Under the pieces are notes generated by a model. That model was not told the DNA's origin. It did no database searches and worked only from the letters and a program-made list of their open reading frames with translations. Made by a program: the position numbers and the translations under genes. This document shows, one piece after another, positions 1 through 37,638 of a stretch of 37,638 nucleotides of DNA (its first letter is position 1; each line of letters begins with the position of its first letter). This stretch comes from a virus. Where the stretch lies: positions 1-37,638 of the IMG/VR virus record IMGVR_UViG_3300044699_000135; one strand, 5' to 3'.

Positions 1-872
1 GTTCAATGGGTATACCAACTCCTCCACCTAGAAAAGCTAATGGACCGCCATTAAAAGAAGGTATGGTTGCTCAAAAAGGACTGCCTACACCACAAGAGCT
101 TGGTATTCCTACGCCAACCAATAGAAAAGAATTTGCTGATTATACTAAGTTGGCTATTAAGCAAAAGAATGAAGAGCGAAGAGAAAGTATTCAAGAGAAG
201 TTATTGGCAAAAAAAGAAGCATCCAAATTTCAAGCTCAAGCAAGCAAAGAAACATTGCCTTACTACACTAAGATTCTTGATGAAGACAAAGCTGCTAAAA
301 AGATAGATCTAGATACTGCTCGCATGATTAAGCTCATAGAAAAAGGAAATCTTCCCAATCCAATTTTATACAAGATGTTGAAGGATGCTCAGGAGGATTC
401 TGGCGGAAGTAAATCGCTTGTTTCAGGGGCTGTTGGGGGATTAATAAAAGGTGGTGGGGTTGCTGGAGCTCTTGGTGGAGCCGCATTGGGGGGAGCTCTT
501 GGAGGAATTATTTCTCCTATAGCAAGCCTACTTGGCTATTATCAAAGACATACATCACCAGATACTGAAGAATTTGAGAAACTCAGTGCAAACTTTATCT
601 CGGGTGTTAAGAATGTCTTTGGAGGTAGAATTTCGAATTTCGAGCTTCAAAAATACCTCGAAAGTGTGCCACAGCTGACAAATACCGATACTGGTAAGAA
701 AGCCATTATTCGTAACATACAACTTGTTAACAAAGCCGCGCATGTTCGCGCCGATGCTATGAAGAAAGTGATAAAAGAGAATGATGGTATTCGACCGATT
801 GACCTGGCTCTCCGCGTAGAAGAGATAGCTGAACCAGAACTTGATAGGTTAGCTAAAGAATTTATTGGATAG
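1..872 (+). CDS. C-terminal part of junction-spanning virion (ejection-type) protein
   Basis: The frame is open from base 1; the Met at position 6 is probably internal. It continues in phase from the gene starting at 37194 if the two window ends are joined, giving a protein of about 438 residues. This part begins with a proline-rich linker holding repeats of the GIPTP type, then a charged helical stretch rich in Lys and Glu. A glycine/alanine-rich hydrophobic segment follows (roughly residues 135-175 of this piece: VSGAVGGLIKGGGVAGALGG), then a helical C-terminus. A hydrophobic Gly-rich segment in an otherwise soluble virion protein is typical of podovirus ejection (internal virion) proteins such as P22 gp7, gp16 and gp20. 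Position directly after the tail genes fits this. The family is inferred from context and composition, not from a recognised domain. Confidence 0.6.
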   Translation, partial: SMGIPTPPPRKANGPPLKEGMVAQKGLPTPQELGIPTPTNRKEFADYTKLAIKQKNEERRESIQEKLLAKKEASKFQAQASKETLPYYTKILDEDKAAKKIDLDTARMIKLIEKGNLPNPILYKMLKDAQEDSGGSKSLVSGAVGGLIKGGGVAGALGGAALGGALGGIISPIASLLGYYQRHTSPDTEEFEKLSANFISGVKNVFGGRISNFELQKYLESVPQLTNTDTGKKAIIRNIQLVNKAAHVRADAMKKVIKENDGIRPIDLALRVEEIAEPELDRLAKEFIG

Positions 873-874
873 AT

Positions 875-1024
875 TTAAAATAGATCATTATCTAATAATT
901 TTAAAAATATCCTTAAAAATATTCTAAATATTAGAGTCATTATTATCGCTGTAATACCACTAGCTATGAATAATGTCGCCATTCCCATTATGGGATATAG
1001 AAAAAACAGTATGGTGTTAATCAT
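875..1024 (-). CDS. 49-aa two-segment membrane protein (holin candidate)
   Basis: Short frame starting MINTILFFLYPIMGMATLFI and ending LKLLDNDLF. Two hydrophobic stretches (about residues 4-20 and 21-40) and a basic segment (RIFLRIFLK) suggest a small inner-membrane protein with two helices. Its start overlaps the stop of the upstream HNH gene by 8 bases, the usual sign of translational coupling, and it is the last gene of the minus-strand operon. No holin family is recognised. Size, topology and the lack of any other lysis gene make a holin-like or membrane accessory role possible. Function is inference only. Confidence 0.55.
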   Translation of the reverse strand: MINTILFFLYPIMGMATLFIASGITAIIMTLIFRIFLRIFLKLLDNDLF

Positions 1025-1856
1025 GAAGGTGCTTCCAAGTTTTTTTGTGTTTTATGTTATGAATAGTAACTATATGTGCACCGTATTGGGCAGCTATTGA
1101 TGTCATAGTTTTATTAGTTTTGAGTAATTCTATAATCTCTAAGACATCTTTTTCTTTTAATTTGGCTCCCGAAGCCTTTTCTCCTCTTTGTGTATTGTTT
1201 CTTCCTTTTTTTATCATATCTAGGACATTATCTGTAGGAGTTCCCAAAAATAAATGGTCTGGATTAGTGCATCTTTTATTGTCACATGTATGACATATAA
1301 ATAATCCCTTGGGTATATCGCCATTATGTATTATCCAACTACCTCTATGAGCATCAATCCTTTTATATTTACCGCCATATTGAAGGCTTCCATATGGCTT
1401 AGATGGGCAACCACTCCAATCCCAACAGCCATCTTTCCTAATTACATATTTTTCATATGATTGCTTTAATCTGTTGATTTTTTCTTCCTCGGAAGCAGTC
1501 TCCCAAAACGATGGTTTTTCTATTCCTTCCATAGATTGTCCGTAACAATCTAAAGAGCAAAATCTTTTTTGTTTATAGCCTATTGATGCTATAAACTCTT
1601 TTTCACAGATAACGCATTGCTTCAATGGTCTTTCATGCCGGAAATCAACACCTTTACATTGAAGAGAACAGTATTGTCCAGTAGCATTCTTTACTGCTTC
1701 ATAAAATTTGAATTCAGCACTACAAACTTTACAATTCCTTAATTCATGTGTTATTCGTCCAGTATCCATACATTTTTTCGAACAATATTTACGGCGTTCG
1801 AAATGTGATGGTTTCACTTTAAATATAATACTGCAGTGGGGGCATTCTTTAATCAT
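1017..1856 (-). CDS. HNH homing endonuclease with N-terminal zinc ribbons
   Basis: 279 residues. The N-terminal ~115 residues contain three Cys-pair zinc-ribbon-like units (CPHC...CSKKC, CKVC...CSLQC, CVIC...CSLDC). Next comes an HNH_3-type nuclease core with KDGCWDWSG, LFICHTCDNKRCTNPDHLFL and GTPTDNVLDMIKKGRNN. The C-terminus (about 230-279) looks like a small helix-turn-helix that would bind target DNA. It is a free-standing homing endonuclease of the kind that invades phage genomes and cuts double-stranded DNA. It is paralogous to the gene at 4496, sharing the HNH core and the C-terminal TWKH ending. It sits inside a minus-strand operon, 5 bases after the preceding gene, and ends overlapping a tiny membrane gene, so it probably inserted there. 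The family call is strong; the target site is not known. Confidence 0.88.
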   Translation of the reverse strand: MIKECPHCSIIFKVKPSHFERRKYCSKKCMDTGRITHELRNCKVCSAEFKFYEAVKNATGQYCSLQCKGVDFRHERPLKQCVICEKEFIASIGYKQKRFCSLDCYGQSMEGIEKPSFWETASEEEKINRLKQSYEKYVIRKDGCWDWSGCPSKPYGSLQYGGKYKRIDAHRGSWIIHNGDIPKGLFICHTCDNKRCTNPDHLFLGTPTDNVLDMIKKGRNNTQRGEKASGAKLKEKDVLEIIELLKTNKTMTSIAAQYGAHIVTIHNIKHKKTWKHLHD

Positions 1857-1861
1857 TGTTG

Positions 1862-2146
1862 TTATATTGACTCAATGTTTAATTTCCAAACGCGTACTGA
1901 CGGATTTCTGTATTGCTCAAAATCTATTGTTTTGAGAGCGCTAATTTTTTCATAATTTATGTTACCTAAGCGCTCTTCATAGAAGTATCTGATGCCACCA
2001 TAGACCATTGGCTCATTATATTGCAGTGCTTTGAGTTGCTCTGATAGTTCTTTTTCAGTCTTCTCAATGAGCTTTCTTTGTTGCTGGATATTATAGAGCT
2101 CTTTAGCTTTCTGTAGCCATAGTTCCGATTGAAAGTTGTTTTCCAT
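1862..2146 (-). CDS. Stand-alone YqaJ-C-like protein (exonuclease C-terminal domain)
   Basis: 94 residues: an N-terminal coiled-coil helix (ELYNIQQQRKLIEKTEKEL) followed by YGGIRYFYEERLGNINYEKI...FEQYRNPSVRVWKLN. The second half resembles the C-terminal extension often found after the nuclease domain of YqaJ/lambda-exonuclease-type phage recombinases, where a 'YGG-R-F' strand and a final 'EQYR-P--R-WK' motif recur. No nuclease domain precedes it here. It may act as a partner of a separate exonuclease or of the ERF annealing protein encoded at 13827. An AAGGAT ribosome site precedes the chosen start. The similarity is from memory of the family and is moderate. Confidence 0.5.
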   Translation of the reverse strand: MENNFQSELWLQKAKELYNIQQQRKLIEKTEKELSEQLKALQYNEPMVYGGIRYFYEERLGNINYEKISALKTIDFEQYRNPSVRVWKLNIESI

Positions 2147-2333
2147 GGTGCTTATCCTTGCTGAATGTTGTTATTTCTTGTTGTTCTTTTCCTTGTCCGG
2201 CACTGTGCCCGGCATAGCTGAAAGCGGCGCCTGGGTAGCCTTTAGGCGACGACGGATTAGGCTTCTTTTTCTTCCACTTTGGTACTGTTAATTGATCCAC
2301 AAATCGATCAAATTTACTTTTCTGTTTGTTCAT
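2103..2333 (-). CDS. Small basic protein of unknown function
   Basis: 76 residues from the start at 2333, chosen because an AGGG ribosome site lies about 8 bases upstream; an earlier in-frame ATG at 2351 lacks one. The protein is basic (FVDQLTVPKWKKKKPNPSSP) and then Gly/Ser/His-rich, with no recognisable domain. It overlaps the RHH gene upstream by 20 bases and the YqaJ-C-like gene downstream by 44 bases, which is unusually long. The real C-terminus could be shorter if there is a base error. It is expressed as part of the minus-strand operon. Confidence 0.45.
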   Translation of the reverse strand: MNKQKSKFDRFVDQLTVPKWKKKKPNPSSPKGYPGAAFSYAGHSAGQGKEQQEITTFSKDKHHGKQLSIGTMATES

Positions 2334-2487
2334 TAGCGACCCTATTGTCATGCGCTATCAGCATCTTTATTGCTACCTCTACATACTGCCTAAAATTCAT
2401 GCCTCGATTAATAGCATAAATCTTCATTTGATCGTAAAGCCGTGGATCTATATCCGCAATCAATCGTTTTCTTTTCTTGTCTTCCAT
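2314..2487 (-). CDS. Ribbon-helix-helix type DNA-binding protein
   Basis: 57 residues from 2487; an upstream in-frame ATG at 2565 exists, but the AAAGGAA ribosome site directly precedes 2487 and the promoter-like -35/-10 lies between the two. The sequence KRLIADIDPRLYDQMKIYAI followed by NRGMNFRQYVEVAIKMLI has the strand-helix-helix pattern of MetJ/Arc (RHH) regulators. It is the first gene of the minus-strand operon, next to a promoter and an inverted repeat, so an autoregulatory or operator-binding role is likely. The fold is a pattern-based call. Confidence 0.6.
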   Translation of the reverse strand: MEDKKRKRLIADIDPRLYDQMKIYAINRGMNFRQYVEVAIKMLIAHDNRVANEQTEK

Positions 2488-2512
2488 CTGTTCCTTTCTC
2501 GTACTTATTCTC

Positions 2513-2540
2513 AGCATATCAATTGGTATAAATATGTCAA
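2513..2540 (-). promoter_or_regulatory. Sigma70-like promoter for the minus-strand operon
   Basis: On the minus strand: TTGACA (2535-2540), a 16-base spacer and TATGCT (2513-2518), ending about 25 bases before the RHH gene start at 2487. The -35 is perfect and the -10 matches 4 of 6. Confidence 0.5.
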
Positions 2541-2574
2541 CACTTGTTTTCTTTCTCATTGCCATGATTAGCTA

Positions 2575-2592
2575 AGATAAATAAATTTATCT
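2575..2592. repeat. Inverted repeat AGATAAA-TAAA-TTTATCT (possible operator)
   Basis: A perfect 7-base inverted repeat with a 4-base spacer, in the divergent gap between the minus-strand RHH operon and the fibre gene at 2615. It shares a GATAA...TTATC outline with the 20-base palindrome before the portal gene. It could be an operator for the adjacent RHH protein or for another regulator. Confidence 0.4.
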
Positions 2593-2614
2593 ATCCCTTT
2601 TTAGGAGATTTTTA

Positions 2615-4420
2615 ATGGCAAGCAACTCTATTTTTAATCCACGTGCGTGTGGTCAGCTGGTACCTTCGGTTGAAGTTAACCCACTCAACATAATTGCAAA
2701 ACGTGCTCCTACTGTTCAGGATAAGGCAGTAATTGGACAAATTTGGATAAACACATTAACAGATACTGTGTATCAGCTTACTTCTTTTGATTCTGGTGAC
2801 GCCATTTGGACATCAAGTGTTGCATCTTCTGGCGGTACATTTAGTTCAGTAACAATTACTGGTGGTGCAGGTACGGTTCTTCAAGTTGATCAAGGTGACA
2901 TAGTCTCCACTTTAGGGGATTTTACTCTTACTAATGGCAATGCTTCAATCGGTGGTGATCTTGATGTAACTGGTGATGTAACAGTAACCGGTGATTTTGA
3001 CCTTACGTCTGCTGCTGCTATTTCATTTACCACTACTTCTAATACTGCTGGTGCTATTACTTTAGCTACCAATGGCGGCACTTCAGAAACAATCTTTATT
3101 CATGCAGATCAAGGAACATCAGCAACCTCTATCAACTTAGTATCTGACGCTGGTGGTATTACCCTTAATGCTACTACCAATGCTACTGATGATGCTATTA
3201 ATATATCAGCGCCTGCTGGTGGTATTGATATGGATGCTGATATGCAAATAAATATTAACTCTGGACAAGCAGCAGTTGATGCTATATTCCTCAACGCTTC
3301 TGATCCCGCTGGTGGTATTACGGTAGCAACCGGTTCTGCAGGTCTTATTATGGGGACTGATGATGGCCCTATTACCATAGAATCAGGAACTGGCGCTATT
3401 AATATTGGGACTGATGCTACTGCTAAAACGGTAACTATTGGTTCTACTACTGCATTGAGTGCTTTAGTTCTTCACACAGCCGCTTCATTTGTTCTTGATG
3501 GTGCAACGGCGACAACCTATGCCATTGGTGCATCAACAACTACGGGTACCATAGTAATTGGTGGCACAGCACAAACAGGTACCATCACGCTGGGTAGTTC
3601 TACCGGTATACAAACAATCGCTATTGGTGCAGGATCTACTGCCTCTAAAACAGTCACCATTGCTGGTGGTACTGCAGGAAATACCGTCAACGTAAATGGT
3701 GGCATTAACACCGTTGCTAACGTAACGAGTATTAATAATGCCGCTGCAGCTGCAGATTCAACGGTAAACATTCTTAATGGTATTGCCACTGCAGGTACCC
3801 AGACATTCAATCTATTTGCTAATGCTGGTCAAACAGCCGCTGGTGTAATAAATATTGGTACCGGAACTGGTGCTAATGCCGTATCTATTGGTTCTGCATC
3901 TGGCGCAAGCGCATTAACATTACGTGTTGGTACCGGTAACTTCTCTCTTAATGGAGTAGCAGGTTCTACCTATGCCATTGGTGCATCAACAACAACGGGC
4001 ACCATAACCATTGGTGGTACTGCGCAAACAGGAACCATGACCCTTGGTTCATCGTCAGGAATAAATATCGTTGCTATCGGTGCAGGAACTGGCGCAACAA
4101 CGGTTAACATTGCTGGTGGTGCTGGTAGTGCTAAAGCAGTCAATATAGCCACAGGTGCGGTCGCTAATGCTACGGTAATAGGTACAACAACAGCTGCCTC
4201 ACGATTGACATTAAACGCTCCTGCTGAAGCTAATGGTGGTGTACAGTTCACCTCTGCTGCCGGTACAGCACGAATAATGGTAGGAACTGGTGCGCCGGCT
4301 AATGGTCTAGCAATTGCCGCTGGAGACATGTTCGTCAGGTTAGATCCTGCCGGAGCAACGTCTAGGCTCTATATTGCTACCGGGGCAGGGGCCTGGACAA
4401 ACGTGACCTGCGCCGCATAG
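2615..4420 (+). CDS. Tail fibre/spike protein with repetitive beta-structure
   Basis: 601 residues. The N-terminal ~75 residues (MASNSIFNPRACGQLVPSVE, then VIGQIWINTLTDTVYQLTSF) look like a virion-attachment and capping module seen in phage tail proteins. The rest is Thr/Gly/Ala/Ile-rich with many short repeats such as TGTIVIGGTAQTGTITLGSS. The block YAIGASTTTGT-I-IGGTAQ occurs twice, around residues 303 and 453, as expected for a beta-helix or beta-roll shaft. The final ~60 residues (GTARIMVGTGAPANGLAIAA...GDMFVRLDP...RLYIATGAGAWTNVT) form a small end domain. An AGGAG site precedes the ATG. It is first in the fibre block and probably binds the host surface. Confidence 0.75.
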   Translation: MASNSIFNPRACGQLVPSVEVNPLNIIAKRAPTVQDKAVIGQIWINTLTDTVYQLTSFDSGDAIWTSSVASSGGTFSSVTITGGAGTVLQVDQGDIVSTLGDFTLTNGNASIGGDLDVTGDVTVTGDFDLTSAAAISFTTTSNTAGAITLATNGGTSETIFIHADQGTSATSINLVSDAGGITLNATTNATDDAINISAPAGGIDMDADMQININSGQAAVDAIFLNASDPAGGITVATGSAGLIMGTDDGPITIESGTGAINIGTDATAKTVTIGSTTALSALVLHTAASFVLDGATATTYAIGASTTTGTIVIGGTAQTGTITLGSSTGIQTIAIGAGSTASKTVTIAGGTAGNTVNVNGGINTVANVTSINNAAAAADSTVNILNGIATAGTQTFNLFANAGQTAAGVINIGTGTGANAVSIGSASGASALTLRVGTGNFSLNGVAGSTYAIGASTTTGTITIGGTAQTGTMTLGSSSGINIVAIGAGTGATTVNIAGGAGSAKAVNIATGAVANATVIGTTTAASRLTLNAPAEANGGVQFTSAAGTARIMVGTGAPANGLAIAAGDMFVRLDPAGATSRLYIATGAGAWTNVTCAA

Positions 4421-4495
4421 ATATAGATCACATTTGACCAAAGCTATAAATAATGGCATAGTCTTCCTTACATTAAAAAAACAATAAGGAAGACT

Positions 4496-5125
4496 ATGCT
4501 GAAAACTAAGACTTATAGCTTTGAATGTTTAGTTTGTAAGAATCCATGCGTTGCTAAAAGGTCTATTAATGCACCGGAGCCCAAATTTTGTAGTAAAAAA
4601 TGCTATCAGGCTGAGTCTCCTAAATGGCTTAAGCATAAGGAATTTAGATTGAAATCAGACCAAGAAAAGGCAGATCATTTAAATCTTTATTATGAAAAAA
4701 ATGTAATAAAAAAAGATGGTTGTTGGGATTGGAGAACAAAAGTTAGGCAAGGAGAATATCCCCGAATGAATCATGCAAGATCTGAGCCACGAATATCAAT
4801 AAATAGATATGCATGGACAGTAAATTTTGGAGAAATTCCTGAAGGATTATATGTCTGTCATAAATGTGATAACAAAAGATGCTCTAATCCCGAACATTTA
4901 TTTTTAGGAACTCATTCAGATAATACTAAAGATTTGATAGATAAGGGTAGACAAGTTCGTGGATCAACGCATGGAATGTCGAAGCTTAATGAAAATAAAG
5001 TTAGGGAGATAAGGAGATTTCTTTCGCTAGGTGTAACCATGGCACGCCTAGGAAAAGATTATGGAGTTGATTTAACAACTATAGATAAGATTAAACGTAG
5101 AATAACTTGGAAACATATTAATTAA
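4496..5125 (+). CDS. HNH homing endonuclease (second copy)
   Basis: 209 residues. One N-terminal zinc-ribbon-like pair (CLVCKNPC...FCSKKC), then the HNH_3 core KKDGCWDW...GLYVCHKCDNKRCSNPEHLF with GTHSDNTKDLIDKGRQ. The C-terminal helix-turn-helix-like part ends in ITWKHIN. It is clearly paralogous to the minus-strand gene at 1017, but lacks two of that protein's zinc units. It lies between two tail genes with only short gaps, consistent with insertion of a selfish homing gene into the fibre block. Upstream, a GGAAG stretch is repeated near 4466 and 4486. The family call is strong. Confidence 0.88.
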   Translation: MLKTKTYSFECLVCKNPCVAKRSINAPEPKFCSKKCYQAESPKWLKHKEFRLKSDQEKADHLNLYYEKNVIKKDGCWDWRTKVRQGEYPRMNHARSEPRISINRYAWTVNFGEIPEGLYVCHKCDNKRCSNPEHLFLGTHSDNTKDLIDKGRQVRGSTHGMSKLNENKVREIRRFLSLGVTMARLGKDYGVDLTTIDKIKRRITWKHIN

Positions 5126-5137
5126 AAAAGGATTTTC

Positions 5138-5347
5138 ATGAATCAATTTGCTCTACTACATTTCACCATCACTAAGAACGACCGTCTTTTTCAAGTAGTA
5201 TTACAACCTGGTACCCCATGGCCTGACCTTGAAGAGGCTTTGGAAGAGTTTAAGGCTGAGTTCTTAAAGGCTAAAAAGGAGCAGGAAGATCTCGCTGCTA
5301 AAAAACAAGAAGAAAAGCCTGTTGAAGATGACATTTTGTCCAATTAG
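5138..5347 (+). CDS. Small helical protein in the tail fibre block
   Basis: 69 residues: a short beta-like start (ALLHFTITKNDRLFQVVLQP) and an acidic/lysine-rich amphipathic helix (LEEALEEFKAEFLKAKKEQE), ending in a charged tail. No family recognised. It starts 12 bases after the HNH gene with an AAAGGA ribosome site and ends 11 bases before the next gene, so it belongs to the same transcript. The helical part could form a coiled coil. A fibre assembly role is only a guess. Confidence 0.6.
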   Translation: MNQFALLHFTITKNDRLFQVVLQPGTPWPDLEEALEEFKAEFLKAKKEQEDLAAKKQEEKPVEDDILSN

Positions 5348-5358
5348 AAAGGAATAAT

Positions 5359-5706
5359 ATGGCAAGTAATGCACAACGGGTTAAATTTGAAAATATAAGA
5401 TCTCTTGCTTTTGGATCAATTACCACTTCCTATGTTGCTGTTGGCGACCAAGTTGATAATCCGGTCCGCATGATCGCAATAGATAATCTCAGTAATGCAA
5501 ATTTATTGGTCTCATTTGATGGGGTCAATGATCATACGGTAGTACCAGCTATTAGCGGTAGGGTATTTGACTATGCATCTAACCGGGTAGGTCCTGAGGA
5601 TCGCCTCGAGCAGCCGGTTAATACGCAGGTATATGTCAAGAGAGAAGGCGGCGCGCCATCCAGCGGTAGTGTCTATGTGACGGTAATGTTCGCTTCTGGA
5701 AAATAA
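5359..5706 (+). CDS. Conserved-type small virion/tail protein
   Basis: 115 residues, predominantly beta: KFENIRSLAFGSITTSYVAV, NLLVSFDGVNDHTVVPAIS, VYVKREGGAPSSGSVYVTVM. The pattern of a short beta sandwich without signal peptide or membrane segment is common among small structural proteins next to phage tail fibres. A GAAAGGAA ribosome site precedes the ATG. The gene is 18 bases before a fibre gene, implying a common transcript. No named family is recognised, so the structural role rests on composition and neighbourhood. Confidence 0.6.
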   Translation: MASNAQRVKFENIRSLAFGSITTSYVAVGDQVDNPVRMIAIDNLSNANLLVSFDGVNDHTVVPAISGRVFDYASNRVGPEDRLEQPVNTQVYVKREGGAPSSGSVYVTVMFASGK

Positions 5707-5724
5707 TGCTTTAAAGGAGAGATA

Positions 5725-6708
5725 ATGTCACAGATTACTACCTTTTTACAGCCCAGTGGGCCAGGAAGTGGTACGGTCACTTCGGTATCTGGGGCTAATG
5801 GTATTAATATCACCGGCAACCCTTCGATAAACCCAACGGTTAACTTAGATATTCCTGTTACTATTGCCCATGGGGGAACCAATGCTATTACGTTTGCTAA
5901 CACCTTTGGCGTAGTTTATTTTGATGGTACCCGTTTGGTTGATACTGCCGTTGGTACGGCAGGCCAAATATTAACCTCAAATGGTGTTGGGGTAGCGCCT
6001 ACCTTTCAGTCGCCATCAGCTTCTTCAATCGTGCAAACAATTACGGGTAATACTGGTGGTGCTATATCCCCTACTGCGGGCAATATAAATATAGTCACCG
6101 CTAACAGCACGCCGGTATTTGCGGGATCAGGATCGACGGAGACGCTTGATTTTGGTATTAGTAACTTGGTATTAGGTTCAGATCTTCCTTCGTTGGCTGG
6201 CGGCATTTCAAACGTAGGACTTGGTAATGGTGTTCTTGATAGTCTTACCAGCTCAAGTGAAAATGTCGCTATCGGATTATTTACTCTTATCGGCTTACAA
6301 TCGGGTGATGGTAATAACACGGTGGTGGGAACAGGATCAGCAACTAATTTAGTATCTGGTTCTTATAACACTATCCTTGGCGACACAAGCGGCAATAATT
6401 ATACCACTTCAGAATCATCTAATATTATCATTGATAATACTGGCACAACTGGCGAATCAAATACTATTCGTATTGGTACCCAAGGCAGTGGTAATTCACA
6501 ACATAATAGATGCTTTGTGGCTGGTATTATTGGTGTTACGGTAGCTAGTCCTAATACGGTCGTAATTGATTCGGTTACCGGACAACTTGGTGTTGGTGCT
6601 CCTGCTGGTTCGCCAATACAGACTATTACCGGTAATACAGGCGGTGCTATCACCCCAACTGCCGGCAATATAAATTTAGTTACCGCTAACAGTACCCCAA
6701 GTTTGTAG
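5725..6708 (+). CDS. Tail fibre protein, 5' portion (frame broken at ~6695)
   Basis: 327 residues before an early stop. It contains the fibre module HGGT...AGQILTSNGVGVAPTFQ (about residues 48-92), a QTITGNTGGA...GNINIVTANSTP unit, and a head-like repeat region ending in SNTIRIGTQGSGNSQHNRCF. The last motif is common in the stalks of YadA-like and S74-chaperone fibres. The QTITGNTGGA unit then begins again and the frame stops at PSL. Adding one base near 6695 restores ...STPKFVGSGSTETLDFG, matching the first copy (STPVFAGSGSTETLDFG), and joins the next frame. The intact gene would run to 7767, about 680 residues. It is a host-recognition fibre; the break is probably an indel rather than a real end. 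Confidence 0.7.
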   Translation: MSQITTFLQPSGPGSGTVTSVSGANGINITGNPSINPTVNLDIPVTIAHGGTNAITFANTFGVVYFDGTRLVDTAVGTAGQILTSNGVGVAPTFQSPSASSIVQTITGNTGGAISPTAGNINIVTANSTPVFAGSGSTETLDFGISNLVLGSDLPSLAGGISNVGLGNGVLDSLTSSSENVAIGLFTLIGLQSGDGNNTVVGTGSATNLVSGSYNTILGDTSGNNYTTSESSNIIIDNTGTTGESNTIRIGTQGSGNSQHNRCFVAGIIGVTVASPNTVVIDSVTGQLGVGAPAGSPIQTITGNTGGAITPTAGNINLVTANSTPSL

Positions 6709-6740
6709 GATCAGGATCAACAGAGACACTTGATTTTGGC

Positions 6741-7646
6741 TTGCCCAACTTAGCATTAGGATCAGCACTTTCTGCATTGACTACGGGTACTGATAATACT
6801 GCGCTTGGCCAGTATGCTCTTGATGTTATTACCTCGGGAGTAAGTAACACCGCGGTTGGTAATAGAGCGGGTCTTTCCTTGCTGGGTGGTTCTACGAATA
6901 CAATTATTGGGGCTGAAGCTGGTCTTTCTGCGACCAGTGCAACAGGATCAACCTTTGTGGGTTATCGTGCGGGTAATCTGGTAAGTACGGGGAACTTCAA
7001 CACAGCAATAGGTTTGGATTCTATGCAATTTGCTACCAGTGGCGCTGCAAATGCCGGTAGTAATACTGCTATTGGTCATGAATCATTGAATGTTCTTACC
7101 ACAGGGGTGAATAACACTGCAGTTGGTGCGAGTGCTGGCACTGCTTTATTGACCGGTGGTTCTAATATAGCTTTAGGATTTGATGCCGCGTCTAATTATA
7201 CGGGCTCAGAATCATCTAATATTATTATTGGTAATCTTGGCACCTTAGCAGAATCTAATACCATTCGTATTGGTACTGCTGGCTCAGGATTAGCACAACA
7301 AAATAGATGTTTTATTGCAGGTATTGATGGTGTCAACGTTGGCTCTACTGCTACCGTAGTAACTGAATCAGGTACACAGCTTGGTACAGCAGTTCTTACT
7401 GCCGGTGCAAATATTACTATCACGCCTGGCGCTAATACTATTACTATTGCGGCTAATGCTACTTCCGTTGTAAGTAATTATGTTACGGTTTTATTTGCAG
7501 CATCTCCTTATACAGCACTTTCAACTGATTATTATATATCAGCAAACGTTACCGGTGGCGCAATATCAATATTGCTACCAAATGCACCAACTACTGGTCG
7601 TGTATTTGTGGTTAAGGATAAAGTAGGTCTTGCTGCAAACGAATAA
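6741..7646 (+). CDS. Tail fibre protein, 3' portion (YadA-head-like repeats)
   Basis: 301 residues that continue the gene at 5725 in another frame. They hold repeats of the NTAIG--AG---TG--NTAVG type (NTALGQYALDVITSGVSNTA, then GSNTAIGHESLNVLTTGVNN), as in the beta-roll heads of YadA-type trimeric adhesins. The NTIRIGT...QQNRCFIAGIDGVNV segment follows, then an Ig/beta-like end. The frame closes at LAANE, but an alternative frame from 7639 to 7767 reads NNITVTTVGGAVTIDGATTF...NGTSYEVF, the usual end of such fibres. A second one-base error near 7638 therefore seems likely. The first codon given (TTG) is an artefact of the break. Confidence 0.65.
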   Translation: MPNLALGSALSALTTGTDNTALGQYALDVITSGVSNTAVGNRAGLSLLGGSTNTIIGAEAGLSATSATGSTFVGYRAGNLVSTGNFNTAIGLDSMQFATSGAANAGSNTAIGHESLNVLTTGVNNTAVGASAGTALLTGGSNIALGFDAASNYTGSESSNIIIGNLGTLAESNTIRIGTAGSGLAQQNRCFIAGIDGVNVGSTATVVTESGTQLGTAVLTAGANITITPGANTITIAANATSVVSNYVTVLFAASPYTALSTDYYISANVTGGAISILLPNAPTTGRVFVVKDKVGLAANE

Positions 7647-7768
7647 TATTACGGTAACGACTGTTGGTGGTGCTGTTACTATTGATGGAGCTACAACATT
7701 TGTGATGAATACTGCTTATGAATCTGCCAATTTTATCTTCAATGGCACATCCTACGAGGTATTCTAAT

Positions 7769-8302
7769 ATGGCTTATAAACGAATTTCTCCGCAGCCAGT
7801 TATTGAAGGTGGGACTGGCGCAATAAATTTAACTGGTGTTCTTACTGGCAATGGTACTTCTGCTTTTACTGCTAATGCAGTAACTCAATATGGAACCGTG
7901 ATAGCTGGCGCGTCTAACGCAGTATCATCAGTAGCTCCTTCGGCTACTTCTGGTGTTCCTTATATATCGCAAGGTGCTGCTTCAAATCCTACCTTTGGTA
8001 CAGCAGTAGTTGCTGGCGGTGGTACCGGTAATACAACTTTTACTGCTTACAGCATTATAGCTGCAGGAACAACAGCAACAGGAGCTTTTCAGAATGTCTC
8101 TGGAGTTGGAACTTCTGGACAAGTACTTACCTCATCAGGTGCTGGAGCGTTGCCAACGTGGACTACTTTAGGTGCTACTATAACATGGTCAGTTATTACT
8201 GCTAATCAAAATGCAGCGGTGAATAATGGTTATATATGCAATAAAGCATCAGCACTCGTATTAAACACTACCTACAACATCTGCTGTTGGAGCTATTATT
8301 GA
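7769..8302 (+). CDS. Tail fibre protein, frame broken near 8270
   Basis: About 177 residues from the ATG at 7769, which follows the previous fibre's stop by one base. It starts MAYKRISPQPVIEGGTGAIN and contains two fibre modules (GGTGAINLTGVLTGNGTSAF, and GGGTGNTTFTAYSIIAAGTT with TSGQVLTSSGAGALPTW). The end ...VLNTTYNICCWSYY is out of phase. One base change near 8270 gives ...TTSAVGAIIEVTGMNTALGW, a normal continuation. The earlier ATG at 7718 lies in the previous gene's end and is not used. It is a host-binding fibre; the break is probably an indel. Confidence 0.65.
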   Translation: MAYKRISPQPVIEGGTGAINLTGVLTGNGTSAFTANAVTQYGTVIAGASNAVSSVAPSATSGVPYISQGAASNPTFGTAVVAGGGTGNTTFTAYSIIAAGTTATGAFQNVSGVGTSGQVLTSSGAGALPTWTTLGATITWSVITANQNAAVNNGYICNKASALVLNTTYNICCWSYY

Positions 8303-8515
8303 AGTGACAGGAATGAATACTGCGCTTGGATGGCAAGTGGCCCAAAATGCTAATCAAATTATTCATTTTGGATCGGTTAATACAACTACAGGAGTTGGCG
8401 GCAGCCTTGCATCTACATAACGTACGATTCTATAAAGAATGGTTTGTAATGTAGCTAATTTAGAGTGGATCGTTCTTAGCTCAGTAGGAAATATTACCGT
8501 AGTTTTAGGAAAGAT
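8303..8515 (+). pseudogene. Out-of-frame 3' end of the fibre gene at 7769
   Basis: This stretch has no full open frame but encodes recognisable fibre sequence in pieces: IEVTGMNTALGWQVAQNANQ (to ~8360), GSVNTTTGVGGSLAST (to ~8418), then NVANLEWIVLSSVGNITVV (to ~8506) in shifted frames. Two or three single-base changes near 8420-8440 and in the TTTT run at ~8503-8506 would restore one continuous ending. Deleting one T gives a stop exactly before the AGGAAAGA ribosome site of the next gene. It shows dense indels, not a separate gene. Confidence 0.55.
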
Positions 8516-9013
8516 ATGGCTACTAATAATGCAATTAATAATTCTGCACCAATAACAGTACCAAATGGGGGAACTGGTCTGAGTACCATAACCCAGAATG
8601 GTATTCTTTATGGTAATGATGCTTCTGCAATTGGGGTAACAACTGCTGGTACTGCTGGTCAACTATTGACCAGCAATGGTGCGGGGGTAGCTCCTACTTT
8701 TCAAGCGGGAGGACCATTAGTCTTAAACTTAATACAAACGCAAACAGCAGCTAATTCAGCTACTATTACTTTTACATCAGGTATTACTTCTACGTACATT
8801 ACCTATCTTCTTGTGTGGTCCGCAGTAGTGCCAGCAACTAATACAGCTCTTTTGCAACTTACTGTTTCAGATAATGGAGGAAGTTCTTACTTATCAAGTG
8901 GTTATCAGTCTGGTATAAATTCTGAAGCAACAAATGGTGGTGGCACCTTTACTAATACGAATAGTACAGCACTATTTAGGCTTTCCCAGCCTTATCAAGT
9001 ACTGCTGCTATAG
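8516..9013 (+). CDS. Tail fibre paralogue 1 of 3, frame broken near 8985
   Basis: 165 residues before an out-of-frame end. It starts MATNNAINNSAPITVPNGGT, then GILYGNDASAIGVTTAGTAG and LLTSNGAGVAPTFQ, the same N-terminal module as the genes at 9246 and 9949. The middle (ITFTSGITSTYITYLLVWSA...VSDNGGSSYLSSGY) is a beta-sandwich-like domain shared with both. The true C-terminus lies in another frame to 9243 (...INALKLAMSAGNISTGTFTL YGLVE). One extra C in the CCC run at ~8985 rejoins them to a gene of about 242 codons. An AGGAAAGA ribosome site precedes the start. Confidence 0.7.
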   Translation: MATNNAINNSAPITVPNGGTGLSTITQNGILYGNDASAIGVTTAGTAGQLLTSNGAGVAPTFQAGGPLVLNLIQTQTAANSATITFTSGITSTYITYLLVWSAVVPATNTALLQLTVSDNGGSSYLSSGYQSGINSEATNGGGTFTNTNSTALFRLSQPYQVLLL

Positions 9014-9243
9014 GAAGTTCAGGAGTTATTTTTCTTTATAACATTGCGATAGCTACTGGAAGCGGAGGGAATCCTGCTATAACAGGAACTACGGTATTTA
9101 AAGGGTCTACTAGCGGTACTGGATCATTGGGTATGATAACTGGTGGTTCGACATTTGTTAATGCTATAAATGCTTTAAAACTAGCTATGAGTGCTGGAAA
9201 TATATCTACCGGCACATTTACGCTTTACGGATTGGTGGAGTAA
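9014..9243 (+). pseudogene. Out-of-frame C-terminal part of fibre paralogue 1
   Basis: In the frame ending with TAA at 9241-9243 this reads AAIGSSGVIFLYNIAIATGS...MITGGSTFVNAINALKLAM...GTFTLYGLVE. It matches the C-terminal domain of the intact paralogue at 9949 (INALQFSMSSGNISVGRITL YGIVE). There is no plausible start of its own, so it is the continuation of the gene at 8516 after a one-base error. Confidence 0.6.
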
Positions 9244-9245
9244 TT

Positions 9246-9940
9246 ATGGCTACAAAAAATAATATAAATAGTGTTATTGGTGGGGAACTGGATTAGTTAC
9301 TATAACAACTAATGGGGTGCTTTATGGTAATGCTACGTCTGCTATTGGTGTTACTAGCACCGGTGTAACTGGTCAAATTCTTACTTCAAATGCTCCTTCT
9401 GCGCCATCATTTAAGTCATATAGTAAGTTAGTCGAGATACAATCCCAATCAGTAAGTGGAAGCCCAACGGTAATTGATTTTACTACTGGTATAGTGTCTG
9501 CCTACAATACATATCTTTTGCTTTTTAGTAATCTTGTTCCCTCATCAGCAGATACCTTTCAACTTCTTGTTTCAACCGATGGTGGTTCTACTTTTAAGAC
9601 TACTGGATATACATCAACAGTGTTTTATATGACATACAATGCTAATACTCGGGCTGGATCAAATCAGACTACCTATATGCAATTAAGTCAGAGTGTTGCA
9701 TCACCAAGTTCTGGATTTAATTGCGCTTTATGGTGCCATAATTTAACTGATGGTACTAATAATGTTTCTTTCCATGGTGATGGTTTTTCAGATGGTGGAA
9801 CTGCTGGCACTACTTATAGAGTAATATTAGCAACAGCTGCCACATGGACGAGTGTTAATGCATTAAGAATAACAACCGTTGGCGCAACTGCCTTGTCATC
9901 TGGAAAGGTAACATTATATGGTCTTTCTGAAACAGCATAA
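9246..9940 (+). CDS. Tail fibre paralogue 2 of 3, frame broken near 9282
   Basis: The true start is the ATG at 9246 (MATKNNINSVIGGE), 2 bases after the previous gene. The frame stops at once, because GGTGGGGAACTGG at ~9280 lacks one G. With a fifth G it reads GGTGLVTITTNGVLYGNATS, the standard module, and continues in the open frame 9317-9940. The rest (SAIGVTSTGVTGQILTSN...VEIQSQSVSGSPTVIDFTTG...LRITTVGATALSSGKVTLYG) matches paralogues 1 and 3 over its whole length. About 231 residues when repaired. Host-binding fibre by family. Confidence 0.68.
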
Positions 9941-9948
9941 GGGATAAT

Positions 9949-10659
9949 ATGGCGACAAATAATTCAATTAATGGCGATAGTATTCCGTTAGTTGTTAGGA
10001 GTGATGGCACTGGTTTAACTACAATAGGTGCTGATGGAATACTATATGGTAATGGAGCATCGGCAATTGGTGTAACGGCTGCTGGTACTGCGGCTCAAGT
10101 ATTAACAAGTAATGGCGCTAGTTCTGCCCCAACTTATCAAGCTATGCCTGCCGGTAGTCTCATTGAAATTCAATCACAAACAGCAAGCGCATCTGCTACA
10201 CTATCTTTTACCACTGGCATTACATCTACTTATAACTGTTATCTACTTAAATGGGCTGTATATCCAGGAACATCCAATGTTTCTTTCAGAATGCAGGTAT
10301 CAACAAATGGAGGAAGTAGTTATCTTGGCGCTGGTTATTTAAGTGGTGCTAATAAGGGAATATATTCCACTAATGTTTTTACCAATGTAAATTCAACGTC
10401 TGTTGTTTTATTATCTGGTGGTGACCTTGCGGGTACTAATAATATAGGATGTTCAGGACAAGCTTATCTTTATAATGTTACTAATGGTTCTAATTTTTGC
10501 ATGAGCGGCACTTCTTCATATTTAATACTTGCTAGTAATGTGACATTTTGTTTATTACAAGCTAATTCAACTATTAATACCATAAATGCCCTTCAGTTTA
10601 GTATGAGTAGTGGAAATATATCTGTTGGTAGAATAACTCTTTATGGAATAGTGGAGTAA
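9949..10659 (+). CDS. Tail fibre paralogue 3 of 3 (intact)
   Basis: 236 residues, intact. The N-terminal module GTGLTTIGADGILYGNGASA...QVLTSNGASSAPTYQA, then LIEIQSQTASASATLSFTTG ITSTY, and a beta-rich C-terminal domain ending NALQFSMSSGNISVGRITLY. It is the only one of the three tandem copies without a frame break and is the reference for reading the others. Copies keep the N-terminal module and the last ~30 residues and differ most in the middle, as expected when receptor-binding regions diversify. It is 8 bases after copy 2 and 3 bases before the glycine-rich gene, so all are cotranscribed. Confidence 0.75.
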   Translation: MATNNSINGDSIPLVVRSDGTGLTTIGADGILYGNGASAIGVTAAGTAAQVLTSNGASSAPTYQAMPAGSLIEIQSQTASASATLSFTTGITSTYNCYLLKWAVYPGTSNVSFRMQVSTNGGSSYLGAGYLSGANKGIYSTNVFTNVNSTSVVLLSGGDLAGTNNIGCSGQAYLYNVTNGSNFCMSGTSSYLILASNVTFCLLQANSTINTINALQFSMSSGNISVGRITLYGIVE

Positions 10660-10662
10660 CTA

Positions 10663-12243
10663 ATGTCTAATTTAAATGCAACAGGTGGTGGCCTGCGTTA
10701 TAGGGGTACGAATGCTCCGCAGCCGCCCAACTGTAACTTTCACCCACGAGATCCCAATGATTTTGATCGTTTTGGGTACTCTCTTTTAGACATGTGGCTT
10801 AATACTGTTACACAAACACCCTGGTGGTTAGTTGCTCTTGAAGGAACATCTTCTTCTGGCGGCATTAGAGCAACCTGGGTGACCTTTGGTGGCGCATCAG
10901 CCGGGGTAATAAACACAAAGGGTAATGATGGCGTTGCGGTATTTCCTGATGTATCTGGCAATCTTAATATTATTGGTACCGACCCACTGTTTGTTACTGG
11001 AACTCCTGGTACGAACACTGAGACTATAACGGTAGCTACGGCCACAACTGCTCAAATTGGGGTGACTACGCTTGCTACTAATGCATTAACGATAGCTGGC
11101 GCTAGTACTACAACAGTTAACACGCCAGCTTCATTAAAGGCTAAGCTTGGTGCGCAGACACTCAATGGGTTGCCGTATGGTCAAGGACAAACAGCTGCTA
11201 TTGCGTGGACTGCTGCAGGCACCAATGGCCAAGTTCCTATTGCTGCAACTGGTGGAGCGCCTGCATTTGCCACTCTCACTTCTAGTGATGGTTCTATTAC
11301 GTTTGCTACAAGCCCAAATGGTCTAGATCTTACCGCTGCTATTGCGGGTGGTAGTTCAATCATAACTACCGTTTATGATACGCCTGGTACCTATGCATTC
11401 ACTAAAAATACAGCCACTAAAAAGATAGAAATATGGGGATGGGCTGGTGGTGGTGGTGGTTCAGGAACAGGAGCAAGTGGGGCGGCTGGTGATGCATTTC
11501 ATTATAGCTTTCCTGCTTTTTTTGTAGATGATGGTCCTACAACTATACCGGTAGTAGTTGGTGCTGGCGGAGCTGGTGGAGTTGGAGTTAGTGGATTGGG
11601 AGTCGCTGGCGGTCCCTCCTGGTTTGGAAATTTTACTACGGGGCATAATTTAGGATCAGCAGCACGAGCAACAGGTATTAATTCACTAGCAGCTTCCCCT
11701 ACGGTAGTTACTGAAGGCAGCAATGCATGGCCAGGAGATCTATCAACTACATTTACCATTGGTGGAATTACCGGTACTGATGATGGAATTCTTTCTGGGT
11801 TTCCTGGTAGACCTTCTCCTTTTGGTGCTATTACTAGGAATGCGGATGATGGCGTAAATTCAGGAACAGGAAGTGTTAATAACGTTCTTGGTTCTATGCT
11901 AGGAGGTGCTGGAGGCGGCGGTGGAAGTTCTTCAACATCAGCTCCTGCTGGTGGTAGTGGTGGTGGCATAAGAAATAGAAGAACTATTTCTTTAATAGCA
12001 AGTGGTGGTGCAGGCGGTGCTGTTGGAATAGCAGGATCTCCTGGTACTGATACCTATCCCGCTCCTGCTGGGTTTAACTTTTTATCTGGAGGAACTGGCG
12101 GTGGTGGTGGTGGTTCTGGTGCAACTGGAACTGGTGGCGCTGGTGGATTTCCAGGTGGTGGTGGCGGGGGTGCTGGTGCTGGAGCAACTGGCGGTGCCGG
12201 TGGCGATGGTTTAGTTATTGTTATGGAATTTTTATCTGACTAA
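10663..12243 (+). CDS. Tail fibre/adhesin with glycine-rich C-terminal domain
   Basis: 526 residues. The N-terminus (RGTNAPQPPNCNFHPRDPND, then WLNTVTQTPWWLVALEG) is an attachment-like module related in plan to that of the gene at 2615. The middle has TTTVNTPASLKAKLGAQTLN and NGQVPIAATGGAPAFATL, a typical fibre shaft module. From about residue 250 the protein becomes glycine-rich, with runs such as WGWAGGGGGSGTGASGAAGD, GGAGGGGGSSSTSAPAGGSG and FPGGGGGGAGAGATGGAGGD, ending GLVIVMEFLSD. Such domains are known in phage adhesins (for instance gp38-type polyglycine-II sandwiches) and in glycine-rich fibre tips. It closes the fibre block and is followed by a strong terminator. Confidence 0.72.
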   Translation: MSNLNATGGGLRYRGTNAPQPPNCNFHPRDPNDFDRFGYSLLDMWLNTVTQTPWWLVALEGTSSSGGIRATWVTFGGASAGVINTKGNDGVAVFPDVSGNLNIIGTDPLFVTGTPGTNTETITVATATTAQIGVTTLATNALTIAGASTTTVNTPASLKAKLGAQTLNGLPYGQGQTAAIAWTAAGTNGQVPIAATGGAPAFATLTSSDGSITFATSPNGLDLTAAIAGGSSIITTVYDTPGTYAFTKNTATKKIEIWGWAGGGGGSGTGASGAAGDAFHYSFPAFFVDDGPTTIPVVVGAGGAGGVGVSGLGVAGGPSWFGNFTTGHNLGSAARATGINSLAASPTVVTEGSNAWPGDLSTTFTIGGITGTDDGILSGFPGRPSPFGAITRNADDGVNSGTGSVNNVLGSMLGGAGGGGGSSSTSAPAGGSGGGIRNRRTISLIASGGAGGAVGIAGSPGTDTYPAPAGFNFLSGGTGGGGGGSGATGTGGAGGFPGGGGGGAGAGATGGAGGDGLVIVMEFLSD

Positions 12244-12249
12244 TAACAA

Positions 12250-12305
12250 GCATCCTGGCAGGAGTACGTCTAGTAAACAGTGTCATCAATGCCAGGATGC
12301 CCTTT
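12250..12305. terminator. Bidirectional terminator-like hairpin after the fibre block
   Basis: A perfect 11-base inverted repeat, GCATCCTGGCA (12250-12260) with TGCCAGGATGC (12290-12300), loop 29 bases, followed by CCTTTT. It lies between the convergent fibre gene (ends 12243) and the minus-strand gene ending at 12313. Confidence 0.7.
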
Positions 12306-12312
12306 TGGAAGG

Positions 12313-12540
12313 CTAGTGGTCGCCATGTTTAAAGCTTATATCATCAATTTGATTGGGCAGGTTGGAAAGTTCGTCCATAACAAGCTCATAATCTTCATCA
12401 GACAGATCAGATAAATTATCAACATTATACCTGATACAGATGTCCTTTCTGGCTGCTTCAAATGACATATAATCAGATAGTCTACTAATTTCTGCTATCA
12501 ATGATTCTAATTGTTTCCAACTAAGCTTATTATGTTCCAC
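12313..12540 (-). CDS. Small acidic regulatory-region protein
   Basis: 75 residues, acidic and helical. It starts MEHNKLSWKQLESLIAEISR and contains RYNVDNLSDLSDEDYELVMD followed by ELSNLPNQIDDI. The latter resembles a short helical segment at the C-terminus of some phage antirepressors, where a 'F/Y-N-V/I-D-S-I-EL' stretch is followed by a helix. A similar segment occurs in the protein at 12761 (HFNIDSIAELPQVDLPYVKN). Function is unknown; a regulatory or accessory role in the early region is inferred from location and size. Confidence 0.55.
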   Translation of the reverse strand: MEHNKLSWKQLESLIAEISRLSDYMSFEAARKDICIRYNVDNLSDLSDEDYELVMDELSNLPNQIDDISFKHGDH

Positions 12541-12760
12541 CAGAGCCTCTATTCATTTACAAAGTACTCAATACTGGGTACAGTATACACAAGTAAGCAA
12601 AGTATACAACTAAAAAGAGATAGTATGGAAAAAATATGACCTTATTCACAGATTGTAGCTAACCAGCAGGACTACGCGGAGAATTGTCATCTATTATTAT
12701 GCATAACGAGTTGAGTATCGCTACGTTAGCCGAGAATAGCTATTAATCGTGCTACGCTAA
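12541..12760. other. Non-coding early-region gap with short repeats and one DnaA-box-like site
   Basis: About 220 bases with no convincing gene. It holds two AGTATAC sites (12578-12613), one match to the DnaA-box consensus TTATNCACA (TTATTCACA at 12642-12650), and related GCTACGTTAGC and GCTACGCTAAC elements near 12719-12762 that could pair partly. It may carry the promoter of the gene at 12540 and a terminator or replication element. Nothing here is decisive. Confidence 0.3.
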
Positions 12761-13243
12761 CTAAGTTTCTTCTTGCAAGGGAAAGACTCTTGAGCGCAGG
12801 TCCCGATCATGAAGATCATTAACTTTATCAAGCAGAGATTTGATTAGTCGTTCGTGACCTTCATGTTGTCTTTTTATAGCCCGTACTTTGTTTTTCACAT
12901 AGGGTAAGTCAACCTGTGGCAACTCAGCAATACTATCAATGTTAAAGTGATTTTGTATGCCAATAACTATTTCTGGATAGTCTCTCAATTCATACATGAT
13001 GTCTTCATATTCCACCAAGGTGATCACTTCTTTGCTTTTATTTAATCTGACCGGTTCATGGAGCGTCTTTAATCTTTCTGCAACCATACTCTCTATCCTT
13101 TTTTCTTGCAGTTTCTTTTCAACATTACTGATTTGCATGGTAATTTCCATCAATTGGCCACCAAGCGCGCTTCTATGGTTTTCCAGGTATTCTTTTTGCT
13201 GTTCCAGAGTCTTATCTTTCAGCAGGTCTTTAATGTACTTCAC
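12761..13243 (-). CDS. Coiled-coil protein of the minus-strand early operon
   Basis: 160 residues, mostly helical and charged. The first ~65 residues (LKDKTLEQQKEYLENHRSAL, then EITMQISNVEKKLQEKRIES) predict a coiled coil. The middle has YEDIMYELRDYPEIVIGIQN HFNIDSIAELPQVDL, similar in pattern to the segment in the 75-aa protein at 12313, then a second helix. Its start overlaps the end of the gene at 13240 by 4 bases, indicating coupled translation. No known domain is recognised; it is probably a regulatory or accessory early protein. Confidence 0.55.
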   Translation of the reverse strand: MKYIKDLLKDKTLEQQKEYLENHRSALGGQLMEITMQISNVEKKLQEKRIESMVAERLKTLHEPVRLNKSKEVITLVEYEDIMYELRDYPEIVIGIQNHFNIDSIAELPQVDLPYVKNKVRAIKRQHEGHERLIKSLLDKVNDLHDRDLRSRVFPLQEET

Positions 13244-13539
13244 GCCTGCGCCTCATTGATTGGGGTAGCCCCTGCTTTTTTAATGTCATCAACAAACTTG
13301 TTATAGTTGGCCAATGCTTTATTACAGAATGCATATCGCTCCATCACAAATACCATCACCGGATACATCTCGATAAACTTCTCCTGTATCTGTTGTATTA
13401 ACTTATTGATGGTATCGGTATTGTCTTCGCTTATTGGCTTGCCCCTATATAAATCTAATTCATCATTGAGTTTGAGATACTCACCCCAACAAACAATAAA
13501 CTCCTGCTCCATCTCTACAAACTTCTCTTTGAGCTTCAT
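13240..13539 (-). CDS. Small helical early protein
   Basis: 99 residues: MKLKEKFVEMEQEFIVCWGE, LNDELDLYRGKPISEDNTDT, then IQQIQEKFIEMYPVMVFVME and ANYNKFVDDIKKAG. It is helical and charged with no membrane segment and no recognised family. AAGGAGAATAG directly before the ATG is a strong ribosome site. It is the first gene of the minus-strand pair and faces the Cro-like gene at 13616 across a 76-base divergent gap, the usual arrangement for phage regulatory switches. Confidence 0.55.
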   Translation of the reverse strand: MKLKEKFVEMEQEFIVCWGEYLKLNDELDLYRGKPISEDNTDTINKLIQQIQEKFIEMYPVMVFVMERYAFCNKALANYNKFVDDIKKAGATPINEAQA

Positions 13540-13548
13540 CTATTCTCC

Positions 13549-13577
13549 TTGATACTATTTGGTTCTTTTTGTACACT
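13549..13577 (+). promoter_or_regulatory. Promoter-like sequence for the rightward early operon
   Basis: TTGATA (13549-13554), 17-base spacer, TACACT (13572-13577), about 38 bases before the start of the HTH gene. It lies in the divergent gap between the leftward and rightward early genes. Confidence 0.4.
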
Positions 13578-13615
13578 GGGAGATAATAATAACAAATTAA
13601 TACGGGAGAAAAAAT

Positions 13616-13837
13616 ATGGTGATACATCTTTTGGATGTTGATGAGTTGCGGGAGAAGGTGGTGCTGTTTTTAAATATGACTCCCATGAGCGTTAAAGCAT
13701 TTGCGCGCAACTCTGGCACTTCAGCAACTACTCTTCATCGTTTGCTGGCCAATGAATATGATAATTTCAATCAAGTGACCCTGCGCAGAATTGATAATTA
13801 CTTAAAATCATACGGTAAGGATACTAATGTCTCTTAA
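13616..13837 (+). CDS. Small helix-turn-helix regulator (Cro/CI-like)
   Basis: 73 residues. MTPMSVKAFARNSGTSATTL HRLLANEYDNFNQVTLRRID fits a lambda-repressor-type helix-turn-helix: a helix, a turn around NSGTS and a recognition helix TLHRLLAN, followed by a dimer-like helix. The length suits a Cro-like protein. It leads the rightward early operon and faces a leftward operon. GGGAGAAAA precedes the ATG, and the gene overlaps the next one by 11 bases. The DNA-binding call is pattern-based. Confidence 0.6.
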   Translation: MVIHLLDVDELREKVVLFLNMTPMSVKAFARNSGTSATTLHRLLANEYDNFNQVTLRRIDNYLKSYGKDTNVS

Positions 13838-14438
13838 AGAAAATCTCCCTTCAGCACTCTCTCAAGCACAAGCTGAGATGCTGGAAGTAAAAGAATCTGG
13901 CTATAATCCTCACTTTAAGTCTAACTTTTCTACCCTCACCGACTTGATCAGAGCATCAAGGCCTGCGCTAACCAAATACGGCTTATCAATCACTCAGTAT
14001 CCTCACAGCCAAGATGGCGTGACCTACCTAGTGACCAAGATGCTTCACGCTTCTGGTGAAGCTATTGTAGGCCAAGTAGCAATCTATTTGAAGGATCACA
14101 CAGACATCCAGAAGCTTGGCTCAGCTATCTCATACCTCAAGCGCTATGCGTATGCTGCTATATGTGGGTTATCAACCTCTGAGAGCGACGACGATGGCAA
14201 TAGCTTAAGTGAACAGCAACAACCAAGGCAATCGTATACCCCACAGCAAAACAATGCGTCTGCGTCAGAATTTATCTCTTCTAAGCAGGCTTACTTTCTA
14301 AAGCAGGTTATGGCTAAGTCTGAAGGTCTTGAGCAGAAGGTATTGCAGGCATATGGGATTGCTAGTATGGAGCAGTTCCCTTGGAAGAAAGTAAAAGAGC
14401 TGAAAGAGAAGTTAGGCATTGTGGATGAGGATAAGTAA
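13827..14438 (+). CDS. erf: ERF-family single-strand annealing recombinase
   Basis: 203 residues. The conserved ERF core covers about residues 1-125: AQAEMLEVKESGYNPHFKSN, FSTLTDLIRASRPALTKYGL, and the hallmark QKLGSAISYLKRYAYAAICG followed by SESDDDGN. A Gln/Ser-rich linker leads to a C-terminal helical domain (ISSKQAYFLKQVMAKSEGLE ... FPWKKVKELKEKLGI), which resembles small domains used for DNA or partner binding. ERF proteins bind single-stranded DNA and anneal complementary strands in phage recombination and genome circularisation. Start overlaps the upstream regulator by 11 bases; the end shares TAATG with the next gene. Confidence 0.9.
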   Translation: MSLKENLPSALSQAQAEMLEVKESGYNPHFKSNFSTLTDLIRASRPALTKYGLSITQYPHSQDGVTYLVTKMLHASGEAIVGQVAIYLKDHTDIQKLGSAISYLKRYAYAAICGLSTSESDDDGNSLSEQQQPRQSYTPQQNNASASEFISSKQAYFLKQVMAKSEGLEQKVLQAYGIASMEQFPWKKVKELKEKLGIVDEDK

Positions 14439-14827
14439 TGGTCGAGTTAGATAAAACAGTTGATGCAAAAGATGAATCAACTGATGAAGTAGAATTATTA
14501 TCAAAAGAATATTTAATGAAAGCGACTGATTTTTTTAATAATTATATAATTTTGAGAAATGTTGCTAAAGCCCACTATGGAAAAATATTAAAAGAAATAA
14601 TTGATTTTGTTAAAAATTCTATGAAATCAGATGACGAATACTTCAGTCGAGATGAATTAAAGAAAATTGCTGATTCTGTAGAAAAAATGTCTTATCTATG
14701 GGATTTTATAAATCAAATATCAATCGTTTTCCCTGAAAGAAACTTATTAAAGATGGCCAAAAATCGTCACAATGACCATATAAAGTTCTTTAAGCCTTTG
14801 ATAGATTCATTTTCTAGTCTTAAATAG
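14438..14827 (+). CDS. Helical protein of unknown function
   Basis: 129 residues, helical and charged, AT-rich in codon use compared with erf. Segments: VELLSKEYLMKATDFFNNYI, KAHYGKILKEIIDFVKNSMK, KMSYLWDFINQISIVFPERN. No signal peptide, membrane segment or known domain. It is translationally coupled to erf (TAATG) and is followed by a terminator-like hairpin, so it closes the recombination operon. Lower GC than its neighbour might mean later acquisition. Confidence 0.55.
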   Translation: MVELDKTVDAKDESTDEVELLSKEYLMKATDFFNNYIILRNVAKAHYGKILKEIIDFVKNSMKSDDEYFSRDELKKIADSVEKMSYLWDFINQISIVFPERNLLKMAKNRHNDHIKFFKPLIDSFSSLK

Positions 14828-14894
14828 AATAATTTGCAATTTTCTTCAGAATAGTTTTATATATTTAAGTTTTACTTACAAAAGCAAAAAAAAC

Positions 14895-14930
14895 AGGCCA
14901 CCAGCTAGTTGCAGGTGACCTATAATTTTT
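14895..14930 (+). terminator. Rho-independent terminator-like hairpin after the erf operon
   Basis: AGGCCACC (14895-14902) pairs with GGTGACCT (14914-14921) with one mismatch and an 11-base loop, followed by TATAATTTTT. An A-run precedes it, so it could act in either direction. The 183-base gap 14828-15010 has no gene; downstream there is a partial ATGTAT/ATACAT inverted repeat near 14931-14960. Confidence 0.5.
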
Positions 14931-14965
14931 ATGTATGCCGGAATCAGAACCCGTATACATTAACA

Positions 14966-14994
14966 TTGACAGCTTGTTAAACGCCTAAGAATAA
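14966..14994 (+). promoter_or_regulatory. Promoter-like sequence before the winged-helix gene
   Basis: TTGACA (14966-14971) is a perfect -35; 17 bases further is GAATAA, a weak -10. It follows a terminator-like hairpin and precedes the gene at 15011, so a new transcription start here is sensible. The -10 is poor. Confidence 0.3.
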
Positions 14995-15010
14995 AAAACC
15001 GCAATGGACT

Positions 15011-15907
15011 ATGAAGAATACAGATAAAAATTCCCTGAGTCAAGAGAAAAAGAGAGAAATATTTAATTTCTCATCTTTGCACGACACTAAGTCTCCCTAC
15101 CTAGTTAAGATACTAGAGTACCTTGTTGCCCGATCCCATTTGCCCTCAATGTATTTCTCTCATTCATACATTGCCGCCTACTTCAAATGCAATCGCGTTA
15201 CCATCCTGCGTAACTTAAAAATACTCAGAGCACTAGGCTTCCTTGATTGGGAGAATTTCTCCACCAAGGTTCAACGCTCGCTCAAAGAGGGCAAGCCTAA
15301 CGAATACTGGATCAACCCAGCTCTCTTTGAGAAAGATAACCTAAAACAATACAAAGCTTTTCTCTGTTCTTTTTATGCTATTACCCTTGCAGTGCTCTTC
15401 TCAAATAGCGTGCCAGTCGTTCCTGTCACACCATTAAGTTATATTAAAGGATTTAAGAATGTTTTATTAGCTAGTATATCTGTAGGTAATGTAATGCCAT
15501 CAGAGCAACCCCCTCCGTTCGGGAAGATATCCATAAAAAAACAACAAGGGGAAGAACGAAGGTCTACCTACAACGACGAAGACTATGGTGCCCTGCGGGC
15601 AGAATGGGGTAGTAAAGCGTTAGAGCCATACGATCGGCAGCCTTGGTTTAACAGAGTCTTTGCAATGCAAATGAAGCAGCGCCAAGAGCAGTGGGCATTG
15701 CTACGGGCCAAGAATTATTGCGATTGTTTGAAATGCAAACAAAAGAAGTTTGGCCCACGCTGTGCGCTGCCCAAAGAAAAAGCATCCCCCCCTGCTGCGC
15801 CGCGTCCCCCCGTTATGTCGAGGGAATTGTGGTTACAATCACAGGCACAAATGCCATCGCAGGAAAAGGGTCCTAAGTCAATGAGTTCGCTCTTACAAAA
15901 CCTTTAG
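15011..15907 (+). CDS. Winged-helix protein, probably replication-related
   Basis: 298 residues. Residues ~25-105 form a winged-helix pattern: YLVKILEYLVARSHLPSMYF, then SHSYIAAYFKCNRVTILRNL (recognition helix), LKILRALGFLDWENFS and EGKPNEYWINPALF. This resembles the helix-turn-helix domain of phage or plasmid replication initiators and MarR-like regulators. The centre has a hydrophobic stretch (FYAITLAVLFSNSVPVVPVT). The C-terminal part has a possible zinc-binding cluster CDCLKCKQKKFGPRC and a Pro-rich tail. Its place between erf and a RusA-type gene supports a DNA replication role. No catalytic domain is seen. The start at 15011 lacks a strong ribosome site. Confidence 0.55.
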   Translation: MKNTDKNSLSQEKKREIFNFSSLHDTKSPYLVKILEYLVARSHLPSMYFSHSYIAAYFKCNRVTILRNLKILRALGFLDWENFSTKVQRSLKEGKPNEYWINPALFEKDNLKQYKAFLCSFYAITLAVLFSNSVPVVPVTPLSYIKGFKNVLLASISVGNVMPSEQPPPFGKISIKKQQGEERRSTYNDEDYGALRAEWGSKALEPYDRQPWFNRVFAMQMKQRQEQWALLRAKNYCDCLKCKQKKFGPRCALPKEKASPPAAPRPPVMSRELWLQSQAQMPSQEKGPKSMSSLLQNL

Positions 15908-15916
15908 GGAAGTTTA

Positions 15917-16186
15917 ATGTTGTATGATGATCAACCATGGAGCCGTGATCAATTATCTCAGGATGAAGCGGCAATCAAAAAAGAAAAAGCTGCTTTAAAA
16001 AGAGAATGTTATAGGCCTTTTGTTCCTGAGCCAGTCAAGTCTGATCAATGGATGTTTGATCAGCGCCAGGGCTATGCTGATTTGCTAGTAAAAAACGGGA
16101 ATGATCTTGATGCCAAGGCCCGTGAGTATGCCTGCATTCTTCTGCGTGGCTTTAATGGTCTTGATGAACCATCTGAAAAGGAATGA
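15917..16186 (+). CDS. Small protein of unknown function
   Basis: 89 residues: MLYDDQPWSRDQLSQDEAAI, a Lys/Glu helix (KKEKAALKRECYRPF), then QWMFDQRQGYADLLVKNGND and a final helix AREYACILLRGFNGLD. No domain recognised. It lies 9 bases after the winged-helix gene and overlaps the next gene by 4 bases, so it belongs to the replication/recombination operon. Confidence 0.55.
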   Translation: MLYDDQPWSRDQLSQDEAAIKKEKAALKRECYRPFVPEPVKSDQWMFDQRQGYADLLVKNGNDLDAKAREYACILLRGFNGLDEPSEKE

Positions 16187-16488
16187 TGTTGCGCCGGCCG
16201 CCCCCCGACATTGAATATCGCCAACGCATCGATTCGTCGTCGCCTAAGGGCTATGCCGAACACAGCAATGATGTGCGCTTTTACGCAGAACTCTGCAGTC
16301 TAGATAACCCCAATGAGTTTCAGTTGATTTTGAAGGAATCTTTGGAAAAGAAATTAAAGAAAGAGGCCGCGCGGGTCCTGGCCGCTTTAAAAGTTGACTC
16401 TAAACTCCCCCGCTTACTAGACTGCGCAATAATCCCTTTGCCTAGTAAGCAGGAGAATGAGAATGTTATCCAAGGAATATGTTATTAA
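16183..16488 (+). CDS. Small protein of unknown function
   Basis: 101 residues. PDIEYRQRIDSSSPKGYAEH, SNDVRFYAELCSLDNPNEF, then a Lys-rich helix QLILKESLEKKLKKEAARVL and a short tail. No known domain. It is coupled to both neighbours: the ATG overlaps the previous stop, and its last 26 bases overlap the RusA-like gene. The first two codons are both ATG; either may be used. Confidence 0.5.
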   Translation: MMLRRPPPDIEYRQRIDSSSPKGYAEHSNDVRFYAELCSLDNPNEFQLILKESLEKKLKKEAARVLAALKVDSKLPRLLDCAIIPLPSKQENENVIQGICY

Positions 16489-17344
16489 TATCAACCCCAT
16501 TTCGTGGAAGCGCCCGGGTATTAACAAAAAGAGATTTTATGACCAGCAAGCGCATGAAAAATTAGCAACGGGCATTTACTTACTCCAACAGCATGGCAAA
16601 AGCCCGACATTTACTAAGCCACTTCATGTTGAAGCTAACTTTTATATGCCTATACCAGCCCATACGGGCAAACGTGAGAAAACAAACTGGTGTTCAAAGT
16701 TCCCTGATCTTGATAATCTGTCCGCGTTTATATTCGACTGTATCAATGATACCGGTGTTATTTGGAAGGATGATAAATTGGTAGTTTCTCTTATCAGTAA
16801 GAAAGTTTATGATAAAAATTCCCCGCACACATATTACTATTACGGAATTAGTATGAGTGAAGCTAACAAACATACCACTGTCAAAAAGATAAAACCAAGT
16901 AAGAAGCCCTCCCGTGTTGATCCAGCGATGCAATTCTCGTTTCGGACACGGCCAGTAAGCCAAGCTTTAATCGATCATATGATAGAGGAATTACCTATGT
17001 GGCCGTTTAAGAATCCCAAGAGAAATTCGATACTAGAGTTTCACTTATCTTATGGGATTTCTCGTGCTGGATTTCGGGGATTGCTTGATAAGTATCCAGC
17101 GCTGAAAGAGGCACATGAGGTTGCTCTGTTGAGATTAGCTGATAAGTTATGGGATGGGGCTATAACAAAAGTATATGATTGGGCACCAGTCAAGTTTAGA
17201 ATGAGAAAGTATGATAAAGAGTTTGAAGAAGATTTGAAGTTTCATGCTTCTCTTTCAGCTGATGCTATTACAAAAGCCAATGAGACATTGAACAATAAGA
17301 ATCCAATTACGGTGGTGATTAATAGAGATAGCGTTAATGAATAA
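16463..17344 (+). CDS. rusA: RusA-type Holliday junction resolvase fused to a small-terminase-like domain
   Basis: 293 residues from 16463; this start is preferred to the ATG at 16457 because AGGAG (16451-16455) is spaced 7 bases from it. Residues 1-~130 are RusA-like: INPISWKRPGINKKRFYDQQ at the start and the metal-binding signature FPDLDNLSAFIFDCINDTGV followed by WKDDKLV (Asp of PDLDN and the DD pair). RusA cuts four-way junctions in recombination and before packaging. After a basic linker (VKKIKPSKKPSRVDP) comes a ~150-residue domain with LEFHLSYGISRAGFRGLLDK and YPALKEAHEVALLRLADKLW. This has the helix-turn-helix pattern of phage small terminase subunits ('-F--LL-KYP-L--AHE-A'). The fusion and the location upstream of the large terminase suggest a joint role in DNA processing. 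RusA is firm; the terminase part is inference. Confidence 0.78.
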   Translation: MLSKEYVININPISWKRPGINKKRFYDQQAHEKLATGIYLLQQHGKSPTFTKPLHVEANFYMPIPAHTGKREKTNWCSKFPDLDNLSAFIFDCINDTGVIWKDDKLVVSLISKKVYDKNSPHTYYYYGISMSEANKHTTVKKIKPSKKPSRVDPAMQFSFRTRPVSQALIDHMIEELPMWPFKNPKRNSILEFHLSYGISRAGFRGLLDKYPALKEAHEVALLRLADKLWDGAITKVYDWAPVKFRMRKYDKEFEEDLKFHASLSADAITKANETLNNKNPITVVINRDSVNE

Positions 17345-17603
17345 GTTTGTCTTGCTATTGCTTATTATGACACCCTGTATGGCCTCGCACTATGGCAGAT
17401 TCTGTCAGGAGACTAAGCCTGAAGTATTACTCGTCGATCCTGACTTGTATCGTGCTGGCATGAGTTTCTTTTTTGGTGGTAGTAACAATAGGTTTGTTGA
17501 TGCTACGCCGCTTGAGCCTGAATTTGCTGCTGGGACTACTGAGTTCTCTTGTATGAGGATTGTTGCTTGCCGCTTTGGTCATTACTATCGTCATAGGCGG
17601 TAA
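17337..17603 (+). CDS. Secreted or membrane-anchored small protein, possible frame error at its end
   Basis: 88 residues with an N-terminal signal-like sequence MNKFVLLLLIMTPCMASHYG, possibly cleaved after CMAS, then a short soluble region (ETKPEVLLVDPDLYRAGMSF FFGG). The stated C-terminus (RIVACRFGHYYRHRR) is odd. One base over, the same DNA reads LLLAALVITIVIGGNVIGYI EGKD to a stop at ~17633, a perfect transmembrane helix. A one-base error near 17555, or a tiny overlapping gene, is likely. It overlaps the RusA-like gene's end by 8 bases and precedes the secreted-protein cluster. No function known. Confidence 0.5.
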   Translation: MNKFVLLLLIMTPCMASHYGRFCQETKPEVLLVDPDLYRAGMSFFFGGSNNRFVDATPLEPEFAAGTTEFSCMRIVACRFGHYYRHRR

Positions 17604-17655
17604 CGTGATAGGATATATAGAGGGTAAAGATTAACACCATGATAAGGGGTATTGT

Positions 17656-18153
17656 ATGAAATGGTTATTGCTAGCGTTTATGGTCACGTCATGTTTTGCT
17701 TCAGATAATTTTGAGATGACTCAAATAGAGCCTTCTAGTGTGAGAGCTTCTGAGGCATTAGGTAACGTTAAGCTTTATCATGATGGAAGTAGTTTTCTGT
17801 TAGAAAGAAACGATAGTGGCAAAATGGTGATTGATACTAGTCAGTTAGATATTCTTCTGCGCAAGATAGTTGTATCATCACATCGAGTTGAGCAATTTCA
17901 GAAATGTTCATTCATAAAAGTTGATGTTGACTGTTTTGGTGATTATTTTCTGACTTCCCATGTTCGTGGTCCTGGTGGCGGTCTTATCCTTGGTGGTGGT
18001 GTAGCTATCAGTGGTTATGGTGGTGCAATTCTTTTGGGTGTATTGGGTACCATCCCAACGCCTGCATCTCCTTGGCTTTTGGGAACTGCGGCATTTCTTG
18101 CGGCCAGCACACCAGTAGCGGCAACAATTGCCACTGTTAGCCCAACCTTGTAG
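17656..18153 (+). CDS. Secreted protein A with Gly-rich hydrophobic tail (three-member phage family)
   Basis: 165 residues. A signal peptide MKWLLLAFMVTSCFA is followed by a ~75-residue domain: EPSSVRASEALGNVKLYHDG, SSFLLERNDSGKMVIDTSQL DILLRKIVVSSHRVEQF, and GDYFLTSHVRGPGGG. The same domain occurs in the proteins at 25457 and 26583. After the GGG the tail becomes hydrophobic and Gly/Ala-rich (LILGGGVAISGYGGAILLGV, TAAFLAASTPVAATIATV), able to insert in a membrane. Small membrane-protein genes follow at once. This looks like a secreted membrane-active protein with possible partners, for example a bacteriocin-like, exclusion or host-surface factor; that role is inference. It resembles, from memory, secreted proteins of Babeliae. 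Confidence 0.6.
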   Translation: MKWLLLAFMVTSCFASDNFEMTQIEPSSVRASEALGNVKLYHDGSSFLLERNDSGKMVIDTSQLDILLRKIVVSSHRVEQFQKCSFIKVDVDCFGDYFLTSHVRGPGGGLILGGGVAISGYGGAILLGVLGTIPTPASPWLLGTAAFLAASTPVAATIATVSPTL

Positions 18154-18161
18154 CGAGCATA

Positions 18162-18344
18162 ATGTTTAAATTTGCTTCATTATTCAGATGGTATCGCTTT
18201 AAGAAAGAGTTTTTCTCGATACTCTTTTTAAGCACTATTCAGGCATGGATTGCCTTTAACTTTAAGATGGTTAGCTCGCCCTATAATGAGATCATAGGGC
18301 TACTTGGCTGCTTGGCGATACTTAGTAGTCTTTATGAATGCTGA
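18162..18344 (+). CDS. Small membrane protein, first part of a partner pair
   Basis: 60 residues. After a basic start (MFKFASLFRWYRFKKEFF) come two hydrophobic segments, SILFLSTIQAWIAFNF and EIIGLLGCLAILSSLY. It lies 8 bases after secreted protein A and overlaps the next small membrane gene by 11 bases. The two together have the size and plan of the 99-residue membrane protein at 26169 that follows secreted protein B. They may be one gene split by an indel or two coupled genes. Function unknown; it may be a partner, immunity or anchoring protein for protein A. Confidence 0.5.
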   Translation: MFKFASLFRWYRFKKEFFSILFLSTIQAWIAFNFKMVSSPYNEIIGLLGCLAILSSLYEC

Positions 18345-18546
18345 CCGTGTGCCAAAAATACCGTTCAACAAGTATCATGTTATGTTCTATGCTTATATGT
18401 TCTGTTGTATGACTATTGGTACGTATATGGCATGGTCTTACGATATGTACCATGCTCCTACGCAAGCCTATGTTATGTACTATGTGTACATGCTGTCATT
18501 TCAGTCGCTATTTTTACATGCTATGTATCGGCCATTTGATGATTAA
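18334..18546 (+). CDS. Small membrane protein, second part of a partner pair
   Basis: 70 residues from the ATG at 18334 (MNADRVPKIPFNKYHVMFYA), which overlaps the preceding stop; the ATG or alternative start at 18304 would overlap far more. Two hydrophobic segments, VMFYAYMFCCMTIGTYMAWS and AYVMYYVYMLSFQSLFLHA, are rich in Tyr and Met. Its end overlaps the large terminase start by 8 bases, so translation of the terminase may depend on it. No known family. Confidence 0.5.
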   Translation: MNADRVPKIPFNKYHVMFYAYMFCCMTIGTYMAWSYDMYHAPTQAYVMYYVYMLSFQSLFLHAMYRPFDD

Positions 18547-19804
18547 TACAGAAGATAAGCTGATACTCAATGCCTTTCAGCCGCGATCATACCAAAAAGA
18601 GATCATACAGGCCCTTGACGATGGTTTTAAGAAGCTGGTAATAGTCTTGCCTCGTCGTGCGGGGAAAGATATCACTGCATGGAATATTGCCATTGAACAG
18701 TGCTTAAAGAAGATATGCTTGGTGCAGTATATATTGCCCACCTTTGGCCAAGCGCGTCGTTGTATATTTGAGGCAATTGCTATTGATGGTACTAAGTTCA
18801 TTGAATATATTCCGCCACGACTTATACAGAAGATAAACGTATCTGAACAGAAGGTAGTGTTCATTAATGGTTCTGTTCTCCAGTGTCTTGGTGGTGAGAC
18901 CCATGACACCGCTATTCGTGGTACTAATCCCTACATGGTGATACTCTCAGAGTATGCGTATATGTCACCCGCAGTATATGATACCGTTCGTCCCATCCTT
19001 GCTGCTAATGATGGGATATGTATATTCCTATCGACTCCCTATGGAAAGAATCACTTTTATCAACTCTTTCAAGTAGCTAAAACATATCCCGACTGGTTTG
19101 TGATGCACAAAGGAGTTAAGGATACTAAACACATATCCTTTGAAGCACTTGAACAGGAACGCCAACAGATGTCGTCCGAGCTCTTTGCGCAAGAATATGG
19201 CTGTAGTTTTGATCGCGGGGTTGATGGTTCTTATTACGGTAAGTATCTCCAGCGCGCTAAAGAAGAGGGTCGTATTACTCATGTTGCCCATGATCCTGGC
19301 CTATTAACTCATGTTGCTATTGACATTGGGGTGAATGATGCAACGACTATGGTATGGTATCAGACAGTTGGTGATGGCACGGTGATACGAATTATTGATT
19401 GTTATCGCAATACTGGTCTGGGTCTTGACCATTATGTGCATGTGCTCAATGAAAAGCCATACAACTATGGCAAGTACTTTGCTCCTCATGACTTGATGGT
19501 TCGTGAGTGGGGAGGTGGTGCTATAACTCGCTATGAAAAAGCACGCCAACTTGGTATTAACTTTACGGTCCTTGAGCAGATTTCTGTTATGGATGGTATT
19601 GAAAATGTATGGACTCACTTTCCTAAGTTTTGGATAGATTCAGAAAAGTGTAAGTCGCTCATTAATGCTATGGAGAACTATCGCAGAGAGTTTGATGTTG
19701 AACGAAATGTGTACAAAAATAAACCTGTGCATGACGTGCACAGTGACTTTTGTGACAGTTTGCGTTATCTCTGTCAGTCATTGCATAAGACTAAAAAGGT
19801 CTAA
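18539..19804 (+). CDS. terL: Terminase large subunit (C-terminus probably cut by a base error)
   Basis: 421 residues from 18539, the start that gives a short overlap with the upstream gene; the longer frame from 18416 only extends into that gene. ATPase: Walker A VLPRRAGKD near residue 36, Walker B YMVILSE near 140, then a coupling motif (FLSTPYGKNHF). Nuclease: AIDIGVNDATT (first catalytic Asp), a central APHDLMVREWGGG, and HDVHSDFCDSLRY near the end. It powers headful-type DNA packaging and cuts the concatemer. The frame ends at KTKKV, but one base over the DNA reads GLTPEEFDRKRAEARYGPNH FKQQIFNHDPRYER to a stop at 19902. That looks like the real C-terminus: one A missing in the AAAAA at 19793-19797, or a -1 slip there. 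Confidence 0.88.
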   Translation: MINTEDKLILNAFQPRSYQKEIIQALDDGFKKLVIVLPRRAGKDITAWNIAIEQCLKKICLVQYILPTFGQARRCIFEAIAIDGTKFIEYIPPRLIQKINVSEQKVVFINGSVLQCLGGETHDTAIRGTNPYMVILSEYAYMSPAVYDTVRPILAANDGICIFLSTPYGKNHFYQLFQVAKTYPDWFVMHKGVKDTKHISFEALEQERQQMSSELFAQEYGCSFDRGVDGSYYGKYLQRAKEEGRITHVAHDPGLLTHVAIDIGVNDATTMVWYQTVGDGTVIRIIDCYRNTGLGLDHYVHVLNEKPYNYGKYFAPHDLMVREWGGGAITRYEKARQLGINFTVLEQISVMDGIENVWTHFPKFWIDSEKCKSLINAMENYRREFDVERNVYKNKPVHDVHSDFCDSLRYLCQSLHKTKKV

Positions 19805-19950
19805 CGCCTGAAGAGTTTGACCGTAAAAGAGCAGAAGCACGCTATGGTCCTAATCATTTTAAGCAGCAGATATTTAACCATGATCCAAGGTATGAGCGAT
19901 AAATAATTTAATCTAACACTTGTTGTCTCTTTAATATTGCGCTTAGACTT

Positions 19951-19970
19951 TTGATAATTAATTATCAAAG
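19951..19970. repeat. 20-base perfect palindrome before the portal gene
   Basis: TTTGATAATTAATTATCAAA reads the same on both strands and ends 10 bases before the portal ATG, overlapping the AAAGGA ribosome site. It could be an operator, or in RNA a hairpin covering the ribosome site. It shares GATAA...TTATC with the inverted repeat at 2575-2592. Confidence 0.55.
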
Positions 19971-19980
19971 GATTTAACCA

Positions 19981-21519
19981 ATGCTGATCAGGCCTCCAGA
20001 ATCATTAGCAAAAGACTTTAGTGCCATTAAAAATAAAATGGACAATGATTACACCCAGAACCTCTCTTTATGGTCTATTGGGTGGTCTCAAGGCAACATT
20101 GATGTGCGTTTAGAAGCGGGTGACCAATCATTAATGGCCCAGCTTAATGCCAATACGCTTACGCAATCGACTAATTCCTACTATTTCAATAGAGTTCGTC
20201 CTATTTGTAATATGGTTTCTGGTTATCAGCGGCGCAACCGTAAAAGTACGGTTGTTGTCCCTTTAGAGAATGGTGACCAACACACCGCTGATCAATTTAC
20301 AAAGATATTGTTGCATATATACAAGCGTGAGAATGTCTACGAAATGATATCGGAAGCATTCCATCAGGGCGCCTGCGTTACTGGGATGAACTTACTCCAA
20401 GTATACCTAGATTTTACTAATGATCCGCTTAATGGTGATATAAAGGTTGATAATCTTGCCTACAATGAGTATATGATTGACCCGTATTTCAGAAAGCCTG
20501 ATCTTTCAGATGCGTCGTTTGTCTGGCGTAGATCCTACATGACTCACTCAGCAGCAGCGGCTATCATGCCAGAAGATCAATATGATACGATTATGGCCCT
20601 TAATGGGAATCCGCAGGGTATGGCCCGTGATGGCAAGTTCCAGTATATGCCAGAAGCATTTGGTTACGCCCAAGGAAATAGAGTTTCCTATGATGAGTAT
20701 TGGTACCGTGATTATCGTCGCGCTAAGTTCTTATATGACACCAATACCGGTGAGATGATTGACATTACCCGTAACGAGAAGGTAGATATAGATCGTTTTA
20801 TTGCCGACAATCCACAAATCAAGTTAACTGAACGAAGTGTCCCAACGGTTCGTTTGGCTATAATGATTCAAGATAAGGTGTTTTACGATGGCGAAAATCC
20901 ACTTGGTATTGATGATTATCCTTTCATCCCTGTTATTGGTTTCTATAATAAATCTATGCCTTATATGTATCAGCGAATATCAGGTATCTGTCGATCCTTA
21001 CGCGACCCACAGATCTTATTTAATCGACGGGTTATTTTATCCGCAGATCTACTCGAGTCCCAAGTAAACTCTGGCTGGCTCTTTAAGGAAAATGCCCCAG
21101 TTGATGTTAAGCACTTATTCCAGACTGGCCAGGGGCGCATAATACCGATTAAAGATGAAGCACAGATGACTGATATTCAGCCGATTGTGCCGCCACAGAT
21201 ACCCCCTTCTTTCTTTCAGTTGCAAGAGGTGTTTGATAAAGAGCTCTATAACTGCGCTGGTCTGTCAGAAGAGAACTTGGGTAAGATTGTTGAAGATAAT
21301 GCCTCTGGGTATCTTTCAGCATTGCGTCAAGGTGCTGGGCTTACGGCTCAACAGCCAATATTTGATCGCTTAGACTTGTCCCAGAACATGCTTGGTGAGC
21401 GGATAATGCAGATAGTGCAGGCTAATTACACCCGGGCAAGATACAGCGATTACTTGAAGGTGAGCAGCCAGCCGACTTGTTTTATAATAAGGCATTTGGT
21501 AAATATCATTGTGCCGTAG
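19981..21519 (+). CDS. Portal protein, N-terminal ~485 residues (P22-type)
   Basis: 512 residues as written, of which the last ~28 are out of frame. P22-type portal features: NSYYFNRVRPICNMVSGYQR RNRKS early, then MISEAFHQGACVTGMNLLQV, NLAYNEYMIDPYFRKPDLSD, EYWYRDYRRAKFLYD, PFIPVIGFYNKSMPYMYQRI SGICRSLRDPQ, and NASGYLSALRQGAGLTAQQP before GERIMQIVQANYT. The portal forms the dodecameric ring at one capsid vertex through which DNA is packaged. After ANYT the frame reads RARYSDYLK..., whereas the frame starting at 21432 reads PGKIQRLLEGEQPADLFYNK and joins the next gene. One C missing at the CCC at 21431-21433 explains this. Combined length would be about 690 residues, close to P22 portal (725). 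Confidence 0.85.
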   Translation: MLIRPPESLAKDFSAIKNKMDNDYTQNLSLWSIGWSQGNIDVRLEAGDQSLMAQLNANTLTQSTNSYYFNRVRPICNMVSGYQRRNRKSTVVVPLENGDQHTADQFTKILLHIYKRENVYEMISEAFHQGACVTGMNLLQVYLDFTNDPLNGDIKVDNLAYNEYMIDPYFRKPDLSDASFVWRRSYMTHSAAAAIMPEDQYDTIMALNGNPQGMARDGKFQYMPEAFGYAQGNRVSYDEYWYRDYRRAKFLYDTNTGEMIDITRNEKVDIDRFIADNPQIKLTERSVPTVRLAIMIQDKVFYDGENPLGIDDYPFIPVIGFYNKSMPYMYQRISGICRSLRDPQILFNRRVILSADLLESQVNSGWLFKENAPVDVKHLFQTGQGRIIPIKDEAQMTDIQPIVPPQIPPSFFQLQEVFDKELYNCAGLSEENLGKIVEDNASGYLSALRQGAGLTAQQPIFDRLDLSQNMLGERIMQIVQANYTRARYSDYLKVSSQPTCFIIRHLVNIIVP

Positions 21520-22052
21520 AACTCGGGTTTAATACCGAGACACAAAAGCAGATGGAATTTGCACAGCTTATTCATTTGCGGGAAGTTGGCATTAAGATAT
21601 CCGATGCGGCAATGATTAGTAAAGCAACGATCCAGGGGAAAGATGAGCTCGTCAAAGAAATGCAGAATGCAGATCAGAAACAACAACAGATACAAGAGTT
21701 ACAGGCTAAAGTCCAGCTCCAAGAGCTCCAAGCCAAAACTGAGCTTGCCCATGCACGTAGCGAGGCAGACCGTGGTCTTGCTTATGAGCGTATCTCCCGC
21801 GTGGAAGAGAATCACGCATTGGCTCAAAAGCAAGTTGCAGAAGCTAATAAAGAGGATGAGCTCGCCTTACTTAATAAGGTGAAGATACTCAAAGAGCTTG
21901 AATCTATAGATCTGTCTCATTTACAGGTCCTGATCAACTTGTCTAATTCAATGAAGCTTGCTGAACAGCAGACAGTCAAACCTACACAGCCCTTAAAGCC
22001 GCAAGAAGCAGCGATAGCCAAAGGGGATGAGCAACAACCGCAACCTCAATAA
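21477..22052 (+). CDS. Portal protein, C-terminal part in a shifted frame
   Basis: 191 residues; the TTG start is an artefact. The first part LFYNKAFGKYHCAVELGFNT and MISKATIQGKDELVKEMQ match what follows in P22-like portals. Then comes a long coiled coil (QIQELQAKVQLQELQAKTEL, then SEADRGLAYERISRVEE) ending LSHLQVLINLSNSMK and a Pro/Gln tail. Such a helical barrel is typical of P22-type portals. Read from 21432 it joins the previous gene after a one-base correction. On its own it has no good ribosome site, so it is the same gene unless frameshifting is programmed. Confidence 0.75.
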   Translation: MFYNKAFGKYHCAVELGFNTETQKQMEFAQLIHLREVGIKISDAAMISKATIQGKDELVKEMQNADQKQQQIQELQAKVQLQELQAKTELAHARSEADRGLAYERISRVEENHALAQKQVAEANKEDELALLNKVKILKELESIDLSHLQVLINLSNSMKLAEQQTVKPTQPLKPQEAAIAKGDEQQPQPQ

Positions 22053-22065
22053 AAGTGAGATGGTA

Positions 22066-22392
22066 ATGTACGATCGTAAAGCAAAGTTAGAAAAGCATGG
22101 GTTAAGAGATCATAAATTGTATGGCATATGGGGCTATATTAAGTCAAGTTGTTACAATACTAATAGCACTGCTTATGACATTATTGGTGCTCGTGGCATA
22201 AAGGTCTGTAATGAATGGTCTAAATCTTTTAAGGCTTTTCATGACTGGGCATTACAGAATGGCTGGCATTATAACTATATGATGAAAAGAAAAGATCTTA
22301 AGAAGGATTATACGCCTGAAAATTGTTATTTTTATCCGCGTAGTGAAACAATTAAAGAAGAAAAGAAATCCTCAGTTAGAGGTGTTTGTTAA
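22066..22392 (+). CDS. Phage AP2/HNH-associated type protein
   Basis: 108 residues from 22066; ATGs at 22060 and 22027 are alternatives, and the last overlaps the portal end. The core KLYGIWGYIKSSCYNTNSTA YDIIGARGIKVCNEW followed by SFKAFHDWALQNGW and YTPENCYF follows the well-known phage pattern 'LY--W--M--RCYN...YGGRGI-VC-EW--SF--F--WA--NGY...Y-PENC-W'. That family is often found in homing-type genes and near AP2 DNA-binding domains. The usual 'RID-DGNY' is replaced by RKDLKKDYTP. It could be a third mobile homing-type gene, placed between portal and accessory genes. Confidence 0.65.
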   Translation: MYDRKAKLEKHGLRDHKLYGIWGYIKSSCYNTNSTAYDIIGARGIKVCNEWSKSFKAFHDWALQNGWHYNYMMKRKDLKKDYTPENCYFYPRSETIKEEKKSSVRGVC

Positions 22393-22435
22393 CCCTTGTA
22401 GTGTAAAAGACTACAGTTTCTAGAAGGAGGCTAAA

Positions 22436-22846
22436 ATGGCCAAGAAGAGAAAGTATAGCGGAGTCGCTAGTATGCGCGATGAGTTTGTAGAGCATGGACG
22501 TCGCTTTAATGCGAGCGAAGGTCCTGGTTACTATAGCGACCGTTTTGATGCGAGTGAAGATCGTGTCTATAGCAGAGAGCGCTATAGTTCAAGAGATGTA
22601 ACATCAGGTCCTGGCTATCAGACCCGTAAAATGGCGCCAAATAATGGTATGAACTCAGGTATTCTCAAAGAAGATATGTCACGTCCGTGTGGTCTTCCTA
22701 TGGGTGCCATACAGAAAGATATGGGTAATGGTGCCTACTTCTCAATGAATGGTTATCGTGTTGGCGATCTGTATGAACAAGTTGATAAGAGCATGCGTGA
22801 AGACTCGGCTGCGGTGAAGACTTTAACAAAACCGCATAACTGGTAA
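22436..22846 (+). CDS. Basic Tyr/Arg-rich protein of the structural region
   Basis: 136 residues, preceded by a very strong ribosome site (AAGGAGG). The N-terminal half is rich in Arg, Ser and Tyr with related units (GPGYYSDRFDASEDRVYSRE, VTSGPGYQTRKMAPNNG). The second half has MSRPCGLPMGAIQKDMGNGA and FSMNGYRVGDLYEQVDKSMR. No recognised domain, signal or membrane segment. High expression signals and position between portal and capsid suggest a minor virion protein. Confidence 0.6.
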   Translation: MAKKRKYSGVASMRDEFVEHGRRFNASEGPGYYSDRFDASEDRVYSRERYSSRDVTSGPGYQTRKMAPNNGMNSGILKEDMSRPCGLPMGAIQKDMGNGAYFSMNGYRVGDLYEQVDKSMREDSAAVKTLTKPHNW

Positions 22847-22874
22847 CAATTCTATTTGTAATTACAGGTGGACT

Positions 22875-23030
22875 ATGCCAGGACAAATACGTCCCGATGC
22901 TAAATTAAAGAAGCTTGCGTATAAGATTTTGCAGACGCCAAAAGAGTTGCAGCAAAAGAATACACCAAAGCCGTCTGAAAAGCGTTATAATGCATGGCAC
23001 ATTAATTCATCGTGGGCAACTTTACGATAG
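22875..23030 (+). CDS. 51-aa basic protein
   Basis: Short frame beginning MPGQIRPDAKLKKLAYKILQ and ending NAWHINSSWATLR, with AGGTGG just upstream. It is basic and helical at its start. It lies 28 bases after the previous gene and is followed immediately by a strong terminator, which supports it being a real last gene of the transcript. Function unknown. Confidence 0.5.
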   Translation: MPGQIRPDAKLKKLAYKILQTPKELQQKNTPKPSEKRYNAWHINSSWATLR

Positions 23031-23042
23031 AGCCTATTGTTC

Positions 23043-23076
23043 GGGGTCACCTGTGTAGCGCGGGTGGCCCCTTTTT
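23043..23076 (+). terminator. Rho-independent terminator
   Basis: GGGGTCACC (23043-23051) pairs with GGTGGCCCC (23063-23071) through one G-U, loop 11 bases, followed by TTTTT. It closes the terminase-portal transcript. Confidence 0.8.
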
Positions 23077-23088
23077 GTGGAGTTTTGC

Positions 23089-23148
23089 ATGAAAAAGAAT
23101 TGTTCCCGCTGTAAAAAGAGTCAATGTTCCTGTAAAAAGGGTTTCTAA
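23089..23148 (+). CDS. 19-aa Cys/Lys-rich mini-protein
   Basis: Tiny frame MKKNCSRCKKSQCSCKKGF, with four cysteines in a CxxC...CxC layout that could bind a metal. Its stop overlaps the next start (TAATG), and GTGGAG lies just upstream, features of a real translated frame. Coding status is uncertain because of its length. Confidence 0.35.
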   Translation: MKKNCSRCKKSQCSCKKGF

Positions 23149-23372
23149 TGGCTATGTTAGATTTTAATAAACCTGTTCAAAAGAAGGTGGAGTCAGTTGC
23201 TCCGGTTAAACCAGCTGCGCCGGTACAACAAGTTAAGAAGAGTGTTATGCCACCCAAGGTTGAAGAAAAGCCGCTGCCTAAAATGGAAGCTCAGCCTATA
23301 AAAGAAGTTGAGCCGGTACGTGAGCCTGATTCTCTTATTAGGCGGTTGCGATTTAAAAATAGAAGAAAGTAG
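23148..23372 (+). CDS. Proline/lysine/valine-rich low-complexity protein
   Basis: 74 residues. After MAMLDFNKPVQKK it consists of Pro-Val-Lys-Glu repeats (VAPVKPAAPVQQVKKSVMPP, EKPLPKMEAQPIKEVEPV) and ends in a very basic tail (RRLRFKNRRK). Such extended Pro-rich proteins act as linkers or span envelope layers. It resembles in style the Pro-rich frame at 24908. It starts on the stop of the mini-protein upstream. No function can be given. Confidence 0.5.
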   Translation: MAMLDFNKPVQKKVESVAPVKPAAPVQQVKKSVMPPKVEEKPLPKMEAQPIKEVEPVREPDSLIRRLRFKNRRK

Positions 23373-23448
23373 TAATCAATTTATACAGAGAAAGGACCAT
23401 GGAGCTTTTTGTGAGGTTATTATACATATTTAAATGAAGAGGGTTTAT

Positions 23449-24879
23449 ATGAATAATTGTTGTGATTGTAGCAAAAGAGATGAATTAGATATCTGTAAAT
23501 TACATGCAGAAAAGGCAAAGATAGATTGTCTGTGCGCTTCAAATATGAAGGGCAAAAGTCTTAATGTAATGGATGAGGTTGCTAATAATATCTGTGCACA
23601 GAAGGTTCAAGCTAAATTAGTTGAAGCGATGACCTTGAATGCAAATGATTTGTGTTCTCAGCGTGCGACTATTAATGAGTTATGTGTTGATAATCTTATC
23701 GCGCCTAATTTTCAAGGCGATAAATGTGAAAAGTTCCGTGCAGCGGTTACCCTTGCAGCAGATCAAATTTATAATTTACAAAGTCCCCTTAATTGGAACG
23801 TTATATTAGACGATCCTAATAGTAATGTGGCTGTTGGCCCATTCTCCTATACCGTGCCAGAATCTGGCTATTACCTACTAAACTATCACTTAGAGTCAGA
23901 CTCTCTTGCTGGATCAAGTGTTATTTCTGGTATTCCAACTGGTGTATTGAATGTTACGGTTAACGGTAGCGCCTTAATTACCAATCAGTCGGCCTATTTG
24001 TCTTTTACTGGTCTACAAAAGACGAACTTAACTTCACTTGTATTGCTCAATATGGGCGATGTTCTTCATATGAATTATGAAGTGCTGTCCCTTGATCCAG
24101 TATTAGGTCTGGTATCTTATGTTGGTACGGTGTCAGCTAAAGGTAATGGTTTACTCCCTGGCAAGAGCTTCTTTACGATTCACTTCCAGTCTTCGTTGAA
24201 TTGCCAGCCAGGAGATCCATGTATATCAGTTGGCCAAACGGATGCTAATGGTAATGCTTCAGGCGTTGTTCCTGGCGGTAACTTTGCAGTCGGCCAATAC
24301 TTCACGATTGGTGCAGAAGTAGACACCATAGTAAGCGCTGTTCCTGGTGCTCAACCAATGAGTTCAACAGGCCCATCGTCAGTTCATACTTTCGATATAA
24401 GTAATGGTGCGTATGTTATTGTAGGAGCTCCAGCAAATATGCCAATTAGATTTTGTACCCCATCATTGAAACCGGTATGTATGACTATTGGTCAAACAAA
24501 TGCATCTGGTGATATATCAGGTATCGCTCCTGGTGGCTCATTTTCTGTTGGCCAGTATTTCATGATTGGTGCAGAGAAGGATACTATTGTAAGTGCATTG
24601 CCTGGCTATCAACAAATGGCATCTACCGGACCATCTACCATACATTTGTTTGATATAAACTCTGGTTCTTATATCATCGCTGGCGCTCCAGTTAATGCAG
24701 CGGTTCTCTTCTGCCAACCATCATCGGCTGGCTGTAAAGTGTGCCCGCCGGTACAAACACCATGTAGCCCGATTGAAGTGGATTGTCATAACCATGGCGA
24801 TATGCAATGTTTACCGATGAACTCGGCAAACCCAATACAGTGTATTCCATGTAATCCCTGTAACCCCGGGAGTAGGTAA
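23449..24879 (+). CDS. Cysteine-rich virion-type protein with C1q/TNF-like domain and two 80-aa repeats
   Basis: 476 residues from 23449, chosen because AGAGGG (23439-23444) is correctly spaced; the ATG at 23434 is not. Residues 1-~100 are Cys-rich and helical (NNCCDCSKRDELDICKLHAE, ASNMKGKSLNVMDEVANNIC). Residues ~115-255 look like a C1q/TNF-type jelly roll (VGPFSYTVPESGYYLLNYHL). Two repeats of ~80 residues follow: CISVGQTDANGNASGVVPGG...FCTP and CMTIGQTNASGDISGIAPGG...FCQP. The Cys/Pro-rich end (CKVCPPVQTPCSPIEVDC, CIPCNPCNPGSR) probably continues out of frame in the next entry. It may be a virion decoration or host-surface-binding protein; the jelly-roll call is pattern-based. Confidence 0.6.
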   Translation: MNNCCDCSKRDELDICKLHAEKAKIDCLCASNMKGKSLNVMDEVANNICAQKVQAKLVEAMTLNANDLCSQRATINELCVDNLIAPNFQGDKCEKFRAAVTLAADQIYNLQSPLNWNVILDDPNSNVAVGPFSYTVPESGYYLLNYHLESDSLAGSSVISGIPTGVLNVTVNGSALITNQSAYLSFTGLQKTNLTSLVLLNMGDVLHMNYEVLSLDPVLGLVSYVGTVSAKGNGLLPGKSFFTIHFQSSLNCQPGDPCISVGQTDANGNASGVVPGGNFAVGQYFTIGAEVDTIVSAVPGAQPMSSTGPSSVHTFDISNGAYVIVGAPANMPIRFCTPSLKPVCMTIGQTNASGDISGIAPGGSFSVGQYFMIGAEKDTIVSALPGYQQMASTGPSTIHLFDINSGSYIIAGAPVNAAVLFCQPSSAGCKVCPPVQTPCSPIEVDCHNHGDMQCLPMNSANPIQCIPCNPCNPGSR

Positions 24880-24907
24880 ACCTATAGGGCAACACGTAGT
24901 ACGACCA

Positions 24908-25096
24908 GTGCCCCCCGTGATGCCGGCTGTAGCAAGGCCGTTTATTCCAGATGTTAAACTAAGTGCACCAGTAGTACCACCGGCCCCGAAGTTGGTAGAA
25001 TCACCGGTACCAAAGTTGGTAGAATCATTGGCAGAACAAAGGTCTAACAATAGAGCTGAACGATTAGCAATTCTAAAAGCTCGTCATAAGAAATAA
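24908..25096 (+). CDS. Pro-rich tail, probably the continuation of the C1q-like protein
   Basis: 62 residues starting at a GTG: PPVMPAVARPFIPDVKLSAP VVPPAPKLVESPVPKLVESL, ending in a basic helix AERLAILKARHKK. The same frame is open upstream through 24863 (TPGVGKPIGQHVVRPVPPVM), so removing one base near 24865 would fuse it to the Cys/Pro-rich end of the protein at 23449. As a separate gene it lacks a good ribosome site. Confidence 0.45.
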   Translation: MPPVMPAVARPFIPDVKLSAPVVPPAPKLVESPVPKLVESLAEQRSNNRAERLAILKARHKK

Positions 25097-25102
25097 AGGG
25101 AA

Positions 25103-25309
25103 ATGATGCCAATTCTTAAGAGAACTGCTTCTAAGAAAGCAAAGAAAAAGAGAATCGCGGATGAAATGCACAAGTTTAAAGCAGGAGAGCTTCACTCTGG
25201 TTCTAAAAAAGGACCGGTCGTGACCAATCCTAAGCAAGCGATTGCGATTTCATTGTCAGAAGCTGGTTCTTCTAAGAAGAAAATGAAGAAGAAGCCTAAG
25301 AAAAAGTAG
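25103..25309 (+). CDS. Small basic DUF6496-like protein
   Basis: 68 residues (67 from the second ATG). Very rich in Lys: RTASKKAKKKRIADEMHKFK, then AGELHSGSKKGPVVTNPKQA IAISLSEAG and a poly-Lys end. The middle matches the pattern of a small family found in bacteria and phages (HKFK-GELHSGSKKGP-V-N-KQAIAI-LSEA), which I recall as DUF6496. Its function is unknown; the charge suggests nucleic acid binding. GGGAAATG places the start close to a ribosome site. Confidence 0.7.
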   Translation: MMPILKRTASKKAKKKRIADEMHKFKAGELHSGSKKGPVVTNPKQAIAISLSEAGSSKKKMKKKPKKK

Positions 25310-25346
25310 AACTTGTTAGTGCGAACTCTCCCCGTGTTCGGCTTTT

Positions 25347-25375
25347 CCCCTGTAGTTAGTAAAATAACTATGGGG
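25347..25375 (+). terminator. Terminator-like hairpin
   Basis: CCCCTGTAGTTA pairs with TAACTATGGGG (25347-25375, small internal loop, loop GTAAAA). No good T-run follows (GATTTCTCTT), so it may be weak. It ends the group of accessory genes. Confidence 0.5.
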
Positions 25376-25383
25376 GATTTCTC

Positions 25384-25411
25384 TTGTATAGTTTGATTAG
25401 TTTAGTATACT
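25384..25411 (+). promoter_or_regulatory. Promoter-like sequence for the second secreted-protein cluster
   Basis: TTGTAT (25384-25389), 16-base spacer, TATACT (25406-25411, 5 of 6), about 45 bases before the start of the gene at 25457 and just after a terminator-like hairpin. This suggests the cluster is transcribed on its own. Confidence 0.5.
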
Positions 25412-25456
25412 TAGAAATAGTAGCAGCGTGTTAAAACAATTTACTAAGGTGTCTCT

Positions 25457-26155
25457 ATGAAAAAACTATTATTTCTATTTCTGATGTGTTCTCCTCTTGT
25501 AGGTATGAACAATCCATACGTTCAAAAGATTATGCCTAATTCTGTTCGTATGAAGAGTAATCTTGGTGGTGTTGATTTGTTTCATAATGGCAAAAACTTT
25601 GTTGCTGAGTACAACAATCAACGAAGAGTCATTCCTAATTATGATATTGATAAAGACCTAGCTAACATAGCTAAGTCGCCAGCTACTTTAAAATCGTTCC
25701 TGAATAATAATGGTCGCATTGGCGTAGGTAAGTATAACAATGGTGATTTGCATCTCAAGGCGCAGGTTCCTGGTGATGGTGGCGGATTAATTCTAGCGTG
25801 GGGTGCTTATTGGGCGGTGAAAATTGTCGGTAATTCAATTAAGTACTATCTTATTGCTAAAGTGGCTGAAAAGGTTGATACAGCTTATAGGCGGGGTAAT
25901 TCTGCTGATAAGATTGCGGCAACCGCTTTAGCGGCAGGTACAGCAAGTATTGTAACGGGTGTTTTACCACAACAGCAAACAGTAGATATGATAACTACCT
26001 TATGTCCTGTTGAAGAGGTAGCGGTGGTTGTTGAATCAGCTGCTAATACTGGAATTATTGTTGCTCATGAAATATCGGAAGTAACGAGTGGTATCGGTAT
26101 AGAGACGCTTGCTACTGCAGTATTTAATTTGTGTCTTCCTATAGGGCCTATATAA
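25457..26155 (+). CDS. Secreted protein B with Gly-rich hydrophobic tail (three-member phage family)
   Basis: 232 residues. Signal peptide MKKLLFLFLMCSPLVG, then the shared domain: MPNSVRMKSNLGGVDLFHNG, YDIDKDLANIAKSPATLKSF and GDLHLKAQVPGDGGG. It aligns residue by residue with proteins A (17656) and C (26583). After GGG there is a long hydrophobic C-terminal region, GLILAWGAYWAVKIVGNSIK, then AATALAAGTASIVTGVL and late hydrophobic stretches. It is followed by a 99-residue membrane protein and a 32-residue membrane peptide, echoing the layout after protein A. It probably passes the inner membrane and acts on an envelope layer; the biological role is unknown. Confidence 0.6.
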   Translation: MKKLLFLFLMCSPLVGMNNPYVQKIMPNSVRMKSNLGGVDLFHNGKNFVAEYNNQRRVIPNYDIDKDLANIAKSPATLKSFLNNNGRIGVGKYNNGDLHLKAQVPGDGGGLILAWGAYWAVKIVGNSIKYYLIAKVAEKVDTAYRRGNSADKIAATALAAGTASIVTGVLPQQQTVDMITTLCPVEEVAVVVESAANTGIIVAHEISEVTSGIGIETLATAVFNLCLPIGPI

Positions 26156-26168
26156 TCATAGGAATTAT

Positions 26169-26468
26169 ATGATCTTACCTAAATGGTTACATAGTCTTTT
26201 AGCTGATGGTGCTATTTATTCAGCTGCTTTTATCGTTTGTGATCTTATTAATAGTTATTACTTTAATAATTATTACTCAGAGTTCCGGCTGATTTTTTTG
26301 ATAATGATTATTAGTTTAATTATGAGCTCTTTTGAGGGCGCATTAGAAGATGAGCATCTATTCACTAAAAAACAATCTATTGTGATATTAGTGGTGTATT
26401 TAAGGACTATAAGAATGCTTGTTGCGGCATTTATAGCGATGGCTATCATGGGAAAATATCATGTTTAA
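26169..26468 (+). CDS. Three-helix membrane protein next to secreted protein B
   Basis: 99 residues with hydrophobic segments around residues 14-32 (GAIYSAAFIVCDLI), 38-56 (FRLIFLIMIISLIMSS) and 70-94 (IVILVVYLRTIRMLVAAFIA). Acidic loop EGALEDEHLF between the second and third. It lies 13 bases after protein B with a TAGGA ribosome site. Its plan resembles the two joined membrane frames after protein A (18162/18334). A partner, anchor or protective role for the secreted protein is possible but unproven. Confidence 0.55.
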   Translation: MILPKWLHSLLADGAIYSAAFIVCDLINSYYFNNYYSEFRLIFLIMIISLIMSSFEGALEDEHLFTKKQSIVILVVYLRTIRMLVAAFIAMAIMGKYHV

Positions 26469-26559
26469 CTGTTTTTTTCGGTGGCTTCCTCGTTTTATTA
26501 ATGACTGTATTCTTGCCTTTGTAATTATTTACCTTTTGATGAAGTATAATATTATTTAG
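26461..26559 (+). CDS. 32-aa membrane peptide
   Basis: MFNCFFRWLPRFINDCILAF then VIIYLLMKYNII: one hydrophobic helix after a basic start. It overlaps the end of the preceding membrane gene by 8 bases, as in coupled genes. Small size keeps confidence low. Confidence 0.4.
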   Translation: MFNCFFRWLPRFINDCILAFVIIYLLMKYNII

Positions 26560-26582
26560 TGTTATAAAGGAGAGTAGATTTT

Positions 26583-27038
26583 ATGATTAAGCAGCTCATT
26601 CTTACCCTATTGCTGGCATTCAATACCTATTCATTTTCTATGATTCCTGATGAACTTTTTCATCTTACGGAAGATTTTGTAGGGGACCTCAAAGATTCTA
26701 TTATTGTGTTTGATGATGGCGCTCCTGCTTTTAATCGTCATGAAGAGCCTGAAGATAGTTCTATAGTTAAAAAGATAGCTAATTATGCGGTAAAGTATCC
26801 ACCTTATTGGGGAAACGTCTCACTTTTTTATGATGGACATAATTTTTTAGTAGTGATTAATAATGGAGCGGAGTCTATTTCTAATAAAGATATTGATGAT
26901 TCGCTCAGGTTGTTAAAAGAATCGCCCTATGCGCTTAAAAAGTTCCAGAATCATGGTTTTATTAGGATCAATCAGAATCCGTTGGGAAGATTTTCTCTGA
27001 CTACTCATGTTAGATATTTACCAATAGTTCTTCATTGA
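26583..27038 (+). CDS. Secreted protein C, tail-less member of the family
   Basis: 151 residues. Signal peptide MIKQLILTLLLAFNTYSFS, an acidic insertion (FHLTEDFVGDLKDSIIVFDD), then the shared domain: IANYAVKYPPYWGNVSLFYD, NKDIDDSLRLLKESPYALKK and GRFSLTTHVR. Where A and B continue with G-GGG and a hydrophobic tail, this protein ends in YLPIVLH after a few residues. No Gly-rich tail is found in the other frames downstream, so the tail is really missing. It may be a decayed copy or a regulator or antagonist of the others. An AAGGAGAG ribosome site precedes it. Confidence 0.55.
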   Translation: MIKQLILTLLLAFNTYSFSMIPDELFHLTEDFVGDLKDSIIVFDDGAPAFNRHEEPEDSSIVKKIANYAVKYPPYWGNVSLFYDGHNFLVVINNGAESISNKDIDDSLRLLKESPYALKKFQNHGFIRINQNPLGRFSLTTHVRYLPIVLH

Positions 27039-27096
27039 TTGCTATTTTATCCCTTTTGTTGTTACTATAAATTACGATTGTTTTTCATGGTGTTTT

Positions 27097-27126
27097 CCCC
27101 TGCTATTCCGCATGGAATTGTAGGGG
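27097..27126 (+). terminator. Terminator-like hairpin after the secreted-protein cluster
   Basis: CCCCTGCTATTCC pairs with GGAATTGTAGGGG (27097-27126) with one wobble and one mismatch, loop GCAT, followed by AATTTTGG. It resembles the hairpin at 25347, so the two flank the secreted-protein cluster. Confidence 0.5.
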
Positions 27127-27149
27127 AATTTTGGTGCTTGAAGGGATAG

Positions 27150-27485
27150 ATGATGAAGTTATATTTATCGTTAGTAGCCTCTTTTTTGTTTTTTTCCCGT
27201 GCTATTCCAAATGATTTTATTGAATCGCCCGAGAGAAAGTATTCCATGGATCAGTTACAGGAAATCTGTGGTACTGGCCAAATGCGCTACTCTCCTAAAG
27301 AGTTAAGTTTTTACCAGCTTGATACGGGTGAGCTACTTCTTGTTATGATGCATGTTGAACGTTACCAACGCGAAGAGTTCTATTTTTACTGTTTTACGCC
27401 GACTGATGAAGTTAAATTTCTCTGTATGATCAGGCAAGGAGAGACTGTTGAGCACCATTGGATCCCAAATAACAGCACACAATAA
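27150..27485 (+). CDS. Small secreted protein
   Basis: 111 residues with a signal-like start MMKLYLSLVASFLFFSRAIP (two possible Met starts; GAAGGGATAG precedes them), then a soluble acidic domain: YSMDQLQEICGTGQMRYSPK, FYQLDTGELLLVMMHVERY, FYFYCFTPTDEVKFLCMIR. It does not align with proteins A-C. It overlaps the next gene by 38 bases. Function unknown; it may belong to the secreted cluster or to the head operon. Confidence 0.5.
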   Translation: MMKLYLSLVASFLFFSRAIPNDFIESPERKYSMDQLQEICGTGQMRYSPKELSFYQLDTGELLLVMMHVERYQREEFYFYCFTPTDEVKFLCMIRQGETVEHHWIPNNSTQ

Positions 27486-27951
27486 AAAGAATTTAGACCT
27501 TGAAGATGATGTGCGTGAATATACTAAGGCGATGACGCCACTGATTCTTCACACCTTGCAGGATACGGCTCTTAAAGCCTCACAGCACCCGCTTTATGAA
27601 AACCGTGACTTCTACCTAGTCTTTGTAAAAAACGTTGACCGTATCCTTGGTCAGCCTAAATTTCAATGCTGGGCCAGACGCTCGTGCCCAACGCCAGTTT
27701 ACAAGCAAGATGTCTACAAGTATCACCATTTATCGGGTGAAATAGAGTTTCTCTGGTGTATACCGTCGGCCCAGCGCTACTATCATATACTTGCTAATCG
27801 CCAGAAATACTTCGAGAATAAGAATACCAAGCGATTAGCCCAGTTTGTCTGCTTGATGGAATCGGGCGAATTGCTGCGTTGGGTGTTAAAGGAGAATGGG
27901 GAGTTGCCAGACGCTATAATAACTATAAACAAGGAACCGAGTGGAAAATAA
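27448..27951 (+). CDS. Conserved-type protein upstream of the scaffold gene
   Basis: 167 residues from a TTG at 27448; a later start near the in-frame ATG at ~27529 is possible, since the long overlap with the upstream gene is unusual. Helical and basic: EDDVREYTKAMTPLILHTLQ, FYLVFVKNVDRILGQPKFQC WARRSCPTPVYKQDVYKYHH, then FLWCIPSAQRYYHILANRQK. Position between portal and scaffold/capsid and coupled overlap with the scaffold gene (11 bases) suggest a head-assembly accessory protein. No named family is assigned. Confidence 0.55.
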   Translation: MSTIGSQITAHNKKNLDLEDDVREYTKAMTPLILHTLQDTALKASQHPLYENRDFYLVFVKNVDRILGQPKFQCWARRSCPTPVYKQDVYKYHHLSGEIEFLWCIPSAQRYYHILANRQKYFENKNTKRLAQFVCLMESGELLRWVLKENGELPDAIITINKEPSGK

Positions 27952-28684
27952 AGAAGCAATACAAGAAGCGACCATAGATACTCCTGTTGCACAAGCTGAG
28001 GAAGTAGTCCAACGGCCAATAAGTAATGCTGAGCATAACTTAAGTAGTATGAGGCGAAAATTAGAGGCTGAAGAAGCAGCACGTAAATTAGCAGAAAATA
28101 GAGCGCAAGAGCTTGAACGTGCTATGCAGAGCTATCAGCAACCTCAATCGCAACAGCCTATTGAAGAATCTGATGATATTGGTGTAGATAATGAAGATTA
28201 TGTGCAAGCAAAGCATGTAAAGACTTCTAACAAGAAAATGAGTAAAAAGCTGTCTGTAGCGGAACAAAAGCTCATGGAGCTTGAGCAACGCTTATCGTAT
28301 ATGCAGGCAAAAGTTGATACAAGTTCGCTCAAGGATTTTGATGAAGTCGTGTCAGATGACAACCTTAAAACGCTTGCCAGGCTTTATCCTGATGATTATG
28401 AAACACTACGCACTAATCCTAATGCCAGTGCTAAAGCAAAAACGGCTTATAACATGATAAAGAACTATGGCATTCTTGATGCTCATAAATCAACGACGAG
28501 AAATATGGATATAGAAAATCGTATTATTCAGAATAAGCAGAAGCCACAATCATCGTCTAATGTATCGCCCCAGCAACCACAAACGCCATTAACCCGCCTT
28601 GATGATTATGAGCGTAGAGTACTCACTGAAGCTGATCGTGATCGTATAATGGCTGAAGTAGCACGTAAGAAATCTACTTGGTAG
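27941..28684 (+). CDS. Scaffolding protein
   Basis: 247 residues from a GTG at 27941. Highly charged and helical, with coiled-coil stretches SSMRRKLEAEEAARKLAENR AQELERAMQ and SVAEQKLMELEQRLSYMQAK. A conserved-looking middle follows (FDEVVSDDNLKTLARLYPDD YETLRTNP), then a Pro/Gln linker and a C-terminal helix (LTEADRDRIMAEVARKKS). The position directly before the capsid gene, the coiled coils and the basic C-terminal helix are the usual marks of a phage scaffold that guides procapsid assembly. Two terminators separate it from the capsid gene. Confidence 0.72.
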   Translation: MENKEAIQEATIDTPVAQAEEVVQRPISNAEHNLSSMRRKLEAEEAARKLAENRAQELERAMQSYQQPQSQQPIEESDDIGVDNEDYVQAKHVKTSNKKMSKKLSVAEQKLMELEQRLSYMQAKVDTSSLKDFDEVVSDDNLKTLARLYPDDYETLRTNPNASAKAKTAYNMIKNYGILDAHKSTTRNMDIENRIIQNKQKPQSSSNVSPQQPQTPLTRLDDYERRVLTEADRDRIMAEVARKKSTW

Positions 28685-28754
28685 TTTCTTTATTTTAAAG
28701 TATCTTAATTTTGATTTAGACTCTCTTTCTAAATCCTTTACTACCTTTCATGAG

Positions 28755-28785
28755 GGCCCAGTTGATTCTCCTTCTGGGCCTTTTT
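28755..28785 (+). terminator. Rho-independent terminator 1 after the scaffold gene
   Basis: GGCCCAG (28755-28761) with CTGGGCC (28774-28780), 12-base loop, then TTTTT. The stem can extend two pairs with a G-U. Confidence 0.8.
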
Positions 28786-28848
28786 GCTGTATATTGACTC
28801 GCTTCTATTTTTTTGAGTAGTATGACAGTACTTCATTACTTTCGTTGG

Positions 28849-28881
28849 GGTCCCAGTTTTCCAGTTCTGGGACCTTTTTTT
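28849..28881 (+). terminator. Rho-independent terminator 2 before the capsid gene
   Basis: GGTCCCAG (28849-28856) with CTGGGACC (28867-28874), perfect 8-base stem, 10-base loop, then TTTTTTT. Its stem is similar to terminator 1. Confidence 0.8.
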
Positions 28882-28885
28882 ATGC

Positions 28886-28913
28886 TTGTTTTCTCTCATT
28901 CTTCTCCTATAGA
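28886..28913 (+). promoter_or_regulatory. Promoter-like sequence for the capsid transcript
   Basis: TTGTTT (28886-28891), 16-base spacer, TATAGA (28908-28913). A start about 7 bases on would put +1 at about 28920, exactly before the first hairpin of the leader. It follows two terminators, so the capsid gene needs its own promoter here. Confidence 0.45.
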
Positions 28914-28920
28914 CTTTCTT

Positions 28921-28989
28921 TGAGCGTATCAGACCTCGCTCAGTCTACGGCGTATCGAGACTCGCCATCTCAGGCGTACCGGCTTCGCC
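28921..28989 (+). repeat. Three tandem hairpins in the capsid leader
   Basis: TGAGCG-10-CGCTCA (28921-28942), GGCG-10-CGCC (28949-28966) and GGCG-9-CGCC (28973-28989). The units share a GCGTATC...GACTCGC-like sequence, spaced about 24-28 bases. The first and second stems differ by a compensating A-T/G-C pair, so structure seems kept. They may protect the 5' end of the abundant capsid mRNA or bind a protein. Confidence 0.55.
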
Positions 28990-29035
28990 AGCCACAATTC
29001 CAACACATTTTTTGTACATTTCTATAGGAGTGACT

Positions 29036-29989
29036 ATGGCTATAAATAGTCCAAACAATTTACCACCAGAGGTACAACAAACTGCTGATGATGTATTGTT
29101 AGCGGTTCGTACCCCGCGCCTTATTCATAAATTAGGTGCAGTTACTAAGCGCTTGCCAGCAAAAGGCGGCGATACTTTGAGAATGTCTCGGTATGAAAGA
29201 CTACCAACAGCTGTTGTGCCATTGAGTGCTGATGGTGCGCCAATCCCAAGTACAACTTTGGAACGTGTGGACATAGATGCCACCGTCTCGATTTATGGGA
29301 TGTACTCAGCTATTAACCAAAGAGTATTTTTGCAGAACCAAGATATGGTTCTTACTGAAGTATCTGAATTAATGGGATTGTCTATGCGTATGACTGAAGA
29401 TCAGTTATCGCGTGACGCTCTTGCCGCTTCAGCTACCCAATACACCTGTAACGGTGGCTCTAATGGTGATAGTCCAACCAACCTTACATTGACAGATATT
29501 GATGAAGTTACTACTGGACTTCTTTCTGCAGATGCTTGGATGATCTTGGACCGAGAAATTGGTGAAGATCGTTTTGGTACCGCGCCAGTTCGTGATGCTT
29601 TCATTGCAATGGGGCATACAGATTTATCTAAAGATTTAAATGCGATAAATAATTTCACCCCAAAATGGAATTACCCGAACCAGTCGAGCGCTAAAGTTGG
29701 TGCTGAATGGGGTGCGGTAAATAACGTACGATTCTTCCTCTCTTCACAGGGATTGATTCGTCCGGCGGCTTCTGACTTAGGTGCAAATGTTTATTCGATA
29801 TTTGTGCAAGGTCTTGAAGCGGTTGGTTGTGTATACCAGGATAACTTCTCGGCACGCATTCTGTATCGTGGGCCTGAATTTTCTGATGCGCTGTATCAGA
29901 ACGTTACCATTGGCTACACGATGGCGGAAGTCACGCGAGTGTTGAACGATTTATGGATCTCACAAATGCTGTGCACTTTAAATACATAA
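29036..29989 (+). CDS. Major capsid protein (N4-gp56-like)
   Basis: 317 residues from 29036, where TAGGAG is correctly spaced; the in-frame start at 29012 is in the leader. The order LLAVRTPRLIHKLGAVTKRL PAKGGDTLRMSRYERLPTAV, VDIDATVSIYGMYSAINQRV FLQNQDMVLTEVSELMG and TEDQLSRDALAA follows the N4-gp56 capsid family (long helix with P--GGDT-R--RY--L, then a beta/loop region with 'ATV--YG-Y--I'). Later parts have APVRDAFIAMGHTDLSKDLN and VYSIFVQGLEAVGCVYQDNF. It forms the HK97-type capsid shell. The strong ribosome site, private promoter and leader hairpins fit high expression. Confidence 0.85.
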   Translation: MAINSPNNLPPEVQQTADDVLLAVRTPRLIHKLGAVTKRLPAKGGDTLRMSRYERLPTAVVPLSADGAPIPSTTLERVDIDATVSIYGMYSAINQRVFLQNQDMVLTEVSELMGLSMRMTEDQLSRDALAASATQYTCNGGSNGDSPTNLTLTDIDEVTTGLLSADAWMILDREIGEDRFGTAPVRDAFIAMGHTDLSKDLNAINNFTPKWNYPNQSSAKVGAEWGAVNNVRFFLSSQGLIRPAASDLGANVYSIFVQGLEAVGCVYQDNFSARILYRGPEFSDALYQNVTIGYTMAEVTRVLNDLWISQMLCTLNT

Positions 29990-29999
29990 AGGAGATCAA

Positions 30000-31127
30000 A
30001 TGTGCGATGTTTTTTCAGGAACTAATCAGGGGACTTTTATCTCCACTGGTAAAGCTAAGAACTTAATAGTACGGTCTGATATTGACTGGATGGTTGTTAG
30101 AAATATAACTATAGCAGCAGCTAATCAGACTACTGCTGTTGGTGTTGAATATTTCTGGCAGCGTGGCTTTCCTGCTGGTGCTATGTGGGAATATAAGAAG
30201 TCTAACGCAGCAGCAGCGGCTAATTTATCAGTCTATGCAACCACTGGCGGCTTTACTCTTTATAATAATACCGTTGATACCCCAGGGCCATTAATTGCTA
30301 TATCGGCTATTTCAAACGCTGCTCGACCAGTAGTGTCAACAGCTAATACCGCTGGCTTGAGTAATGGCGATGTTATACGATTGATCAATGTTACCGGTGC
30401 CCAACAAATGGGTGGCGAAGACTTTACGATCAATAGTCTTATTGCTAATACCAGTTTTGAATTAGCTAATATGCAGGCAATTGTTGCTGGTACGACAGGG
30501 TTCTACCGCAGAATACCGAACGATCCTTATTTCTATCCACCAACACGAGAAATAGCACGTATTACTCCAGGACCAAGTGCAAATACGCCATTGGCTGCTG
30601 GGCTTACGGTAGTAACATTAACGGTTACTCATAACTATACTATCGGACAAGTGGTTAGATTTATCATTCCAGCAGTAACTGCAACTACCTACGGCATGGT
30701 TGAGCTGAATGAAGTACAAGCAACCATTGTTGGTATTAACCAAGCTGATAGCACCGCTCCTTATTCGGTTAATAGTGTTGCAGCTCAATATAATACCATT
30801 ACGGTTGATGTTGATTCTACGGCGTTTACTGCATTTGCATGGCCGCTTACGGGCGATCCTGCTCATACAACTGCACAAGTGGTGCCCGTGGGTGAAAATA
30901 CAGCAGTAGCGTTAGCTGGTGGTTATATAGGGTTGGTCACCTCAACGGGTGCATCAACGGCGAGTTATGCTGCTACATTTACTGACTCAGTGAATGTGCT
31001 TGGCGACTCAGAACGTAATATTGGTGAAATTGGTATTACGCTTGCTGCAGGTGCTAATAGTCCTGCTGGTGTAGCTGGTGATGTAATTTACTGGATAGCT
31101 GGTAAATCGCGCGTTGGCGGTATTTAA
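30000..31127 (+). CDS. Virion protein with E1-FCCH-like repeats
   Basis: 375 residues. The start (MCDVFSGTNQGTFISTGKAK NLIVRSDIDWMVV) is beta-rich. Two units follow the pattern known in phages as the 'FCCH' fold: PVVSTANTAGLSNGDVIRLI NVTGAQQMGGEDFTINSLIA NTSFEL and TVTHNYTIGQVVRFIIPAVT TTYGMVELNEVQATIVGI...TITVDVDSTAFTAFAW. The second unit is paralogous to the protein at 31686. AAAGGAGATCAA is a strong ribosome site, 10 bases after the capsid gene. Probably a capsid decoration or head-tail structural protein; the fold call is from pattern. Confidence 0.6.
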   Translation: MCDVFSGTNQGTFISTGKAKNLIVRSDIDWMVVRNITIAAANQTTAVGVEYFWQRGFPAGAMWEYKKSNAAAAANLSVYATTGGFTLYNNTVDTPGPLIAISAISNAARPVVSTANTAGLSNGDVIRLINVTGAQQMGGEDFTINSLIANTSFELANMQAIVAGTTGFYRRIPNDPYFYPPTREIARITPGPSANTPLAAGLTVVTLTVTHNYTIGQVVRFIIPAVTATTYGMVELNEVQATIVGINQADSTAPYSVNSVAAQYNTITVDVDSTAFTAFAWPLTGDPAHTTAQVVPVGENTAVALAGGYIGLVTSTGASTASYAATFTDSVNVLGDSERNIGEIGITLAAGANSPAGVAGDVIYWIAGKSRVGGI

Positions 31128-31141
31128 TTAATACTACTATG

Positions 31142-31169
31142 GTAGGCAGGGGGAAAACTTCCTGCCTAC
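31142..31169 (+). promoter_or_regulatory. Perfect intergenic hairpin without a T-run
   Basis: GTAGGCAGG (31142-31150) pairs with CCTGCCTAC (31161-31169), 10-base loop GGGAAAACTT, followed by TCCTTAGGGA and not by Ts. It may be an attenuator or an mRNA processing or stability element between structural genes. Confidence 0.5.
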
Positions 31170-31185
31170 TCCTTAGGGAATTACT

Positions 31186-31674
31186 ATGACAACAAAAGAT
31201 GGTTTAGAGGTTGTACCTCGTAAAGTGCTAGAAGATAAGAAGAAAACAAAAGAAGATGCGTTCAAAGCACGTGAAGCGCGTCGTGAACGAGATAATGAGC
31301 TCATTACGGGCATATTTAGATATATCGAACGACCAGGCAATGCCCTACGATTTCGCTTTAAGAAATATGCTGGCGATGATTATAAACAATATAAGCTTAT
31401 TGATGGTGAACGGTATAAACTACCTCGTATGGTTGCGCGCCACTTAAATAAAGATGTCTATTATATGAAGTATAAGCATATCCCTGGTTTTGGGGGCATG
31501 CAGGGTGGTGTAGCACCAGAAGGAAATAGATTTAATGATGGCCTGTATACCTCTGATAAGGGAATGCACTTTCAGGAAAAGGTTCATCGTTGTGAATTTA
31601 GATCACTTGAATTCTCGGATGAAGATTTGGATGCATCACCACCGAACATCACGATGGTAACTGCTTACCGATAA
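31186..31674 (+). CDS. Basic protein of the head-tail module
   Basis: 162 residues. N-terminal charged helix (KVLEDKKKTKEDAFKAREAR RERD), then FRYIERPGNALRFRFKKYAG DDYKQYKLIDGERYKLPRMV ARHLNKD, and YKHIPGFGG...FQEKVHRCEFRSLEF. This layout recurs in uncharacterised proteins next to phage capsid genes. There is no known catalytic motif. An AGGGA ribosome site precedes it. Minor virion or assembly role inferred from context. Confidence 0.6.
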   Translation: MTTKDGLEVVPRKVLEDKKKTKEDAFKAREARRERDNELITGIFRYIERPGNALRFRFKKYAGDDYKQYKLIDGERYKLPRMVARHLNKDVYYMKYKHIPGFGGMQGGVAPEGNRFNDGLYTSDKGMHFQEKVHRCEFRSLEFSDEDLDASPPNITMVTAYR

Positions 31675-31685
31675 AAAGGACTGCC

Positions 31686-32075
31686 ATGCCATATTATGGT
31701 GCTATACAATATCCTATTTATAAGCCAGCTGTTCGGGATATATTATCGATAACACAAGCGTTTCCAGCCGTCATTACCACTACCTTTGACGGGACAACTC
31801 CGGGTGACCATAGTTACCTTTCGGGACTTATTGTGCGATTAATTATTCCGAACAATTATGGCATGGTTCAACTCAATCAAATGGTTTTTACCATCACGGT
31901 GCTGAGTGCTTCAACGTTTTCAATACCTATTGATACCCAGTTATTTGATGCCTTTGTTATACCTGTTGAAGTAGCGAATCAGCCATTGTTTAATCCTGCA
32001 CAAGTTGTACCGGTTGGTGAAGAAACAGATACCTTAAAAATGACATTTAGAAATGTGTTAACACCAGAATTTTAG
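31686..32075 (+). CDS. Small virion protein paralogous to the end of the FCCH-like protein
   Basis: 129 residues. SGLIVRLIIPNNYGMVQLNQ MVFTITVLSASTFSIPIDTQ LFDAF and FNPAQVVPVGEETDTL align with the last unit of the 30000 protein (GQVVRFIIPA...YGMVELNEVQATI, TITVDVDSTAFTAF, TTAQVVPVGENTA). It probably arose by partial duplication and may bind the same structural partner. AAAAGGA precedes the ATG. Confidence 0.65.
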   Translation: MPYYGAIQYPIYKPAVRDILSITQAFPAVITTTFDGTTPGDHSYLSGLIVRLIIPNNYGMVQLNQMVFTITVLSASTFSIPIDTQLFDAFVIPVEVANQPLFNPAQVVPVGEETDTLKMTFRNVLTPEF

Positions 32076-32085
32076 GAGATGAGTA

Positions 32086-33138
32086 ATGAGCGATTCTACG
32101 TTAAGCGCAATACGGCAAAAGGTCCGTAGATTGACTCGCACTCCTTCTGAGGCGCAGTTAACCACCCCGGAACTTGACCAGTATATAAACACTGCCGTAT
32201 TGTATGATTTTCCTGGTCATTTACGATTATTTTCTTTAAGAACTAATTTAACCTTTTACACGCAGCCAGGAGTCGATGTTTATCGCACTAATACAACTGA
32301 CCCGCTTGATCCACTTTATAATTTTCAAAACAAATATATAGCGGTACACCCGCCCGTATTTATTGCTGGTGTACAAGCATTCTTTACCCAATGGAGGGAT
32401 GTATTCTATGGACAATGGCCGCAAACTAATGCAGTGGTTGATACTCTCCTTGATGGTGATGGTAGCACTGGGCCTTTTGTGGGAATCGTACCGAGCTTTC
32501 CGCCAACAGGAACGCCGGTTGGTACTAATTCGGGTCGTATCCTCCAAAACAGCGTAATATTCACGGCTTTGGATATTTCTGGTACTGCTATGGTTATTGT
32601 TGATTACCCGGTATCTAACGTTTTAGGTGCTTTAGGGTTGCCTAACGAGCCGCAGACATTGCCATCGCCTTATGGTGATATTAATTATCAGACTGGTGCA
32701 TTCACGCTGAATTTTCCTTCAGCAACTATGAGTGGCATTGCTAACCCGATCTATGTGGAATATATAGCCTATGTACCTGGTAAGCCAATAAGCGTGTTGT
32801 ACTATGATAATCAATTTACTTTACGCCCTGTACCTGATAAATCATACCCCGTACAAATCGAAGTGGATATCAGACCTACGGAATTACTTGACCAAGCTGT
32901 TTCCCCGCAAATAGAGCAGTGGTGGCAATTTATATCGATTTTAGCAAGTAAGAAAATATTCGAGGACCGCATGGATATGGATAGTGTACAGATGCTTATG
33001 CCATCATTGCGGGAGCAAATGAACTTAGTAAATAGAACTTCATTAGTCCAACAAGCAAATATGAGAACGGTAACCATTTACACGCAAGGTCGCCAATACT
33101 GGGGCTGGGGTGGTTGGGGGCCTAATTTTCCATTTTAA
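32086..33138 (+). CDS. Head-tail adaptor protein
   Basis: 350 residues. The start LSAIRQKVRRLTRTPSEAQL TTPELDQYINTAVLYDFPGH LRLFSLRTN is the typical N-terminal bundle of podovirus adaptor/connector proteins (R--VR-LT--PS--QLT---L--YIN--Y--DFP). The middle is beta-rich, including a unit YPVSNVLGALGLPNEPQT...PYGDINYQTGAFTLNF. The end has EQWWQFISILASKKIFEDRM and a Trp/Gly-rich tail. It would sit under the portal and join it to the tail hub. AGGAGATGAGTA is the ribosome site. Confidence 0.7.
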   Translation: MSDSTLSAIRQKVRRLTRTPSEAQLTTPELDQYINTAVLYDFPGHLRLFSLRTNLTFYTQPGVDVYRTNTTDPLDPLYNFQNKYIAVHPPVFIAGVQAFFTQWRDVFYGQWPQTNAVVDTLLDGDGSTGPFVGIVPSFPPTGTPVGTNSGRILQNSVIFTALDISGTAMVIVDYPVSNVLGALGLPNEPQTLPSPYGDINYQTGAFTLNFPSATMSGIANPIYVEYIAYVPGKPISVLYYDNQFTLRPVPDKSYPVQIEVDIRPTELLDQAVSPQIEQWWQFISILASKKIFEDRMDMDSVQMLMPSLREQMNLVNRTSLVQQANMRTVTIYTQGRQYWGWGGWGPNFPF

Positions 33139-33151
33139 TTAAGGATATAAC

Positions 33152-33736
33152 ATGCCAATGACGCTTAATGACGTGCCGACCGCTTCGCAGACCTTAGCTG
33201 AGACACAACCTCTTATACGAGGAAACTTTAATACGATAGATACGGCTTTTAAGATTGATCACATCGAATACAACTTAAGTAATACTGGCGATCAAGGCAA
33301 GCACAACCAAGTCACCTTTCCGTTGCATGTTGGGGCTATTTCGTTTGCGGTAAATGAAATTGGATTATTTAATCAGAATGCAGCTCCTACATCTATTCCT
33401 GATATATGGTTGAAGCGGGGTGCTGCAGCTGCTTATCCAATGACTGGTCGATTATCGGCGAATGATGGATGGTCTTTTTGGCCTTCGGGAATATTTGTTC
33501 AGTGGGGACAGAGTTCTTGTACTACGAGTGGGACAACTACTTTTTTTCCTACAAGTTTTGCCGCTGCGCCATATTCGGTAATTATATCTCAGCGTTACGG
33601 ATCTGCTGGTGATAATACATCTCATCAAGTGGTTATTAGTGATACGCCAACAGCAACTACTGCAACTGGATTTAGTGCAAAAAGTACCGGTGCAAATGCA
33701 TCATTTTATTGGTTTGCTATTGGCGTTGCACCTTAA
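33152..33736 (+). CDS. Tail protein with gp53-like C-terminal domain
   Basis: 194 residues. The start MPMTLNDVPTASQTLAETQP LIRGNFNTIDTAFKIDH is the usual helix of small tail-tip proteins. The end SANDGWSFWPSGIFVQWGQS...FFPTSFAAAPYSVIISQRYG...GFSAKSTGANASFYWFAIG is the compact domain known from phage fibre tips (G---P-G---QWG...F-YW-AIG, gp53-like C-terminal). It is likely part of a receptor-binding or tail-tip structure, lying between adaptor and large tail protein. Confidence 0.7.
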   Translation: MPMTLNDVPTASQTLAETQPLIRGNFNTIDTAFKIDHIEYNLSNTGDQGKHNQVTFPLHVGAISFAVNEIGLFNQNAAPTSIPDIWLKRGAAAAYPMTGRLSANDGWSFWPSGIFVQWGQSSCTTSGTTTFFPTSFAAAPYSVIISQRYGSAGDNTSHQVVISDTPTATTATGFSAKSTGANASFYWFAIGVAP

Positions 33737-33745
33737 AGGAATACT

Positions 33746-36016
33746 ATGCCTACAGATCGTTTTTTTATAGCACCGTTTGAGGGGAATTCTGGTCTACAGA
33801 AGGACCGTAAGCCCTTTATGATAATGGACCAAGCATTCGACGAGCTTAATAATGCGTACTGTTGGCGTGGTCGCATACGAAAACGATTTGGCTCGCGTTG
33901 GTTTGGAGAGAATCAGCAATCAAGTAGATTGCGTATTAATGTTGGTACGACTAACGGTGCTGGCGCGTTAGCAGCTATAGTTCCTGGTGCTAGCGGTGCA
34001 ATAGGCCAACTATTTTCTATTGGTGCTGATAATTTATTTACCGTATGGCAAGCTAACGGCAGCATGTTAATTGATGGCACTGCAGCCACTGCAACTTTTA
34101 ATACCGCGACAGGAGCATTTTCTTTTACTGGTACTGACGCATTAACAGTAGTCTATTGGTATCCTGCATTGCCCGTTATGGGGCTTGCTACTTTTGAGAA
34201 TGCTGCGGTTAATAATGAGCCATTAATAGCTTTTGATACACGGTTTTCCTATGAATATGCCAGTACCGGGTGGGAACGATTAGCACTCGAAACGAATGCT
34301 GGGGATGCAACCTGGACGGGAAGTGATTCCCAATTTTTTTGGTTTACTACCTACACAGGGGTCAATGCTTCTGATTATGCCTTATTTGTTACCAATTTTA
34401 ATGAGTTAGAGCCTAATTTTATGCGGTACTTGTTTGGTTATCCAACTGGTACCTGGAATACTTTTCGACCACAATTGAATTCGGCAGGAACTTTGTTTCT
34501 TAATTCTGCACGAATATTAATACCCTTCAAGAATAGAATGCTTGCCTTCAATGTATGGGAAGGAACTGACGCAGCGCTTCCTGCTCCTCAGGTACAGTAT
34601 GCATTTCGTATGAGATATTCAGCTATTGGATCTCCAATTGATAATGCTGGGGCTACTTATTTTCCGTGGGCTCAGGACGTACCTGCTCCTAATGGTGGTG
34701 GTGGTCGTGATTGTCCTACGCTTGAGGCTATTGTTACCGTACAGTTTGTTAAAGATAGACTTATTGTGTTCTGTGAAGAATCAACCTGGGAAATTGTTTA
34801 TACCGGCAACCAGCAATCGCCATTTGTGTGGCAGCAAATCAATTCTGAACTTGGTGCTGAGTCTACCTTTTCAGTTGTTCCCTTTGATAAAGTAGCTATT
34901 GGTGTTGGTAATGTTGGTGTAGTTGCTTGTACCGGTACCAACGTAGACCGTATTGACGACAAGATTCCTGACGAAGTGTTCAAGATTCACAATGATAATG
35001 ATGGGCCAGAACGGGTATATGGTATTCGTGATTATACTACCGAGATGATCTACTGGACATTCCCTAGTATGTTAGCAAATACTGACTTTCCGTTTCCTAG
35101 TAAAGTACTGGTTTACAATTACAAAAATGGTACCTGGTCATTTAATGATGATTCTATTACCGCTTTTGGCTATTATCAGCCAATAACGGGTATTACCTGG
35201 AGTTCTACTACCGTAGAATGGGAAGATGAAATAGGCTGGAGCTCAGGATCAATTCAGGGCCTCTTTAGGCAGGTGGTGGCAGGTAATCAGCAGGGATGGG
35301 TATTTATCGTTGATCCTGATGAGACTCAGAATGAATTAGTGTTGCAAATTACTAATATTACTATTCCAGTACCTGGTAGCAATAATCTAGTAATAACTGC
35401 CATCAATCACAATCTGCGTAGCGGAGATTATGTCTATTTTGATGATGTTACCTCTAATGACAATCTTGATTTTCTCAACAATGAGATATTTTTAGTCAGA
35501 GCGTCGGTTCCAGAAAATCCTAATACCTTTCAAATTACCTTTACTGACACTTTAGGAACTATTCTTGCCGGTACTTATTTTGGTGGTGGCACGCTTGCTC
35601 GGGTGAGCAATATTCAGATAAAAACAAAACAATATAATTTCTACATGAATGAAGACCGGAATGCTTATGTGTCTAAAGTAGACTTTTTAGTTGATAAGAC
35701 TGAGTTTGGTCAGATACAGGTAGATTTTTATATATCCACCTCAGAGTTATCGATGATTGATGAGAGTAATGTAGCTGGTACTGGATCTCTTTTAGGAACT
35801 TCTATTCTCGAAACATATCCATACACCACGGTTCCCTTTGAAAGTTCAGCGCGGCAATTATGGCATCCTTTGTACTTTCAGGCTGATGGTGAATTTATAC
35901 AGTTGAATATGCAGTTGAATGATGCGCAGATGAGAAATAGATTGGTTCGTGGAGCTGGGTTCCAACTCCACGCGATGACGTTCTTCGTGACAAAAACTGC
36001 TTCAAGGAGTCAATAA
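33746..36016 (+). CDS. Large tail/stabilisation protein (P22 gp10-like)
   Basis: 756 residues, the largest protein. It starts TDRFFIAPFEGNSGLQKDRK PFMIMDQAFDELNNAYCWRG RIRKRFG, the typical beginning of this podovirus family, and contains a beta-propeller-like middle: NRMLAFNVWEG, VQFVKDRLIVFCEESTWEIV YTGNQQSPFVWQQINSELGA ESTFSVVPFDKVAIGVGNVG, DKIPDEVFKIHNDNDGPERV YGIRDYTTEMIYWTFPS. An FCCH-like unit is inserted (ITAINHNLRSGDYVYFDDVT). These proteins plug the portal after packaging and form the tail hub. Overlaps the next gene's start by one base. Confidence 0.72.
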   Translation: MPTDRFFIAPFEGNSGLQKDRKPFMIMDQAFDELNNAYCWRGRIRKRFGSRWFGENQQSSRLRINVGTTNGAGALAAIVPGASGAIGQLFSIGADNLFTVWQANGSMLIDGTAATATFNTATGAFSFTGTDALTVVYWYPALPVMGLATFENAAVNNEPLIAFDTRFSYEYASTGWERLALETNAGDATWTGSDSQFFWFTTYTGVNASDYALFVTNFNELEPNFMRYLFGYPTGTWNTFRPQLNSAGTLFLNSARILIPFKNRMLAFNVWEGTDAALPAPQVQYAFRMRYSAIGSPIDNAGATYFPWAQDVPAPNGGGGRDCPTLEAIVTVQFVKDRLIVFCEESTWEIVYTGNQQSPFVWQQINSELGAESTFSVVPFDKVAIGVGNVGVVACTGTNVDRIDDKIPDEVFKIHNDNDGPERVYGIRDYTTEMIYWTFPSMLANTDFPFPSKVLVYNYKNGTWSFNDDSITAFGYYQPITGITWSSTTVEWEDEIGWSSGSIQGLFRQVVAGNQQGWVFIVDPDETQNELVLQITNITIPVPGSNNLVITAINHNLRSGDYVYFDDVTSNDNLDFLNNEIFLVRASVPENPNTFQITFTDTLGTILAGTYFGGGTLARVSNIQIKTKQYNFYMNEDRNAYVSKVDFLVDKTEFGQIQVDFYISTSELSMIDESNVAGTGSLLGTSILETYPYTTVPFESSARQLWHPLYFQADGEFIQLNMQLNDAQMRNRLVRGAGFQLHAMTFFVTKTASRSQ

Positions 36017-36561
36017 TGCCAGGATTTCTCCCTAATCAGTTAGAAGACACGGGACTGTATATACCAACGACTGATGTATATGAAGTCAGTCGTATTGGTG
36101 AGGTTGATGTTAATAGTGAAGAGTTCAAGCTGCTTCTTATTCGTCTCTATCAGAACTTAAACTCAATTGTTTTAGCGCTAAACCTTAAAGACTCGGCTAT
36201 GTATGTTGAGAATCAATTTATAACCGGTCAAGTGTTTTTCTCTATTGATCCAGTCAATCCTGATAACTTACGTAACACCTTCAGGATCGTTATAGACATG
36301 GGCCCCCTTGCAGCCGGCGTTAATACGGTGGCGCATGGCCTTACCGTTCAATCTACCTGGCAATTTACGCGTATTTATGGTACGGCAACCAACTATGTTG
36401 CTGGTGCTGCTGCTGGTGATTATTATCCATTGCCTTGGGCTTCTGCTGGTGGCGCTACCAACATAGAATTAAAAGTTAACAATCAGAATGTTGTTATCAC
36501 CAATAATAGTGGGGTAACCTTTGCTAAGTGTTATGTGATTTTAGAATGGTTAAAAGCCTAA
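36016..36561 (+). CDS. Small tail protein
   Basis: 181 residues. N-terminal helix-containing part (MPGFLPNQLEDTGLYIPTTD, FKLLLIRLYQNLNSIVLALN LKDSAMY), then a beta-rich domain (FRIVIDMGPLAAGVNTVAHG...QFTRIYGTAT...IELKVNNQNVVITNNSGVTF AKCYVILEWLKA). This two-part plan occurs in tail proteins beside gp10-like genes. It starts one base inside the preceding stop (TAATG), so its production is tied to it. No named family. Confidence 0.62.
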   Translation: MPGFLPNQLEDTGLYIPTTDVYEVSRIGEVDVNSEEFKLLLIRLYQNLNSIVLALNLKDSAMYVENQFITGQVFFSIDPVNPDNLRNTFRIVIDMGPLAAGVNTVAHGLTVQSTWQFTRIYGTATNYVAGAAAGDYYPLPWASAGGATNIELKVNNQNVVITNNSGVTFAKCYVILEWLKA

Positions 36562-36570
36562 GGAGTAATA

Positions 36571-37194
36571 ATGGCATTTGAACAGAATCAAGCATTGATG
36601 CAGTTGCTAAAGCCTGGTTATGGTATTCAACAGCAACAATACAATCCTCTACAGCGGCAACAACAGGGCCCTATGATGCATATGCAATCAGCGCCATCGC
36701 AAAAAGGCTGGTGGGGGAATCTTATGGAGACTTTATTTGGTCAAGATCCTCAGTATGGCTACTCGTCAGATTATACCCCGTATCAGCGTCAAGGATTCCA
36801 GGATCTATTCAATCAAGGAATGCAGAATCTCAATGATCCTTATGCAGGTTTTGGCGATATTGAAAATTATGCTAAAGACTTCTACCAGAACCAATTAGTT
36901 CCTGGCGTTGCTAACCGATTTACTAATATGGGTGGTGGTGCATTAAGCTCTCCTGATTTTGCCAAGCAGTTAGGCGCTGCTGGTACCGGATTAGCTTCTC
37001 AGTTAGCACAGCATAAGATTGGCTATGGCCAACAGAATAGACAATTTGGCTTACAGCAAGCCCAATTGGGATTAACGCCGCAGTATCAAAGCTTTCAGAC
37101 GCCTGCTACTGGTGGGGTATTAGGCGGCTTATTAGGCGCAGCGCCACAACTAGCTAATACGGGTATTAGATATGGTTTAATGAGGGGATTATAA
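36571..37194 (+). CDS. Putative internal virion / ejection protein
   Basis: 207 residues, Gln/Gly-rich: LKPGYGIQQQQYNPLQRQQQ, GWWGNLMETLFGQDPQYGYS, YTPYQRQGFQDLFNQGMQNL, then FYQNQLVPGVANRFTNMGGG ALSSPDFAKQLGAAGTGLAS QLAQHKIGYGQQNRQFGLQQ and a hydrophobic Gly-rich end (GGVLGGLLGAAPQLANTGI). Such Gln/Gly/Ala composition with a late amphipathic helix is found in phage ejection proteins that leave the head with the DNA. Its stop overlaps the next start (TAATG). Confidence 0.6.
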   Translation: MAFEQNQALMQLLKPGYGIQQQQYNPLQRQQQGPMMHMQSAPSQKGWWGNLMETLFGQDPQYGYSSDYTPYQRQGFQDLFNQGMQNLNDPYAGFGDIENYAKDFYQNQLVPGVANRFTNMGGGALSSPDFAKQLGAAGTGLASQLAQHKIGYGQQNRQFGLQQAQLGLTPQYQSFQTPATGGVLGGLLGAAPQLANTGIRYGLMRGL

Positions 37195-37638
37195 TGCGAA
37201 TACTTCCGAATATATCGTACAATGCCCTACTTGGTGAGAATCTTGGTAAGGCGGTAGGTGGTGGTCTTGCTGGTGGGCTAGAAGCGTTAACTGAACATAA
37301 GATGGGGCAGATAGCTAACCAAAAGAAAATTCAAGGATTAGGAGCTCTCGGTTATTCTCCTGAGCAAGCAAAGCAATTAGCAGGATTGCCAGATCAACTT
37401 TTACAACAAAAACTTCAAAATGATAATGCATTGCGATTAATGCAGCAAAAGGAATCCTTCACTCAGGCTCGTGAAAATCAATACTTAAATAGATTTGGTG
37501 GTCAAAGTAGTCAAAATAATCCACAAGTAATGCAACAGAATCGTGCAGAAGTTCCTGATAAAGATATGGCCAAATATCAAGAAGCGTTGCAGGGTTATGA
37601 GCTTGGTAAAAAAATATTTGGTGATAATGTACCTCAAG
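37194..37638 (+). CDS. N-terminal part of junction-spanning virion protein
   Basis: The ATG at 37194 overlaps the stop of the preceding gene. 148 full codons plus one base are present, with no stop: MRILPNISYNALLGENLGKA, VGGGLAGGLEALTEHKMGQI, ANQKKIQGLGALGYSPEQAK, then a Gln/Asn-rich helical stretch up to FGDNVPQ. Joined to base 1 it continues GSMGIPTPPP and on to 872, giving about 438 residues. The Gly-rich early segment and helical Gln-rich middle suggest an ejection-type protein like its neighbour. Confidence 0.65.
   Translation, partial: MRILPNISYNALLGENLGKAVGGGLAGGLEALTEHKMGQIANQKKIQGLGALGYSPEQAKQLAGLPDQLLQQKLQNDNALRLMQQKESFTQARENQYLNRFGGQSSQNNPQVMQQNRAEVPDKDMAKYQEALQGYELGKKIFGDNVPQ

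What the first reader, a model, noticed from the sequence alone, without database searches (positions are those of the whole stretch)
17656..27038. Three-member family of phage-encoded secreted proteins with adjacent small membrane proteins: candidate undescribed system
Proteins at 17656, 25457 and 26583 each have a signal peptide and a shared ~75-residue domain (LGNVKLYHDG / LGGVDLFHNG / WGNVSLFYDG; later GDYFLTSHVR / GDLHLKAQVP / GRFSLTTHVR). Two continue with a GGG hinge and a long hydrophobic Gly/Ala tail. Each of these two is followed within ~15 bases by small multi-helix membrane proteins (18162/18334; 26169/26461). The layout resembles secreted toxin plus protective membrane protein, but could also be superinfection exclusion, lysis or host-envelope modification. 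The function is not known; the copies lie in two separate places, so they are under separate control.
Basis: partly seen in the sequence, partly recalled or inferred. Interest (0 to 1): 0.8.

Follow-up and report, generated by a model that had tools for sequence, protein, structure and literature searches.

The report
Phage-borne secreted toxin–immunity-like cassettes
This phage and its relatives carry a previously undescribed family of exported proteins whose membrane-seeking tail and the small membrane protein encoded right behind it are swapped between phages as one unit, the pattern expected of a toxin and its matching protector, though nobody has yet tested whether they kill anything.

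Summary
The three window proteins are paralogues: 17656 matches 25457 at E 1e-13 and 26784 (the 26583 protein) at E 1e-9. I found about 37 unique members in related uncultured podophages. They share a signal peptide, a conserved ~80-residue domain, a GGG junction and a hydrophobic Gly/Ala-rich tail. No Pfam, PHROG, NCBIfam or PADLOC family matches, and no solved fold.

32 of 35 tail-bearing genes are followed directly by a small hydrophobic ORF, against 63 of 715 other genes; the two tail-less copies, including 26583, have none. Partner identity tracks the tail rather than the domain (partial r 0.44, 0 of 2000 permutations). In two pairs of close relatives the DNA is 90–98% identical up to the GGG codons, unalignable through tail plus partner, then similar again. 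Two members lack the domain but keep tail and partner.

Best reading: polymorphic, Sec-exported, membrane-acting toxins with cognate membrane immunity proteins, carried as dispensable phage cargo (absent from 10 of 22 records of at least 30 kb). This is inference; toxicity is untested. Host (Dependentiae?) and use (competition, exclusion, acting on a eukaryote) are open. The window's own partners have no detectable homologues.

The parts
17337..17603 (+). Small secreted protein (88 aa, signal-peptide-like start) directly upstream of the first family gene; not a family member, function unknown
   Evidence: ORF and translation; no family-profile hit in the window apart from the three copies
17656..18153 (+). 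Family member W1 (165 aa): signal peptide, conserved domain, GGG junction, short hydrophobic tail of its own type
   Evidence: the tail does not match the type A or type B tail profiles
18162..18344 (+). Putative cognate membrane partner 1 of W1 (60 aa), starts 8 bases after the W1 stop
   Evidence: weakly hydrophobic, 1.41 on a 19-residue window; no homologue in the set
18334..18546 (+). Putative membrane partner 2 of W1 (70 aa), overlaps partner 1 and the start of the terminase gene
   Evidence: no homologue in the set; no Pfam
25346..25377 (+). Terminator-like hairpin (13 pairs) between the upstream late gene and W2
   Evidence: Pattern scan only, 2 found against 1.3 +/- 1.1 in shuffles
25457..26155 (+). 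Family member W2 (232 aa): signal peptide, conserved domain (residues ~21-105), GGG junction, long tail marginally like type A
   Evidence: domain pLDDT ~95, tail helices 40-80; tail against type A profile, E 0.13
26169..26468 (+). Putative cognate membrane partner of W2 (99 aa, three hydrophobic segments), starts 13 bases after the W2 stop
   Evidence: no Pfam; no homologue in the set
26461..26559 (+). 32-aa hydrophobic peptide overlapping the end of the W2 partner; may be a second partner or a chance ORF
26583..27038 (+). Family member W3 (151 aa): signal peptide and domain only, ends at the junction; no tail, no partner
   Evidence: the same domain-only form occurs in a kin phage (L007 9770-10075)

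Best explanation
The cassette is a phage-borne polymorphic toxin-immunity module. The exported protein crosses the inner membrane by its Sec signal peptide. The conserved ~80-residue domain acts as a constant presentation, anchoring or delivery domain, and the C-terminal hydrophobic tail behind the GGG junction inserts into a bacterial inner membrane and depolarises it or makes a pore. The small integral membrane protein(s) encoded directly behind neutralise the matching tail in the producing cell. Tail and partner are exchanged together by recombination at the GGG codons, so phages diversify specificity while keeping the domain. The most likely use is competition: an infected cell, or the phage in it, is protected while rival phages or sibling cells without the matching partner are harmed. 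Shown: homology, architecture, linkage, covariation and cassette exchange. Inferred: export, membrane insertion, toxicity, immunity and use.
For: (1) Homologous family of ~37 unique members. (2) 32 of 35 tail-bearing genes are followed at -19 to +91 bases by a 38-99 aa hydrophobic ORF, against 63 of 715 background genes; the 2 domain-only genes have none. Members found only by a tail motif had the partner as well, so it was not a selection effect. (3) Partner identity follows the tail given the domain (partial r 0.44, 0/2000 permutations; domain-partner given tail 0.22). Domain 95% / tail 41% / partner 26% in L157-L088; 89/32/16 in L068-L115; 99/74/22 in L158-L147. (4) DNA identity is 90% up to L088 nt 1807 (GGG codons), lost through tail and partners, and back to 82% from nt 2267; in L068-L115 it is 93-98% to nt 1747 and 96% again from nt 2455. 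(5) L155 and L165 are signal peptide + tail + partner without the domain, and the L165 partner matches the type A partner profile built without it at E 1.9e-7. (6) Tails are 40% Gly+Ala with GxxxG spacing in excess of shuffles (135 against 92.6 +/- 7.9). Glycine zippers are the toxic motif of EsxX, TelE and TspA, and EsxX is countered by a pair of membrane immunity proteins (PMC12744356). (7) Dispensable: absent from 10 of 22 records of at least 30 kb and from near relatives with an empty slot.
Against: No toxicity or protection has been measured. The window's own partners have no homologues in the set, and the W1 tail matches neither tail profile, so for the window itself the pairing rests on position. 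The domain fold is unmatched, so its role is a guess. No integrase was found in 31 records, so a long-lived infected state in which immunity would matter is not evident. L064 has a tail but no partner, and the first genes of the L167 and L170 tandems have none directly behind them. Members are related, which inflates every statistic.
Confidence: 0.6

Rival explanations
1. Membrane-remodelling superinfection exclusion: tail and small membrane protein together form one hetero-oligomeric complex that changes the infected cell's envelope and blocks entry of other phages; the partner is a subunit, not an antidote.
For: Predicts the same tight linkage and co-exchange, explains Sec export and rapid diversification, and fits phages without an integrase.
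Against: Does not by itself explain why partners of one tail type are homologous while those of another differ in number and topology (one 2-TM protein against two 1-TM proteins). No direct evidence either way.
Confidence: 0.14
2. Host-directed effector: the exported protein acts on membranes of the eukaryotic cell that harbours the bacterium, and the membrane protein is a chaperone or translocation partner for the hydrophobic tail.
For: The slot in the closest kin phage holds a different set of signal-peptide genes, including Cys-rich ones, like a secreted-effector locus. A Dependentiae secretome is 44% of its proteins (PMC6561590). Amoebophilus effectors use constant N-domains with variable C-termini (PMC3482391 section 37).
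Against: The host is unproven. A dedicated membrane partner that switches with every tail type is more typical of immunity than of a chaperone; EsxX-type zipper toxins carry membrane immunity.
Confidence: 0.13
3. Lysis cassette: the tail protein is an unusual holin and the small membrane protein its antiholin; lysis genes of phages are also mosaic.
For: W1 and L049 sit just before the terminase gene, a common place for lysis genes, and in L049 an M15-type peptidase lies next to the family gene.
Against: Most kin carry the cassette on the strand opposite to the late genes. Ten of 22 records of at least 30 kb lack the family and several have no secreted gene in the slot. The window has two tail-bearing copies. 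The M15 peptidase is absent from the window and found in only 3 of 24 records tested.
Confidence: 0.08

Closest known systems
MafB-type polymorphic toxins and Amoebophilus APD1/APD2 effectors (Zhang et al. 2012, PMC3482391)
   Same: Signal peptide, then a lineage-specific conserved globular domain, then a polymorphic C-terminus; MafB has downstream immunity genes.
   Different: No sequence match to any Pfam family; carried by phages rather than chromosomes; tail is hydrophobic, not an enzyme; no MafA-like partner seen.
CDI ionophore toxins with membrane CdiI proteins (PMC11630599) and T7SS glycine-zipper toxins EsxX/ExiCD, TspA/TsaI (PMC12744356)
   Same: Hydrophobic membrane-acting C-terminus; small, polymorphic, cognate integral membrane immunity proteins; EsxX has a glycine zipper and a pair of membrane immunity proteins.
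   Different: No CdiA or LXG delivery domain; Sec signal peptide instead; activity not shown here.
Class II microcins such as microcin V (PMC10233263)
   Same: Leader ending in glycines, membrane-active core acting on the inner membrane, small membrane immunity protein encoded adjacent and often overlapping.
   Different: Leader here is a Sec signal peptide plus an ~80-residue folded domain, not a 15-18 residue double-glycine leader; no C39 ABC exporter seen in the window gene content; cleavage at GGG is untested.
MuF polymorphic toxins of temperate phages (PMC5576092)
   Same: Polymorphic C-termini encoded inside phage genomes near packaging genes.
   Different: No MuF domain; not virion-linked as far as can be seen; no tyrosine integrase in 31 records.
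Secreted toxins of Sulfolobus spindle-shaped viruses (PMC8628083)
   Same: Virus-encoded diverse toxins proposed to give infected cells an edge over uninfected ones, with specific cross-protection.
   Different: Archaeal chronic viruses; unrelated host domain; no relation tested or claimed.

Membership tests
Polymorphic toxin-immunity systems (general) | Conserved N-terminal region with variable C-termini exchanged by recombination | tested here: met
   identity breaks at the GGG codons in L024-L088 and L068-L115
Polymorphic toxin-immunity systems (general) | Immunity-sized gene directly downstream that changes with the C-terminus | tested here: met
Polymorphic toxin-immunity systems (general) | Export route encoded at the N-terminus | tested here: inconclusive
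   Signal-peptide-like starts in nearly all members by inspection; no trained predictor was run, export not measured
Polymorphic toxin-immunity systems (general) | Toxic C-terminus neutralised by the cognate protein | not testable with these tools
   Needs expression experiments
MafB / DUF1020 toxins | MafB-N domain homology | tested here: not met
   33 members against Pfam, no MafB/DUF1020 match up to E 0.05; NCBIfam likewise
MuF phage toxins | MuF domain | tested here: not met
   No Pfam match in 33 members and no PHROG match in the three window members
CDI ionophores / T7SS LXG toxins | CdiA or LXG delivery domain | tested here: not met
   No Pfam match in 33 members; proteins of 101-409 aa with a signal peptide
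Glycine-zipper membrane toxins | GxxxG repeats in a hydrophobic C-terminus | tested here: met
   GxxxG 135 against 92.6 +/- 7.9 in shuffles over 31 tails; tails are related, so the excess is overstated
Class II microcins | Short double-glycine leader cleaved by a C39-peptidase ABC exporter | tested here: not met
   GGG lies ~105 residues in, behind a signal peptide and folded domain; no such exporter among the window genes scanned
Holin / antiholin | Essential late gene co-transcribed with an endolysin | tested here: inconclusive
   Opposite strand to late genes in most kin, absent in many, but next to an M15 peptidase in L049

The most novel reading that the evidence does not exclude
Phages of an uncultured, probably intracellular bacterial group run a combinatorial arsenal of Sec-exported membrane toxins with cognate membrane immunity, trading tail-plus-immunity cassettes at a GGG junction, to decide contests between viruses or between infected and uninfected symbionts living in the same eukaryotic cell.
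Probability: 0.3. Interest if true: 0.85.

Novelty: new variant of a known kind. Interest (0 to 1): 0.62.

Why it matters
If true, virulent-looking phages of uncultured bacteria carry toxin-immunity pairs of a kind known from bacterial warfare (Maf, CDI, T7SS), with a new constant domain and a clear DNA record of cassette swapping. That gives a ready-made set of natural chimeras (same domain, different tail and partner) with which to test toxin-immunity specificity and to ask whether phages use such pairs against each other. It also defines an unnamed protein family (~37 members) with a confident predicted domain that has no match among solved folds.

Tried and rejected
Pattern scans with the three window paralogues alone found nothing, and neither did a second genome-collection scan with a closer alignment; these patterns were narrow, so absence from cellular genomes is not shown. 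A 17-row alignment was too diverse to scan with. Named phages gave no match to W1 or to a type A member; in plasmids the type A member gave only two weak partial Rhizobium matches, E 0.5. Searching by taxon name or from E. coli as a centre was not possible, so the host stays open. Foldseek and VIA-align on the full W2 model and on the domain alone gave no convincing match (the best domain row, SAS-6 N-terminal region at Z 4.5, rmsd 3.6, 82 residues, is within the noise the tool describes); this does not show that the fold is new. A weak PBCV_basic_adap hit in one member and weak PADLOC and NCBIfam hits were taken as chance. My last viral scan, meant for type B tails, used a motif one residue too short and returned two non-members: my error, not a negative result. 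Homology between tail types A and B beyond the first ~25 residues was not shown. I considered assembly chimeras as the cause of the swaps: unlikely, because the pairs come from different metagenomes, type B recurs in several contigs, and flanking identity resumes behind the cassette.
Full report
What the window is. The window is a virus record of 37,638 bases. It is a podovirus-like tailed phage: P22-type portal, large terminase nearest to HTVC010P-like and cave-spring phages at 34-38% identity, Erf annealing protein and RusA resolvase, and major head protein. No tyrosine integrase was found in the window or in 30 related records, while the same search rang in all 14 control genomes.

The observation. 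The three proteins are real and homologous. Searching the record with the 17656 protein returns 25457 (E 1.1e-13) and 26784 in the 26583 gene (E 1.1e-9). I call them W1 (17656-18153), W2 (25457-26155) and W3 (26583-27038). W1 and W2 have signal peptide, domain, GGG and hydrophobic tail; W3 ends where the GGG would be. None has a match in Pfam or PHROGs.

The family. The portal protein retrieved 80 related contigs. A profile of the three domains found further members among them, and iteration extended this. A search of 49 whole records found the domain in 22; among the 22 records of at least 30 kb it is present in 12 and absent in 10. A DNA motif for the most conserved tail segment, YWxTKxxCYG, brought further members. 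In all there are about 37 unique members. Thirty-three full-length members gave no convincing match in Pfam, NCBIfam or PADLOC.

Architecture. Nearly all members begin with a signal-peptide-like stretch by inspection, then comes the domain, then GGG (or GSG, AGG), then a tail of ~60-260 residues that is hydrophobic and rich in Gly and Ala. GxxxG spacing in the tails exceeds shuffles of the same composition (135 against 92.6 +/- 7.9; neighbouring spacings 2, 3, 6 and 7 do not). AlphaFold2 gives W2's domain (residues 21-105) at pLDDT ~95 and helices of low to middling confidence in the tail. The domain alone is also confident (mean 86, pTM 0.73). No solved or viral predicted structure matches it convincingly.

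Linkage. For each tail-bearing gene I asked whether an ORF of 34-115 aa with a hydrophobic 19-residue stretch starts within -20 to +100 bases behind it. This holds for 32 of 35, against 63 of 715 other genes of at least 140 aa in the same contigs (Fisher p 5e-28, too small because members are related). Both domain-only genes (W3 and L007 9770-10075) lack it. Of the three exceptions, two are the first gene of a tandem pair (L167, L170) and one is L064.

Covariation. There are at least two well-populated tail types. Type A (…YWxTKxxCYG…FFGMLPTP) is followed by a 65-70 aa protein with two hydrophobic segments. Type B (…GKAAVYVVGHGAIQ…ATGPV) is followed by two overlapping proteins of 43-46 and 47-62 aa with one segment each. 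Over 27 members, tail-partner identity correlates given domain identity (partial r 0.44, 0 of 2000 permutations), and domain-partner much less given the tail (0.22). The sharpest cases are L157-L088 (domain 95%, tail 41%, partner 26%), L068-L115 (89/32/16) and L158-L147 (99/74/22). Unrelated hydrophobic peptides score ~15-25% by this measure.

Cassette exchange. In L024-L088 the DNA is 90% identical up to L088 nt 1807, which is the GGG junction, drops to ~35% across the tail and both partner genes, and returns at 82% from nt 2267. In L068-L115 it is 93-98% up to nt 1747, lost across tail, partner and a small secreted gene, and 96% again from nt 2455. Two members, L155 and L165, are signal peptide plus tail plus partner without the domain; the L165 partner is recognised by a type A partner profile built without it (E 1.9e-7). 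The tail and partner are therefore the unit that moves, and the domain is a separate module.

Genomic place. Most members lie in one slot, between the genes corresponding to window 25103-25309 and 27448-27951, usually on the strand opposite to the structural genes; W2 and W3 occupy the same slot on the same strand. W1 and L049 lie just before the terminase gene. The closest relative by portal identity (91%) lacks the family; its slot holds a different set of signal-peptide genes, and several other kin have none there. The slot is therefore a place for dispensable secreted cargo.

What it most likely does. Constant exported N-part, variable membrane-seeking C-part, small membrane partner directly behind, and exchange of C-part and partner as one unit: this is the anatomy of polymorphic toxin-immunity systems. 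The closest architecture is MafB, a signal peptide followed by a lineage-specific domain and a variable C-terminus (PMC3482391). The closest action, by analogy, is that of the CDI ionophores (PMC11630599), glycine-zipper toxins such as EsxX with paired membrane immunity proteins (PMC12744356) and class II microcins (PMC10233263). I put 0.6 on this reading. Export, insertion, toxicity and protection are inferred; none is shown. The use is less certain: competition between phages or between infected and uninfected cells seems likeliest, since a membrane antidote in the producing cell implies that the bacterial membrane is at risk.

Limits for the window itself. The partners of W1 and W2 have no homologue among the contigs, the W1 tail is of its own type and the W2 tail is only marginally type A, so in this window the pairing rests on position and on the family pattern. 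The host is unknown. Two scans of the genome collection with narrow patterns found nothing.

Verdict. I call it a new variant of a known kind, because the system type is known while the constant domain, the phage setting and the cassette are not in the libraries searched. No paper in the searched library joins Dependentiae with polymorphic toxins, or uses the phrases I tried for phage-encoded bacteriocins; this is a limited search of open-access text.

Noticed in passing
L119 8416-12018 (closest kin record, slot equivalent to window 25.3-27.4 kb): The slot holds about eight other signal-peptide genes: three paralogues sharing a C-terminal SPRTKRAKEEVDTLSIQQLQLLA motif, three Cys-rich small proteins, and one with a WHTFIL…FLHHCP motif that resembles the glycine-rich domain family by memory only.
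   Followed up: partly
window 17337-17603 and 27150-27485: Two further small proteins with signal-peptide-like starts flank the family genes; they are not family members.
   Followed up: no
L024 7760-8125, L088 2311-2658 (gene oriented +), L040, L089, L021: Behind the partner gene many kin carry another small secreted protein (MKKILLLSLLSS…), in L024 with a stretch (IGTIAYWLSKTVCTGS) like the start of a type A tail.
   Followed up: no
window 1017-1856 (-), 4496-5125 (+), 22027-22392 (+): Three HNH endonuclease genes, probably homing endonucleases; the first two share 76% identical DNA in opposite orientation (1200-1337 and 4814-4951).
   Followed up: no
window 5725-7646: Neighbouring tail-spike-like ORFs with internal DNA repeats (6034-6198 and 6619-6782, 78%; 6396-6591 and 7193-7385, 73%), suggesting duplication in the receptor-binding region.
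   Followed up: no
window 19981-22052: The P22-type portal profile is split over two ORFs (19981-21519 and 21477-22052), whereas kin have one ~680-aa portal ORF: a frameshift or sequencing error near 21,480 in this record.
   Followed up: partly
L049 2685-3029: An M15_4-type peptidase, a possible endolysin, lies directly before the family gene in this distant kin; the same family was found in only 3 of 24 records tested and not in the window.
   Followed up: partly
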